Assembly: GCF_030758935.1 (NCBI RefSeq)
Contig: NZ_CP132333.1
Location: forward strand, 3,782,992-3,846,991
Direction: 5' to 3'
From: Geothrix sp. PMB-07
Lineage (GTDB): Bacteria > Acidobacteriota > Holophagae > Holophagales > Holophagaceae
DNA: 64,000 bases
Shown here: piece by piece, positions 1-64,000 of the stretch
Layout of the letters: the number at the start of each line of letters is the position of its first letter
How positions within the stretch are numbered: the first letter of the stretch is position 1
Notes under the pieces: generated by a model
Database searches by the model: none
The model's input: the letters and a program-made list of their open reading frames with translations, nothing else
Told to the model about the DNA's origin: nothing
Made by a program: the position numbers and the translations under genes

Positions 1-888
1 GTCCAGAACCGGTGCCTGCACCACACGGGCGAAGGCGCCCTCCAAAAGCACCTGATTCTGAGCCAAGGGCACGAACACCGTGTCACCGTGCTGCAGGGCC
101 ACATTGGCGTTGCCCAATCCATCCGCTCTCAGGGGATACAGATCCAAACCGTAGACCTTCTGGCCTCCGCGCATCACCCGGATATCCCGATAGCTGCCCA
201 CGGCGGTGGGGCCCCCGGCCAGGCTCAACACATTGACCAGGGAGCTGAGGCTTGAGACCAGGTAGCTTCCCGGCTTGTAGACTTCACCCAGCACAAAGAC
301 ACGCACCTCACGCAGCTTGATCACCTGCAAGTCCACCGAGGAGCGGGAGAAATTGCGGCTCACCAACCCCTGCACCGCAGCCTTGGCCTTCCCCAGGGTC
401 AGGCCCCCAACCTTGGCGGTGCCAACCTTGGGGATGACGATCTCGCCGCGGCCATCCACCTGCACCGGCAAGTCAAAGGTGGCGCTTCCGAAAACATTCA
501 GGTTTAGGCGATCCCCCGTCCCCAACACGTAGTCTTCCGAGATCCCTCCTTCCGTGGATCCTGTGCCCCGCTGCCGAACCTGAAAAAGATCCGAGGCGAA
601 GCGGTAGGGCCCCTTCTCCCGTCGCTTGAGCGCCTGGATATCACGCTCAAGGCGTTCATCTTCGGATTTGGTTTTTTGGGCGTCTTCGGGGGCACTCGAT
701 GTGGTGGCTCCGGTCCCATTGCGTCCCGGCACCGCGTCAACAGATCCCGAACTGATGCCCTGGGCCCCGGCGGCCTGCTTCAAAGCCTGCAGGTCCAGGC
801 CCTGAGGCAGTTGCGCCTTGAGCGAGCCCACCAGCCCCAAAGCAAGCAGGAGTGTCGAGAGCGCAGGTGAAAGGCGTGGAAACGTCAT
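1..888 (-). CDS. Polysaccharide export protein, Wza/SLBB family (3' part outside window)
   Basis: This gene runs off the left edge, so only its N-terminal 296 codons are visible. It begins with ATG at 888 and a signal peptide of about 25 residues (MTFPRLSPALSTLLLALGLV). After a Gln/Ala/Ser-rich linker comes a polysaccharide-export domain (DYVLGTGDRLNLNVFG, then DGRGEIVIPKVGTAKVGGLT) and at least one SLBB-type beta-grasp segment (REVRVFVLGEVYKPGSY). Wza-family proteins form the outer-membrane channel for capsule, O-antigen-like or exopolysaccharide export. The WecA-like gene lies just upstream on the same strand, 94 bases away, so the two are probably co-transcribed. Family membership is secure. 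The exported polymer is inferred from the neighbouring glycan locus. Confidence 0.85.
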   Translation of the reverse strand, partial: MTFPRLSPALSTLLLALGLVGSLKAQLPQGLDLQALKQAAGAQGISSGSVDAVPGRNGTGATTSSAPEDAQKTKSEDERLERDIQALKRREKGPYRFASDLFQVRQRGTGSTEGGISEDYVLGTGDRLNLNVFGSATFDLPVQVDGRGEIVIPKVGTAKVGGLTLGKAKAAVQGLVSRNFSRSSVDLQVIKLREVRVFVLGEVYKPGSYLVSSLSSLVNVLSLAGGPTAVGSYRDIRVMRGGQKVYGLDLYPLRADGLGNANVALQHGDTVFVPLAQNQVLLEGAFARVVQAPVLD

Positions 889-982
889 GATGGATTCCTA
901 GTCGATGGCACGAAAAAACGCCGCCACACATGGGGCGGGCCAGAAGGGGGCGGACCCAGTATGCCTGAGAGCAGGCACGCCA

Positions 983-2071
983 TCACAGCAGATGATGGGA
1001 TCCCGAAGGTGCATCCAGATTCACACGGGGGCGCATCAGGGGGATCTCACGCCGAATTTGGGCGTGATCTTCCGTCTTTGCCCCAAGCATGACCCGATCC
1101 TTGAAAGCCTTGAAGGCAAGCAGCAGCAGGGCCCCGAGCCCAACGGAGGAGGCGAGCTCATGCCCAGGAATTTCCGTGGCCCGAAGCATCGGCAACGCAG
1201 CCAACCCCAGCAACAGCGGTGTTGCGAGCCAGGATCGTCCATTAAGACGATCAGCCATCCAGTGGTGCAGGTGGCTCCGATCCGCCGTGCCCAGGGGTTC
1301 TCCCTTCCAACGGCGGATGCCCACCACCAGGAAAACATCCACGGTGGGATAGGCGTACACCCAGAGGAGGAGGTTCGGGTCCCGGAGGGCGAAGGCCTTC
1401 ACGCCCAGCACCGCGAAGAGGGTCCCCAGCATGAGGGCACCGCAATCGCCCAGAAAATGCCTGGCCCTGGGGTAGTTCAGCGCGAGGAAGGCCACCAGGC
1501 CTCCCCACAGCAGTGCCGGCTGATGGCCCAAATTCCAGCCCAGCACGCCCAGCAGCAGCGCCCCGAACCCAACAGAGAGACCGTTGATGCCATCGATCAG
1601 GTTGTAGGCCTGGGGAACCGCCCAGAACCACAGCATCAGCACAGGAACAATGACCAGGGGCACGTTGGGAAGGTTGGTTCCAAGGAAGGTCACCTGCTGC
1701 ACGGCCGAGGAAGTTGAGAATCCGACATGGATGGCCAGCATGAGGGCCACTCCGAGTCCCACCACCGCCTTGTAGCGGGCCTGCAAGTTGAACCTGTCAT
1801 CCAGCACGCCCAGCAGGGCCATGGCATGGATTCCCGCCCATTCGACGGGGTGGATGCGGCCGTTGAACATGCCCAGGCACTGGCTGAGGGCCAGGACACC
1901 CCAAATCGCCATGCCCCCGGTTCTGGGCGTAGGCCGACCGTGCTTCTTCCGGCAAAGGTCAGGCCGGTCCATCCAGCCCAAGGGGGCCACCCAGCGGATC
2001 AGCACTGCGGAAAGCCCCAACCCGAGGGCGAGTCCAGCCGTCCATTGAAGCCACATCGGGTTCACAACCAT
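983..2071 (-). CDS. Undecaprenyl-phosphate N-acetylhexosaminyl 1-phosphate transferase (WecA/MraY superfamily)
   Basis: A polytopic membrane enzyme of about 362 residues that would transfer a sugar-1-phosphate from a UDP-sugar to undecaprenyl phosphate, starting a glycan repeat unit. The superfamily signatures are present in order: KHGRPTPRTGGMAIW near residue 45, GVLDDRFNLQARYK with the metal-binding DD, NLIDGINGLSVG, NYPRARHFLGDCGALMLG, and a late HLHHWMADRL histidine motif. Hydrophobic helices alternate throughout. ATG at 2071 is chosen; a TTG lies two codons upstream and no strong Shine-Dalgarno site discriminates them. It precedes the Wza-like gene and is divergent from pnp. WecA-type function is preferred over MraY because the setting is a surface-polysaccharide locus with no mur genes. 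Confidence 0.85.
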   Translation of the reverse strand: MVVNPMWLQWTAGLALGLGLSAVLIRWVAPLGWMDRPDLCRKKHGRPTPRTGGMAIWGVLALSQCLGMFNGRIHPVEWAGIHAMALLGVLDDRFNLQARYKAVVGLGVALMLAIHVGFSTSSAVQQVTFLGTNLPNVPLVIVPVLMLWFWAVPQAYNLIDGINGLSVGFGALLLGVLGWNLGHQPALLWGGLVAFLALNYPRARHFLGDCGALMLGTLFAVLGVKAFALRDPNLLLWVYAYPTVDVFLVVGIRRWKGEPLGTADRSHLHHWMADRLNGRSWLATPLLLGLAALPMLRATEIPGHELASSVGLGALLLLAFKAFKDRVMLGAKTEDHAQIRREIPLMRPRVNLDAPSGSHHLL

Positions 2072-2246
2072 CCTCAACAGGGGTGAAAGCAGTGGAGATC
2101 AGGGGGCAGAGCCGCGCACGGTTGAATTCAAATTGAGCATCAATGGTCTCATGTCGGCCAAGCGCCTCGAAGCAAAAAGTTTGTGACTGATGGCAAGTTG
2201 TCGTTTTTATCGGACCCAGCCGTCAGGTGTATGAATCTTGCGTTTT

Positions 2247-2274
2247 TTGTCTGTGCTCCCATCCCTGGTATGCT
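2247..2274 (+). promoter_or_regulatory. Candidate sigma-70-like promoter for pnp
   Basis: TTGTCT at 2247-2252 and TATGCT at 2269-2274 are separated by 16 bases. They would start a leader of about 165 bases before pnp. This is pattern matching only; the spacing is acceptable but neither box is a perfect consensus. Confidence 0.3.
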
Positions 2275-2387
2275 GAGGGTTGCCGATTTTCACCTGCTCT
2301 CCTTCGGCGGCGACCTCTGCAGGAAGCCCACCTCCCCCTCCTGATCCAGGACTTGGCGGACGGGTTTCATGGAGTGATCGCGGGAGA

Positions 2388-2435
2388 CCCGAGTCGGTAC
2401 TCGGGCTCAGGGGAGCCGCGAGGGCCCGAGGGCCC
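2388..2435 (+). promoter_or_regulatory. Two hairpins in the pnp 5' leader
   Basis: A perfect 7-bp stem (CCCGAGT / ACTCGGG, loop CGGT) occupies 2388-2405. A second stem (GGGCC / GGCCC, loop CGAG) lies at 2422-2435, ending ten bases before the pnp ATG. In enterobacteria, pnp is autoregulated through RNase III cleavage of a leader stem-loop. A similar role here is inference. Confidence 0.45.
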
Positions 2436-2445
2436 CGGAGCGTTC

Positions 2446-4626
<2,181 letters not shown>

Positions 4627-4633
4627 GCCAAAC

Positions 4634-4674
4634 CCCCAAGATCAAGGGCCCCATTGGGGCCCTTGATCTTGGGG
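4634..4674. terminator. Perfect 19-bp inverted repeat between convergent genes
   Basis: The arms CCCCAAGATCAAGGGCCCC (4634-4652) and its exact complement (4656-4674) flank a 3-base loop. The repeat sits just after the pnp stop and just after the stop of the convergent glycosyltransferase, so it can serve both strands. There is no long T-tract on either side, so factor-independent termination is not assured; RNA 3'-end protection is another option. Confidence 0.7.
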
Positions 4675-4703
4675 TAGATGACACGCTGTATCGATTAATC
4701 TGG

Positions 4704-5936
4704 TCATTTAGGTACACCCCTGATAGCCTCGATAACCCTTAACATTTTGGCGGCCAAGGCTGCGCGATCATAGTTGACTGCTGCTTCTAGGCATCTGTTG
4801 CGCAACATCTTGAAGCGTTCAGAATCGTTTTTCAAAATCACCAGGGCGTCATGAAGGGCCTGAGCATCTCCCGAGTGGAACACAAGCCCAACCCCTTCCC
4901 TCTCGACGATTTCGGCGGATTCTCCTGAAACCCCATGCACCAATGGGATGCCCATTCCCATGGATTCGAACATCTTTGAAGGTATGACTGATGAGAACAG
5001 GTCGGTATCCCGCAAATGAATGATTGAAATATCCAGAAGCGACCAATAGCGAACAACTTCTGCTTTTGGCACAGAATCAATGAAGATGACACTCGTAAGC
5101 CCTCGCTCCTTAGCCTTGGCCTTGAGGTCGGCCTTGCAAGCTCCGTCGCCTAGAAGAAGAATGTGGATGTCCATCCGATTCTCCTTTTGGAATATTTCAG
5201 CTGAGTCAAGGAGAGTCTCTAAGCCATGTGCCATACCGTGGGTGCCAATGTAACCACCCACGAAGCAATCTTTTAGGCCTAGCTCTTCAGCAAGAGCCGC
5301 ATCCTTTGGAAGAGGGGCGAATCGAGACAAATCGACACCATTGGTTACAACATGAATTTTATGGCCATCGATCCCTCTTCCAATAAGGTTCTGTTTAAAG
5401 GAATTGGTGACCGAAATGACAGCATCAGCTCTCTGATATAAAAACAGTTCAATATGCTCGAGGCATCTAATAATCCAACTATCCTTCATCGCTCCGACCG
5501 CCTTGATGGATTCAGGCCAAAGGTCACGGAGCTCAAATATGAAAGGGATTCCTTTTAGCCGACCAACCAAATAAGCAGCGCATGCCGTGAAGAATTGCGG
5601 AGAGGTGCCAATGACCAGATCGGCCTGACGCACCAGCATGGCGGCCAAGGTTGAAGAGATCATAAAACTGACGTAATCCAAAATTCGAGCAAGGAAACCT
5701 TCATTTGCTGCGATATATGTCCACACCCGAATCACTCGGATCCCATCCATCCACTCCGTTTGCCATAGGCGATTTCGGTACCCGGCGAATACTTTCCCCT
5801 TTGGAAAGTTAGGGGCGCAAGTCAGCACAGTCACTTGGTGTCCTGCCTTGATCCACTCACGCGTGTGCTCATAGGTCCTCGAGGCTGGCGCATTGACCTC
5901 TGGAGGAAAGTTGTCTGTAAGGAAGAGAATATGCAT
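4704..5936 (-). CDS. Glycosyltransferase family 4, WbuB/WcaI-like
   Basis: A 410-residue GT-B retaining glycosyltransferase. The N-terminal Rossmann half starts MHILFLTDNFPPEVNAPASR and contains FELRDLWPESIKAVGAM, typical of WbuB-like enzymes. The C-terminal half has the nucleotide-sugar site (HVVTNGVDLSRF, GGYIGTHGMAHGLETLL, PSKMFESMGMGIPLVHG with the glutamate of the EX7E motif). WbuB of E. coli O26 adds N-acetyl-L-fucosamine to a lipid-linked sugar; the donor here is unknown. ATG at 5936 shares one base with the TAA of the upstream heparinase-like gene, which indicates translational coupling. It is the last gene of the amidation operon. Confidence 0.88.
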   Translation of the reverse strand: MHILFLTDNFPPEVNAPASRTYEHTREWIKAGHQVTVLTCAPNFPKGKVFAGYRNRLWQTEWMDGIRVIRVWTYIAANEGFLARILDYVSFMISSTLAAMLVRQADLVIGTSPQFFTACAAYLVGRLKGIPFIFELRDLWPESIKAVGAMKDSWIIRCLEHIELFLYQRADAVISVTNSFKQNLIGRGIDGHKIHVVTNGVDLSRFAPLPKDAALAEELGLKDCFVGGYIGTHGMAHGLETLLDSAEIFQKENRMDIHILLLGDGACKADLKAKAKERGLTSVIFIDSVPKAEVVRYWSLLDISIIHLRDTDLFSSVIPSKMFESMGMGIPLVHGVSGESAEIVEREGVGLVFHSGDAQALHDALVILKNDSERFKMLRNRCLEAAVNYDRAALAAKMLRVIEAIRGVPK

Positions 5937-7588
5937 TATGTCCAATCAAGAATAAAACAACAGGAGGCAGCCACCTTCGCCGGCTGAATGAGCAGTTGTA
6001 TGCAGCGGTTCGGGAGGGAAACCCCAAACTCAGGGTGCCACGCCGAGCTTTCCAAGGATGCCGATTGAGAGTCCGTCCACCAGCGTACGACCTTGTCACG
6101 CCATATTGCCTGGCCACCACTACCCTCGAGAGTTAGCCCAACCACAGGGTGGAAATACATTCGGGAAATAGCCTCTGAGAAGCCTCCACTTACAGTGTCA
6201 TGAACTTCAAGCTTTCCCTTTCCCAACACCCATCGACGCCTGTGCACAGGGCGCCCGGGAAGCCAGTGGTAGCCCGTGTGAGAGGCCTCGATGACAATCG
6301 CCTCGTTTTCGGAATGCACCCTGACACCTGATGGATAGGCACGCCTCGCCACCCTAAAACCACCCCAGACTTCCGATGAATTCCTCCCGTCGATTTGAAC
6401 CGTGGAGTGTGCGCCTGTACCGCGCTCGGCCTCACGCTCCGATCCAAGGCCATATCGCGACGTTCCTGAATTGACCAAGATGCGCTGCCCAAACAGAGAA
6501 AATTCGAAACTGAGCGTATCAGCGTGGGCGTGCCCGGGAAGGTAGTCGGGACCGACAGGCGCTACGTCAATCAAGAGCATCGCATCCCCAATGCAGGCCC
6601 GAACGTACCCCGAGGGCTCCAGATGGACCACCGCCCTACGATCTTCCGGCCAATCGAACCCGAGGCGTGAGGCATAGGCTAACAATTCACACGTCGGGGG
6701 TGCGATGCCCAAAGCCGCATCATTGAAGAAGCCGATCTCCTGATCGGGGTGACACATGGCCTTCAGCCAGCTACCCATATTTTGAATCACCTCAGGCCAC
6801 CCCGACACCTGAGCAGCCCACGGACGGAACGACAGGGGAAAAACCTTTGCAAGGTTCGCAAGGTCAAGCATGTCCTCGAATGCGAGAGCATGATACATGG
6901 TGCTTCGCTCGAAATGACCGCCGTCGGCAAGGACTTGTTCAGGGATCTGCCGTTCAAGGATCCTCATCCCGCAGCGAAGCCAGTTTTCAGCCTCCTCGCC
7001 TTCAAAAAAACAACCAGCGAAGACCAGCGCTTTTGCATTGGCGAACAAGTGGTTGCCGAGCAAATGATATTCCAGTCGTTTTCTCAAATGGCGCGTCTGA
7101 ATGGCAAGAGATTGGCGAGCAGCCGGCTCTAGAGAGCCACCTGCGAATGCCCACTTGATCCAGTTGATAATCCGGAGAGAGAGCGGGTAGGGTTCCCAGC
7201 CAACCCCATGAGCCGGCGGGTTGTCCCGAATCCATCGACGAATCAGTTCAGAATGCCAAGCAATGCGGTCATGAGCCGAATCGGCATTCAAATCATCGAA
7301 ATAGTGAAGGTTGTATGTCCAGAGTTTGGACATCCGTTCTGATTGCCAGTCTTCTTTGCAGCTCAGTTCCATTTCCTGGTTTAAAAAGCGGAACCGGTTA
7401 GCGGAAAGCATCGATCCAAAACGCTTCGCTGGAGAGCGCCAACTGCCAGTCACCACCCTTGCAGCAGGTGCGGGACGGAGGTTTGGCCTTGGTATACGAA
7501 GTATGAAAAAAAGCCTCCCAGCGAACTGCCTTACCTTGAGGTGACGCAGCGTGTGGAAGTACAGGGAGGCTTTATCGAGGGAATTCAA
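5936..7588 (-). CDS. Heparinase II/III-family protein in a biosynthetic operon
   Basis: About 550 residues with the heparinase II/III architecture: an N-terminal alpha/alpha toroid (DNPPAHGVGWEPYPLSLRIINWIKW, GNHLFANAKALVFAG) followed by a C-terminal beta-sandwich (GHAHADTLSFEFSLFGQRILVNSGTSRYG). The family comprises polysaccharide lyases acting on uronic-acid glycans. No signal peptide is obvious. The chosen start is a TTG at 7588 that overlaps the wecB TGA (TTGA) and has GGAG seven bases upstream; an in-frame longer reading would enter wecB. Homologues are often found inside O-antigen or exopolysaccharide operons, where they may trim or edit the polymer. That role is inference. Confidence 0.82.
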   Translation of the reverse strand: MNSLDKASLYFHTLRHLKVRQFAGRLFFILRIPRPNLRPAPAARVVTGSWRSPAKRFGSMLSANRFRFLNQEMELSCKEDWQSERMSKLWTYNLHYFDDLNADSAHDRIAWHSELIRRWIRDNPPAHGVGWEPYPLSLRIINWIKWAFAGGSLEPAARQSLAIQTRHLRKRLEYHLLGNHLFANAKALVFAGCFFEGEEAENWLRCGMRILERQIPEQVLADGGHFERSTMYHALAFEDMLDLANLAKVFPLSFRPWAAQVSGWPEVIQNMGSWLKAMCHPDQEIGFFNDAALGIAPPTCELLAYASRLGFDWPEDRRAVVHLEPSGYVRACIGDAMLLIDVAPVGPDYLPGHAHADTLSFEFSLFGQRILVNSGTSRYGLGSEREAERGTGAHSTVQIDGRNSSEVWGGFRVARRAYPSGVRVHSENEAIVIEASHTGYHWLPGRPVHRRRWVLGKGKLEVHDTVSGGFSEAISRMYFHPVVGLTLEGSGGQAIWRDKVVRWWTDSQSASLESSAWHPEFGVSLPNRCIQLLIQPAKVAASCCFILDWT

Positions 7589-8676
7589 AGAATTCGCTCC
7601 AGAACCTCCACGATCCGCTCGCCAGTATGGCCATCCCAAAGCTCTGGGATCGCACCCTTCTTCCACAAGCCTGAAAACAATTTATCCAAAACACCCTTTA
7701 CGTTATCAGGATTGGTCCCAATCAATTCGTTGGTGCCTTGTTCGACGGTTTCCGGCCTTTCCGTGGAATCCCTAAGGGTGATACAGGGAACGCCCATGAC
7801 AGTGGCTTCTTCAGTGATTCCACCCGAATCTGTGATGACCGCCTTGGAGTGCCGAACCAAGAAATTGAATTCAAGATAGGGTTGAGGGTCGACCAGGCGG
7901 AAGTTACTTGGAATCCCATCCACCTCGCGCAACGTCTTCGCGGTACGGGGATGAACAGGAAAGACGACGGGTAAACCTCTCGAAGCCTCTCCGATGGCTG
8001 CCAAAAGCCGTGTGAACCCTGAAGCGTCATCCACATTGGAAGGACGGTGCAAGGTTGCCACAAAATACTGCCCGGCGACCAATCTTTGATCTGCCCAGAA
8101 ATCTGGTGCCTTCAGGCGATCCATGTTCGCCAGCAGGGTGTCGATCATGGTGTTACCAACAAAGTGGATTTGGCCTTCGCGAACTCCGGTACTCCTGAGG
8201 GCCTTGTTGGCTGATGCGCTGGTGGTGAAAAACCAGTTGCTGATCGAATCGGTCACCATTCGGTTGATTTCTTCAGGCATGCTCCAATCACCGGAACGAA
8301 TGCCTCCCTCCACATGTGCCACTGGCACGCCGCACTTCTGAGCAGTGATGGCGCAGGCCATGGTTGAATTCACGTCACCAACAACCAAGCAGAGATCACT
8401 CCTCTGTTCCAGCAACACCTGCTCATAGCGGACCATGATCGCGGCCGTTTGTTCTGCCTGTGAACCCGAGCCAATCTCCAGATTGATGTGCGGCAAGGGG
8501 ATTCCCAACTGACTGAAGAAGTTTCCCGACATGCGAGGGTCATAGTGTTGGCCCGTATGGATCAGGCGGTAATCCAATTCTCCACCCTGAGCCTTCCTAA
8601 CCTCAAGAGCCTTGATGATCGGCGCAATTTTCATGAAATTGGGCCGAGCACCGGCGATGATGTCAATCCGCTTCAT
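7585..8676 (-). CDS. wecB: UDP-N-acetylglucosamine 2-epimerase, non-hydrolysing (WecB family)
   Basis: WecB-family enzymes interconvert UDP-GlcNAc and UDP-ManNAc, or act on related UDP-amino sugars as in WbpI and FnlC. The 363-residue protein starts MKRIDIIAGARPNFMKIAPI. It carries the family signatures HTGQHYD, VVGDVNSTMACAITA, HVEGGIRSGDWSMPEEINR, ATLHRPSNVDD and SGGITEEATVMGVPCITLRDSTERPE. The ATG overlaps the stop of the upstream oxidoreductase by four bases (ATGA), and its own stop overlaps the next start. Placement beside an amidotransferase set suggests a substrate more modified than plain UDP-GlcNAc. The chemical family is secure; the exact substrate is not. Confidence 0.9.
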   Translation of the reverse strand: MKRIDIIAGARPNFMKIAPIIKALEVRKAQGGELDYRLIHTGQHYDPRMSGNFFSQLGIPLPHINLEIGSGSQAEQTAAIMVRYEQVLLEQRSDLCLVVGDVNSTMACAITAQKCGVPVAHVEGGIRSGDWSMPEEINRMVTDSISNWFFTTSASANKALRSTGVREGQIHFVGNTMIDTLLANMDRLKAPDFWADQRLVAGQYFVATLHRPSNVDDASGFTRLLAAIGEASRGLPVVFPVHPRTAKTLREVDGIPSNFRLVDPQPYLEFNFLVRHSKAVITDSGGITEEATVMGVPCITLRDSTERPETVEQGTNELIGTNPDNVKGVLDKLFSGLWKKGAIPELWDGHTGERIVEVLERIL

Positions 8677-10802
8677 TTTGCCGCTCCTGCGAGCTCGATG
8701 CAGACTCGGCTCACTTCCATGATTTCCTCAAAGGGGATGGGCTCGATTTGGCGACCTTCTACAGCTGCCACAAAGGCCGCGGCGCAGGCCGATTGTCCCT
8801 TGTCTTGTTGCCAGAGGTTCATCGATTTGAAACCCGGCCACCCGAACCCAGCAAGCTTCCGGAAGTTATCCAACTGCAAGATTCGCCCACTGGCGAACAC
8901 TTCCAGCCGTTCCTTAGGAAAGGCCTTGCTGCCGTTTGCAAAATAGTGGATGGTGCCAACGGATCCATCCGCAAAGGCCAGCTGGATCGTCACCGTATCC
9001 CGAAGGGTTGTGGCCATGGGAGAGCATGCCCAACTCTCGATCGATGCTCCAACGAGGAAGCGAAGCAGGTCAATGAAGTGACAGGCCTCCCCGACAATGC
9101 GACCGCCTCCCGCCTCTGGATCTTGGGTCCAGTGGTCACCGGGAATGGCGCCGGCATTCACCGTCATGATAAGTGCCTTCGGTCCGCTAACCCCTTTGAG
9201 CAGATGCTTGATTTTTTGGACCTGGGGAGCAAACCGTCGATTGAATCCAACCATGAGGACTGGCTTTGAAGTCAATTCACTCCCTGCATGAACCGCCCCG
9301 ATCTCTTCAAGGTCATGCAAGGTCAAGCACAAGGGTTTTTCCACGAACACATGCTTTCCAGCCTTTAACGCCCTCACAACATAGCTGGCGTGACTGTCGT
9401 GCCGTGTGGTGATGACTATGGAATTGATTTCATTTACTGAAAACAGTCGATCGACGTCGGTAGTGACTTCTTCAAACCCGAACTTCCGCCCTGCGTGGAT
9501 CCCGCCCGCCCCGGTGCGAGAAGCCACCGTATGAAGTCGTGTCCCAGACTTCTTGAAAGCCGGCATTAGTACCGAGGTTGCGTAATTCCCAGCCCCCAGG
9601 AAGCCAATAGAAGCTGACCTCTCTCTTACATCGGGAGTGCTGGGCCTTGTCGCGTTAGTCAAGCGGATGGTCTTGGAGTCCGCTGAGGCTTCTAGACCTG
9701 GATATTTAAGAAGAATCCCCAGTGAGGGTTCAGCCCCGCCAATCAGTTCATAAGCCTTCCCGGCATCCTCAATGGCGAATTGGTGGGAGATGAGCGGTTT
9801 CACATTCAGCCGACCATCCGCCAGCATGTCGAGAACTGCCTGGAAATTCCTTTGCTCCGTCCAGCGTACGAACCCAACGGGATAATCGTTCCCCTTCTCT
9901 TCGTAGTTCGAATCGTACCGCCCTGGGCCATACGAGCAGGAAACCTGAAATGTCAGTTCTTTCTGGAAGAAGTCTGCCCGGGACAGTTCCAGGCCAGTGA
10001 CCCCCACCAAGACGATGCGCCCTCGCTTTCGGCACATGAGCGCAGCCTGGTGGATGGGTTCACTGCTTCGGGTCGCCGCAGTCACAATTACTGCATCGAC
10101 CCCGAGCCCTCTGGAAAAATCATGAGCCACGGCAACAGGGTCCTGGCCGGCGGCCAGATCGACCACCTCCGCCCCGAATTGCCGTGCTAGGTCGAGCTTA
10201 TCCTTGTCGAAATCGAGGCCCAGAACCTTGCAGCCATTGGCTTTCAGGAGCTGTACCGTGACAAGCCCAATGAGCCCCAGGCCAGTCACGACCACCATCT
10301 CCCCCAGCGTGGGGTTCACCAGACGAATGCCCTGCAGCGCAATGGCGCTCAGAACGGTAAATGCAGCTTCTTCATCCGAGACGGCATCAGGTACCTTGGC
10401 GCAAAGGTTCACTGGAACACTGACCATTTCGGCGTGATGGCCATTGCTAATGACCCGCTCCCCAACCTGAAAGCCCGAAAGGTCGGGGGCTATCTGTGCG
10501 ATGCGGCCCACATTGCAGTACCCCAGAGGGAGGGGTTGTTCCAACTTATTGAACACCGCTTCGATGGTCGGTTTGAGGCCATCGGTTCGGATTTTATCAA
10601 GCACCATGCGAACTTTGTCCGGTTGCTGTTGGGCCTTTTTCAACCAGCCAGCCTTCCCGAATTCGACTAGCATCCTCTCTGTTCCCGCCGAAACCAATGT
10701 CTGGCTCGTTTGGACCAGCAACTGTCCACGTTTAATCGCCGGAGTAGGCACCTCCACGACGTCGGTGGATCCCGTCTTCAGGTTCTGAAGTATCTGTTTC
10801 AT
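8673..10802 (-). CDS. Two-domain oxidoreductase: zinc-type alcohol dehydrogenase fused to Gfo/Idh/MocA
   Basis: A 709-residue fusion. Residues 1 to about 360 form a medium-chain dehydrogenase: MKQILQNLKTGSTDVVEVP, a GERVISNG catalytic-domain turn, and a Rossmann motif VVVTGLGLIGLVTVQLLKANG. Residues from about 395 form a Gfo/Idh/MocA NAD-dependent sugar dehydrogenase with SIGFLGAGNYATSVLMPAFK and the lysine motif HVFVEKPLCLT. Such bi-domain proteins recur beside heparinase-like genes and WecB in polysaccharide loci. An oxidation or reduction step on the nucleotide sugar is likely, but the substrate cannot be read from the sequence. It overlaps both neighbours by four bases. Confidence 0.85.
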   Translation of the reverse strand: MKQILQNLKTGSTDVVEVPTPAIKRGQLLVQTSQTLVSAGTERMLVEFGKAGWLKKAQQQPDKVRMVLDKIRTDGLKPTIEAVFNKLEQPLPLGYCNVGRIAQIAPDLSGFQVGERVISNGHHAEMVSVPVNLCAKVPDAVSDEEAAFTVLSAIALQGIRLVNPTLGEMVVVTGLGLIGLVTVQLLKANGCKVLGLDFDKDKLDLARQFGAEVVDLAAGQDPVAVAHDFSRGLGVDAVIVTAATRSSEPIHQAALMCRKRGRIVLVGVTGLELSRADFFQKELTFQVSCSYGPGRYDSNYEEKGNDYPVGFVRWTEQRNFQAVLDMLADGRLNVKPLISHQFAIEDAGKAYELIGGAEPSLGILLKYPGLEASADSKTIRLTNATRPSTPDVRERSASIGFLGAGNYATSVLMPAFKKSGTRLHTVASRTGAGGIHAGRKFGFEEVTTDVDRLFSVNEINSIVITTRHDSHASYVVRALKAGKHVFVEKPLCLTLHDLEEIGAVHAGSELTSKPVLMVGFNRRFAPQVQKIKHLLKGVSGPKALIMTVNAGAIPGDHWTQDPEAGGGRIVGEACHFIDLLRFLVGASIESWACSPMATTLRDTVTIQLAFADGSVGTIHYFANGSKAFPKERLEVFASGRILQLDNFRKLAGFGWPGFKSMNLWQQDKGQSACAAAFVAAVEGRQIEPIPFEEIMEVSRVCIELAGAAK

Positions 10803-11581
10803 CTAGCATTCATCCCAGCCGCACAAAGGGCATCTTTCTCATCGCGATTTGGATAATTAATCAACACTGCTCGGTATTTCCCTTTGAACACAAAAAGACT
10901 CCCGGCTGCCGCGCCAATGATTCCATGCCGCATAACAAGATCCTGCAGGTCAGCAAGCGATCCCGCCCCACCCAGGACGGTGAGAGGAACCGAAACCGCC
11001 TCCCGCACCTGGGCAATCAGGTCCAGATCGTATCCATTCATCTCACCATCATGGTCCACCGAGTTGAGGACGATTTCGCCGGCCCCCAGTTCCTCAACTC
11101 GCCGGGCGAAGGCGACTGGATTCAAACCTGTACGACGGGTGGCGTTGTGCGTCACGACTTCTGGCTTACGGAAAAGGCCCGTTTTCTTGACATCGATCAC
11201 CACCACCACACTCTGGTTGCCAACCCGCTTGGAGGCCTCAGAGATCAGTTCTGGCCTGTGGACCACGGCCGCACTCATGGCAACTTTTTCAACGCCCAGA
11301 CCGATGATGCGCTCAAGTTGGCTCGTGCTGTTGACGCCACCACCATAACAGAGGGGCATCCGGCACTCAGCGGCCAAGTGGGCAATGGTCTTGTAGTTCG
11401 GCTCATGTCCATTGCGAGTGGCATCAATATCCACAACCATCAACTCGTCCACTTCCTTCTCATTAAAGATCCGGACAGCGTTGATGGGATCGCCTACATA
11501 CTTATGAGCGCCGAATTGTACCGATTTCACCAAGCCGCCCTTGTGGATGAGCAGGCAGGGGATGAGCCGGGGCCGCAGCAT
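10799..11581 (-). CDS. HisF-like glycosyl-amidation protein (WbuZ type)
   Basis: A (beta/alpha)8 barrel of about 260 residues related to the cyclase subunit HisF of imidazole glycerol phosphate synthase. The N-terminus reads RPRLIPCLLIHKGGLVKSV. Histidine-pathway HisF has CLD there, and that aspartate is a catalytic residue; here it is leucine. The second aspartate (VVVVIDVKKTG) and the ammonia-gate barrel remain. This pattern is typical of WbuZ/WbpH-like proteins, which channel ammonia from HisH to an N-acetyl-sugar amidotransferase. ATG at 11581 is preferred to the TTG two codons upstream because GGAG lies eight bases before it. It overlaps the oxidoreductase start by four bases. Confidence 0.88.
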   Translation of the reverse strand: MLRPRLIPCLLIHKGGLVKSVQFGAHKYVGDPINAVRIFNEKEVDELMVVDIDATRNGHEPNYKTIAHLAAECRMPLCYGGGVNSTSQLERIIGLGVEKVAMSAAVVHRPELISEASKRVGNQSVVVVIDVKKTGLFRKPEVVTHNATRRTGLNPVAFARRVEELGAGEIVLNSVDHDGEMNGYDLDLIAQVREAVSVPLTVLGGAGSLADLQDLVMRHGIIGAAAGSLFVFKGKYRAVLINYPNRDEKDALCAAGMNAR

Positions 11582-11583
11582 CT

Positions 11584-12195
11584 TCAAATCTCCGCAAAGT
11601 TCTTGAGCAGGCCGATGCCCCAGCGATGGCTCTTTTCGGGATGGAACTGAGTTCCAAAAACGTTGGCCGATTGGACTGCGGCTGCAAAGGTGATCCCGTA
11701 ATCCGCAGTCGCGATGACATCTGATTCATTCGAAGGCGCGACATAGTACGAATGCAAAAAGTAATACCGTGGAGACTCAAGTCCTCGGAACAAAGCGTTC
11801 TCTGGTGTGGGCTGGACGTCGTTCCATCCCATGTGGGGCAGGTGGGTGCGATCCTTCAATAGCGCTGCATCAAATCGCAACACCTCTGCATCAATCCACC
11901 CCAGGCCCGGCAAATCTCCTTCATCGCTCCGGCGGGTCATCATTTGCATCCCGACACAAATTCCGAGCACGGCCTTCTTATTGTGAAGCACCTGCTCATC
12001 CAAGGCCTCTCGCATGCCCGACTCATTCAGCCGCGTCATCGCCCAATCGAAGGCTCCCACACCCGGAAGGATTATCTTATCTGCTCTGTTCAATTCTTCC
12101 GCTGTTTTCACAGCCTGAACCGCGATGCCAATGCTTCGATAGATATTCGCAAAGGCTTGGATATTACCTAACCCATAGTCCACAAGGGCAATCAC
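11584..12195 (-). CDS. hisH: HisH-like glutamine amidotransferase for sugar amidation
   Basis: A class I glutaminase of 203 residues that releases ammonia from glutamine. The catalytic triad is visible: Cys80 in GICVGMQ, His185 and Glu187 in GTQFHPEKS. The N-terminus MIALVDYGLGNIQ and PGVGAFDWAM are standard HisH features. Alone it could pass as histidine-pathway HisH. It is fixed between the HisF-like and WbpG-like genes, and no other his gene is present, so it most likely supplies nitrogen for amidino-sugar formation as HisH2 does in Pseudomonas B-band O-antigen. Its ATG overlaps the amidotransferase stop by four bases. Confidence 0.9.
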   Translation of the reverse strand: MIALVDYGLGNIQAFANIYRSIGIAVQAVKTAEELNRADKIILPGVGAFDWAMTRLNESGMREALDEQVLHNKKAVLGICVGMQMMTRRSDEGDLPGLGWIDAEVLRFDAALLKDRTHLPHMGWNDVQPTPENALFRGLESPRYYFLHSYYVAPSNESDVIATADYGITFAAAVQSANVFGTQFHPEKSHRWGIGLLKNFAEI

Positions 12196-13331
12196 CGCTT
12201 GCCCCCAAGTTCCATCCCCAGAGCATGCATCACCCGCGCTCCCAGATCATAGAGTTGACGCTGATTCTTATAGTCCTTGTAGGTTTTTTGAGGCAGAAGC
12301 ATGTACCCATTCAATTCATCAACGGAAATTCCGAGTTTGTTTGCAACAAACTCGAGCTCCTGGTGGATGGTGACCTCGTCGCAGGTCGGCTGTTCCAACT
12401 GAAGCAAGGCTTCCTGCCGCGTCATCTGATTCGTCACAATCAGACTTGAATATTGAACGCGCCTTACGTCATACCCAAAGCGCTTGGGCAGCCAATAACT
12501 CTCGTAGAACTTGGTGAACCGGGACTCAAAATGCTTCTGAGGATATGGCTGCCAGCCGAACCGGTCCATCAGCAGCTGTCGGGCGTCGTTTTTGATATAG
12601 GGCAGACAGTTGAGCGGACGGAGCACCTTGATGCCCTTCACATAAGGCAACCAGACCTTGTGCCAGAATATGGCTGTAAAAGGGAAGTGCTTCAACGGGA
12701 CGGTTCCGAACTGGCGATGAATATCTCGCAGTTGCCGTGAGTCCGATTGGTAGTACATCCATTCAATTGGATTTCTAATGCATTCCGTCGACAGATTGGC
12801 ACCAGTCAAGATGCATTTGACATGGTGTTGTCGCGCAAATTTGTACATGGTCGCAAAAAAGGCATGATCCTGGGGTGCATCGATATGCGGCACCCCCGAC
12901 TTGAAAAAGGCCAACTGAAGATCTTTCATCTCTTCCCAGTCAATGACTTCGGTAAAGAGATCGAGTCCCAGCCCATCCACCAAGCGCTCAATGTTGTTCA
13001 CGGCGATCTGGGAATTCCATCCAGCATCCACATGGAACACCAGTGGCCTCAGTCCAAGCTTTTCCTTGGCAACGTAAGTCAGGTACGAGCTATCAATGCC
13101 CCCACTCATTCCGATGATACAGTCGAAGTCCTTGCCCCTGCCTTCAGCACGGATAAGATCAACCATCCGCTCGAGTTCGTCTTCACCCCGCTTGTCGGTA
13201 TGCCAATTGGGGAGCGTGTGCTGATAGAAGGTGTTGCAATGGTCGCACACACCTTTTTCGTCAAACACGATCATGGAGTCCGTCGTGTCCATGACGCAAC
13301 TGCTGCAGATTTGATAGTTTCTATTAGCCAC
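12192..13331 (-). CDS. N-acetyl sugar amidotransferase (WbpG/PseA/WbuX family)
   Basis: ATP-dependent enzyme that converts an N-acetyl group on a nucleotide sugar to an acetamidino group, using ammonia from the HisH/HisF pair. It has an N-terminal zinc-ribbon-like part (CSSCVMDTTD and CDHC), an ATP-pyrophosphatase P-loop SGGIDSS at residues 76-82, and conserved blocks VDAGWNS and TGANLSTECIRNP. Homologues begin a few residues before the first CxxC motif, so the GTG at 13331 (379 residues) is preferred. A TTG at 13373 would add 14 residues. This is the first gene of a seven-gene operon with four-base overlaps at most junctions. Missing here are the dehydrogenase, aminotransferase and acetyltransferase that make the substrate in Pseudomonas. 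Confidence 0.9.
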   Translation of the reverse strand: MANRNYQICSSCVMDTTDSMIVFDEKGVCDHCNTFYQHTLPNWHTDKRGEDELERMVDLIRAEGRGKDFDCIIGMSGGIDSSYLTYVAKEKLGLRPLVFHVDAGWNSQIAVNNIERLVDGLGLDLFTEVIDWEEMKDLQLAFFKSGVPHIDAPQDHAFFATMYKFARQHHVKCILTGANLSTECIRNPIEWMYYQSDSRQLRDIHRQFGTVPLKHFPFTAIFWHKVWLPYVKGIKVLRPLNCLPYIKNDARQLLMDRFGWQPYPQKHFESRFTKFYESYWLPKRFGYDVRRVQYSSLIVTNQMTRQEALLQLEQPTCDEVTIHQELEFVANKLGISVDELNGYMLLPQKTYKDYKNQRQLYDLGARVMHALGMELGGKR

Positions 13332-13443
13332 AGAAGTCAGATTCTTTCTGGATTGCCCTCTTGGATTACCCAATCAACAGCAGAGGTTGAACCCAAGAGG
13401 AGAATTTGCATCGCGACCCGCCCCCGTCGAGGTAGAGGCATCT

Positions 13444-13477
13444 GGAATTGAACTTGGTTGTCAACCAAGGCAGTTCC
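13444..13477. promoter_or_regulatory. 34-bp imperfect palindrome upstream of the amidation operon
   Basis: The core CTTGGTTG-T-CAACCAAG (13453-13469) is a perfect 17-bp palindrome, flanked by weaker matching arms GGAATTG and CAGTTCC. On the minus strand the core contains TTGACA, a -35-like hexamer facing the amidotransferase gene about 115 bases away. The dyad resembles an operator overlapping a promoter. No regulator can be named. Confidence 0.45.
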
Positions 13478-13554
13478 AACGATATCAAGGAATTCCTTCC
13501 TTTCACAGCGATCTGTTCATTCGCGGGTGTGACTCAAAACCCGAAAACCAAGCC

Positions 13555-13654
13555 AGGGATTCTGTGGAAATCAAGCCTTGGAGGGGCATCCTAGTGGAGC
13601 CCGGTCAAGGAGGCAGAGATGCCAAGGAAGGGACACAGCGAAGAGCAGATCGTC
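13555..13654 (+). repeat. Truncated left end of the IS3-family element seen at 19627
   Basis: About 100 bases, including the motif CAAGGAGGCAGAGATGCCAA and the first codons MPRKGHSEEQIV, closely match the start of the element at about 19660-19753. Similarity stops abruptly after 13654, where IS5-like transposase sequence begins. The fragment is a relic left by recombination or deletion. Confidence 0.7.
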
Positions 13655-14641
13655 GGACCCGAACCAAGAGCTGGTGCGGCTGGCGGCGGTGATCCCCTGG
13701 GAGGATCTGACGAAGGAATTCGGCCGGATGTATTTGCCGAATCTAGGGCGTCCTGGGATTCCGGTTCGGCTGATGGCAGGCCTGCATCTGCTGAAGCACA
13801 CCTACGGGCTTCGGATGAGCAGGTGGTCAAGGGCTGGGTGGAGAATCCCTACTAGCAGCATTTCTGGGGCGAGGAGTTCTTCTCGGTATCCCCTGCGGGG
13901 CTACGCGAGTCAAACAGACATATCCAGCACCGCTACCTTATCCATCCCTCGCAGATGACTTGCTGGCGGGGCCGCATCGGGGAGAAGGGCGCAGAGAAGC
14001 TGCTCCAGGCCACGATCGCAGCAGGGAAGGCCACTGGCACCATCAGAGGGAAGAGCTTCGAGAAGGTCATCGTGGACACGGCGGTGCAGCCGAAGGTGGT
14101 ACAGCACCCGACGGATGCGAGGCTGTATCGGATGGTTTACGGGGCCATGCTGAGGATCGCGGAAGCCGAGGGCATCAGGCTGCGGCAGAGTCACCGGAAG
14201 CTCATGGAGCGGGGTTTCCGGAAACACGGAGGACATGCGAAGGCCCGACAGTTTAAGCGGGCGCTGAAGGTGCTCCGCAGTTTGAAGACCATGGTCGGCT
14301 GGGTGCAGCGGGATGTGGAGCGGAAGCTCACGGACGAGGGGTATGCGCGGCACCGGAGGGCGCTGATCCTCTCGGAGTTCGCCCTGACCCAGAGCCGGAA
14401 GACGAAGGGCAAGGTTTACAGCCTGCACAGGCCCGAGGTGGAGCGGATCACGGGCCAAGTCTCGGCCATGACTTTCGTCGACAAAGGGTATCAGGGGCAC
14501 GGCGCGGATCCGACCAGGAGCAGCCAGGTGCTCATCAGTGGCGCGCGCAAGCTCAGCAAGCTGCTCAAACGGGACCTGGCCTGTCCCCTCCAAATAGAGC
14601 CAAGCTAAATGTTAAGGTCCACTCCAAAGGAGTCGGATCCA

Positions 14642-14908
14642 ATGAGGACAAGCAAGTTCACCGAGGAGCAGATCGTGGGGCTTCTCAGAGAGGCGGAGAA
14701 GGGGGAGCAGACGGTCGATGCCCTCTGCCGGGCCCGTGGGATCACGGCGCAGACCTTCTATCGATGGCGAAAGAAGTATGGCGGAGTCGAGGTTTCCGAT
14801 GTCCGGCACATGCGGCAGCTTGAGAAGGAGAACGCCCAGCTCAAGCGCCTTCTGGCAGAACGGGAGCTGGATATCGCAGCCCTGAAAACGGTTCTCCGAA
14901 AAAAATGA
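14642..14908 (+). CDS. IS3-family orfA (helix-turn-helix protein), copy 1
   Basis: An 88-residue protein (MRTSKFTEEQIVGLLREAEK) with a helix-turn-helix (ALCRARGITAQTFYRWRKKYGG) and a leucine-zipper-like coiled coil (RQLEKENAQLKRLLAERELD). OrfA binds the IS ends and limits transposition. ATG at 14642 follows AGGAG by about nine bases. It ends at a run of seven A residues, where a -1 ribosomal frameshift would fuse it to orfB. Confidence 0.9.
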   Translation: MRTSKFTEEQIVGLLREAEKGEQTVDALCRARGITAQTFYRWRKKYGGVEVSDVRHMRQLEKENAQLKRLLAERELDIAALKTVLRKK

Positions 14909-15954
14909 GTGGCGCGTCGCAGCGAAAGGAGGGGGCGGCATACCTGACGGCCACCGGCTTCTCCCAGCGGCGCGCTGCCCGGGCCATGGGCCTGAGCCGT
15001 TCCTATGTCCGGTATTCACGCCGGGTGAAACTGGATGGGCTGGACGAGCGGATCGTCCAGCTTGCCCATGCCAACCCCCGCTATGGCCACCGGCGCGTCT
15101 GGGCCCTCCTGAGGCGGCTCCAGCTCCGGGTGAACCTGAAACGGGTCCACCGGGTTTTCAAAGCCCATGGCCTCCAGGTCCGGCGGCGTCCCAAAAAGCA
15201 CCTCCGGACCGGCCAGCATGTGCCGATGAAATCCGGGTATCCCAACCAGGTCTGGTCCTACGACTTCGTCCACGACAGCTGCCTGAACGGCGAGGTCGTG
15301 AAGTGCCTGACGCTCACCGACGAGTTTACGAAGGAGGCGTTGGTCATCGAAGTGGCCTCCTCCTTCAAGGCCGAGGAGGTCATGCAGGTCCTCAAACGCT
15401 TGTTCCAGACCCGGGGATGGCCCGCATTCCTGCGCAGTGACAACGGCCCCGAGTTCATCGCCCATGACCTCCAGGTCTGGCTGATGGCCACCGGTGCCCA
15501 GACCTTCTACATCCCCCCGGGCTCGCCCTGGGCCAACGGCGTGGCCGAGAGCTTCAACAGCAAGTTCCGGGACGAATGCCTGAACATGGAGGCCTTCTCC
15601 AGCCTGGCTGAGGCCAAGGTCATCGTCGAAGCCTGGCGCCGTCGCTACAACGAGGAGCGCCCGCACAGCAGCCTGGGCTACCTCACCCCAACCGAGTTCC
15701 GCTGCACCATTGAACTGGCTCAGCTCGGTCTCCCTGCGACGGGGGCTCTGCCCCCGGACCCCCGGGATTTATCGCTTTGGGCACCCCCGGTGGAGGCCAA
15801 CGCCCTGACAGAAAAGGCCAGGGCGTTTCCCCTGGCCAACACCGTCCGGTGCATCTCCGAAGCGCTCAAGTCGCTTCCCAGCGTTGCTCTACCCTCTCCG
15901 GAGATGGAAGCCAAGCTACCATCTCCTGGAAGCTCCTGGCCAACCGGCCATTAG
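14905..15954 (+). CDS. IS3-family orfB transposase (DDE integrase), copy 1
   Basis: A 349-residue catalytic half with an HTH_21-like N-terminal region (ANPRYGHRRVWALLRRLQL) and an rve integrase core. The DDE residues are visible in WSYDFVHD, LRSDNGPEF and GVAESFNSKFRDECL. Its ATG lies four bases inside orfA at the A7 slippery run, so the active transposase is probably the OrfAB fusion. The C-terminal 80 residues after PTEFRC are Pro/Ala-rich and poorly conserved in the family. The frame is intact, so the element may be mobile. Confidence 0.9.
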   Translation: MSGASQRKEGAAYLTATGFSQRRAARAMGLSRSYVRYSRRVKLDGLDERIVQLAHANPRYGHRRVWALLRRLQLRVNLKRVHRVFKAHGLQVRRRPKKHLRTGQHVPMKSGYPNQVWSYDFVHDSCLNGEVVKCLTLTDEFTKEALVIEVASSFKAEEVMQVLKRLFQTRGWPAFLRSDNGPEFIAHDLQVWLMATGAQTFYIPPGSPWANGVAESFNSKFRDECLNMEAFSSLAEAKVIVEAWRRRYNEERPHSSLGYLTPTEFRCTIELAQLGLPATGALPPDPRDLSLWAPPVEANALTEKARAFPLANTVRCISEALKSLPSVALPSPEMEAKLPSPGSSWPTGH

Positions 15955-16308
15955 CTCTCTCTTTTTCAACCCGACCTTCACATTTAGCCCGGACCTAAAT
16001 CTGGGAACCGGCCAGACCTGCGGCGCAGGGCCGCCATCGAACCGGAGCTGGGCCACATGAAGAGCGACGGGCTTCTCGGGCGGAACTTCTTCAAAGGAGT
16101 GGCCAGAGATATGCAGAACGTCATCCTCGGCGGTGCCGGGCACAACATCCGAAAGATCTTGGTCCACCTCAGGGCCCTTCTGCGTCTGCTTACAGGCGAG
16201 ACGAGAAAGGTCGTCAGAGCCCTGATCGCCGTCCTCAAACCTCACGCTGGTCCCAGGGCCCTCCCTAGTATCCGCCTGATCCGCCTGGATGGGTTTTTCA
16301 GGGCCGAC

Positions 16309-17142
16309 TTATTCAGGCCCAGTGAATGTTTTATACTTAAGGGTCAGCTTGTACGAGTCGCGGCTTAACTCCCATATCCTTCTGCCGGGAAGGGAGCCTA
16401 CCGAAGCATGCCAATGGTGGAGAATCTTGATGGATGGCGTATAGAAAACCCTATACCCCTTTGACTCCAATTGAAGGCTGAAGAAATATTCCTCGTGCAT
16501 CAGGAAGGTTGGAGCCCAGGGCTCCCGAAAGTGTCGAAAGAATACTGGACCCAGAAGGTAACAAGCTCCGAACCCCTGATCCACGAGACCAGGGGTCAAG
16601 TGATGATCACTATCCTTCATGCGAGTGAACCCGCGAGTCCATTTGGCTGCGGTTCGGATGGCCACCCCTAGATAATAATTGGAATAATACAGGGACCATG
16701 CGAACCGACGAAATCGGCTGACAGGATGGAGCACATGCGGATTCTGGTGAACACCATCAAGAGTGACAATATCGGGTGATAAGACTGGATGCTCTGTCAA
16801 TAGCGGACGGCAAGATTCAAGCTGTTCCATTATCGTAATTGGGAATTCAAGATCATTATTACCAATGAAAATGGTATCAAGTAGTGGATTCTGTTCCCGA
16901 ATTACTCGGAGGCCAATGTTCAGTCCCGAAAAATAGCCAACATTGGTCTCATTAAAAATGACTCGGATAGACGGAAATTCATCCGAAAGCATCTTGATAA
17001 TTGCCTTTTCCTCTTCTCGGGAAGCATTGTCCACAATGCAGATGCGAAATCTACTCCAATCCGCAGAGCGAGCCAGGGAATTTATCGCCTCAACGGTGTA
17101 CCTGGAGTTATTAAAATTTGTAAAAACAAAACCCAGCAACAT
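16309..17142 (-). CDS. Glycosyltransferase family 2
   Basis: A 277-residue GT-A enzyme starting MLLGFVFTNFNNSRYTVEAI. It has the nucleotide-binding block RICIVDNASREEE, a metal-site segment FIGNNDLEF, and a later acceptor block (GFGACYLLGPVFFRHF, LMHEEYFFSLQLESKGYRV). These are typical of O-antigen glycosyltransferases. ATG at 17142 is chosen; a GTG four codons upstream also has a GAGG site. The stop lies only a few bases from the right edge of the IS5-like relic, so the last residues (TGPE) may be IS-derived. Base composition is lower in GC than the flanking operons. The sugar donor is unknown. Confidence 0.85.
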   Translation of the reverse strand: MLLGFVFTNFNNSRYTVEAINSLARSADWSRFRICIVDNASREEEKAIIKMLSDEFPSIRVIFNETNVGYFSGLNIGLRVIREQNPLLDTIFIGNNDLEFPITIMEQLESCRPLLTEHPVLSPDIVTLDGVHQNPHVLHPVSRFRRFAWSLYYSNYYLGVAIRTAAKWTRGFTRMKDSDHHLTPGLVDQGFGACYLLGPVFFRHFREPWAPTFLMHEEYFFSLQLESKGYRVFYTPSIKILHHWHASVGSLPGRRIWELSRDSYKLTLKYKTFTGPE

Positions 17143-17514
17143 CCGTGCCCCCACTCTGGTATTTCCTCACATCGTCTAACCAATCTGCGATGCTGAAACG
17201 CTGATCGGAACGCATGCTTTGTGAGGCTATCATATTCAGTTATGTTTTTCGTCCAAAAACTCAGTGGTCACCAGAACTCGACAAGAGGACTCCCGTGGAG
17301 ATGGCATGTCACCGTGATAGCTCTCAGCTTCTTTTACCCTGCACCAGAAGAACCCAAGATTCGGCCTAGAAAGCTGACCAGATTGGGTTTTAATTCGAAT
17401 TATTATTCTATACAACACCGGTGTATTTCCCTCTTGCAAGTCCAACCCTAGATAGGCAGGAAACCAAGAGGTCGATCCGGCTACTATCAATCAGGCAATC
17501 CAATTGGCGGGGAC
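17143..17514. other. Divergent low-GC intergenic region, no gene seen
   Basis: This stretch separates a minus-strand glycosyltransferase from the plus-strand methyltransferase, so it should carry promoters for both. An AT-rich segment at about 17380-17425 is the likeliest promoter site. No open frame here has convincing coding character. Confidence 0.5.
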
Positions 17515-18402
17515 ATGTTAAGCAAAATCAAAAAAGTCATCTCACTACTGAAGACTGATGGGGTGGGCGAGGTTCTTGGCGCCGTCTCAGCGCACCTCAT
17601 TCCACGTCGGCCACTTGCCAGCTTTCAGCAGTGCAGGCCATACGTAGAAGAAAAAGTAGGGATTGAAATTGGTGGGCCAACTCACCTTTTCCGAAAATGG
17701 AGCAGTCTCCCTATTTATTCAATCGCCTCAAGAGTCGACAATTGTAATTTCTCTGATCAAACAGTATGGGTAGATAGCATAAAAGAGGGAGCCTCGTTCC
17801 GATTTGATGATCAACGGGAACCCGGATACCAGTATGTTGTAGATGCTTCAAATTTGGAGCAATTCACGACTGAGACATATGACTTTCTTTTGTCGTCCCA
17901 TGCATTGGAGCACATAGCCAACCCTATTAAAGCTCTATCCGAGTGGATACGGGTTCTAAAACAGGAAGGTCTTCTAGTTCTTCTCCTTCCTCACAAGGAT
18001 GGTACCTTTGATCATCGAAGACCCCTCACCACTCTCGACCACCTAGTAAGAGATTATGAGATGCAGGTAACTGAAGGAGATTTGACCCATCTTGATGAAA
18101 TCCTAGCTTTGCATGATTTAAAAATGGACCGAAAGGCTGGAAGCGTTGATGCCTTCAAAGAACGAAGCCTTAAGAATAAAGAAAATCGCTGTCTGCACCA
18201 CCATGTGTTTGATACCCGTCTGGTCATCAAATTAGTCCATCACATTGGCCTGCAAATATTGGCTGTAGAAAGCTTTAAACCCAATAATATCCTTGTCATT
18301 GCATATAAACCACGAACAGGAGATATTCCAAATAATGATTTGTTCCTTTCAGAAGTAGCACCTCCAAGATGGAAAAGCCCTTTCCCTTCAGACTTTTTGT
18401 AA
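17515..18402 (+). CDS. SAM-dependent methyltransferase, type 11
   Basis: A 295-residue protein with a class I methyltransferase core. The N-terminal part has VEEKVGIEIGGPTHLFRKW, a loose glycine motif I. The middle has YDFLLSSHALEHIANPIKALSEWIRVLKQEGLLVLLLP, which is the classic S-x-x-x-L-E-H-I and L-x-x-G-G/L-x-L pattern of Methyltransf_11. A His-rich segment (CLHHHVF) precedes the C-terminus. It starts with ATG at 17515 after GGGG/GGCGGGG and lies on the strand opposite to the surrounding operons. In O-antigen loci such enzymes methylate sugars or cap chains. The substrate is unknown. Confidence 0.8.
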   Translation: MLSKIKKVISLLKTDGVGEVLGAVSAHLIPRRPLASFQQCRPYVEEKVGIEIGGPTHLFRKWSSLPIYSIASRVDNCNFSDQTVWVDSIKEGASFRFDDQREPGYQYVVDASNLEQFTTETYDFLLSSHALEHIANPIKALSEWIRVLKQEGLLVLLLPHKDGTFDHRRPLTTLDHLVRDYEMQVTEGDLTHLDEILALHDLKMDRKAGSVDAFKERSLKNKENRCLHHHVFDTRLVIKLVHHIGLQILAVESFKPNNILVIAYKPRTGDIPNNDLFLSEVAPPRWKSPFPSDFL

Positions 18403-18731
18403 TTCTCAGGTCGCCACAATCCCTCCAGATCATCAATGGTCCCCGAAATATATGGAAATTTATCTGCTTGACTTAAATATAAGTTGCTTTAACAACCATT
18501 TCACATAATACAATCCTTAGTATCAATGCGTCTACTAAATCACTTAATATGTGTCGTCGGCCTAATTTCCTCTCCTATACGTTTTTAATTCATGCGTAGG
18601 AATTATTCAACCCTACACATATACTCTTTTGTATAGAAAATCTTACTCACCTGAATCGGTCAATCAAATGAAGCATTCATCAAAAAGACCAAATGCCTAC
18701 GTAAGCACGTGAAAGGGGAGTCGATCATTAT
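18403..18731. other. AT-rich intergenic region, no gene seen
   Basis: About 330 bases of unusually AT-rich DNA between the methyltransferase and the next glycosyltransferase. No start codon with a ribosome site and no structured RNA stood out. It may hold a promoter for the glycosyltransferase. Confidence 0.5.
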
Positions 18732-19598
18732 ATGATATATGACGATATTATTGCTGTTATAGTTAGTTTTAATGGCCACAAAAAAACAGATATGACAGTT
18801 CGCGCCCTTTTGGGGAAGGTTGGACATATTCATATTGTGGACAATGGTTCTGATTTAAAATCCCTTGAGGTCTTGCGGGCTCTAGAGGCCAACCAAGGCG
18901 TTTCTGTAACTTACCTGAAGAATAACCGAGGGATTGGTCATGCCTTGAACCTTGGACTAACCTATGCAAAAGATGGAGGCTTTACCTGGATACTCACCAT
19001 GGACCAGGACAGTCTTATAGATCACGACATGGTCCAAGCCTTTTGTCGAGCTATCCAAACACACCCCGACCTAGCATGTCTCTCGCCCACCGTCATTATT
19101 CATGGTGAACACAAGAGAGACCGACGAGATGGCCCTATCAGCTACGCCATAACCTCCGGAAACTTGGTTCGCATGGATGTATTTGAAAGAATAGGTGGCT
19201 ATAACGAAGAAATGTTCATCGATGCCCTGGATTTTGACTTCTGTCTAAGGGCACGCCAAGCAGGATGGCAAGTCTGGCAAGTTGGCAACGCTTTTTTATA
19301 TCATGAATTGGGCGACACACATACCGTTCCGAGACCATTTTCGCAATTCTATACACTCCATTCGCCAACCAGGCGCTACTACATGTATAGAAATTTCTTA
19401 TACCTAGCCAAGGCGCATGCACGGAATTTCCCTCTATTTATCATCAAATCCGCCATTGCACACTTCCTGTTGCTTATCACGATTCTCCTTTTTGAAAAAG
19501 AACGGGGGTCTAGTCTGTCAGCCATTTTTCAGGGAGTTGAGGACTTTTTCCATAACAGAATGGGGGCTAAGCCTGAGCCCGTGGATAAGGGCCGCTAA
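18732..19598 (+). CDS. Glycosyltransferase family 2, rhamnosyltransferase-like
   Basis: A 288-residue GT-A enzyme. It begins MIYDDIIAVIVSFNGHKKTD and contains HIHIVDNGSD, the donor loop LKNNRGIGHALNLGL, and the metal motif TMDQDSLID. The acceptor block MFIDALDFDFCLRARQAGW follows, then a late hydrophobic segment (FIIKSAIAHFLLLITILLF) suggesting membrane association. This pattern matches RfbN/WbbL-like rhamnosyltransferases, and the window encodes dTDP-rhamnose synthesis, so rhamnose is a reasonable donor (inference). Low GC and opposite orientation set it apart. An IS3-family element begins about 28 bases after the stop. Confidence 0.85.
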   Translation: MIYDDIIAVIVSFNGHKKTDMTVRALLGKVGHIHIVDNGSDLKSLEVLRALEANQGVSVTYLKNNRGIGHALNLGLTYAKDGGFTWILTMDQDSLIDHDMVQAFCRAIQTHPDLACLSPTVIIHGEHKRDRRDGPISYAITSGNLVRMDVFERIGGYNEEMFIDALDFDFCLRARQAGWQVWQVGNAFLYHELGDTHTVPRPFSQFYTLHSPTRRYYMYRNFLYLAKAHARNFPLFIIKSAIAHFLLLITILLFEKERGSSLSAIFQGVEDFFHNRMGAKPEPVDKGR

Positions 19599-19715
19599 GC
19601 CGTTCCTTATGCCATCAAGTAACACTTGACCCAAACCCCGAAAAATGGACCAGGGATGATGTGTAATTCAGGCCTTGGAGGGCATCCTTAGGGGAGCCCA
19701 GCCAAGGAGGCAGAG

Positions 19716-19982
19716 ATGCCAAGGAAGGGACATAGCGAGGAGCAGATCGTCTTCGCGTTGAAGCAGGCGGAGAACGGGGCAAAGATCCCTAACATCTGCC
19801 GGAAGTTGGGAATTTCAGACCAGACCTTCTACCGGTGGAAGCACCAGTTCGAGGGGCTCGGGGTCTCTGAGCTGCGGGAACTCCGGCAGCTTCGGGACGA
19901 GAATGCCCAGCTGAAGCGCCTGGTCGCGGACCTGAGCCTGGACAAGCACATCTTGCAGGAAGTGCTTTCAAAAAAAGTCTGA
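19716..19982 (+). CDS. IS3-family orfA, second element type
   Basis: An 88-residue helix-turn-helix protein (MPRKGHSEEQIVFALKQAEN, then CRKLGISDQTFYRWKHQF) with a C-terminal coiled coil (LRQLRDENAQLKRLVADLS). AAGGAGG sits about eight bases before the ATG. A seven-A run near the end (tcaaaaaaagtc) is the expected -1 frameshift site into orfB. It differs in sequence from orfA of the 1438-bp element. Confidence 0.88.
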   Translation: MPRKGHSEEQIVFALKQAENGAKIPNICRKLGISDQTFYRWKHQFEGLGVSELRELRQLRDENAQLKRLVADLSLDKHILQEVLSKKV

Positions 19983-19990
19983 AGGCCGCG

Positions 19991-20830
19991 GTGCGACGTT
20001 CGCTGGTGGACTGGATCCAAAAGGGCTATGGGTTCAGTGAGCGTCGCGCCTGCGGCCTTGTGAGCATCTGCCGGACAAGCGTCCGGTATAGGCACAGGCG
20101 GGACTCGCAAATCCCTTTACGAATGCGGTTGAAGGAACTGGCGGCAGCCCGAGTGCGGTTCGGCTATCGGCGTCTGACGGTGTTACTGCGGCGGGAGGGG
20201 TGGCACGTGAATGCGAAACGGGTCTATCGGATCTACAAGGAGGAGGGGCTGATGATCCGCACCAAACTGCGGAAGAAAATCGCACGGAGAAGGCCACTCA
20301 TCGCAGAACGGGCCAAGGCCCCGAATCAGCGCTGGAGTATGGACTTCGTGGCGGCCCGACTTGATGATGGGAGACCCTTCCGGATCCTGACGGTTGTGGA
20401 CCAGTTCACGAGGGAATGCGTGGCGATCCGGGGCAAGCCCAGGTTGAATGGCAGCGATGTGGCTGATGCCCTGGACTTGGCGGTTCGGGAGCGGGGCAAG
20501 CCCACATCGATCACTGTGGACAACGGAAGAGAATTCGCTGGGAAGGTGATGGACGCCTGGGCAGATGCCAGGGGCGTGCACCTGGCCTTCATTCGGCCAG
20601 GGAAGCCCACAGAGAATTCCTTCATTGAGAGTTTCAACGGCAGGCTGAGGGATGAGTGCCTGAACACGGAGATATTCCGGTCCATGGCAGAAATCAGGGG
20701 CAAGCTGGCCGCCTGGCGCTACGACTACAATCACCGCAGGCCACACAGCGCACTGGACGACCAGACACCGGCCCAGTTCGCAGCCCAGAATCCCGCGCTC
20801 GCGGGAGAATGGCCTGTCCCCTCCAAATAG
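19991..20830 (+). CDS. IS3-family orfB transposase, second element type; extreme C-terminus altered by IS insertion
   Basis: The 279-residue frame holds an HTH_21 region (RVRFGYRRLTVLLRREGW) and a complete rve core. DDE residues lie in RWSMDFVAARL, ITVDNGREF and SFIESFNGRLRDECLN. The frame is open upstream of 19991 and would normally be reached by -1 frameshifting from orfA. The inserted 1438-bp IS replaces the natural C-terminus after NPALAGE with WPVPSK. Without the insert the frame would read GPPRGAGLLLPDS and continue to a stop at 22317. All catalytic residues lie upstream, so activity may survive. Confidence 0.85.
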   Translation: MRRSLVDWIQKGYGFSERRACGLVSICRTSVRYRHRRDSQIPLRMRLKELAAARVRFGYRRLTVLLRREGWHVNAKRVYRIYKEEGLMIRTKLRKKIARRRPLIAERAKAPNQRWSMDFVAARLDDGRPFRILTVVDQFTRECVAIRGKPRLNGSDVADALDLAVRERGKPTSITVDNGREFAGKVMDAWADARGVHLAFIRPGKPTENSFIESFNGRLRDECLNTEIFRSMAEIRGKLAAWRYDYNHRRPHSALDDQTPAQFAAQNPALAGEWPVPSK

Positions 20831-20874
20831 AGCCAAGCTAAATGTTAAGGTCCACTCCAAAGGAGTCGGATCCA

Positions 20875-21141
20875 ATGAGGACAAGCAAGTTCACCGAGGA
20901 GCAGATCGTGGGGCTTCTCAGAGAGGCGGAGAAGGGGGAGCAGACGGTCGATGCCCTCTGCCGGGCCCGTGGGATCACGGCGCAGACCTTCTATCGATGG
21001 CGAAAGAAGTATGGCGGAGTCGAGGTTTCCGATGTCCGGCACATGCGGCAGCTTGAGAAGGAGAACGCCCAGCTCAAGCGCCTTCTGGCAGAACGGGAGC
21101 TGGATATCGCAGCCCTGAAAACGGTTCTCCGAAAAAAATGA
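20875..21141 (+). CDS. IS3-family orfA, copy 2
   Basis: The predicted 88-residue protein is identical to that of copy 1, with the helix-turn-helix and leucine-rich coiled coil. It ends at the A7 frameshift run. Confidence 0.9.
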   Translation: MRTSKFTEEQIVGLLREAEKGEQTVDALCRARGITAQTFYRWRKKYGGVEVSDVRHMRQLEKENAQLKRLLAERELDIAALKTVLRKK

Positions 21142-22187
21142 GTGGCGCGTCGCAGCGAAAGGAGGGGGCGGCATACCTGACGGCCACCGGCTTCTCCCAG
21201 CGGCGCGCTGCCCGGGCCATGGGCCTGAGCCGTTCCTATGTCCGGTATTCACGCCGGGTGAAACTGGATGGGCTGGACGAGCGGATCGTCCAGCTTGCCC
21301 ATGCCAACCCCCGCTATGGCCACCGGCGCGTCTGGGCCCTCCTGAGGCGGCTCCAGCTCCGGGTGAACCTGAAACGGGTCCACCGGGTTTTCAAAGCCCA
21401 TGGCCTCCAGGTCCGGCGGCGTCCCAAAAAGCACCTCCGGACCGGCCAGCATGTGCCGATGAAATCCGGGTATCCCAACCAGGTCTGGTCCTACGACTTC
21501 GTCCACGACAGCTGCCTGAACGGCGAGGTCGTGAAGTGCCTGACGCTCACCGACGAGTTTACGAAGGAGGCGTTGGTCATCGAAGTGGCCTCCTCCTTCA
21601 AGGCCGAGGAGGTCATGCAGGTCCTCAAACGCTTGTTCCAGACCCGGGGATGGCCCGCATTCCTGCGCAGTGACAACGGCCCCGAGTTCATCGCCCATGA
21701 CCTCCAGGTCTGGCTGATGGCCACCGGTGCCCAGACCTTCTACATCCCCCCGGGCTCGCCCTGGGCCAACGGCGTGGCCGAGAGCTTCAACAGCAAGTTC
21801 CGGGACGAATGCCTGAACATGGAGGCCTTCTCCAGCCTGGCTGAGGCCAAGGTCATCGTCGAAGCCTGGCGCCGTCGCTACAACGAGGAGCGCCCGCACA
21901 GCAGCCTGGGCTACCTCACCCCAACCGAGTTCCGCTGCACCATTGAACTGGCTCAGCTCGGTCTCCCTGCGACGGGGGCTCTGCCCCCGGACCCCCGGGA
22001 TTTATCGCTTTGGGCACCCCCGGTGGAGGCCAACGCCCTGACAGAAAAGGCCAGGGCGTTTCCCCTGGCCAACACCGTCCGGTGCATCTCCGAAGCGCTC
22101 AAGTCGCTTCCCAGCGTTGCTCTACCCTCTCCGGAGATGGAAGCCAAGCTACCATCTCCTGGAAGCTCCTGGCCAACCGGCCATTAG
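21138..22187 (+). CDS. IS3-family orfB transposase (DDE integrase), copy 2
   Basis: The 349-residue transposase is identical in predicted sequence to copy 1, with an intact DDE core (WSYDFVHD, LRSDNGPEF, GVAESFNSK). Lack of divergence between the copies points to recent transposition or gene conversion. Confidence 0.9.
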   Translation: MSGASQRKEGAAYLTATGFSQRRAARAMGLSRSYVRYSRRVKLDGLDERIVQLAHANPRYGHRRVWALLRRLQLRVNLKRVHRVFKAHGLQVRRRPKKHLRTGQHVPMKSGYPNQVWSYDFVHDSCLNGEVVKCLTLTDEFTKEALVIEVASSFKAEEVMQVLKRLFQTRGWPAFLRSDNGPEFIAHDLQVWLMATGAQTFYIPPGSPWANGVAESFNSKFRDECLNMEAFSSLAEAKVIVEAWRRRYNEERPHSSLGYLTPTEFRCTIELAQLGLPATGALPPDPRDLSLWAPPVEANALTEKARAFPLANTVRCISEALKSLPSVALPSPEMEAKLPSPGSSWPTGH

Positions 22188-22248
22188 CTCTCTCTTTTTC
22201 AACCCGACCTTCACATTTAGCCCGGACCTAAATCTGGGAACCGGCCAA

Positions 22249-22276
22249 GAAGGCCCGCCCCGAGGGGCGGGCCTTC
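22249..22276. terminator. Strong GC-rich hairpin next to the IS copy 2 insertion point
   Basis: GAAGGCCCGCCC (22249-22260) pairs perfectly with 22265-22276 around a CGAG loop. Before the IS insertion the stem would have been two base pairs longer. It lies within the 3' end of the interrupted IS3-type orfB and may act as a transcription terminator. Confidence 0.5.
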
Positions 22277-22473
22277 TCCTGCCTGATTCACCCGGTTTGT
22301 GTGAGGGCGTATCCTGATTCGACCAACCCGCTCCCAAGGCCTAAAACACTGGCCAAGGGGACCCTCAGAGGTCCTATCTTCCACATTGAACCTGCGATAG
22401 AAAACCGGGGCGGATCAGCAGTAGTTGCCGGAATCCAATCTATGTCCGCAACTTGCGTGTAGCGTTTTATAGA

Positions 22474-23577
22474 CTAAATAATCTGAGAAACCCATGTTTG
22501 ATACTCTTTAATGGAGCCATTTTTTAGGTTGTTATTCAAGTCGATTATATACCAAATCGAAAATATTATTACCATGAAAACCACAACAATGGATGATAGG
22601 GTTGACCGCGGTCTTGACTCTGCCAAATTAATAACCAAAATAGCTGAAAAAAAATCGGCTAAAACGACGGCCCGAAAATGCAATAGGGGCATAAATGAAC
22701 ATATAAAAGTCAAGGAGATACAAGCCAAGGATAGCTTAAGTAAAAATCGGTTTTTTGGCCTATTGAACACATTTTTATATCCACCAAAAACATAAAATAA
22801 TAAATAAATTAAAGGATACAAGAAAAGTTTAGCATACGAAAATAGCCCTAGCTTAGATAACTCTTCCCCCAAGTAGCGAGCTGTCCTTTCAAGCACATAC
22901 ACACCACCAGGTAGAGCAAGCGATGAATTTAAAGAATTTTGTGTGATCTGAGTACTCACCGTGATGGCAACCATCATCATAAAATAAAAGATTTTATCAT
23001 TTTCGATTTTAACAAACAAGGCGACTAATATAAATACTGAAGAAAAATAGTGCATAGATACGGCCATCAGGAAGACGAGCAGTGTAGTCCACAATAAATT
23101 TCTATACAGCGTATAAAAACCTAGTATCAAGAGGGATGATGCAACCGCCCATCTAATCTGAATAAATTCTATTGTTAAATAATGAATGCAAAAATATAAG
23201 CATATAGACAAGGCGGCTTGTTTTGAAAGCCTTATCGATATAATTACTTTAATTAAAATCGAACAAAAGACACAAAATAGTGACAGATAATAAAAATCTA
23301 GATTGATTGCTTTAAAAATAGAACTAACAACGATATAGCCCGGCTCTCCCCATAGTTGTTTGATTATTTCCGAATTAAGATTTCCAATCGGGGGCACTTC
23401 GTTATACATTTCTATGTAGCCAGAAAAATCAGCATCGCAATTCCACCTAAACCCAGCTACAGCAATTACCATTAAAACGATCACCAACAATAAATTCACC
23501 ATCCATTTATTGTTTTTTGAAAGGTATACAACATACGCAAGAAGTAACGCGACCAAAGGTAATAGGTATATGAGCAT
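22474..23577 (-). CDS. O-antigen polymerase-like membrane protein (Wzy/EpsG type)
   Basis: A strongly hydrophobic protein of about 367 residues with some ten predicted membrane helices (MLIYLLPLVALLLAYVVYL at the start, FFSAILVINLA late). An early extracytoplasmic segment reads FRWNCDADFSGYIEMYNEVP. This F-R-x-x-x-D-x-x-x-Y pattern is typical of EpsG-family polymerases that join O-units in the periplasm. ATG at 23577 starts directly at the first helix; an in-frame upstream start at 23667 would add 30 polar residues and is less likely. DNA here is much more AT-rich than the rfb genes upstream, which suggests recent acquisition of the unit-specific part. It is the last gene of the wzz-rfb-wzx operon. 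Confidence 0.8.
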   Translation of the reverse strand: MLIYLLPLVALLLAYVVYLSKNNKWMVNLLLVIVLMVIAVAGFRWNCDADFSGYIEMYNEVPPIGNLNSEIIKQLWGEPGYIVVSSIFKAINLDFYYLSLFCVFCSILIKVIISIRLSKQAALSICLYFCIHYLTIEFIQIRWAVASSLLILGFYTLYRNLLWTTLLVFLMAVSMHYFSSVFILVALFVKIENDKIFYFMMMVAITVSTQITQNSLNSSLALPGGVYVLERTARYLGEELSKLGLFSYAKLFLYPLIYLLFYVFGGYKNVFNRPKNRFLLKLSLACISLTFICSFMPLLHFRAVVLADFFSAILVINLAESRPRSTLSSIVVVFMVIIFSIWYIIDLNNNLKNGSIKEYQTWVSQII

Positions 23578-23877
23578 TCGCGAAGCATCCTTGGTTGTTG
23601 TGTGGTCTTCAACTCTCAGTTCTATCAGTGTCCCATAAGTTGATACAAATTCAAATTTTCTGGCCACTGTTAATTTTGGAACAGCCCTTTATATAAAAAT
23701 AGTAGAAATAATTTGAAAATTCTGGATTGTGTGTGGCGCTCAATGCATGGTGAGACGAAGCTAGTAGGAAATTCTCAAATCCAACAGCGGGCCTACGTTT
23801 TTGTTACCGATAATCCTATTTGGATAAAACCGGGATAATATGCATTTAAATTTCAGCTATAAATCAAAATACACGTG
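23578..23877. other. AT-rich gap between acyltransferase and wzy-like gene
   Basis: About 300 bases with no convincing open frame except a possible 30-codon N-terminal extension of the wzy-like gene. No structured element was recognised. Confidence 0.45.
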
Positions 23878-24519
23878 TCATCTATCCCTTTTAAGAACCG
23901 TATTCGCGGAAGGTGAAGCATACACCTTAAGGAAGGAATCAATATCTCCGCTTGAAAGCATCGGGGTGGCCTCCACTACTTGTTGGTCGGGCCACTCCCA
24001 CCATTTCAAATTTAGGAGTTTTTCAATGTCCTCTCCATCAAATCTCTTCCTGACTAATCTCCCTGGAACACCGCCAACAATGGCGTAGGGTTCCACATCC
24101 TTAACAATTACACTTCTAGCCATGATAATGGCACCGTCACCAATATGCACGCCAGAAAGGATAGTCACCCCAAGTCCAATCCAGACATCTGATCCGATAA
24201 CAACATCTCCCTTTGTCGAAGGGGTCCCATCACGACCAGCCCCCGGAAGTCCTAGTTTAATCCGCAGAGGGAAGGTAGATACCCAATGAGTCGGGTGATC
24301 ACCGCCAAGAAGGATATGAACCTCATCGGCGATTGAGGTGTAGTTGCCAATTATCAATCGAGCTCCATCGGCCCAACTATGAACTATTGGCACACCATAT
24401 GAGTATCGGCCAATTTCCACAGTCCCTTGACGAATCTGAAGTTTGAATCGCCCATCCAAGACTAGTCGACTAAATGTATTATATACCCACCCTAGAATTA
24501 ACTTCAACCAATATTTCAT
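23878..24519 (-). CDS. Left-handed beta-helix acyltransferase (CatB/VatD-like)
   Basis: A 213-residue hexapeptide-repeat acyltransferase, expected to be trimeric and acetyl-CoA dependent. The isoleucine-rich repeats are clear (VEIGRYSYGVPIVHSWADGARLIIGNYTSIADEV, then DVVIGSDVWIGLGVTILSGVHIGDGAII). The xenobiotic-acetyltransferase signature GGDHPTHWVSTFP includes the catalytic histidine. ATG at 24519 is chosen because AAGGAG lies seven bases upstream; the TTG upstream overlaps that site. Position between wzx and wzy suggests O-acetylation of a repeat-unit sugar. A drug-acetylating role, as in VatD, is possible but unlikely here. Confidence 0.85.
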   Translation of the reverse strand: MKYWLKLILGWVYNTFSRLVLDGRFKLQIRQGTVEIGRYSYGVPIVHSWADGARLIIGNYTSIADEVHILLGGDHPTHWVSTFPLRIKLGLPGAGRDGTPSTKGDVVIGSDVWIGLGVTILSGVHIGDGAIIMARSVIVKDVEPYAIVGGVPGRLVRKRFDGEDIEKLLNLKWWEWPDQQVVEATPMLSSGDIDSFLKVYASPSANTVLKRDR

Positions 24520-24722
24520 AAAGCACTCCTTCAAAAAACCGCTCAGACTCTAATTCATTCCCTTAATTAAATATGTAAAGCACGACTACACCTCTATTAG
24601 CGAATGATACTTTTTTATAGCTTAAATTAATTATATGACACCAACAAATCACCATCTTTACACAAATACCACCTAGAATTGTCTTACCAATTACAACTGG
24701 CCGGCAGGCACTGATAATACAC

Positions 24723-26258
24723 TTAATGTCGACGAGGGTAAACCACCCCAATTTTGGAAAGAACGTATTCTCTTTCATTTGGCAAAAGAAGCATCTTCCA
24801 TGCAAAGGCCCCAAACATAACGCCAGCCATCACTGGCGATTCCCATACGTGCTCACCAAATAGTCGTACAGCAGCTCCTTCCAGGACGAGAAGCAGCAGC
24901 AATGGTAAAACCGCAATAATCCCAGGCGAAAAAGCCTGTGTGGTGAAAACCTGAAGGGAGACCCCCAGTCGCGAACTCCTCGGAAGGTTAAGCCCTAAAT
25001 GGAAGGCCACACCGACGGCACCTCCGAGAACTGTTCCCCAGGCCACACCTATTGCACCGAATTTCCACCCCAAAAATGTAGATGCTAATATATTTGAAAA
25101 TCCCTCAGCCAATGGGCCAAGAATGATTCGACGATGGTCCCCAGCCCCCATGGCCAATAGATTAAACGGAAGCATCGACAAACGAATTACAGTCGCAAGA
25201 AGCAGTACACTAAGTATAGGTGAGATCTTCGATGCATAGTCATGGCCAACATACCCGTTAAGTAATATTGGCTTTAAAACACAGTATAACCCTGTAATTA
25301 TCCCCAGTAGCAGTAGATTCCAGCGAGTAGTGTTTAGAAGCAAGCCCATCAAACGCTTACGATCTCCCTGCGCGTCGAGAGCCGCACCCGCTGGTAAAAT
25401 GACACTTAGGATGGCGGATTGCGCTCCAACCAGCAGCGTTAATAGGCTGGAGGCAATCGCAAATCCCCCCACGGCAGAGAAATCAAAGCGGGCCACCAGT
25501 ACCAGATCTAGGCCGCTCACAAGAAGCATTGCGAAATTCCATACACTGAGACTGGTGCAATAATCCATGAGCTCTCTGAATGATTGACTATTCACAAGCT
25601 GTTTTGATATCAATAAATTGGGGACATAGTGCTTAATGGCAAATAACAGAGCGCTATAACTCAATATATTAATTCCACCAAAAATTGCACCCATCACCAC
25701 CAAACCTTTACCCCAAGCAGCAGCCAGAACAAGACCAAGAGCGGTACTAAGACGTCCTACAATAATAATCATGGCGGGTATTTCGTTCCTTTGAAGTCCG
25801 ACGAAAACTCCATTTAAAACAGAGAATGGAAGCCCAAGTGCCAGCGAGCTACCCACGAGGATGAGAGCTATTTTGGCATTAGCTAGAAGCGAAGCTGGAA
25901 TTGCCGGAAAAAACAGGGGTAGCATTCCAGATAAAGCAAATATCGCGAAAATACTAATTACAGCTGATCCAGAGAGCAGTGCCACTGCCGTCGAGACAAT
26001 CTGATTGCGCTGGATTACATCATTTCGAGCATCTGTATGCGCAGTGAATCGCCCCACTGCAGTTTGAAGTCCAAAATTGACAAGCCCCGTATAACCACCA
26101 ATTTGAAGTAAGAGAGCCCAAACACTGTAAGTGTCCCTATCCAGCAAGCGTACGAGAAACGGTGGCAGTGCGACTGCGAGTAGGGCACCAGCAGCGCCAC
26201 TTGCTAAATTCGAAACAACATTTCGAATTATGAGCCGTCGATCAAGTGGGTCCGCCAT
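24723..26258 (-). CDS. Lipid-linked oligosaccharide flippase (Wzx-like)
   Basis: A 511-residue polytopic protein of the polysaccharide transporter (PST/MATE-like) family that would flip undecaprenyl-linked repeat units across the inner membrane. It opens with RRLIIRNVVSNLASGAAGALLAVALPPFLVRLL, the typical first helix. It then alternates about 12 to 14 helices with the conserved block GAGDHRRIILGPLAEGFSNI between helices. ATG at 26258 shares one base with the rfbB TGA (TGATG). Codon use grows more AT-rich toward the 3' end of the operon. Confidence 0.88.
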   Translation of the reverse strand: MADPLDRRLIIRNVVSNLASGAAGALLAVALPPFLVRLLDRDTYSVWALLLQIGGYTGLVNFGLQTAVGRFTAHTDARNDVIQRNQIVSTAVALLSGSAVISIFAIFALSGMLPLFFPAIPASLLANAKIALILVGSSLALGLPFSVLNGVFVGLQRNEIPAMIIIVGRLSTALGLVLAAAWGKGLVVMGAIFGGINILSYSALLFAIKHYVPNLLISKQLVNSQSFRELMDYCTSLSVWNFAMLLVSGLDLVLVARFDFSAVGGFAIASSLLTLLVGAQSAILSVILPAGAALDAQGDRKRLMGLLLNTTRWNLLLLGIITGLYCVLKPILLNGYVGHDYASKISPILSVLLLATVIRLSMLPFNLLAMGAGDHRRIILGPLAEGFSNILASTFLGWKFGAIGVAWGTVLGGAVGVAFHLGLNLPRSSRLGVSLQVFTTQAFSPGIIAVLPLLLLLVLEGAAVRLFGEHVWESPVMAGVMFGAFAWKMLLLPNEREYVLSKIGVVYPRRH

Positions 26259-27265
26259 CAATGCGGCGCTGGGCTGATGATTGAATTAAATCCGTGCAAA
26301 TACCAGCTAACCGTCTTCTGCAATCCTTGCTCAAAAGTCACTTCAGAGTTCCAACCTAATTCACTCTGAACCTTGAAGGCATTAATAGCGTACCGTCGGT
26401 CATGCCCGGCACGATCCTGTACGAAAGTCTTGAGACTTCGGCTGGTGCCCTGGGGGCGCCCGAGGTACTGGTCCACCATGTCACATAACAGATCCACCAG
26501 GGCCAGATTGGTCTGCTCGTTGTCGCCGCCCACACAGTAGGTCTCACCCGCCACGCCATTCAGCATCACCGTCTCCAGCGCGGAACAATGGTCTTCCACG
26601 AACAGCCAGTCCCGGATGTTCAGGCCATCGCCGTAAATGGGGATGGGCTCGCCCTTGGCCATGCGCATGATCGCCAGGGGGATCAGCTTCTCGGGGTGTT
26701 GTCGGGGGCCGTAGTTGTTGGAGCAGTTGGTGGTCACCACATCCATGCCGTAGGTGTGGTGGTAGGCGCGCACCAGATGATCGCTGCCAGCCTTGCTGGC
26801 GCTGTAGGGGCTGTTGGGCGCGTAGGCCATCTCTTCGTGGAACTTGCCCTCCTCCCCCAGAGAGCCATATACCTCGTCCGTGCTGATGTGCAGGAACCGG
26901 CAATCCTTCTGCCCAGCCCAGGCCTGCCGCGCCGCCTCCAGCATGGAGAAAGTCCCCAGCAGGTTGGTTTGGATGAAGGCCGCCGGGCCTGTGATGCTCC
27001 GGTCCACATGGCTCTCCGCCGCCAGGTGAAACACCTTGGTGATGTGGTTCGACTCGATCAGGTGCCGCGCCAGCTCCAGGTTCTGGATGTCGCCCACCAC
27101 CAGCTCCACCCGCTCCAGGCCCTCCAGTTGCTTGGAGTCGGCCGCGTAGGTCAGCTTGTCCAGGACCAGGATCCGATCGCCGGGATGGTTGCGGTGCCAG
27201 CGGTGCACCAGGTTGCTGCCGATGAAACCGGCACCGCCGGTGATGAGAATCGTCTCGGGCATCAT
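26258..27265 (-). CDS. rfbB: dTDP-glucose 4,6-dehydratase
   Basis: Second step of dTDP-L-rhamnose synthesis: NAD-dependent conversion of dTDP-glucose to dTDP-4-keto-6-deoxyglucose. The 335-residue protein has the extended short-chain dehydrogenase fold with TGGAGFIGSNLV at the N-terminus. It also has HLAAESHVDRSI, the catalytic triad segment STDEVYGSL with Asp-Glu, and YSASKAG. CSNNYGPRQHPEKLIPL and YGDGLNIRDWLFVEDHC are RmlB-specific. Two ATG codons lie at 27265 and 27262, the second inside the ATGA overlap with rfbD. Length and motifs are standard. Confidence 0.95.
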   Translation of the reverse strand: MMPETILITGGAGFIGSNLVHRWHRNHPGDRILVLDKLTYAADSKQLEGLERVELVVGDIQNLELARHLIESNHITKVFHLAAESHVDRSITGPAAFIQTNLLGTFSMLEAARQAWAGQKDCRFLHISTDEVYGSLGEEGKFHEEMAYAPNSPYSASKAGSDHLVRAYHHTYGMDVVTTNCSNNYGPRQHPEKLIPLAIMRMAKGEPIPIYGDGLNIRDWLFVEDHCSALETVMLNGVAGETYCVGGDNEQTNLALVDLLCDMVDQYLGRPQGTSRSLKTFVQDRAGHDRRYAINAFKVQSELGWNSEVTFEQGLQKTVSWYLHGFNSIISPAPH

Positions 27266-28110
27266 GCTTCCTTCAAAAGATCGGGTTGGGTCACCACCTG
27301 CGCCAGAGCCTCCTGCCAGGGGGGCATCCGGTCGGTCCCGAGCACCTTCCGCCGGCCACCATCCAGCACGGAATAGGCCGGCCGCGTGGCGGGGGTGGGG
27401 TAATCAGCGGTGCCGCAGGGGCTCAGGTCCACGTTCAGGCCCTTGGCCTCAAAGATCGCCTGGGCGAAGCCATGCCACGTGGTCTCGCCCTGGCAGGTGG
27501 CATGCACCAGACCCTGCCACGCTTCGGCCACGGCCATTTTCAGCTGACCTGCCAGCGCCCGGCAGGTGGTCGGTGCGCCCCGCTGGTCATCCACCACCCG
27601 CAGCGCCCGGCCCTGGGCCGCGGCATTGAGCATGGTGTTCAGGAAGTTCTTCCCCCAGGCATCGTAGAGCCAGCTGGTGCGGGCGATCAGGTGCTTCGGG
27701 CACCGCGCCGCCTGGCGCTCGCCCTCGAGCTTGGTGCGGCCATAGACCGACACGGGGTTCGTTGGGTCATCCTCTCGGTAGGGCCGCGTGCCCGTGCCAT
27801 CGAAGACATAGTCCGTGCTGACCTGCACCAGCCGGGCATCCACAGCCTCGCAGGCCTCCGCCAGCCAGCCCACCGCCGTGGCATTGATGAGTTGCGCCAG
27901 GTCGGCCTCGGACTCGCAGCGGTCCACCTGGGTGAAGGCCGCGCAGTTGATCAGCACCTCGGGCCGCACCTCGACCACCACTCGCTGAATGGACTCCCGC
28001 CGGCTCAGGTCCAGCACGGATTCATCCGGAATGACGAGCTCATGCTCCGCCCAGATCAGGCGGATGGCCTGGGCCAGCTGTCCGGCCCCGCCGGTGACGA
28101 GGACCCGCAT
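27262..28110 (-). CDS. rfbD: dTDP-4-dehydrorhamnose reductase
   Basis: Final step to dTDP-L-rhamnose, using NADPH. A 282-residue short-chain dehydrogenase with MRVLVTGGAGQLAQAIR at the N-terminus, INCAAFTQVDRCES, the catalytic STDYVFDG, and YGRTKLEGE with Tyr and Lys. ARTSWLYDAWGKNF is typical of RmlD. Its start shares one base with the rfbC stop (TGATG) and its stop overlaps rfbB, so translation is coupled across the rfb genes. Confidence 0.95.
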   Translation of the reverse strand: MRVLVTGGAGQLAQAIRLIWAEHELVIPDESVLDLSRRESIQRVVVEVRPEVLINCAAFTQVDRCESEADLAQLINATAVGWLAEACEAVDARLVQVSTDYVFDGTGTRPYREDDPTNPVSVYGRTKLEGERQAARCPKHLIARTSWLYDAWGKNFLNTMLNAAAQGRALRVVDDQRGAPTTCRALAGQLKMAVAEAWQGLVHATCQGETTWHGFAQAIFEAKGLNVDLSPCGTADYPTPATRPAYSVLDGGRRKVLGTDRMPPWQEALAQVVTQPDLLKEA

Positions 28111-28610
28111 CAGGCGTGCACCCGGCGAGCCCGCTCATCCTTCACGAACGGGTTGTTGGGATCATCCTCGTGGCGGATCTCGTCGATGGGTTCCAGCTTG
28201 CCCTTGCCCATAAACAGCCGGTCCGGGCAGTTGATGACGAAGCCCGGCTCATGGCTGATGCAGCGGTAGCAGTGCACCACGCCCTTGGGGATGATGGCCG
28301 AGCCCGGGTTGTTCACCCCCATGGCCACTTCTATCCGGTTGCAGTAGGTGGGGCTGTCCGGGCGGTTGTCCCACAGGGTGAGCTTGAAATCCCCGGGCCC
28401 CACCCAGCAGAACAGGTCTGCCTGGTCCACGTGCTCGTGGGGCCCCCGCAGCACGCCGGGATTCGTCACGCTCACGTAAGACATCTCGGGCCGGAACCAC
28501 TCGGGCAGCTCGTCGTGGCGGAAGATCTCCGCCAGCCAGCCGCGCTCATCCACGAACTTGCGGAAGGACGTGATCACCACGCCCTCGATAGGGCCCTTCC
28601 TGAATTCCAT
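28110..28610 (-). CDS. rfbC: dTDP-4-dehydrorhamnose 3,5-epimerase family protein (short RmlC variant)
   Basis: A 166-residue cupin that should epimerise C3 and C5 of the 4-keto sugar. It has the RmlC start (IEGVVITSFRKFVDERGWLAEIFRHDELP) and a core LRGPHEHVDQADLFCWVGPG, then AIIPKGVVHCYRCISHEPG. Classical RmlC enzymes read RGLHYQ at the active-site histidine; here the motif is RGPHEH, and the length is some 15 residues short. It may be a divergent true epimerase, since it sits in a complete rfbA-C-D-B operon, or it may make a different 6-deoxy sugar. Confidence 0.82.
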   Translation of the reverse strand: MEFRKGPIEGVVITSFRKFVDERGWLAEIFRHDELPEWFRPEMSYVSVTNPGVLRGPHEHVDQADLFCWVGPGDFKLTLWDNRPDSPTYCNRIEVAMGVNNPGSAIIPKGVVHCYRCISHEPGFVINCPDRLFMGKGKLEPIDEIRHEDDPNNPFVKDERARRVHA

Positions 28611-28612
28611 GC

Positions 28613-29356
28613 CTAGCTCCTGCCCGTGGACTGGGGAAAGGGGGTCGTCTCCTTGATCGCCAGTTCATTGGCGTGGGCCAGGCTCGGGAAGGTGCCCGCG
28701 TCCGTCCACCAGCCCTGGAAGGTACCCGAGGTCATCTGGCCCCGCTCAATGTAGGCGTTGTTCACATCCGTGATTTCCATCTCGCCGCGGCCAGAGGGCT
28801 TCACCGTGCGGATGATATCGAAGACCGTCGCGTCGTAGAAGTAGATGCCCGTCACCGAGAGGTTCGACTTCGGTGCCTCGGGCTTCTCCTCGATGCCCAG
28901 GACCTTGCCACCCTTCACCTCCGCCACCCCATAGCGCTGGGGGTCCTCCACGGGCTTCAGCAGGATGCGCGCACCCTTGCCCTGCTTTTCGAAGGCCTCG
29001 GCCTCCGGCTTCAGGCTGTCCTGGAAGATGTTGTCGCCCAGAATCACGCAGACCGGCGAGCCCCCCGCGAAGTTCTCCGCCAGCCCCAACGCCTGCGCGA
29101 TGCCGCCGGCCTCGTCCTGCACCTTGTAGGTGAAGCGGCAACCAAAGTCCTTGCCCGAACCCATCAGCGCCACTACATCGCCCATGTGCTCGGTGCCGGT
29201 CACGATGAGGATTTCCTCGATCCCCGCCTCCTTAAGTTTCCAAAGGGGATGCCAGATCATCGGCGCCTGCCCCACTGGCAGCAAATGTTTATTTGTCACT
29301 TTGGTCAGCGGGAAAAGACGGGAACCCGTCCCCCCAGCGAGGACTACACCCTTCAT
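28613..29356 (-). CDS. rfbA: Glucose-1-phosphate thymidylyltransferase, short form
   Basis: Makes dTDP-glucose from dTTP and glucose-1-phosphate. The 247-residue protein carries the nucleotidyltransferase loop GVVLAGGTGSRLFPLTKVTNKHLLPVG, GILGDNIF-like ILGDNIFQD with the metal Asp, EEKPEAPKSN and VTGIYFYD. It lacks the C-terminal extension with the allosteric site found in about 290-residue RmlA enzymes, so rhamnose feedback may differ. Its ATG overlaps the wzz stop by four bases. Confidence 0.92.
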   Translation of the reverse strand: MKGVVLAGGTGSRLFPLTKVTNKHLLPVGQAPMIWHPLWKLKEAGIEEILIVTGTEHMGDVVALMGSGKDFGCRFTYKVQDEAGGIAQALGLAENFAGGSPVCVILGDNIFQDSLKPEAEAFEKQGKGARILLKPVEDPQRYGVAEVKGGKVLGIEEKPEAPKSNLSVTGIYFYDATVFDIIRTVKPSGRGEMEITDVNNAYIERGQMTSGTFQGWWTDAGTFPSLAHANELAIKETTPFPQSTGRS

Positions 29357-30336
29357 TGCGACTCCCGAACAGAAGCGTCTGACTCATCATCAGCCAGGAT
29401 CCTGGCTTTGACCCACTCACGATTCAACCATACCCAACCGCTTGCCCCCACAAGCACCGCCACCAGAATAACGATGACCGATCTCGCTGGTTTGCTCTTC
29501 TCGATCGGCAGATTACCCGGGTCTAGGATGTTTAAAATGGGGACGTCATTCTTCTCTTCCAGAAGGGCCTGTTCCCTATTCATCGCAAGCGTGGTGACCA
29601 ACTGCTGGCGAAGACGCAGTTCCGTTTCCAGACGGGTGCCCTTCAATCGCACAGCCGGATCGGCACTATTGAGATAATTGCGGTTACCCTCCAGGAACCG
29701 GCGAAAGAGGCCTTCAGCCTCGTCCATCTCTCCACGAGCGTCCTTCAACCGCGCTTCCGCAAAAGCCGCCTTCGCGCCTCCCCTTGTTCGCCCCTTCTCC
29801 TGCAGGAAGATTTCAAGGAGCTTGCCGGCCTTCTGGACAATGCGCTGGGAGAGTTCGGGAGATTTGGTTTCCGCACTGATCAAGATGACCTTGGACTTCA
29901 AATCCCGGGAGGAAGTAAGAATTTCACTCAGTTCCTTGAGTGCCCTATCCATGTTTTTTTGGTCCATATAGGAATACAGCGAGCAGGTTTCCAGTTTTTC
30001 TGCTCCAAACCGCCATGAGCGCGTATGGAACTGGAACTCTGTTTGCAACAACTGCTCTCGGAGCCAGCGGCTGTTGAGAACATCCACAAAATTGGCATCA
30101 CTGCTATCTCCGCCAGGTACGCTCACTCCAAAGGCTGCCGCAGCACTGGCGAGTCCGCCCAGATTGCCGCCAAGCCCCTTTGATTCCACCGGCAGCAAAC
30201 GGACTTCCGACTTATAGTAGTTCGGCAAAAAAAGGGTGACCACAACCGCCACCAGTCCCGCCCCAAACGCCCACCTGATGGGCTTTTTCAGGCTGGCTTT
30301 CAGATCGAATGGGGGGGATTCGAGTGTCTGCTGCAT
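29353..30336 (-). CDS. wzz: Polysaccharide chain-length determinant (Wzz family)
   Basis: A 327-residue inner-membrane protein with a Wzz layout. One helix lies near the N-terminus (WAFGAGLVAVVVTLFLPNYY, about residues 22-41) after a short cytosolic tail. A long periplasmic helical region follows, and a second helix lies near the C-terminus (SVIVILVAVLVGASGWVWL). There is no kinase domain. It sets the modal length of the polymer made by the Wzy-like enzyme. ATG at 30336 is chosen since the longer frame adds a non-homologous 33 residues overlapping the promoter region. It is the first gene of the rfb operon and lies just after the rpoC terminator. Confidence 0.85.
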   Translation of the reverse strand: MQQTLESPPFDLKASLKKPIRWAFGAGLVAVVVTLFLPNYYKSEVRLLPVESKGLGGNLGGLASAAAAFGVSVPGGDSSDANFVDVLNSRWLREQLLQTEFQFHTRSWRFGAEKLETCSLYSYMDQKNMDRALKELSEILTSSRDLKSKVILISAETKSPELSQRIVQKAGKLLEIFLQEKGRTRGGAKAAFAEARLKDARGEMDEAEGLFRRFLEGNRNYLNSADPAVRLKGTRLETELRLRQQLVTTLAMNREQALLEEKNDVPILNILDPGNLPIEKSKPARSVIVILVAVLVGASGWVWLNREWVKARILADDESDASVRESQ

Positions 30337-30415
30337 AAGGGAATAGATTATCAGATTTGCGGAGATTTGCCCTGTAACCCATCTATCGCAAAGAGGCACA
30401 GCCAGCGGATTCCCA

Positions 30416-30453
30416 CCATAAGAACGGCCCGACAAAGCGGGCCGTTCTTATGG
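30416..30453 (-). terminator. Intrinsic-type hairpin after rpoC
   Basis: A perfect 16-bp stem (CCATAAGAACGGCCCG and its complement at 30438-30453) with a 6-base loop lies 14 bases after the rpoC stop. It should end the rpoBC transcript and insulate the polysaccharide operon. Confidence 0.8.
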
Positions 30454-30466
30454 TTCAGGCTATCGG

Positions 30467-34705
<4,239 letters not shown>

Positions 34706-34747
34706 GGGGACCTCTCAGGATTCGTCGGAAACGGAAGGGGCGGGAGA

Positions 34748-39139
<4,392 letters not shown>

Positions 39140-39502
39140 GGTTCGCTCCAGGTGAAGTTGGCGGAACCTTCTAGGACGGCACACAGCACGGGGATTGACA
39201 GCTGCGGGCCTTGAGCAAAGACGGCTTTATCCCGAGACCGCAGCCCCGGGATTGATTCAATGTTGAGACTGCTTCTGGCCCCGGTACACAACGATGGCCA
39301 CCCCGCCACCCATCAGTGGAAGGTGCAGCCCAGAAACGAGGATGGCGCGACGACGACGGGCGTTTGGCAACCAGGGGCCTTTATGGGGGCAAAACCGTGC
39401 GGGAATACCGGACGGAAGGAATAATCGTACCACATCCAGACAAAACCGCAAAGCGTAAGGTGCGAGACGCACCCCACGCTTTGCGTTAATGCTGTGATCG
39501 AA
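39140..39502 (-). other. rplL-rpoB intergenic leader
   Basis: A 363-base spacer without a convincing gene. It contains the hairpin at 39440-39485 and then about 300 bases before rpoB. In many bacteria this interval carries an attenuator that lowers rpoB transcription relative to rplJL, and sometimes a secondary promoter. Confidence 0.55.
39440..39485 (-). terminator. Terminator or attenuator between rplL and rpoB
   Basis: CGCAAAGCGT (39447-39456) pairs with 39476-39485. An inner stem GGTGCG/CGCACC pairs around an AGA loop, and GTTTTG follows on the minus strand. It starts 17 bases after the rplL stop, the usual place for rplL-rpoB attenuation. Confidence 0.65.
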
Positions 39503-39880
39503 CTACTTGATCTCGACCTTGGCACCAGCGGCTTCAAGCTTTTCCTTGATCTTGCCGGCTTCGTCCTTGGAAATGCCTTCCTTGACGGCCTTGGGAGCGC
39601 CGTCAACCAGATCCTTGGCTTCCTTGAGGCCCAGACCGGCGACGATCTCGCGGACAGCCTTGATGACGTTCAGCTTGTTCGCGCCGGCGTCAGCCAGGAT
39701 GACGTTGAATTCGGTCTGCTCTTCGGCGGCAGCCGCAGGAGCAGCGCCACCGCCCGCGGGAGCGGCAGCAGCGGCAGCAGACACGCCGAAGCGGTCTTCC
39801 AGGGCCTTGACCAGGTTGGCCAGGTCGAGGACGGTCATGGATTCGATTTCAGTGATGAGCTGATCGGCAGTGAGAGCCAT
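39503..39880 (-). CDS. rplL: Large ribosomal subunit protein bL12 (L7/L12)
   Basis: A 125-residue acidic protein of the ribosomal stalk that recruits translation GTPases. It shows the N-terminal dimerisation helix ([25 protein letters not shown]), an Ala/Gly-rich hinge ([18 protein letters not shown]) and the globular C-terminal domain ([28 protein letters not shown]). ATG at 39880 follows a GGAG site. It lies 48 bases after rplJ. Confidence 0.97.
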
Positions 39881-39928
39881 GATGGTCTCCTAAATGCGTA
39901 ATGAGGTTTTAGATTCGGGGTTGAGGGG

Positions 39929-40417
39929 CTACTCGCCGGCCTTCTGCTTGCGGACGCCATCGAGGACGACTGCCAGACCGGAGATGGGGTACTGCATGAG
40001 GAACAGCAGCTTGGAAATGAGCACTTCGCGGCTGGGCAGGTCGGCGAGGACCTGAAGCTGCTTGGCGTCGATCAGCTTGCCATCCATGACGCCAGCCTTG
40101 AAGGTGGCAGCCGGATTGTCCTTCAGGAAGCCATTGACAGCCTTGGCCAGGGCGATGACATCGTCCTTGGTGGTGGCGATGGCGCTGGAACCCTTGAAGG
40201 AACCGCCCAGAGCTTCAAAGGAGGTGTCCTTCACGGCCAGGCGGAGCAGGGTGTTCTTGCTGACGCGGTACTGGGCCTTGCTCTCACGGATGCTCTTGCG
40301 GAAGGCAGTATCTTTGCCCACCACGAGACCCTTGAACTCAATCACGACGGCAGATGTGGCCGACGCAAAGGTTTCCTTGAGAACGGCGACTTCGGCGATC
40401 TTCTTGTTCTTTTCCAT
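39929..40417 (-). CDS. rplJ: Large ribosomal subunit protein uL10
   Basis: A 162-residue stalk base protein that binds 23S rRNA and carries L12 dimers on its C-terminal helix. It starts MEKNKKIAEVAVLKETFASA and contains AVVIEFKGLVVGKDTAFRKSIRES and KNTLLRLAVKD. ATG at 40417 is chosen since GGAGG lies just upstream; the longer frame would overlap rplA. The gap to rplA is only ten bases. Confidence 0.96.
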   Translation of the reverse strand: MEKNKKIAEVAVLKETFASATSAVVIEFKGLVVGKDTAFRKSIRESKAQYRVSKNTLLRLAVKDTSFEALGGSFKGSSAIATTKDDVIALAKAVNGFLKDNPAATFKAGVMDGKLIDAKQLQVLADLPSREVLISKLLFLMQYPISGLAVVLDGVRKQKAGE

Positions 40418-40427
40418 GGTCAGCCTC

Positions 40428-41117
40428 CTACTTCTCAACGCTGGTGTTGAGGGTGACCGAGGGGCCCATGGTGGAGGCGATGTACATCGTCTTCACATAT
40501 TTGCCCTTGGCCGTGGCAGGCTTGGCCTTGTGAACGGCATCGATGAGCGCCTTGGCATTCTCTTCCAGCTTTTCGACGCCGAAAGAAAGCTTGCCAACGG
40601 GCGCGTGGATGATGCCGGTCTTGTCGACACGGTATTCCACCTTGCCGGCCTTGATTTCCTTGATGGCCTTGACCACGTCGAAAGTCACGGTTCCGGTCTT
40701 GGGGTTGGGCATGAGGCCGCGGGGGCCCAACACCTTACCCAGGCGGCCAACGCCCTTCATCATGTCAGGGGTCGCGACCAGGGCATCAAAATCGAGGAAT
40801 CCACCGGCGATCTTCTCCACCAGTTCATCCCCACCCACGATCTCGGCGCCCGCAGCTTCCGCTTCCTTGATCTTCTCGCCACCTGCGATCACTGCCACAC
40901 GCATGGTCTTGCCCGTTCCGTGGGGCAGGACGATGGTGCCACGGACCATCTGGTCCGCGTGGCGGGGATCCACACCGAGCCTCATGTGCACTTCCACTGT
41001 CTCGTCGAACTTGGCGAACGCCGCGTCCTTCACAACGGTGAGAGCATCCTTCAACTCGTAGGGGCGATCCTCGATCTTGGCCGCGGCAGCCCGGTACTTC
41101 TTTCCAGGTTTTGCCAT
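40428..41117 (-). CDS. rplA: Large ribosomal subunit protein uL1
   Basis: A 229-residue L1-stalk protein and likely translational repressor of its own operon. Signatures include [42 protein letters not shown] and [23 protein letters not shown]. It lies 131 bases after rplK, with a hairpin in the gap, and ten bases before rplJ. Confidence 0.97.
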
Positions 41118-41217
41118 TTTGGCTCCATTCGAACGATCTCCCGCGATGACGGTCGCGGTGGCCGGGATCGCCGCACGGCGCGGCTTTCCAACAAAAACGA
41201 AATTCAGAAACGGGGCT

Positions 41218-41240
41218 CGCGCGGGCTCGGGACCCGCGCG
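41218..41240 (-). promoter_or_regulatory. Hairpin in the rplK-rplA gap
   Basis: CGCGCGGG (41218-41225) pairs with CCCGCGCG (41233-41240) around a 7-base loop, beginning eight bases after the rplK stop. It could act as a processing or L1-dependent control element; sequence alone cannot decide. Confidence 0.35.
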
Positions 41241-41248
41241 AAAAACAT

Positions 41249-41680
41249 TTAGTCGATGACTTCGACGCCCATGGAGCGGGCGGAGCCGGCAATGGAACGG
41301 ACGGCCGCTTCGAGGCTGCCGGCCGTGAGATCAGGCATCTTCACCTTGGCGATCTCAGCGAGCTGGGCCTTGGTGATCTTGCCAACCTTCTGCTTGTTGG
41401 GCGTGGCGCTGCCCTTGTCGAGGCCGATCTTCTTCTTGATCAGCACGGCGGCAGGCGGGGTCTTCAGGATGAAGCTGAAGCTGCGATCCGCATAGACGGT
41501 GATGACGACGGGAAGGGTGGTGCCCTTCTCAACAGCCGTCACAGCCTTCGCGTTGAACTGCTTCACGAACTCCATGATGTTCACACCGTGCTGGCCCAGC
41601 GCGGGGCCCACGGGAGGCGCAGGCGTCGCCTCGCCGGCGGGCAGCTGCAGCTTGATGTAGCCAGTGATTTTCTTTGCCAT
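41249..41680 (-). CDS. rplK: Large ribosomal subunit protein uL11
   Basis: A 143-residue protein of the GTPase-associated centre. It starts [20 protein letters not shown] and carries [35 protein letters not shown]-like [20 protein letters not shown] and the C-terminal [13 protein letters not shown] at 41680 has GGAG about seven bases upstream and matches the family N-terminus; the longer open frame adds 43 unrelated residues. Confidence 0.97.
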
Positions 41681-41766
41681 TGGATGGCTCCCGCAGAGGA
41701 TTCCGGCGCATGCCGGCGACGTCCGCCTTGTAGGGTGAGGGCTCGAAAACCCATCAGCCGGGTTGA

Positions 41767-41916
41767 AAAGGTCCCGGTCCACAAGGACCGGGACTGAAAA
41801 GTCTACCAAAAGGAGCTTGAAATGTCTTCAGGAAAGGGTGCAGAAGCCAGAGTCTGGCTTTGCCAGGCGAGGGCGTGGGGGCTCCGGGGGCGTAGCGCGC
41901 AGCGCGGTCCCCCGGA
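41767..41916 (-). promoter_or_regulatory. Three-hairpin leader between nusG and rplK
   Basis: Three inverted repeats lie in a row: TCCGGGGG/CCCCCGGA (41883-41916), AAGCCAGA/TCTGGCTT (41844-41860) and GTCCCGGTCC/GGACCGGGAC (41771-41794). On the minus strand the last is followed by CTTTTC. The arrangement suggests termination or attenuation after nusG and a leader for the L11-L1 operon. Confidence 0.5.
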
Positions 41917-41921
41917 CAGCA

Positions 41922-42566
41922 TCACCGTTTCTCGACCTGGATGAAATCCAGTTCGACGGGGGTGGAACGGCCGAAGACCGTCACCATCACCTTGATGGTG
42001 GAGCGTTCCTCGTGGATCTCCTCCACGTCGCCCTCGAAATTGGCGAAGGGGCCATCGATGATGCGAACCTTCTCGCCCTTCTCGAAGTGGTACTTCGGCT
42101 TGGGCTTTTCCTGCGTCTCTTCGGTGTGGTGCATGATCTGGCGGACTTCCTCGTCCGTCAGGGGCGTGGGCCGCTTCTTGTTGGCCCCCACGAAGCTCGT
42201 GACCTTGGGCGTGTTGCGGACCAGGTGCCAATCGGCATCGGCCATCTCGACAGAACCATCGGGCTTGCGCTCCACCTGGATCTGCACGAGCAGGTAGCCA
42301 GGGAACGACTTGCGCTTCTTGACGACACGCTCCTTCTTGCCGGACTTCGCGTCGACCTTCATCTCTTCGTAGGTCTCTTCGGGGATCTGGATGTCGCCGA
42401 AGCTCTCGTCGCGCTCTTCCATCTTGATGCGCTGACGGAGATGCTCCATCACCTTGGCCTCGTAGCCGGAATAGGTGTGGATGATGAACCACTTCAGCTC
42501 GCGCCCCTGGACCTGGGTCGAGGCGCTCTGCGGAGTGTCCTGGGGGGTGCTGATGAGATCGGTCAT
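41922..42566 (-). CDS. nusG: Transcription termination/antitermination factor NusG
   Basis: A 214-residue elongation factor with an NGN domain (KWFIIHTYSGYEAKVMEHLRQRI, then FPGYLLVQIQ and WHLVRNTPKVTSFVG) and a C-terminal KOW domain (FEKGEKVRIIDGPFANFEGDVEEI). It is about 30 residues longer than E. coli NusG. The extra length comes from an N-terminal Ser/Thr/Gln tail and charged inserts (KVDAKSGKKERVVKKRK, EETQEKPKPK). It lies 13 bases after secE. Confidence 0.96.
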   Translation of the reverse strand: MTDLISTPQDTPQSASTQVQGRELKWFIIHTYSGYEAKVMEHLRQRIKMEERDESFGDIQIPEETYEEMKVDAKSGKKERVVKKRKSFPGYLLVQIQVERKPDGSVEMADADWHLVRNTPKVTSFVGANKKRPTPLTDEEVRQIMHHTEETQEKPKPKYHFEKGEKVRIIDGPFANFEGDVEEIHEERSTIKVMVTVFGRSTPVELDFIQVEKR

Positions 42567-42579
42567 GGTTGCCTCCGCT

Positions 42580-42774
42580 TCAGCGGGCCTTCAGGAAGAA
42601 GAACGCGAAGCCCTTGGTAAACACATAGTCCACGGCCCAAAGGAACGCCCCGACGAACACCGAAACGACCACCACGGTCCATGCGGAGGCCATGACCTTC
42701 TCTTTGCTGGGCCAATCCACCCGGTTGAGCTCGGCCGCAAGATCTTTGGCCTGTTGCTTGATGGCACCGATCAC
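42580..42774 (-). CDS. secE: Preprotein translocase subunit SecE
   Basis: A 64-residue single-span membrane protein of the SecYEG channel. The amphipathic helix and signature (ELNRVDWPSKEKVMASAWTVVV) precede one transmembrane helix (VVVVSVFVGAFLWAVDYVF). It is directly upstream of nusG, the usual order, and downstream of tRNA-Trp. Confidence 0.95.
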   Translation of the reverse strand: MIGAIKQQAKDLAAELNRVDWPSKEKVMASAWTVVVVSVFVGAFLWAVDYVFTKGFAFFFLKAR

Positions 42775-42843
42775 GATGGACCCCGTGGAAAGGACGTCGA
42801 TCAGAAAAACCTGGCCCCGAGCGGGTTCGCCGGGGCCAGAACG

Positions 42844-42919
42844 TGGCAGGGGAGACAGGGATCGAACCCGCGACCTGCGGATTTGGAGTCCGCTGCTCTA
42901 CCAGCTGAGCTACTCCCCT
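42844..42919 (-). tRNA. tRNA-Trp (CCA anticodon)
   Basis: Read on the minus strand, the 76 bases fold into a full cloverleaf. The acceptor AGGGGAG pairs with CTCCCCT, the anticodon loop reads CTCCAAA, the T-arm has GGTTCGATCC, and CCA is encoded at the end. It lies between rpmG and secE. Confidence 0.96.
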
Positions 42920-42970
42920 GTGGGACCGCCCGGCTTCTGGTGGAGCCGGGCGGGAAACCCTGGTCGAGAC

Positions 42971-43120
42971 CTACTTCGTCTCGCGGTGGATCTTGTAACC
43001 GCCACAGAAGCGGCAGAACTTGTTGAATTCAAGCTTGCCCGTGGTGGTCTTCTTGTTTTTGGTGGTGCTGTAGTTCTTACGCTTGCATTCCTGGCACTGC
43101 AGGTGAACGATGTCGCGCAT
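42971..43120 (-). CDS. rpmG: Large ribosomal subunit protein bL33
   Basis: A 49-residue zinc-binding ribosomal protein. The sequence begins MRDIVHLQCQECKRKNYSTT and ends FCRFCGGYKIHRETK, so both CxxC pairs (CQEC and CRFC) are present. This marks the zinc-containing form rather than the zinc-independent paralogue. The ATG at 43120 follows GGAGG by six bases. It sits between tuf and tRNA-Trp, a widely conserved order. Confidence 0.95.
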   Translation of the reverse strand: MRDIVHLQCQECKRKNYSTTKNKKTTTGKLEFNKFCRFCGGYKIHRETK

Positions 43121-43151
43121 TTGGACCTCCTAAGTCGGAGGGCGGTCTGGC

Positions 43152-44345
<1,194 letters not shown>

Positions 44346-44403
44346 GGATTACCTCCTGAAGGGTGGGAGAGAAGATGAAGGGAAACTGTTCGAAGCAAAA
44401 GGG

Positions 44404-44478
<75 letters not shown>

Positions 44479-44545
44479 TTTGAACCTTCCTGCCCGGAGG
44501 CAGGGGCCTTGCCATCTGCCGGGCGGAACCGGCGGATGGGGAGGG

Positions 44546-44622
<77 letters not shown>

Positions 44623-44669
44623 GTGGAACTGACCGTGAACGGGACCCAGGCTTTCCCAAAGGGAAGGAC

Positions 44670-44756
44670 TGGTGCCGAGAGAAGGATTCGAACCTCCGTA
44701 ACGCGTTGCGTGGCAGATTTACAGTCTGCTGCCATTAACCACTCGGCCATCTCGGC
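44670..44756 (-). tRNA. tRNA-Tyr (GTA anticodon)
   Basis: An 87-base class II tRNA on the minus strand with a long variable arm: acceptor GCCGAGA/TCTCGGC, anticodon loop CTGTAAA, T-arm AGGTTCGAATCC, with CCA encoded. It heads the tRNA-tuf-rpmG-secE-nusG block. A TTGACA box lies upstream at 44785-44790, but no good -10 box follows it. Confidence 0.96.
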
Positions 44757-44793
44757 ATGCTTGTCCGGCGCCCCTCCCGGGGCTTGTCAATCA

Positions 44794-44813
44794 CTCCTGG
44801 GTGACCCCAGGAG
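44794..44813 (-). terminator. Hairpin between rlmB and tRNA-Tyr
   Basis: CTCCTGGG and CCCAGGAG form an 8-bp stem with a TGAC loop, about 100 bases after the rlmB stop and 38 bases before tRNA-Tyr. It has no T-tract, so terminator activity is only likely. Confidence 0.45.
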
Positions 44814-44913
44814 GGCTCCCAAACGAAGCCCCGTAGGGCTGCGTGTCAGGGTCACTGCGAGGCAGGGCTTTCCTGACAGGGAACTCGAAAGGTATCACGG
44901 CATCGTGACACCC

Positions 44914-45660
44914 TCAAGAGGAAACTTCTCGGCTGCCATCCCCGCGGCGCGCCAGGACGCGAAACAGGGTGATCGCCGCCGCGGCGGAAACGTTCAGGCT
45001 TTCGATGCCGCCGGGCATGGGAATGTGCAACAGCCCGTCGCACCGCTCCTGGATCTTGAGGTGCAGGCCTTCCCCTTCAGCGCCCATGACGAGCACCGTG
45101 GCGCGGTCAAAGGGTTCCTCAAGGTAATCCCGGCTCCCCTCACCCGCAGCCAGTCCGTAGATCCAGGCTCCCGCCTCCTTGAGGTCATCCAGGGCCCTTC
45201 CCAGGTTCACCACGCGGCACACAGGCACTCGTCCCGCGGTCCCGGCGCTGGCACGAACCACCGTCTCATTCACAGCGGCAGAGCGCCGCTCAGGCAGGAT
45301 CACACCATCCACGGCGGCGGCCGCGGCAGAACGGAGAATGGCTCCAAGGTTGTGGGGATCGGTGACACCATCCAAGGCCAGCAGCAGGGCTGCGTCCCCC
45401 TTCATCCGCACCGCTGCGGCCACATCCTCGAAGGCCGCATAGGCAAAGGGGCCGCCTTCCCCCAGCACGCCCTGATGCCGCTGGCCCTGGGCGCGGCGAT
45501 CCAGGCTTTCCATGGGCTCGCGATGGATGACCACACCTGCGGCACGGGCTTCGGAAATCAGCTTCGCCACCCGCCCGAAGGCGGCAGGCGCCACCCAGAG
45601 GGAATGCAGCTCCCCTCGGGCGACCGCCTCCTCGCAGGCGTGAGGGCCCAGAAAACGCAT
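44914..45660 (-). CDS. rlmB: 23S rRNA 2'-O-ribose methyltransferase, TrmH/SpoU family (RlmB-like)
   Basis: A 248-residue SPOUT methyltransferase. An N-terminal substrate-binding domain (MRFLGPHACEEAVARGELHSLWVAP) precedes the knotted catalytic domain. Its motifs are LALDGVTDPHNLGAILRSAAAA (motif 1 with Asn and Arg), VLVMGAEGEGL (motif 2) and IPMPGGIESLNVSAAAAITLF (motif 3). RlmB modifies G2251 of 23S rRNA; the SpoU family also includes tRNA enzymes, so the target is inferred. It begins directly after the upstream porin-like gene, with no gap. Confidence 0.9.
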   Translation of the reverse strand: MRFLGPHACEEAVARGELHSLWVAPAAFGRVAKLISEARAAGVVIHREPMESLDRRAQGQRHQGVLGEGGPFAYAAFEDVAAAVRMKGDAALLLALDGVTDPHNLGAILRSAAAAAVDGVILPERRSAAVNETVVRASAGTAGRVPVCRVVNLGRALDDLKEAGAWIYGLAAGEGSRDYLEEPFDRATVLVMGAEGEGLHLKIQERCDGLLHIPMPGGIESLNVSAAAAITLFRVLARRGDGSREVSS

Positions 45661-47028
45661 CTAGAACGTCTTCTTGTAGCCGAGGGCCATGATGTGGCCC
45701 ATGCCTTCCAGGCGCTGGCGGGTGCCCACCGGACGATAGCCTGCCGAACTCCACACACCATTCAGCCGAGAGGTGTCAAGATCCTCGCTCTGGCGGTACT
45801 GAAAGCCCAGATTCAGCTCGCCGCCCCACATCTTCCGCCCGAGCCCAGCAGAGAAAGCCGCCGTGCGGGACCCGCCCAGCAGGGGCTCAGTGGCGTTCTC
45901 CTGGACACTGCGCTGATCCAGCGAGAGTCCCCCGCGAAGGGTCCAGAACTTGCCCATCTCGACTTCCGCGGACAGGAATACACCCAGGTGGCTCTTCCCA
46001 CGTGGCAGTTCCCAGGGGGCGGAGACCGTTCCTGAAGGCGTCTGGATGGAGGCAAAAGCAGGCGTCTGCAGGCTCGCGGAGGTCCAGCGCAGATCAGCTT
46101 CCCAGGTCACCATGGGATTGAGGCGATGACGCACGCCGAACGTCGTTTGCGAGGGCAGTTCCAGGTTCCCCTGGCCTGCTGAAGCCTGGGATCCAGCCAG
46201 CATCGTTGCGACACGAGCGTTCGTCCCGAGCGGTGGTGCGCTCAGACCGTCATTGGCGTAGGCGCCAAGGGCGGCATCGCGCAATCCGGCTTTCAGGCTG
46301 GGTTCGCCCTTCAGGCCTGATTGGTGCGCGAAACCCAGGGTCCACCGGGGACTGAGCGCCCAGCGGGCCCCCAGCGAATAGCTCGGCACCACCTTGTTGC
46401 CGCTCTGCCCCACGCGCTGCTCCACCAGACCATTCACAGCATTGGTGCCCGAGGCAGGCACCCTGGGATCATTGGGCACATTCAAGCGCATCACGCTGCT
46501 GGATTCAAACGACAGACGCGCCACGCCCACACCGAAGCCCACGGAAATGTTCGGGTTGAGGGCCCAGGCCGCCTGGATTTCCATGCGCCGCGCGGAAAGA
46601 TCGATGGCATCGCCCAGGTAGCGGCTGGGGGCATCATCAGGCAGCTTGCCGTGGCGGAGGTAGGGCTCGTCCACCTTCAGACCCAAGGTCCAACCTGAAG
46701 CCATGCGAGTGGCAAAGCCGAAGGCGCCGATGGCGCGATTGCGATCTGTGCTGAAGCGCGATTTCAGATCTGATTCGAGGCTTTCCTGGAAGGAGGCCAT
46801 TTCCAACCCACCCGCCAAATAGAAGCCGCCCTTCTCTTTGAGGGAGGCCAGCAGGGAGGGATTGGTGGCCGCAGCTTCCAGGCTGTAACCGTAGGCCACC
46901 TGCGCGCCGCCACGGGCAATGCCAACCGGATCAGAGGCGGGCAAGGCCATGCTTTGGGCGGCGGCCGGAAGGGCGCACACGCCCAGCGCCAGACCCAGCC
47001 CCATCACTCCACGAACCACTTCGGCCAT
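45661..47028 (-). CDS. Outer-membrane transport protein, FadL/TodX (OmpP1) family
   Basis: A 455-residue outer-membrane beta-barrel with a signal peptide of about 25 residues ending PAAAQS. It shows the FadL-like hatch start (DPVGIARGGAQVAYGYSLEAAATNPSLLASL), which resembles the family's A-x-x-A-x-N-P-A/S motif. Many alternating amphipathic strands follow, each with aromatic ends (WTLGFAHQSGLKG, FWTLRGGLSLDQRS, LNLGFQYRQS). The C-terminus ends KKTF with terminal Phe, typical of barrel insertion. FadL proteins import long-chain fatty acids or hydrophobic compounds. The nearby aceA and its fatty-acyl regulator fit that idea, though the substrate is not shown. Confidence 0.8.
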   Translation of the reverse strand: MAEVVRGVMGLGLALGVCALPAAAQSMALPASDPVGIARGGAQVAYGYSLEAAATNPSLLASLKEKGGFYLAGGLEMASFQESLESDLKSRFSTDRNRAIGAFGFATRMASGWTLGLKVDEPYLRHGKLPDDAPSRYLGDAIDLSARRMEIQAAWALNPNISVGFGVGVARLSFESSSVMRLNVPNDPRVPASGTNAVNGLVEQRVGQSGNKVVPSYSLGARWALSPRWTLGFAHQSGLKGEPSLKAGLRDAALGAYANDGLSAPPLGTNARVATMLAGSQASAGQGNLELPSQTTFGVRHRLNPMVTWEADLRWTSASLQTPAFASIQTPSGTVSAPWELPRGKSHLGVFLSAEVEMGKFWTLRGGLSLDQRSVQENATEPLLGGSRTAAFSAGLGRKMWGGELNLGFQYRQSEDLDTSRLNGVWSSAGYRPVGTRQRLEGMGHIMALGYKKTF

Positions 47029-47151
47029 ACCCTACGCCTCCCGAGACACGCTTCTTGAATGATCCGAACCCGGGAAGGGTTCAAACCCAAGGCTCCAGGA
47101 TCGCCAAAAGATCACGATTCACCAAGCGAAGTGTTCCAACCCGATTCCCGG

Positions 47152-47442
47152 TTAGTGTTCCGATTCCCCCATGAACCGCACCAGCAGGCGATCCACCAGT
47201 TCCCAGATCTCCAGGAGGGCCGCCAGGCACATCGCCAGGCCGATGCCCAGGGCCACGGACCGGCCCCAGGGGCCGATGACGGCCCGGCAGAACGTGGGCC
47301 AGTGCCAGAGGGCCGTGGGCAGCTTCAGCCGCCCGTAGAACGCCAGCGTGGACAAAAGCATCCCACCCCAAAGCAGGTAGAAGAATCTGAGCGCTCGCAG
47401 GAGGACGTCCCAGGCGAAGGGACGGGGGCGGGAAACAGGCAT
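47152..47442 (-). CDS. Small membrane protein of unknown function
   Basis: The 96-residue product from ATG at 47442 (MPVSRPRPFAWDVLLRALRF) has two hydrophobic segments (FFYLLWGGMLLSTLAFYG and VALGIGLAMCLAALLEIWEL) with short polar ends. An in-frame start at 47523 would overlap the TSUP gene by 22 bases and add 27 residues. No family was recognised. It follows the TSUP transporter on the same strand and may be co-transcribed. Confidence 0.6.
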   Translation of the reverse strand: MPVSRPRPFAWDVLLRALRFFYLLWGGMLLSTLAFYGRLKLPTALWHWPTFCRAVIGPWGRSVALGIGLAMCLAALLEIWELVDRLLVRFMGESEH

Positions 47443-47501
47443 GGAGGGACCAGCATAACCGGGGAAGGGGGAAACGCCGCCCGGAAGGTGGCGCCCCACG
47501 A

Positions 47502-48275
47502 TCACCCGTGGAGCGTCTGCCATCCGAGGCGGAGGATCAGCGCCGCCACCACCGCAATGAACACACCCCGGACCCAGCCACTGCCCTTGTTGAGGGCCAC
47601 ATGGGCTCCCAGGTAGCCCCCCACCCCATTGGCCACCGCCATGCCCAGGGCCACGGAGGGAATCCAGCTGCCCTGCCAGACGAAAAGCCCCATGGCCGTG
47701 AGATTCGAGGCCCAGTTCACACTCTTGGCCATGGCCGAGGCCCGCAGGAAATCAAAGCCCAGGATGGCCACGAAGAGGAAGATCAGCAGCGATCCCGTGC
47801 CCGGGCCAAAGAAACCATCGTAGAAGCCCAGGGCCGCCGCGATGAGCGCCGCCAGCCCACGCTGATGCCCCAGCCCATAGCGCGGGGCATGCAGCTGCCC
47901 CAGATCCGGCTTGAGCAGGGTGAAGGCCAGCATGGCCACCAGCAACGCCAGCATCACGGGCCTCAGAAAGTCGCCATGCACCCGGTAAGTGAGCCAGACC
48001 CCGAAGCAGGCGCCTGCGGCCGAAGCCAGTACGGGGCCGATCATCTCCCGCCAGGCGAGGGTGCCCGAGCGCAGGAATTTCCCCGCGGCCATGGTGGTGC
48101 CCGTGCAGGCCACCACCTTGTTGGTGCCAAGCAGGGTCGGCAGGGGCGTACCCGCAGGTAGGGCGATCATGAGCGCGGGCACGGTGATGAGCCCACCCCC
48201 GCCCACGATGGCGTCGATGAACCCCGCCAACAGCGCGGCGAGCATGAGCAAAAGGAGGGTAGGCAGCGAGAGCAT
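47502..48275 (-). CDS. Sulfite exporter TauE/SafE (TSUP) family membrane transporter
   Basis: A 257-residue inner-membrane protein with about eight helices and the TSUP signature near the N-terminus (LLAGFIDAIVGGGGLITVPALM). It has a second repeat (YDGFFGPGTGSLLIFLFVAILGFDFLRASAMAKSVNWASN). Family members export or import sulfur-containing anions or organic acids; the substrate cannot be assigned. It lies between the frr terminator and a small membrane-protein gene. Confidence 0.88.
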   Translation of the reverse strand: MLSLPTLLLLMLAALLAGFIDAIVGGGGLITVPALMIALPAGTPLPTLLGTNKVVACTGTTMAAGKFLRSGTLAWREMIGPVLASAAGACFGVWLTYRVHGDFLRPVMLALLVAMLAFTLLKPDLGQLHAPRYGLGHQRGLAALIAAALGFYDGFFGPGTGSLLIFLFVAILGFDFLRASAMAKSVNWASNLTAMGLFVWQGSWIPSVALGMAVANGVGGYLGAHVALNKGSGWVRGVFIAVVAALILRLGWQTLHG

Positions 48276-48289
48276 CGAGGCGAAGGCCT

Positions 48290-48318
48290 AAAAAGCTGCG
48301 GCCCGCGAAGGGCCGCAG
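48290..48318 (-). terminator. Intrinsic terminator after frr
   Basis: CTGCGGCCC and GGGCCGCAG form a 9-bp stem with a 5-base loop (48296-48318). On the minus strand it is followed by CTTTTT. It lies 22 bases after the frr stop. Confidence 0.85.
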
Positions 48319-48340
48319 AAACCAGAAACAGGCTATCCCC

Positions 48341-48916
48341 TTAGACCTTCAGAATCTCGACCTCTTTATGCTTCATGGCCTCGTCGATCTCTTTGATGTG
48401 AAGGTCCGTCAGCTTCTGGATGTCATCCAGGGCCTTCTTGGCCGCATCTTCGGAAAGCGGGGCCTCCTTGATCTTCTCAAGCTTCTTCACGTCCTCATTG
48501 GCATCCCGGCGGATGTTGCGCACACCAGTCTTGATCTCCTCGCCCAGGCGATGCAGCACCTTCACCAGTTCCCGGCGGCGCTCTTCGGTGAGCATGGGGA
48601 TGGGCAGGCGGATGACGTTGCCATCGTTGCCAGGGTTGATGCCCAGCTCGGATTTCAGGATGGCGGTCTCGATGGCCTTGATGGCGCTCTTGTCGAAGGG
48701 CTGCACCACCAGCATCCCAGCCTCGGGCACGGACACTGTGGCCATCTGATTCACGGGCACCACGGATCCGTAGTACTCGACATGGACGTTGTCCAGCAGG
48801 CTGGCGTTGGCGCGACCCGTGCGGATGGTGGTCATCTCCTTCTTCAGGGCTTCCACGGACGAATGCATCCGGCGCTTGGCTTCCTGGAGGATGGTGTCGG
48901 GAGTCGGGATGGACAT
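48341..48916 (-). CDS. frr: Ribosome recycling factor
   Basis: A 191-residue factor that splits post-termination ribosomes with EF-G. It has the three-helix bundle sequence: RRMHSSVEALKKEMTTIRTGRANASLLDNV, then YYGSVVPVNQMATVSVPEAGMLVVQPFDKSAIKAIE and a long C-terminal helix (EERRRELVKVLHRLGEEIKTGVRNIRRDANE). Length is typical (about 185). The usual upstream partners tsf and pyrH are absent from the window. A divergent hydrolase gene starts about 100 bases away. Confidence 0.97.
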   Translation of the reverse strand: MSIPTPDTILQEAKRRMHSSVEALKKEMTTIRTGRANASLLDNVHVEYYGSVVPVNQMATVSVPEAGMLVVQPFDKSAIKAIETAILKSELGINPGNDGNVIRLPIPMLTEERRRELVKVLHRLGEEIKTGVRNIRRDANEDVKKLEKIKEAPLSEDAAKKALDDIQKLTDLHIKEIDEAMKHKEVEILKV

Positions 48917-49017
48917 GATGACCTCACTTGTACAGCCTTCACTTTATACCGCAGGGGACGGTCCGCCGCAGGCTCCCCCCTGCGTGCTAGAGTGGGGGCA
49001 CTTCCCCCGAGGTACCC

Positions 49018-49881
49018 ATGCGCACCCTCCGCCTGTTGGCCCCTTTGGCATCCCTGGTCCTCATCCCTGCATGGGCCGCCGCCCCGGCTTCCACCGAGAT
49101 GGCCATCACCAGCGCCGACGGCTTCGCCCTCAAGGGCACGCTCACGCTGCCAACCGCCAAGGGCAAGGTTCCGGTGGTCATCCTGGCCCATCAATTCGGC
49201 TCCAATCGTTCCGGCTGGGCGCCCCTGGCGGATCGCTTGGCCGCCCGTGGCATCGGCACCCTGGCCCTGGACCTGCGGGGCCACGGAACCAGCACCCAGA
49301 AGAACGGCGCGCCACTGGCCGTAACCCCGAACCTGCCGGCCTCGGCCAAGGCGGTGGGGTTGGATCAGATCCCGGCCGACCTCGCCAAGGCCGCCACTTG
49401 GCTCCGCAAGCAGCCCGGCGTGGATGGTCGCCGCATCGGCCTGGCGGGCGCCAGTCTGGGCGCGTTCTCCGCGCTGCTGGCCACCCACGACGTCCACGCC
49501 CTCGCCGTGCTTGGTCTCAGCCCCGCAGGCAACGTGGCCTTTGGCGACGCAGCCAAGGAGCACCTGAAGCATGCGGTGCTCAAAGGCCGCGCCTCCACGC
49601 TGATCCTCACGTCTTATGGCGATAAGGAATCCACGGAGAACGCCACCTCCCTGAAGGATCTGCCCGGCGTCACCCTGAGCGCCGTCGATGGCGAGGCCCA
49701 TGGCTTCGACTTCCTCAAGGACCGCGCCGACCTCATGGCCGTCTTCTTCGGCGAATACCTCACCTACCACCACACGGGGAAGACATACGCCGCTGCCGCT
49801 GCCAAGCCTGCCAGCACCCCGAAAAACGTCATCAACGAGCAGACTCTGGCAGAGCGCGCCAAGGGTGAGGCCCCGAAGTAG
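49018..49881 (+). CDS. Secreted alpha/beta hydrolase (dienelactone hydrolase-like)
   Basis: A 287-residue protein with a signal peptide (MRTLRLLAPLASLVLIPAWAAA). The alpha/beta-hydrolase core contains KVPVVILAHQFGSNRSGWAPLADRLAARG and a GTLALDLRGHG strand. The nucleophile elbow GASLGAF supplies the catalytic Ser, and the late EAHGFDF supplies the likely His. It resembles DLH- or BAAT-type hydrolases and periplasmic esterases. The C-terminal tail (about 35 residues) is Ala/Pro/Lys-rich and non-conserved. The ATG follows GAGG by about seven bases. The natural substrate is unknown. Confidence 0.82.
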   Translation: MRTLRLLAPLASLVLIPAWAAAPASTEMAITSADGFALKGTLTLPTAKGKVPVVILAHQFGSNRSGWAPLADRLAARGIGTLALDLRGHGTSTQKNGAPLAVTPNLPASAKAVGLDQIPADLAKAATWLRKQPGVDGRRIGLAGASLGAFSALLATHDVHALAVLGLSPAGNVAFGDAAKEHLKHAVLKGRASTLILTSYGDKESTENATSLKDLPGVTLSAVDGEAHGFDFLKDRADLMAVFFGEYLTYHHTGKTYAAAAAKPASTPKNVINEQTLAERAKGEAPK

Positions 49882-49908
49882 CAGGTTTTCGGCCCGTCCG
49901 AACAGACC

Positions 49909-49935
49909 AAGGGCGGCTCCCTCCGAGCCGCCCTT
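49909..49935. terminator. Bidirectional terminator between hydrolase and aceA
   Basis: AAGGGCGGCTC and GAGCCGCCCTT form an 11-bp perfect stem with a 5-base loop. A T-rich stretch (GCTGTTGTTGG) follows on the plus strand. It separates two convergent genes. Confidence 0.75.
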
Positions 49936-49954
49936 GCTGTTGTTGGTCCCCAGA

Positions 49955-51229
49955 TTAGTGGAACTGCTGGGCCTCCGTGGAACCCACCAACGCCAACGTG
50001 GAAGCCAGACCGCCACTGATGGCCTGGGCCACTTCGTCGAAGTACCCGGTGCCCACCTCGCGCTGGTGCTTGGTGGCCGTGTAGCCCTTCTCTTCCGAGG
50101 CGAACTCCGCCTCCTGCAGCCGGGCGTAGGCGGTCATGTGCTCGGTGCGGTAGGCGCTGGCCAGTTCAAACATGCCGTGGTTGAGGCTGTGGAAGCCCGC
50201 CAGGGTGATGAACTGGAACTTGTAGCCCATGGCGTTCAGCTCCTTCTGGAAGGTGGCGATCTCCTCATCTGAGAGCTTCTTCTTCCAGTTGAAGGAGGGC
50301 GAGCAGTTGTAGGCCAGCATCTTGCCGGGGAACTCGGCGTGGACCCCCTCGGCGAACTCGCGTGCCTCCTTCAGGTCTGGCGTGGAGGTCTCGCACCAGA
50401 TGAGGTCGGCATAGGGCGCGTAGGCCTTGGCCCGGGCGATGGCCATCTGGACGCCACCGGTGATGCGGTGGAAGCCCTCGGGCGTGCGCTCGCCGGTGAG
50501 GAAGGGCTTGTCCCGGTCGTCGATGTCCGACGTGATCAGGCGGGCCGAGTCCGCATCGGTGCGGGCGATGATGAGGGTGGGCGCGTCCATGACATCCGCC
50601 GCCAGGCGAGCTGCCACCAGGGTGCGGATGAAGTGGGCGGTGGGAATGAGGACCTTGCCGCCGAGGTGGCCGCACTTCTTCTCGCTGGACAGCTGATCCT
50701 CGAAGTGGACGCCGGCCGCGCCTGCCTCGATCATGCCCTTCATGAGCTCGTAGGCGTTGAGGGGGCCGCCGAAACCGGCCTCGGCGTCGGCCACGATGGG
50801 CAGGAACCAGTCACGGGTGATGCCGCCCTCGCCATGCTCCACCTGATCCGCCCGCTGCAGGGCGCCGTTCAGACGCTTGACCAGGGCCGGCACCGAGTTG
50901 GCCGGATAGAGGCTCTGGTCCGGATAGGTCTGGCCTGAGAGGTTGGCATCCGCCGCCACCTGCCAGCCCGAGCAGTAGATGGCCTTGAGGCCCGCCTTGG
51001 CCATCTGCACCGCCTGCCCGCCACTAAGGGCGCCCAGGGCGCGGGTGGGCTCGTCGTTCTGGAGCAGCTTCCAGAGCTTGCGGGCACCCATGAGGGCCAG
51101 GGTGTGCTCGATGCGGATGCTGCCGCGAAGCTTCTTCACCGTCTCAGCGGTGTAGGGCCGGGTGATGCCCTCCCAGCGCTGGGCGGTGAAATCATCTTCG
51201 ACAGGGGGGATGGGGAAACGGGGGGTCAT
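49955..51229 (-). CDS. aceA: Isocitrate lyase
   Basis: First enzyme of the glyoxylate shunt, splitting isocitrate to glyoxylate and succinate. The 424-residue length is typical of bacterial enzymes. Motifs include [61 protein letters not shown] and the catalytic loop KKCGHLGG with its Cys. [12 protein letters not shown] follows. No malate synthase is in the window. A ScfR/RamB-type regulator is divergently transcribed from the same intergenic region, which suggests acetate- or acyl-CoA-responsive control. Confidence 0.97.
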
Positions 51230-51380
51230 GGGGCACCTCGAAATGGGTTATGGGTGGCGTGATGTCAAAGATTGACTTATTCTGGTTCGAGTCAATGAAC
51301 AACTGATTTGATAGGGGTTGAATTGAAAATTTCAGTCAATTCGCTTTGTGGATTTTGTAAACATCTGTAAACGAGGCCCC
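51230..51380. promoter_or_regulatory. Divergent aceA / ScfR-type regulator control region
   Basis: An AT-rich 150-base region in GC-rich surroundings. It contains ATTGACT...AGTCAAT arms of 7 bp at 51271-51296 and a further AGTCAAT at 51334-51340. A direct repeat of TGTAAAC lies at 51356-51362 and 51366-51372, ten bases apart and just before the regulator gene. RamB of Corynebacterium binds a TTTGCAAA-type site; TTTGTAAAC is similar. Operator function is inference. Confidence 0.5.
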
Positions 51381-52823
51381 ATGCCCTCAGCCGCCCCCAC
51401 CAAGCCCGCCGCCCGCCTCGGCGCCAAGATCCGCCTCCTCCGCCGTCAGGAGGGCCTGAGCCAGGTCCAGCTGGCCGAATCGCTGGGCATCAGCCCCAGC
51501 TACCTGAACCTCATCGAGGGGAACAAGCGGCCGCTCACAGCGCCCCTGCTCATCCGCCTGGCCCAGCAGTTCAAGTTGGACTTGAAGGCCTTGGCCCCGG
51601 AGGAAGACCAGCGGCTGTCGGATGACCTCATGGAGGTCTTCGGCGATCCGCTCTTCGAGCCCATGGGTTTGCAGGCGCAGGATGTGCGTGAGCTGGTGCA
51701 GAACAACCCCCAGCTGGGCCGGGCGGTCTTCGAGTTGTACCGGGCCTATCAGCATTCCCAGGACAGCCTCGACACCCTGTCGGCCAAACTCAGCGATGGC
51801 CAAGGCTTCGACCCCGAGGCCACACGCCTGCCCTCGGAAGAGGTGGGCGACTTCATCCAGCAAGCCATGAACCACTTCCCGGAGCTGGAGACCGCCGCCG
51901 ATGCCCTGTGGGCCACTGCCAACCTCGAGCCGGACCAGCCCTACCCTGGCCTCCTAGCCGTCATTGAGACCAGGGGCATCACGGTCCGCATCCACCGGGT
52001 GTCCGAAGGCCCGGGGCTGCTGCGCCGCTTCGATCCGGACCGCCGGCTGCTCAGCCTCTCGGAACTGCTGCCCCAGCGCAGCCGCACCTTCCAGCTGGCC
52101 CACCAGCTGGCCCTGCTCGATCACAGCGATCTTCTGGAGCGCCTCACCACCCACCCGCTGCTGCGCACCAGCGGCTCCCGGGCCCTGGCTCGGGTGGCGC
52201 TGGCCAACTACTTCGCCAGCGCCGTGCTGATGCCCTACGAGCGCTTCCTGCGTGCCGCCAAGCTGGAGCGCTACGACATCGACATCCTTGCCAGGCGCTT
52301 CCAGGCCAGCTTCGAGCAGGTCTGCCACCGCCTCACGACGCTGCGCCGTCCCGGTGCCGAGGGCGTGCCCTTCCACTTCCTGCGTCTGGATATCGCCGGA
52401 AACATCTCGAAGAGCTTCTCCGCCTCGGGCATCCGCTTCGCGCGCTTCAGCGGCGCCTGTCCGCGGTGGAACGCCCATGCGGCCTTCCTCACACCAGGCC
52501 TCATCCGCACCCAGATCAGCGAAATGCCCGACGGCCGCAAGTACTTCTGCATCGCCCGCACCCTGCAGAAGGACACCGGCGGCTACCGCGGCCAGCACGC
52601 CATGCAGGCCGTGGGCCTGGGCTGCGACATGGGCCACGCGAAGGAGCTCATCTATGCCGACGGCCTGCGGCTGGACCAGCCACCCGTGCCCATCGGTGTG
52701 ACCTGCCGACTCTGCGAGCGCACCGACTGCGAGCAGCGCGCCTTCCCGCCCCTGCAGCAGGCCTTCAAGGTGGAGGAGAACCTCCGACGGACCAGTTTCT
52801 ACGCCCGCATCGAGGGAAGCTGA
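51381..52823 (+). CDS. XRE-family transcriptional regulator, ScfR/RamB type
   Basis: A 480-residue DNA-binding regulator. An N-terminal XRE helix-turn-helix (KIRLLRRQEGLSQVQLAESLGISPSYLNLIEGNKRPL) is followed by a central region related to the ImmA/IrrE-like part of RamB. Its metalloprotease HExxH motif appears lost (FQLAHQLALL). The C-terminal short-chain fatty acyl regulator domain ends with the Cys motif GVTCRLCERTDCEQRAFPPL. In actinobacteria RamB controls aceA and aceB; here the gene faces aceA directly. ATG at 51381 is chosen since the HTH domain begins soon after; an in-frame upstream start at 51348 is possible. Confidence 0.9.
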   Translation: MPSAAPTKPAARLGAKIRLLRRQEGLSQVQLAESLGISPSYLNLIEGNKRPLTAPLLIRLAQQFKLDLKALAPEEDQRLSDDLMEVFGDPLFEPMGLQAQDVRELVQNNPQLGRAVFELYRAYQHSQDSLDTLSAKLSDGQGFDPEATRLPSEEVGDFIQQAMNHFPELETAADALWATANLEPDQPYPGLLAVIETRGITVRIHRVSEGPGLLRRFDPDRRLLSLSELLPQRSRTFQLAHQLALLDHSDLLERLTTHPLLRTSGSRALARVALANYFASAVLMPYERFLRAAKLERYDIDILARRFQASFEQVCHRLTTLRRPGAEGVPFHFLRLDIAGNISKSFSASGIRFARFSGACPRWNAHAAFLTPGLIRTQISEMPDGRKYFCIARTLQKDTGGYRGQHAMQAVGLGCDMGHAKELIYADGLRLDQPPVPIGVTCRLCERTDCEQRAFPPLQQAFKVEENLRRTSFYARIEGS

Positions 52824-52832
52824 GCCGGGGTT

Positions 52833-53903
52833 TTAACGTCGCCCCAGCCGCGCCGCCGGTTCTTCGATCCAGCGGTGGGCCAGGGCCGCACCCAGAATCG
52901 CCAACCCCAGGGCCAGGCTGAAACCCGGGTTACCCGTCACGTGGGGTGCCACCAGTTTCATGGTGAAGGGGTGCAGAAGGTAGAGGCCGAAACTCCAGTC
53001 GCCCAGCTTGGCGAGCGCCTTCCCCACCCGACCTGGCTCGCCATTCTGTGTGAAGGCCGCCAGGGCCACGAGAAGGGTGATGACAAGCAGGTAGCGGTAG
53101 CGCAGCCAGCCCGTCAGCGCGACCAGGTGATCGAAGAACTGCGGCGTGGGCTTCAGCAGCAGCCACAGCATGGGCAGGGCGAGGAGCAGCGCCACCTTGG
53201 GATTCAAGCGCTCTTCGGTGACCGCATGCAAACCTGCCAACAGACCGCCCCAGGCCAGGAGGAAGAGTTGGTTGGGGGCCAGGACGTAGCTGTGGAATCG
53301 ATTCCAGGGTTCCTGGGCCATGACGCCATGCAGGGTGGGTGGAAGGCTCCACAGCCAGAGCCCCAGGGCCAAGGTCGCCAGAAACCAGAGTCCTCCCTTC
53401 TCCCGCAACCAGGCCAGGGCTGGGTAGGCGAAGTAGAGCAGGGCCACCAGACCCACGTACCACCCGCCGGTGACCAGCGCGTGGTTGGGATGGATGGCCC
53501 CGAAGGTGAGGGTCAGGTTTTCCAGGATGAAGCGCCAGGAAGGATCGGGCCCCATGCCCAGGTGGAAGGCCACGTTCAGGAGACAAGCCAGGTAGAAGAT
53601 GGGCGCCAGGCGCAGGAAACGCCGCAGCCAGAAGCGGCCCAAGCCTTCTTTTTGAATGCGCGGCCAGGAGGCCGTGCGAAACAGCAGGAAGCCGCTCAGC
53701 ACGAAAAAGGCCGACACCCCGTAATTCCCCAGCTTCGCGAAAGCCATGTTCTGCCCGGAACCGGATCGCGTCAGATCGAACCACACGCTGAGGTGGTACG
53801 CGGCGACGCAAAGCGCCAGGATGCCTCTCAGCGGATCGAGCCAGCCGATGCGGGTGACCTTGCTCGGTTCAGTCGCCACGGGCACTCCGGCCAGGAACGT
53901 CAT
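52833..53903 (-). CDS. Acyltransferase family 3 membrane protein (OafA-like)
   Basis: A 356-residue protein with about ten membrane helices and the acyltransferase-3 signature. It opens with RIGWLDPLRGILALCVAAYHLSVWF, where the R and H are conserved, and continues NYGVSAFFVLSGFLLFRT and FWLRRFLRLAPIFYLACLL. It ends GLYLLHPFTMKLV and RWIEEPAARLGRR. These enzymes O-acetylate cell-surface glycans using cytosolic acetyl-CoA. ATG at 53903 is preferred; a TTG five codons upstream is in frame. It is not adjacent to the main polysaccharide locus. Confidence 0.88.
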   Translation of the reverse strand: MTFLAGVPVATEPSKVTRIGWLDPLRGILALCVAAYHLSVWFDLTRSGSGQNMAFAKLGNYGVSAFFVLSGFLLFRTASWPRIQKEGLGRFWLRRFLRLAPIFYLACLLNVAFHLGMGPDPSWRFILENLTLTFGAIHPNHALVTGGWYVGLVALLYFAYPALAWLREKGGLWFLATLALGLWLWSLPPTLHGVMAQEPWNRFHSYVLAPNQLFLLAWGGLLAGLHAVTEERLNPKVALLLALPMLWLLLKPTPQFFDHLVALTGWLRYRYLLVITLLVALAAFTQNGEPGRVGKALAKLGDWSFGLYLLHPFTMKLVAPHVTGNPGFSLALGLAILGAALAHRWIEEPAARLGRR

Positions 53904-53930
53904 GCACAGGTTCTTCAATCGGGAAGTTCA

Positions 53931-54026
53931 ATCCACAGATTACACAGATTGCACAGAGTGAAGACGCGCCTTGAGGGCGGCTGAGACGCAGGCCGACGGC
54001 CACTTAATCTGTGCGAATCTGTGGAT
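53931..54026. repeat. REP/MITE-like palindromic intergenic element
   Basis: ATCCACAGATTACACAGATT (53931-53950) is nearly the complement of the sequence at 54006-54026. Each arm contains two CACAGATT-like units. Between them is a GC-rich spacer of about 55 bases. Similar CACAGATT palindromes are spread through many bacterial genomes, but other copies cannot be checked here. Confidence 0.65.
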
Positions 54027-54047
54027 CCAATGCATGGTGCTTGAACG

Positions 54048-55082
54048 CTATCGGTAGGTCACCCCGCCCGTGCCCTTCACCAGGCGACCCAGCACCCAGG
54101 CGGGTTCTTCCGCGGCATGAAGCTCGGCGAGCACTTCGGCCAGGCGCTCGGCCTTCACCACCAGCACCATGCCCACACCCAGGTTGAGGGCCTGGCGGGC
54201 ATCCTCAAGGCTGAGGCCGCCCTTCTCCATGACGAATCGGAACAGGGCCGGAATCTGCCAGCTGGCGGTGTCGATCTCGGCATCCAGCGTCTCGGGCAGC
54301 ACGCGGGGGATGTTGTCGGTGAGGCCGCCACCGGTGATGTGCGCCATGGCCACCAGCTTGCCGGCCTTCACCAGGGGCATGACCTGGCTGAGGTAGCTCC
54401 GGTGAATGGCCAGCAGGGCCTCGCCCACGGTCTTGCCAGTGCCCGGCAGCGGATCGTTCACGTCCAGCTTCTCCAGCTCGAAGCAGACCTTGCGGGCCAG
54501 GGAGTAGCCGTTGGTGTGGAGGCCGCTGGAGGGCAGGCCGATGAGCACGTCGCCTTCGGCCATGGCCTCGAGCCGGGGCAGCAGGTCCGCCTCGTCCACC
54601 ACGCCCACGATGGTGCCGGCCACGTCCACCTCGCCTTCGGCATAGACGCCGGGCATCTCCGCCAGCTCACCGCCGATGAGCGCCGAGCCCGCATTCTTGC
54701 AGGCGGTGGCCATGCCCTTGACGATCTGCTCGATGACTTCGGGTTCCAGCTGCTGGGCCGCGATGTAGTCCAGGAAGAAGAGGGGCCGGGCCCCCTGCAC
54801 CAGGATGTCGTTGATGCAGTGGTTCACCAGATCCTGGCCCACGGTGTCCCAGATGCCGGCGCGCCGGGCCACCTTCATCTTGGTGCCCACACCATCCATG
54901 CTGCTGACGAGGATAGGCTTCGATTCGGGGAAGCGGGCATCGAACAGCCCGCCGAACAGGCCGATGTCGCTGCGGACGCCGGGGGTCTTGGTGGCCTTCA
55001 CGTGGGGCTTGATGCGGCGGAGCGCCTCGTCCTGGCGGTTGATATCCACACCGCTGGACGCGTAACTGACCTTCTCGCTCAT
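54048..55082 (-). CDS. purM: Phosphoribosylformylglycinamidine cyclo-ligase (AIR synthetase)
   Basis: Fifth step of purine synthesis, ATP-dependent ring closure to aminoimidazole ribotide. The 344-residue protein starts MSEKVSYASSGVDINRQDEALRRI. It carries GLFGGLFD, the glycine-rich SSMDGVGTKMKVA, HCINDILVQGARPLFFLDY, GGELAEMPGVY and GLPSSGLHTNGYSL, as well as HITGGGLTDNIPRVLP. ATG at 55082 follows GGAGGGG by about five bases; the longer frame is not homologous. No other pur gene is nearby. Confidence 0.97.
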   Translation of the reverse strand: MSEKVSYASSGVDINRQDEALRRIKPHVKATKTPGVRSDIGLFGGLFDARFPESKPILVSSMDGVGTKMKVARRAGIWDTVGQDLVNHCINDILVQGARPLFFLDYIAAQQLEPEVIEQIVKGMATACKNAGSALIGGELAEMPGVYAEGEVDVAGTIVGVVDEADLLPRLEAMAEGDVLIGLPSSGLHTNGYSLARKVCFELEKLDVNDPLPGTGKTVGEALLAIHRSYLSQVMPLVKAGKLVAMAHITGGGLTDNIPRVLPETLDAEIDTASWQIPALFRFVMEKGGLSLEDARQALNLGVGMVLVVKAERLAEVLAELHAAEEPAWVLGRLVKGTGGVTYR

Positions 55083-55172
55083 GGCCCCTCCCGAATCTTT
55101 CATGATCCCACAAGCTGATTTCCGCCCCCAGACCAAACCTCAGGCCGGAAAAGGCCTATCCTTGGAAGTGCC

Positions 55173-55847
55173 ATGGACGCCCTTTCCGTCAACCCCCTCG
55201 GTCCAGCCACAGTGAAGGCGGTTGGTGCCCTGCCTCCCCTTGCCATCACGGCTCCGGGAGCCTCTAACAGCCTGACGGTCCAGGACCTGGCTCAAAGCCT
55301 CTTCCGGCAGAGCCTCCAGGCAGCCACCAGCTTCCCCCTCACCGAACCAGCCGGTGGCCTCCTCAATTTGGCCCCGGAGGCCACTGCGGCCCTGTTGGCC
55401 TCCCTCAGCACTCCCCAGGTGGCCACCTCCTCCACGGCCTCCCTCAGTGCCACCACCTCTCCGGCCATCCTTCAACCCACGGCGGATGCGGGCTCCACGG
55501 CCCCATCCCCAAACCCCGCCGCATCCGCGGTGAGTGACCCCCTCCCCGCCCAGGATGCCTTCGCCACCAGTTCCAGCCCGGATTTTGCGATGGAGGCGGC
55601 TCTGCGCTTTGGATCCGGTGTGATCGGTTCCAGCCCCCAGGCCTCGGTGAGCCCAAGCCGGAGCATCGACCTGGTACGCGATGCGGCCGCCGTCACCCGC
55701 CCCGGGAGCGTGCAGCCCCATGCTGGAGGCCCAGGCCCTGAGAACTTCCTCCGCACACAGACGGACCTCAGCCGCATCCTTCGGGACTACCGGACGGCTC
55801 CCGAACCTGCCCAGATCCAACCCGAGGGCCTGGATCTGATGGCCTGA
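55173..55847 (+). CDS. Low-complexity Ala/Ser/Pro-rich protein, paralogue of the 56092 gene
   Basis: A 224-residue protein of unknown function, rich in Ala, Ser, Thr, Pro and Leu and almost without Cys, Trp or long hydrophobic runs. It has no signal peptide. Residues about 35-50 (LTVQDLAQSLFRQSLQAATS) look amphipathic. A motif LAPEATAALLASLS at about 66-79 recurs in the 56092 protein as LAPETTAALM. Both end with the same tail pattern (GLDLMA here, GLNLLA there). The ATG follows GGAAG by five bases. It is divergent from purM. Composition recalls exported or flagellar-secreted proteins such as FliK, but no family was recognised. Confidence 0.65.
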   Translation: MDALSVNPLGPATVKAVGALPPLAITAPGASNSLTVQDLAQSLFRQSLQAATSFPLTEPAGGLLNLAPEATAALLASLSTPQVATSSTASLSATTSPAILQPTADAGSTAPSPNPAASAVSDPLPAQDAFATSSSPDFAMEAALRFGSGVIGSSPQASVSPSRSIDLVRDAAAVTRPGSVQPHAGGPGPENFLRTQTDLSRILRDYRTAPEPAQIQPEGLDLMA

Positions 55848-55854
55848 GCACCCG

Positions 55855-55977
55855 TCAGCGAAGCAGGGCCCAGAGCAACGCGGCCCCAATGGCCACGATC
55901 CATATCTGCAGCACCCAACGGTCCACCCGCCGGGCAGGGGGCGCTGCAGATCGGGGATGGGACGGGACCTCGGTCAT
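55855..55977 (-). CDS. Possible 40-residue single-span membrane protein
   Basis: The short frame from ATG at 55977 encodes MTEVPSHPRSAAPPARRVDR followed by one hydrophobic helix (WVLQIWIVAIGAALLWALLR), with a GGAG about four bases upstream. The positive-inside layout is plausible for a small tail-anchored protein. It lies antisense between the two low-complexity genes. There is no homology evidence, so it may be spurious. Confidence 0.35.
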   Translation of the reverse strand: MTEVPSHPRSAAPPARRVDRWVLQIWIVAIGAALLWALLR

Positions 55978-56091
55978 GGGCGCTCCATGGCAAGAGAGGC
56001 CCGGGAACCACGAAGGGTTGAGGCCTTCATGGAAATGCCTCAACTTTCCAAACCGACTTGCCGATGCGATTGGATTGGGAAGGAGGCGCAC

Positions 56092-56568
56092 ATGAACGTG
56101 AACGGACTGGGCGCCCTCAGCGCCTACACCTACCAAAGCACCCTGAGCCAAACCGGCAGCGCCGATCTGGCACTCAGTCAGGCTTTGGCCGCCAGTCAGT
56201 CTCAGGTCAACGACTTGAGTTCCCTGTTCGCCAGCGCAGGCTCAGAAGATCCTTTGGCTGCCCTCATCGGCACCTCAGGCCTGAGCGGGATGAATGCCCT
56301 GTCCTATTCCACGGCTTCGTCCCCAGGCAAAGGCTCGGAGGCCCTCCAGGCGTTGCTGGGCTCCAGCGCCCCGACCAGCAGCCTTTCCTCGCTCTTCTCC
56401 AACTCGGATGGGCTGTCCGTTTCTGCAGCCATCCTGGCGCCGGAAACCACCGCGGCCCTGATGCGCTACACCTACGATCAGAGCCAGAACCATTCGGCTT
56501 CCCTGAGTCAGGCCCTGGAGTCGGGGCAGCAGACCCTGCTGGCCTCCGGGTTGAACCTGCTGGCCTAG
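56092..56568 (+). CDS. Low-complexity Ala/Ser/Leu-rich protein, paralogue of the 55173 gene
   Basis: A 158-residue protein of unknown function (MNVNGLGALSAYTYQSTLSQ). It is rich in Ser, Ala, Leu and Gln, lacks Cys and Trp and has no signal peptide. The N-terminal 40 residues (DLALSQALAASQSQVNDLSS) form a probable amphipathic helix. A block ILAPETTAALMRYTYDQSQNH is followed by a last helix ending GLNLLA. The shared LAPE-TAAL motif and tail link it to the 55173 gene. AGGAGG lies eight bases before the ATG, so expression is likely strong. A role as an exported structural or motility-linked protein is speculation. Confidence 0.7.
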   Translation: MNVNGLGALSAYTYQSTLSQTGSADLALSQALAASQSQVNDLSSLFASAGSEDPLAALIGTSGLSGMNALSYSTASSPGKGSEALQALLGSSAPTSSLSSLFSNSDGLSVSAAILAPETTAALMRYTYDQSQNHSASLSQALESGQQTLLASGLNLLA

Positions 56569-56641
56569 GAACGTGTCCAGGCCATCGGTTCCGCCTGCGT
56601 TTCGTGACCCGGGGGCTTGCGCGGCGTACACTGACACCCTC

Positions 56642-57205
56642 ATGGTCATGCCGCCTTTTCCCCCCATTGATCGCGCCGCCTCCGAGGCCGCGGTGCGCGA
56701 TCTGCTGCGAGGCCTGGGGCAGGATCCGACTTCCCCAGAGCTGAAAGACACGCCGACTCGTGTGGCCGAATTCTGGGCAGAGCGGCTGGCGGGCTATGCC
56801 ATTGACCTGTCGGCAGACCTGCAACCCCTCCCCGGCGATCTGGCGCCGGTGCCCATTATTCTGGAACGCATCCCTTTCGTGAGCACCTGCGAGCATCACC
56901 TGGCGCCCTTTGAGGGCCACGCCACCATCGGGTATCTGCCCGGGGCAGGTGGCACCGTGGGCCTCAGCAAGCTGGTGCGCGTGGTGCAGGCCTTTGCCTG
57001 GCGCCTGCAGGTGCAGGAGCGCATGGCCACCCAGATCGCCGAGGCGTTGCAATCGCACCTGCGGCCAGCGGCCTGGGGTGTCGATCTGGTGGCGATCCAC
57101 ACCTGCATGAGCCATCGGGGCGTGAAAACACCTGGCGTGCCCGTGCGCACCACCCTCATGGGCGGCGCCTGGGAGGCGCGTCCGCCCGCGGCCTTCCGGG
57201 TCTGA
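56642..57205 (+). CDS. folE: GTP cyclohydrolase I
   Basis: First enzyme of tetrahydrofolate (and related pterin) synthesis. The zinc and active-site motifs are present: PFVSTCEHHLAPFEGHATIGY with Cys and His, GLSKLVRVVQAFAWRLQVQERM, and HTCMSHRGVKTPG with the second Cys. From ATG at 56642 the protein has 187 residues, normal for the family. An upstream in-frame GTG would add 23 residues and a second ATG lies two codons further in. It is followed after six bases by the STAS-like gene, suggesting an operon. Confidence 0.94.
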   Translation: MVMPPFPPIDRAASEAAVRDLLRGLGQDPTSPELKDTPTRVAEFWAERLAGYAIDLSADLQPLPGDLAPVPIILERIPFVSTCEHHLAPFEGHATIGYLPGAGGTVGLSKLVRVVQAFAWRLQVQERMATQIAEALQSHLRPAAWGVDLVAIHTCMSHRGVKTPGVPVRTTLMGGAWEARPPAAFRV

Positions 57206-57211
57206 AGGGCC

Positions 57212-57583
57212 ATGTACACGGTCACCTCCAACCCCGAGCGGAACCGCCTCTATATCACCTTGGCGGGGCACCTTGAGGGCCCCGAGCGGCAGGCCGCGGC
57301 CAAAGCGCTGGTGGCGGAGGCCGCCAAGCTGAGCCAGGGCTTTGACGTGGTGACCGACATCTCCGCCCTGCACGCCACCAACGAAGAAGGCTTCAAGGAC
57401 CTGCTCCGGGTGAAGGCCACCCTCAAGCTGAAGGGCGTCGGCCACATCATCCGCGTGGTGAAAATCCCCCTCAGCCGCATTCAGTTCGAGCGCATCACCG
57501 CGCAGGCCGGCTACGAAGCGGAATATGTGAACAGCCTGGAAGAGGCCGACCGGCGGCTGGATGAATTGAAGGCCGGGGCCTGA
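57212..57583 (+). CDS. STAS-like small protein of unknown function
   Basis: A 123-residue soluble protein. Its predicted pattern resembles a SpoIIAA/STAS fold: a first strand pair (YTVTSNPERNRLYITLAGHL), a helix, a central strand FDVVTDISAL, a helix GFKDLLRVKATLKLKG, and a strand VGHIIRVVKIP. A final helix (SLEEADRRLDELKAG) follows. The conserved Ser of anti-sigma antagonists is not obvious at the usual place, so phospho-control is uncertain. It starts six bases after folE. Confidence 0.65.
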   Translation: MYTVTSNPERNRLYITLAGHLEGPERQAAAKALVAEAAKLSQGFDVVTDISALHATNEEGFKDLLRVKATLKLKGVGHIIRVVKIPLSRIQFERITAQAGYEAEYVNSLEEADRRLDELKAGA

Positions 57584-57635
57584 ACCGCAGCCGGTTGGCC
57601 ATGCCCTGTCCAATCAAGGCAGCTACCCTGGATCC

Positions 57636-57974
57636 ATGCCCCTTCCAACCTCTGAACTGAAACTCGGCTACGAGCTGTTCTCCAAGCTGCTGAACTGGGC
57701 GGCAGGCAAGCGGCAGTCGAAGCGATTGGAGGCGCTGAAATCCGCCGCCTTCCAGGAACTGCTGAAGGGTGACGGTGCGGATCTGGATCTGGTGGCCTCG
57801 GCCCTCAAGGAGATCCACAAGGCTGCGGATACTTCCGCCAAGGCCATCCGGCTGGAAAGCCTCTACGACAGCGCCACCCATCCCCCCGCCAAGGGCAAAA
57901 AGCCCGAGCGGCGGCGCAAACCCGCCAAGAAGGACACCGCCCCCAAGCGCCGACCCCTCCAAGTGGACGGGTGA
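57636..57974 (+). CDS. Helical protein with a Lys/Arg-rich tail, unknown function
   Basis: A 112-residue protein. Residues 1 to about 80 are predicted helical (ELFSKLLNWAAGKRQSKRLEALKSAAFQELLKG, then LDLVASALKEIHKAADTSAKAIRLESL). The last 30 residues are strongly basic (AKGKKPERRRKPAKKDTAPKRR), resembling nucleic-acid-binding tails. No family was recognised. It lies between the STAS-like gene and the MocR gene on the same strand. Confidence 0.6.
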   Translation: MPLPTSELKLGYELFSKLLNWAAGKRQSKRLEALKSAAFQELLKGDGADLDLVASALKEIHKAADTSAKAIRLESLYDSATHPPAKGKKPERRRKPAKKDTAPKRRPLQVDG

Positions 57975-58038
57975 TTTTTCGCCATCACTGGCCGTTTTCA
58001 CCCGCCCAGTTTGGACTAGGTTGGTGGGGGAGGCCAGG

Positions 58039-59505
58039 GTGCTGCTGGAACTCAAAAACGAAGGCCGACACCCGGCGGGGCGACAAATCGTCACCCAGAT
58101 CCAAGACCTCATTCAGGAAGGTCACCTGAATCCCGGCGAATGCCTGCCTTCCACCCGCCGCCTGGGCGAACAGCTGGGCCTCCACCGCTCCACCATCGCG
58201 AATGCCTATCAGGAGCTCTGGGCCCTGGGTTGGCTGGAACTGCGTCCGGGCACCCTGCCCCGGGTTCGGCGCCGAGGCGCCCTGAAGACGGCCGCCACGC
58301 CGCTCACCGGCCAATTCCCTTGGGCCGAGCGGATGGTGGTTCCGCCACCGGAGCCCATGCCCGTGCCCAACCCTGCCGAGACGCCCGTCTCCTTTAACAC
58401 CCTCGGCATGGATCCCCGCCTCATGCCCGTGGAGCCCCTGGCCCGTTCCCTGAAGGCCGTACTGCGCCGGGAAGGCGCCCAGTTGCTGGATTACGGCGAT
58501 CCCCAGGGCCTGCAGACCTTCCGCGAATGCCTGTCCCACCGGATGGCCCAGCATGGGATCACGGCCTCACCCGAAGAGATCCTGGTCACCCACGGGGCGC
58601 AGCAGGCCTTGGACCTGGCCCTGGCGGGGCTCACCCGGCCCGGAGATGCGATTCTGGTGGAATCCCCCACCTACAACCAGATGCTGAAGCTCCTGGCCCT
58701 GCGTCGGGTGCGGCCCCTGGCCATTCCCACCGGGGCGACGGGATTGGATCTGGCGGCACTCGAAGCCCTGATCCAGAAGGAAAAACCGGCCCTGCTCTAC
58801 ACCATGCCCAGCTTCCAGAACCCCACGGGACGGAGCCTCACCCAGGCCCAGCGCGAGGGCCTCCTGGCCCTGTGCGAGCAATACGCCCTGCCCATTCTGG
58901 AGGATGGCTTCGAGGAGGAGATGACCTACTTCGGGCGCCCGGTCCTCCCCCTGAAATCCATGGATCGAAGTGGGCTGGTGCTCTACTCCGGCACCTTCTC
59001 CAAGGTGCTCTTCCCTGGCCTGCGCGTGGGCTGGCTGGTGGGTTCCAGGGCTTGCGTCGAAACCCTCGCCACGGTTCGCCGGGCGGTGGACCTGGGCACC
59101 CCGCCTCTGCTGCAGGCGGCCCTGGAGGATTTCATTCGCAAAGGCCACTTCGACCAGCACCTCGCCCGCCTGCACCGCGCCTTCCGCCGGCGCATGACGG
59201 CCTGCCTGGCCGCCCTGCGCCGGGAACTGGATCCCGAACAGGTGCGTTGGGAGGCCCCCCTCGGGGGCTACCTCGTCTGGTTGAAGGTGGAGGGCCTTCC
59301 CACCTCCCTGGATTTGGAGGAGGCACTCCTGGCACACGGCATTCAGGTGCGCTCGGGGAACCGCTTCTTCATCGAAAGTCAGGAAGGCGGCCCCTACCTC
59401 CGGCTCTCCATTTCCAACCTCGACGAGACTGACATCGCCCGGGGCATCGCCCGTCTGGGCGCAGGCCTGCGGGCGCTGAAGGCCGCGCACGCCCTCACCC
59501 TCTAA
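58039..59505 (+). CDS. MocR/PdxR-type regulator: GntR domain fused to class I aminotransferase
   Basis: A 488-residue fusion. The N-terminal winged helix (GRQIVTQIQDLIQEGHLNPGECLPSTRRLGEQLGLHRSTIANAYQELW) is GntR-like. The rest is a fold-type I PLP domain with THGAQQALDLALAGLTRPGD, PSFQNPTGRSLTQAQR, a PLP-phenol Asp in ILEDGFEEEM and the Schiff-base lysine in SGTFSKVLFPGLRVGW. Such proteins use PLP or amino-acid ligands to control transcription, often of vitamin B6 or amino-acid genes. GTG at 58039 is preferred (GGAGG five bases upstream). TTG 58021 and GTG 58024 are alternatives. The target gene is not evident. Confidence 0.88.
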   Translation: MLLELKNEGRHPAGRQIVTQIQDLIQEGHLNPGECLPSTRRLGEQLGLHRSTIANAYQELWALGWLELRPGTLPRVRRRGALKTAATPLTGQFPWAERMVVPPPEPMPVPNPAETPVSFNTLGMDPRLMPVEPLARSLKAVLRREGAQLLDYGDPQGLQTFRECLSHRMAQHGITASPEEILVTHGAQQALDLALAGLTRPGDAILVESPTYNQMLKLLALRRVRPLAIPTGATGLDLAALEALIQKEKPALLYTMPSFQNPTGRSLTQAQREGLLALCEQYALPILEDGFEEEMTYFGRPVLPLKSMDRSGLVLYSGTFSKVLFPGLRVGWLVGSRACVETLATVRRAVDLGTPPLLQAALEDFIRKGHFDQHLARLHRAFRRRMTACLAALRRELDPEQVRWEAPLGGYLVWLKVEGLPTSLDLEEALLAHGIQVRSGNRFFIESQEGGPYLRLSISNLDETDIARGIARLGAGLRALKAAHALTL

Positions 59506-59560
59506 ATCCCTTCTATTCCAAAGCCCCACCCGCGCGGCCCCGGCCCCGCCAGGAGAAGTC

Positions 59561-60337
59561 ATGCCTTTCGTGAACGCTTATGCCGATGCCACCCGGGCCG
59601 CCGCCTACGCGGAACTGACCTTTCCGGGCACGTACCACTTGGCGTTTCGGGATCTGCCGCAGCTTCTCGGCAGGCCTTTCGCGGGAGCGCTGGTCCTCGA
59701 TTTCGGTTGCGGCGCGGGAAGGTCCACCCGTTTCCTGAAGGCCCTGGGTTTCGACACCGAAGGGGTGGATCTTTCTGAGGCCATGCTCCGTCAGGCTCGC
59801 CAGCGCGATCCCCAGGGCACCTACCTCCAGGTGCCGGACGGCGATCTCTCCCTGCTCGCCAGCGGGCGCTACGACCGCATCCTGTCGGCCTTCACCTTCG
59901 ACAACGTGCGCGTGGAAAGCAAGGCGCCCCTGTTCCGCCACCTGGCACGCTTGCTGAGGCCCGGCGGACGCCTGCTCAACCTGGTCAGTTCCGAAGAACT
60001 TTACCAACTGGAGTGGGCTTCCTTCAGCACCGCCCCCTTCCCGGCCAACCGCACCGCCCGCTCTGGCGACCCCGTGTTCACGGTCATGAAAGACGTGCCC
60101 GATGCGCGGCCCGTGGAGGACATCTGCTGCCCCGAAGCCGATTTCCTGAGCCTGTACCAGGCCGCGGGCCTGCGCCGCATCCAGGCCCATCGGCCCCTCG
60201 GCCACACATCCGAACCCTTCGAGTGGATCCACGAAACCACCGTCGCCCCCTGGCGCATCGACGTGCTGGAAGTGCTCCCGCCCAAGCCTCCGGCGGCCCT
60301 GGGCCGCCTGTTCGGCCTGTTCACCGGCGCCTGCTGA
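59561..60337 (+). CDS. Class I SAM-dependent methyltransferase
   Basis: A 258-residue methyltransferase with motif I VLDFGCGAGRSTRFLKALG, the acidic post-I residue in TEGVDLSEAMLRQAR, and motif II/III regions (ILSAFTFDNV, LARLLRPGGRLLNLVSSEE). It resembles UbiE/Methyltransf_11 small-molecule methyltransferases. The C-terminal part contains a His-rich stretch near the end of the core. The ATG follows AGGAG by about six bases, and the gene starts 55 bases after the MocR stop. The substrate is unknown. Confidence 0.85.
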   Translation: MPFVNAYADATRAAAYAELTFPGTYHLAFRDLPQLLGRPFAGALVLDFGCGAGRSTRFLKALGFDTEGVDLSEAMLRQARQRDPQGTYLQVPDGDLSLLASGRYDRILSAFTFDNVRVESKAPLFRHLARLLRPGGRLLNLVSSEELYQLEWASFSTAPFPANRTARSGDPVFTVMKDVPDARPVEDICCPEADFLSLYQAAGLRRIQAHRPLGHTSEPFEWIHETTVAPWRIDVLEVLPPKPPAALGRLFGLFTGAC

Positions 60338-60347
60338 CCTCCGACAA

Positions 60348-60377
60348 CGAAGGCCCCGGGGAATGCCGGGGCCTTCG
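60348..60377. terminator. Bidirectional hairpin between convergent genes
   Basis: CGAAGGCCCCGG (60348-60359) pairs perfectly with 60366-60377 around a GGAATG loop. It separates the methyltransferase from the convergent nuclease gene. Confidence 0.75.
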
Positions 60378-60400
60378 TGTCTGCGGGGTTCAGGACGGTG

Positions 60401-63400
60401 CTAGTAGCCCTGGATCTGGAAGTCATCCAGGTTGAAACGGGTGGTACCCCCAGCCGTCTTGCGGAACTCGAAACGGATGGGGCCTTGCACATTCAAGGTG
60501 AACACAGCCGGAGTCAAATCGATGGAGCTGCTGACCACGGGCGGACCGGCAAGAGTCCAGGTGCCGCCGGAGTTGGTGGAGTACCAGAGCTCCCAGGTGG
60601 AGTTGGCATCGGTGCCGAACTTCGCGTGGTTGACACTCACGGTCTGGGCGCCCTTGGGGTAGTCGAAGGCCATGGTCAAGATGCCGTTGCGCACCCGGAG
60701 GCTCTGCAGGCCAGTCTTGCGGTCCGTGGCGCTGGTGCCCACCAAGGCATCGTTGAGCGTCCAGACGCCGGAGGGGAAGGTCACATTGCCCGTGGCGTAA
60801 CCCGTCTTGGTGCCGGACTCGAAGCCCTCCGTCAGCGTGTTGGTGGCGGCGGGATCCACTTTGAAAAGGAAAGTTCGCGTGGCGGTGGAGCCATCACCGT
60901 CGGTGATGCGGACAGTGACGGTGGTGCTGCCGGTCTGTCCCGCAGCAGGCGTGAGCACCAGGGTGACGGCGCCGGAGGCGTTGGTCACCTGGATGCCCGT
61001 GGCGGGCAGCAGAATCGCATTGTCAGAAGCAGCAGACACCTGGAGGTCGCGAGCCAGCGTCCGATCATCCGCCACGATGAACGACACCGTCGCGGCCTGG
61101 CCTGTGGTGGTGGTCTGGTCCGGCAGCAGGGCGGGCGTCGTGGTGGGCGCTGCGTTGCTGGAGGCGGGCGGGATCACACGGATCACCCGGGTGATGCTGT
61201 TGCTGCTGCCCAGGCTATCGCTGGCGCTGAAAGACGCGCTGAAGGTGCCGGTGCTGGTGTAGAGGTGGGTGGTGTTGAGGCCGGTGCTTGAAGGCGTGGC
61301 ATCGCCGAAGGTCCAGGTGGTCGAGGCGATGGTGGTGGCGGCGTCCGCGCTCGAATTGGGCGTGGCCGCTCCCGCAAAGCTGAGCTCAGTCCCCAGGTCG
61401 ATGGTGGTGTCGTAGCTGGGCTGGATCATGTGGACGTTGGGGCCCACGGCTTGTTCGAAGGGGGGCCGCCAGCCGCGCGCGTCCACAGTGGCCTTCCAGG
61501 TGGGAATGTCCAGGCCGGGGGCCACGGTGGCCAGGTTCGGGAAGAAATCCAGGCCCGTGATCGATTCGAGGTGCGCCACGGAAGTGACGAAGCCCGTGAG
61601 GGTGGCCGTGCTGTTGGCCAGGCCCCAGGTGTTGGGCATGAGCATCGCCAGCACCTCGGGATGGCCCGGGGTGGTTTCATGGACGACGATCTTGTAGCAA
61701 GCCACAGGAATGGCGATGTTCAGGCCGGGGGTCACGCGGGAGTGCCACCAGGTCGGCGCCGATGGGAACACCGAGCCGGTGTAGACCCAGATGCGGCCCT
61801 TGAAGGAGGTCAGACCGTCGGTGTCGCCGCCCTGGGTGCCGCCGATGGCATCCTCCAGTTTCTGCCAGGTCTGCTGGTTGAACTGGGAGATCTGGGGCAC
61901 CAGGTTGCTCATGATGGTGGCGTCGTCGCCTGCCACGGGTGTGTAGCGGTACGACACGTCGGCCCGGGGCACCTGGTGGCCGCGGTCGTAGCTGTCCGGG
62001 TAGCTGGCGCCACCGGTGTAGATGCCCGTGTAGTCGTCCTTGCCCACCTGCGGCGCGGCGAGTCGCGGATCGGCTTTGTAGTCCGCCGTGGAATTCGCAT
62101 AGGGAAGGTGGACGGGGAAGTTCACGTAGGCCGTCCACACGGGGTTCTTCAGGCTTTCGTCATAGCCCAGACGGAAGGCGCCATTGGGGAAGTTCACCGC
62201 GTTGACGTGGAACGAAGGCAGCACGGTCAGGGGGCGGCTGGGCACCGGCACCGGATCACCCGCGTAGGTGGGGGAGGACACCGAGGCCACCGCGTTCACC
62301 GTGACGCTTTCGGTGCTGAGGTTGCCCTCGCTCACGGTGACGGAGTAGGCATCGGCGTTGGTGGCGAACTCTGTGGAAGCCACGGTGTAGGAGGCCGAGG
62401 TGGCGCCGTTCAGGATCGCGCCATCCTTCTTCCAGACGTAGGACAGGATGCCGCCATTGTTGGCTTTGGCGGAGACGGTGAAGGTCACCGGATCCGGCGG
62501 TAGCACGGTCTGGGTCTGGGGCTGCACCAGGATGGTGGGGGGGGTGTTCACCTTCAACAGCGCGGCCAGCGAGGTGCTCGAGACCGTCGTTCCATTCAAG
62601 GTGCTGGTCACCACGACATCGTAGGTGCCCGCGTCGGCACCCGCCGCACTGGCGAGGCCGAACGTGGCCTGGGTGGCACCGGGAATGGCCGCCAGGTCCT
62701 TGCGCCACTGGTAACTCAGAACCCCGCCCACGTCGGAGGTGGCGGCCACGCTGAAGGAGACAGGTGTGCCCTGATCCACCGTCTGGCTTTGGGGCTGAAG
62801 GGTGATCACCGGAGGCACGTTCACCCCCAGTGCAGCCGGTGCCGACTGGGTGGCGGTGAGCGTTCCGTTCAGTGTGTTGGTCACCAGGACGTCGTAGCTG
62901 CCAGCATCCGAGGCTTGCACGCTGGCGATGGCGTAGCTGCTGCCCGTGGCACCGGCCAGAGGGGCGCCACCTTTGCGCCATTGGTAGCCCAAGGATCCGC
63001 CGGGTTGCACGCTGGCCTTCACACTGAAGGTGGCGGCACTGCCCTGCACCAGATTCAGGCTGGCGGGCTGAGTGCTGATCACAGGTGGCAGGTTCACCTG
63101 AAGCAGGGTCGACTTGGATGATGTCGAAGTGATTGTCCCGTTCAGGGTGTTGGTCACCACCACGTCGTAGAGCCCTGCATCCGTCGCCGTGACAGCGGGC
63201 AGGTTGAGGTTGGCGAGCGTTGCACCTGTCAGCGCAACGCCGCCCTTCCGCCACTGGTAGCTGAGCGTGCCCGAACCGCTGGCCGTTACCGACAGCGAGG
63301 CGGGAGCGCCCAGGACCACGGTCTGCCCTTGGGGCTGGGCCTGAATCTGGGGCGGCAGGTTCACCGTGAGCACCGCGGGCGCGCTGACCACGTGACCGGT

Positions 63401-63772
63401 GATGTTGCTGACGGTGACGGTGTACGTGCCCGCACTGTGGGCGTGAACCTCATGAATGGTCAGCGTTGGCGAGTCCCAACCCACCCGATGCCCATTCTTC
63501 CGCCACTGGTAGCTGAGCCAAGAGGGCCTGCCCGTGGCCACCACTTTGAACGTCACCCGCTGCCCCAGGAGCGCTGTCTGGCTCGCAGGCTGCGTGAGGA
63601 TGGTGAGGTGCGCGGGTTGATGGCGATCCTGTGGACCAAAGGAATCAGGCCCACGGGTTTCCTCCATCTGGGGAATCGCGGTGGCCGAGGCACTTGAAAT
63701 CGGAGCACCAAGGACGAAGCTGCCCAACATGCCCAGGCAGACAAGGGTGTACACGAACCTTCTGGCCAGCAT
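60401..63772 (-). CDS. Large secreted DNA/RNA non-specific endonuclease with Ig-like repeats
   Basis: A 1123-residue exported protein. Residues 1-30 are a signal peptide (MLARRFVYTLVCLGMLGSFV). Five Ig-like domains follow at about 55-495, each with a SYQWRK/YVWKKD core and DAGxYxVxVTN end. A NUC1 (Serratia-type) nuclease occupies about 520-765, with the active site DRGHQVPRADVSYR (His599) and the Asn/Glu helix MSNLVPQISQFNQQTWQKLE. A PKD-like domain (TWTFGDATPSSTGLNTTHLYTSTG), a cadherin/BIG-like segment and a C-terminal jelly-roll-like domain (FESGTKTGYATGNVTFPSGVW ... FNLDDFQIQGY) complete it. ATG at 63772 has AGGAGG six bases upstream. It may feed on or cut extracellular DNA; a toxin-like role is also possible. 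Confidence 0.9.
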   Translation of the reverse strand: MLARRFVYTLVCLGMLGSFVLGAPISSASATAIPQMEETRGPDSFGPQDRHQPAHLTILTQPASQTALLGQRVTFKVVATGRPSWLSYQWRKNGHRVGWDSPTLTIHEVHAHSAGTYTVTVSNITGHVVSAPAVLTVNLPPQIQAQPQGQTVVLGAPASLSVTASGSGTLSYQWRKGGVALTGATLANLNLPAVTATDAGLYDVVVTNTLNGTITSTSSKSTLLQVNLPPVISTQPASLNLVQGSAATFSVKASVQPGGSLGYQWRKGGAPLAGATGSSYAIASVQASDAGSYDVLVTNTLNGTLTATQSAPAALGVNVPPVITLQPQSQTVDQGTPVSFSVAATSDVGGVLSYQWRKDLAAIPGATQATFGLASAAGADAGTYDVVVTSTLNGTTVSSTSLAALLKVNTPPTILVQPQTQTVLPPDPVTFTVSAKANNGGILSYVWKKDGAILNGATSASYTVASTEFATNADAYSVTVSEGNLSTESVTVNAVASVSSPTYAGDPVPVPSRPLTVLPSFHVNAVNFPNGAFRLGYDESLKNPVWTAYVNFPVHLPYANSTADYKADPRLAAPQVGKDDYTGIYTGGASYPDSYDRGHQVPRADVSYRYTPVAGDDATIMSNLVPQISQFNQQTWQKLEDAIGGTQGGDTDGLTSFKGRIWVYTGSVFPSAPTWWHSRVTPGLNIAIPVACYKIVVHETTPGHPEVLAMLMPNTWGLANSTATLTGFVTSVAHLESITGLDFFPNLATVAPGLDIPTWKATVDARGWRPPFEQAVGPNVHMIQPSYDTTIDLGTELSFAGAATPNSSADAATTIASTTWTFGDATPSSTGLNTTHLYTSTGTFSASFSASDSLGSSNSITRVIRVIPPASSNAAPTTTPALLPDQTTTTGQAATVSFIVADDRTLARDLQVSAASDNAILLPATGIQVTNASGAVTLVLTPAAGQTGSTTVTVRITDGDGSTATRTFLFKVDPAATNTLTEGFESGTKTGYATGNVTFPSGVWTLNDALVGTSATDRKTGLQSLRVRNGILTMAFDYPKGAQTVSVNHAKFGTDANSTWELWYSTNSGGTWTLAGPPVVSSSIDLTPAVFTLNVQGPIRFEFRKTAGGTTRFNLDDFQIQGY

Positions 63773-63885
63773 GGCCACCTCCTGGAAAAGAGCGATGAAT
63801 TGCATGGGAAGATGATTCAACGATCATCTTCGTTACGAAAACCTTTTCTTCGTTAAGAGAAAGTAAAAAGGGAGCTTAGTGGCGA

Positions 63886-63891
63886 ATTATA
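63886..63891 (-). promoter_or_regulatory. Candidate -10 box for the nuclease gene
   Basis: A consensus TATAAT lies on the minus strand in an AT-rich stretch about 115 bases upstream of the nuclease ATG. No good -35 hexamer is seen at the right distance, so the call is weak. Confidence 0.3.
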
Positions 63892-63983
63892 AACGAAATA
63901 ATATTGCGAATTTCCGACGACAAAATCAGGGTTCCCAACGCACGACCAACCCATGATCGAATGATCTTTCTGCGGAGCCACCG

Positions 63984-64000
63984 ATGCGCGTCCTCGCCCT
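63984..64000 (+). CDS. Possible start of a plus-strand gene (truncated by window end)
   Basis: ATGCGCGTCCTCGCC begins at 63984 with GGAG about seven bases upstream, the normal look of a start here. Only five full codons (MRVLA) are visible, so no function can be given. It would be divergent from the nuclease. Confidence 0.35.

Follow-up and report, generated by a model that had tools for sequence, protein, structure and literature searches.

Gene organization of the operon

The window (the whole stretch of 64,000 nucleotides analyzed, from Geothrix sp. PMB-07) contains a minus-strand run of seven genes (13373–4704), each overlapping the next head to tail, in the order WbuX, HisH2, HisF2, BIDOM, WecB, HEP and GT4 (Table 1). 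All six junctions overlap, by 4, 4, 4, 4, 4 and 1 bases, the first of them between WbuX and HisH2. The initial annotation had placed a heparinase-fold gene between an epimerase and a glycosyltransferase with overlapping stops and starts, and this arrangement is borne out both by the family profiles and by the junction letters, which read TTGA for WecB/HEP and TAATG for HEP/GT4. The HEP open reading frame starts with TTG at 7588 and ends with a TAA stop at 5936; a longer frame from GTG at 7666 was rejected, as it overlaps WecB and the N-terminus of the family fits the TTG start. From its sequence, HisH2 is predicted to be the glutaminase subunit serving an acetamidino modification by the adjoining genes. 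No FnlA/B-like gene was found within the operon.

Table 1. Genes of the seven-gene operon.
Gene	Product	Coordinates	Strand	Profile matches
WbuX	WbuX/WbpG-type N-acetyl sugar amidotransferase	12192..13373	-	TIGR03573 299.5 bits (cut-off 203.2 exceeded)
HisH2	HisH-type glutaminase subunit	11584..12195	-	TIGR01855 226.7 bits (cut-off 105.4)
HisF2	HisF2/AglZ acetamidino modification protein	10799..11587	-	NF038364 377.7 bits (cut-off 310 exceeded)
BIDOM	MDR (ADH) + Gfo/Idh/MocA fusion	8673..10802	-	PF00107, PF01408
WecB	WecB-fold C2-epimerase (proposed)	7585..8676	-	PF02350 324 bits; TIGR00236 299.8 bits (above cut-off)
HEP	Heparinase II/III-fold protein	5936..7588	-	PF07940, PF16889
GT4	GT4 (WcaI-like) glycosyltransferase	4704..5936	-	PF13579, PF13692

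Structure and active site of the heparinase-fold protein

HEP matches both the N- and the C-terminal heparinase III-like domain profiles, Hepar_II_III_N (67 bits, cut-off 22) and Hepar_II_III_C (160 bits, cut-off 24). It does not reach the cut-offs of the HepC heparin-sulfate lyase profiles NF045573 (48 bits vs 700) and NF045572 (38 bits vs 600). Residues N179, H180, E227, Y232, H353, H355, R389 and R451 are kept in all 73 homologues, and N179, Y232 and H353 align with the Asn, Tyr and His of heparinase III that we take to be its catalytic residues. The notion of a dead enzyme re-used as a scaffold is therefore unsupported.

As the initial annotation had supposed, HEP appears to have no signal peptide. 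Judged by hydropathy rather than by a dedicated predictor, no export signal was seen (score 1.32), nor was any such stretch found in the 53 full-length members (range −0.19 to 1.79, none above 2.2); three controls from the window scored 2.2–2.4 and two cytosolic controls 0.97 and 1.18.

The predicted structure of HEP (pLDDT 96.5) retrieves heparinase III at Foldseek ranks 1–5 and human dermatan sulfate epimerase (DSE) at rank 6 (6hzn; E 4.3e-16; VIA Z 23.6 over 469 residues). Heparinase III/HepC lyases are the closest fold and the sole PDB relatives by profile. HEP differs from them in its length (550 vs about 640–700 residues), in N-terminal helices that fall outside the matched part, in the missing export signal by hydropathy and in its biosynthetic operon. 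DSE 1, a human enzyme that acts on polymer in the secretory path, uses a lyase scaffold for C5 epimerization. In the predicted model HEP and DSE have one fold at 13% identity, and a shared fold shows no function. No bacterial C5-epimerase is among the 50 matches listed by either HEP fold search, which says nothing either way.

The two-domain oxidoreductase

BIDOM consists of an MDR/ADH domain followed by a Gfo/Idh/MocA domain, and invariant residues are kept in both halves across 48 sequences, including E488-K489-P490 and H575/D578. The two-domain model (pLDDT 87.8) lists as fold matches alcohol dehydrogenases, other MDR proteins, some polyketide synthase chains and a few Gfo/Idh enzymes; no sugar 3-dehydrogenase is singled out among the matches listed. 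BIDOM is present in 55 of 297 genomes of the window's phylum. In 11 of these 55 a PF07940 protein is absent (some of the genomes are incomplete, 67–82% for three), so BIDOM has other roles as well.

Conservation of the gene neighborhood

A first contig search with a single HEP protein as query returned no relative. Loci were taken for the 80 best of the 574 relatives confirmed, a choice that favors close kin. In this set BIDOM is encoded no more than 3.5 kb upstream of HEP at 53 of the 58 loci that could be tested (one of the 53, L057, has only a weak stand-alone Gfo/Idh match), and a GT4 gene stands beside HEP in 64 of 69. These glycosyltransferases are of two types, mostly about 60–67% or 23–30% identical. 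In the window's phylum 17 genomes give a strong HEP match, and 16 of them also have BIDOM. The neighbors of HEP recur in other phyla, so that the arrangement is more than chance; family profiles and linkage together rule out chance or a frame artefact. Divergent HEP relatives are located away from polysaccharide genes.

In a gammaproteobacterial sample, a HEP member was found at E 1e-60 in 21 of 369 genomes (23 places; at least two of these records also belong to the 80-locus set). Twenty of the places were inspected: at 12 BIDOM is no more than 3.5 kb upstream, at one it is downstream, and at seven the stretch shows none. Of the genomes behind these seven, G579, G451 and G601 have no BIDOM, and G496 (two loci, L171 and L179), G674 and G357 carry it elsewhere.

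A genome- or record-wide search of 22 that carry HEP, most of them picked since they have no BIDOM directly upstream of it, shows BIDOM to be missing from 11, among them three named Thauera (L052, L058 and L059). It is also absent from one E. coli and one Citrobacter plasmid record. On the HEP tree the presence of BIDOM changes at least seven times (shuffled mean 10.6, so that absence is clustered), and well-supported branches force three of these changes; the tree has long branches for L034, L172 and L169, its E. coli chromosome row is scored as BIDOM-less from the locus alone, and the Fisher tests ignore kinship. The module of WecB, oxidoreductase and heparinase-like protein that had been suggested is therefore recurrent across genomes but is not a strict trio: BIDOM may be missing, WecB can be replaced by WecB plus WecC, and GT4 is as constant beside HEP as the oxidoreductase. 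Of the findings that the initial annotation set against its own reading, an intact lyase-type site is present; an export signal and a lost linkage to the oxidoreductase were not found.

Alternative routes to ManNAcA

Among solved structures, WecB is closest to the UDP-GlcNAc 2-epimerase 4neq (276 bits), followed by the UDP-diacetamido-glucuronate 2-epimerase 8sxv (226 bits), and scores 149 bits with the UDP-GlcNAc 2-epimerase 1f6d. The 43 well-flanked HEP loci contain the module WecB in 14 cases, a canonical WecB in 11 and both in none; 12 have no WecB within the stretch covered. Canonical WecB is accompanied by WecC in all 11 loci, the five WecC-type genes scored all exceed the UDP-ManNAc dehydrogenase cut-off, and module WecB together with WecC was not found in any of the 43. 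By parsimony the two routes switch eight times on the HEP tree. Their mutual exclusion points to a shared precursor, which is probably UDP-D-ManNAcA. The Geothrix genome has nothing above the WecC cut-off, and its TviB-like dehydrogenase scores 463.7 bits, under the cut-off of 592. In other loci two open frames considered as dehydrogenase candidates were set aside, one with no family (L113, 18208–19428) and one that is Schlafen/Fic-like (L050, 7543–8880).

Comparison with known systems

FnlABC and WbuXYZ form a module for L-FucNAc/L-FucNAm. It likewise combines a WecB-family C2 inversion with a C3/C5 change followed by acetamidino transfer, and in the window the oxidoreductase fusion and the heparinase fold stand where FnlA/B would.

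In P. aeruginosa PA14, whose O-antigen contains alpha-L-GalNAcA, ZbdP and HepP form an operon according to the available text of the published description, by whose wording the pair resembles BIDOM and HEP. The oxidoreductase fusion again comes first, the proteins have the same two domains each, and the 1650-bp hepP starts 8 bp after zbdP; the PA14 pair has no WecB between its genes, whereas in the window WecB separates BIDOM and HEP. That text describes HepP as a virulence-related heparinase, not as an O-antigen sugar enzyme, and mentions no acetamidino genes of the kind seen here as WbuX-HisH2-HisF2.

WeeE/WeeF of Acinetobacter venetianus RAG-1 and GnlA/GnlB of the A. baumannii K loci, postulated for UDP-L-GalNAcA synthesis, are an adjoining gene pair like BIDOM-HEP, to which they are likened by postulated function, not by sequence. 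GnlB also occurs without GnlA (KL215), as HEP does without BIDOM.

Proposed pathway and alternatives

We tentatively propose, at somewhat short of an even chance, that the operon serves the cytoplasmic synthesis of an N-acetylhexosaminuronic acid of L configuration, destined for a surface polysaccharide, with HEP as a hexosaminuronate C5-epimerase. Conversion of GlcNAcA to L-GalNAcA requires inversion at exactly C2, C3 and C5, hence three steps and three enzymes. Which carbon each enzyme inverts, the level at which the substrate is used and the precise product are inferred. WecB would invert C2 (UDP-D-GlcNAcA to UDP-D-ManNAcA), and BIDOM would invert C3 to give D-AltNAcA, one of its domains oxidizing and the other reducing. 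The roles of Asn, Tyr and His are known from lyases of the heparinase fold; at such a site HEP would remove the C5 proton and return one from the opposite face, yielding L-GalNAcA, which would parallel the action of DSE on its own polymer. HEP may work on a lipid-linked product at the inner membrane face. The initial suggestion that it edits lipid-linked intermediates comes close to C5 epimerization, though such action is indistinguishable from action on the nucleotide sugar; no support was found for HEP as a transferase. GT4 would transfer or extend the L-GalNAcA residue, and WbuX-HisH2-HisF2 would then convert an N-acetyl group to acetamidino; the sugar predicted for the window organism is an acetamidino-L-galacturonic acid. 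Since BIDOM is optional, L-GulNAcA is predicted for the E. coli, Citrobacter and Thauera loci, among them the E. coli O-antigen locus wecB-wecC-HEP-GT4 and that of Thauera linaloolentis, whose genome has no BIDOM. To our knowledge, epimerase activity has been measured for no member of the HEP family, and none of the papers listed by searches of the open-access literature assigns it a C5-epimerase role in its title or the opening of its abstract. The BIDOM genomes that have no PF07940 protein, the divergent HEP relatives away from polysaccharide genes and the 12 loci with no WecB also count against the proposal.

The invariant lyase-type residues and the heparinase III fold would also suit a true lyase, one that would trim or recycle defective intermediates, lipid-linked or polymeric, as AlgL does for alginate, but in the cytoplasm. 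In the available part of its description, recombinant HepP clears heparin plates, a lyase activity reported with no mention of an active-site mutant control, and this result counts against the C5-epimerase reading. We nonetheless consider a true lyase unlikely: hydropathy gives no export signal in the 53 members, PSORTb is described as finding no typical signal in HepP, mutants of the heparinase-like V. vulnificus gene VV0358 (a putative member of the family) are reported to behave as capsule-deficient, and a clean-up role leaves the tie of HEP to BIDOM and ManNAcA supply unexplained.

It is also conceivable, but quite improbable, that HEP is a C5-epimerase and that BIDOM and WecB, only co-inherited with it, act on different sugars within the repeat unit. 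The repeated changes in BIDOM presence on the HEP tree and its occurrence without heparinases favor this, as does the PA14 account, in whose available text worm virulence is lowered by loss of hepP and not of zbdP, a difference ill-suited to two steps of one pathway; a section heading there has pellicle and biofilm affected by loss of either. Against it, the genes are directly adjacent with 4-base overlaps, and the three inversions match three genes. Most doubtful is a uronate dehydratase or elimination enzyme whose unsaturated product BIDOM reduces to a uronic acid that is 4-deoxy or altered in some other way. Such an enzyme would use the same active site chemistry as a lyase and suit the frequent pairing with a double oxidoreductase, but BIDOM is lacking from half of the 22 genomes or records searched and from the E. 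coli and Citrobacter plasmid records, and the PA14 sugar is normal L-GalNAcA.

Implications

Beyond this operon, and with less assurance than for the operon itself, this widespread, unassigned cytoplasmic branch of the heparinase fold may supply the C5-epimerase that is missing for bacterial L-hexosaminuronic acids, giving L-GalNAcA with BIDOM and L-GulNAcA without it, so that three epimerases (C2, C3 and C5) would make an L-sugar from UDP-GlcNAcA and gene content would predict the sugar. If this is true, the genes alone would tell the two products apart, and, across many O-antigen and capsule loci, proteins now annotated as 'heparinase' or 'alginate lyase family' would turn out to make sugars, the claimed P. 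aeruginosa virulence heparinase among them. For V. cholerae VPS, an L-GulNAcA polymer in which the figure legend of a review ascribes one step to 'an unknown C5-epimerase' (PMC4432689), HEP would be a candidate enzyme type. HEP would then stand as the cytoplasmic counterpart, in bacteria, of dermatan sulfate epimerase.

Fold, active site and localization of HEP

HEP, the heparinase II/III-fold protein, contains both heparinase II/III domains, and a profile search at E 0.01 identified heparinase III chains as its only PDB relatives. Its score against the curated heparin-sulfate lyase families was far under the cut-off (48 bits against 700). Residues N179, H180, E227, Y232, H353, H355, R385, R389, H394, R412 and R451 are invariant in the HEP alignment (n = 73), and N179, Y232 and H353 align with the N, Y and H of heparinase III that we take to be catalytic. 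The structure model (mean pLDDT 96.5) matches heparinase III best (Foldseek ranks 1–5; VIA Z 28–31), followed by human dermatan sulfate epimerase 1 (Foldseek rank 6, E 4.3e-16; VIA Z 23.6, 469 residues). Lyases and a C5-epimerase thus share this fold. Residues 1–35 form two helices outside the heparinase III matches.

The apparent lack of a signal peptide, remarked on in the initial annotation, extends by hydropathy to the family: none of the 53 full-length members has a signal-peptide-like hydrophobic stretch (maximum 1.79, versus 2.2–2.4 in controls). For HepP, the likened heparinase of P. aeruginosa PA14, the excerpted report gives no typical signal by PSORTb (PMC5732420).

Operon organization

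The oxidoreductase fusion (BIDOM), WecB and heparinase-like ORFs proposed initially were confirmed in position on the minus strand, and the proposed stop/start overlaps, TTGA and TAATG, are seen directly in the sequence. All six junctions of the seven-gene run from WbuX to the GT4 glycosyltransferase overlap, by 4, 4, 4, 4, 4 and 1 bases.

Coordinates of HEP and the neighboring genes of its operon
Feature	Position	Strand	Placement
BIDOM	10802-8673	minus	after WbuX, HisH2, HisF2; before WecB
WecB	8676-7585	minus	upstream of HEP
HEP	TTG 7588 to TAA 5936	minus	between WecB and GT4
GT4 glycosyltransferase	5936-4704	minus	downstream of HEP

Further along the window are an EpsG-family gene, two GT2 transferases, a hexapeptide transferase and a Wzz match that scores under its cut-off. 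A 512-aa frame with no Pfam match and the frames at 26258–29356 were assigned by eye to Wzx and RmlB/D/A. Based on this gene content, the region is a surface-polysaccharide locus. Two transposase ORFs (14905–15954 and 21138–22187) with identical 349-aa translations and integrase-core domains bracket a GT2/methyltransferase stretch, with a different transposase between them (19991–20830); this stretch may be a mobile insertion splitting the locus. Directly upstream of WbuX, 13578–14608 resembles a broken transposase by eye, and a 217-aa frame within it matched no Pfam family; an IS remnant may therefore lie next to the operon promoter.

Linkage of HEP, BIDOM and GT4

A scan of 84,980 species genomes gave at least 574 confirmed HEP relatives, of which the best 80 loci were analyzed. 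Among these 80, 58 loci have 3.5 kb of upstream sequence, and 53 of them have BIDOM in that interval on the same strand (one, L057, being a weak stand-alone Gfo/Idh match); 69 have 1.5 kb of downstream sequence, 64 of them with a GT4 gene in that interval. One locus carries a Schlafen/Fic-like gene between BIDOM and WecB, with the module otherwise intact (L050 7543–8880). A second, distant heparinase-like gene (25–27% identity) occurs within ~10 kb of the main HEP in six loci (L087 867–2072, L090, L100 2–1429, L115, L119 3–1430 and L126).

In the 297 genomes of the window's phylum, HEP matches were found in 49, BIDOM in 55 and both in 37, with the two genes on one strand within 5.5 kb in 21. 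Of the 17 genomes whose HEP match is strong (E 6.1e-32 or better), 16 carry BIDOM and 11 have it linked to HEP. No PF07940 protein was found in 11 of the 55 BIDOM genomes, which counts against a strict tie. Seven genomes (G019, G092, G128, G137, G169, G177 and G208) have heparinase-like frames of ~690–1300 aa directly upstream of BIDOM, in reverse order; the pairing therefore extends to a second heparinase subfamily. Within Geothrix, HEP is present in one other genome and absent from at least 20, which makes the locus accessory.

In a gammaproteobacterial draw, 21 of 369 genomes have a HEP member, and BIDOM precedes HEP by no more than 3.5 kb in 12 of the 20 places fetched. The seven places whose stretch lacks BIDOM have HEP members with 29–45% identity to the query used, and their settings look unrelated to polysaccharide synthesis, save two with a WecB match (L177, L178). 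A divergent HEP subfamily (29–33% identity; L179, L180 and L182, HEP at ~8.7–10.6 kb) lies near topA-/Sua5-type genes, as read by eye, away from polysaccharide genes.

Two plasmid records, one from E. coli (IncC) and one from Citrobacter, contain no BIDOM at all; their gene order is wecB-wecC, polymerase and transferase genes, HEP-GT4. These O-antigen-like clusters (L128, pCRE10.2, 6330–15925, typed conjugative; L129, 4162–14903) have IS elements nearby and comprise wecB, wecC, a polymerase or ligase-like gene, HEP and GT4, and are thus plasmid-borne surface-sugar genes. HEP matches occur in 9 of 5426 E. coli genomes, four on chromosomes; the two chromosomal loci read have wecB-wecC ... HEP-GT4 beside gnd, and in one of them the locus is seen to begin at galF. 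Three Thauera genomes also have HEP and GT4 without BIDOM. On the HEP tree, BIDOM presence changes at least seven times, three of them forced by well-supported branches.

Two proposed routes to UDP-D-ManNAcA

For 43 loci the available sequence reaches at least 7 kb upstream and 2.8 kb downstream. Of these, 14 have the WecB type found between BIDOM and HEP (module WecB, ≥60% identity), 11 have canonical WecB and none has both; six others have an intermediate WecB and 12 have none in the stretch. WecC accompanies canonical WecB in 11/11 loci and module WecB in none, and all five WecC neighbors scored exceed the UDP-ManNAc dehydrogenase cut-off. The two proposed routes to UDP-D-ManNAcA thus exclude each other, with eight switches on the HEP tree by parsimony. 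Two loci among the 14 with module WecB contain a TviB-type dehydrogenase. Elsewhere in the genome that contains the window, a TviB-like gene reaches 463.7 bits against a cut-off of 592; this genome also has a UDP-glucose-dehydrogenase-like gene, and nothing in it passes the WecC cut-off.

Of the 43 loci, 8 have acetamidino genes, 12 have AsnB-type amidotransferases and one has both. WbuX-HisH2-HisF2 in the window suggests an additional acetamidino group.

Proposed function of HEP

Once a lyase site has removed the C5 proton from a uronate, either elimination at C4 or reprotonation from the other side may follow. Conversion of D-GlcNAcA to L-GalNAcA requires inversions at C2, C3 and C5. We infer that module WecB would invert C2 of UDP-GlcNAcA, which its nearest solved relatives permit without proving; BIDOM would invert C3, the second of three steps toward L-GalNAcA; and HEP would remove the C5 proton and reprotonate from the opposite side. 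Three points favor reprotonation over elimination: HEP sits among biosynthetic genes, shows no export signal by hydropathy, and completes the match of three inversions with three enzymes. HEP is thus tentatively proposed, at slightly short of an even chance, as a cytoplasmic hexosaminuronate C5-epimerase of an L-sugar pathway, whose stereochemistry we infer. A lipid-linked substrate would be favored over a nucleotide sugar or a longer chain since the known members of the fold, to our knowledge, act on chains.

The excerpted PA14 report describes a zbdP-hepP operon, which we liken to BIDOM-HEP from that description, and clearing of heparin plates by recombinant HepP, which counts against reprotonation by HEP (PMC5732420). 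However, AlgE7 is listed, in the portion available, with both lyase and epimerase activity (PMC4432689), so the two are not exclusive. By the same PA14 excerpt, loss of hepP and loss of zbdP alike affect pellicle and biofilm, whereas only hepP loss lowers C. elegans killing (PMC5732420). This difference counts against a single pathway, and the C5-epimerase reading was rated slightly lower because of it. Mutants of a V. vulnificus heparinase-like gene, a possible member of the HEP family, behave as capsule-deficient in the excerpted account (PMC6037467), in line with a synthetic role.

According to partial texts, the PA14 O-antigen repeat comprises alpha-L-GalNAcA, alpha-D-QuiNAc and alpha-L-Rha (PMC2997053), and Acinetobacter RAG-1 WeeE/WeeF are postulated for UDP-L-GalNAcA, with homologues GnlA/GnlB in seven A. 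baumannii K loci and GnlB without GnlA in an eighth (PMC9676051); both pairs are candidate BIDOM/HEP counterparts. V. cholerae VPS contains L-GulNAcA, for which the excerpted source suggests derivation from D-ManNAcA via C5 inversion (PMC3901696); its C5-epimerase is called unknown in part of another (PMC4432689). D-GlcNAcA to L-GulNAcA requires inversions at C2 and C5 only. Since the C2, C3 and C5 inversions match WecB, BIDOM and HEP one to one, L-GulNAcA is the predicted sugar of HEP loci in which BIDOM is missing.
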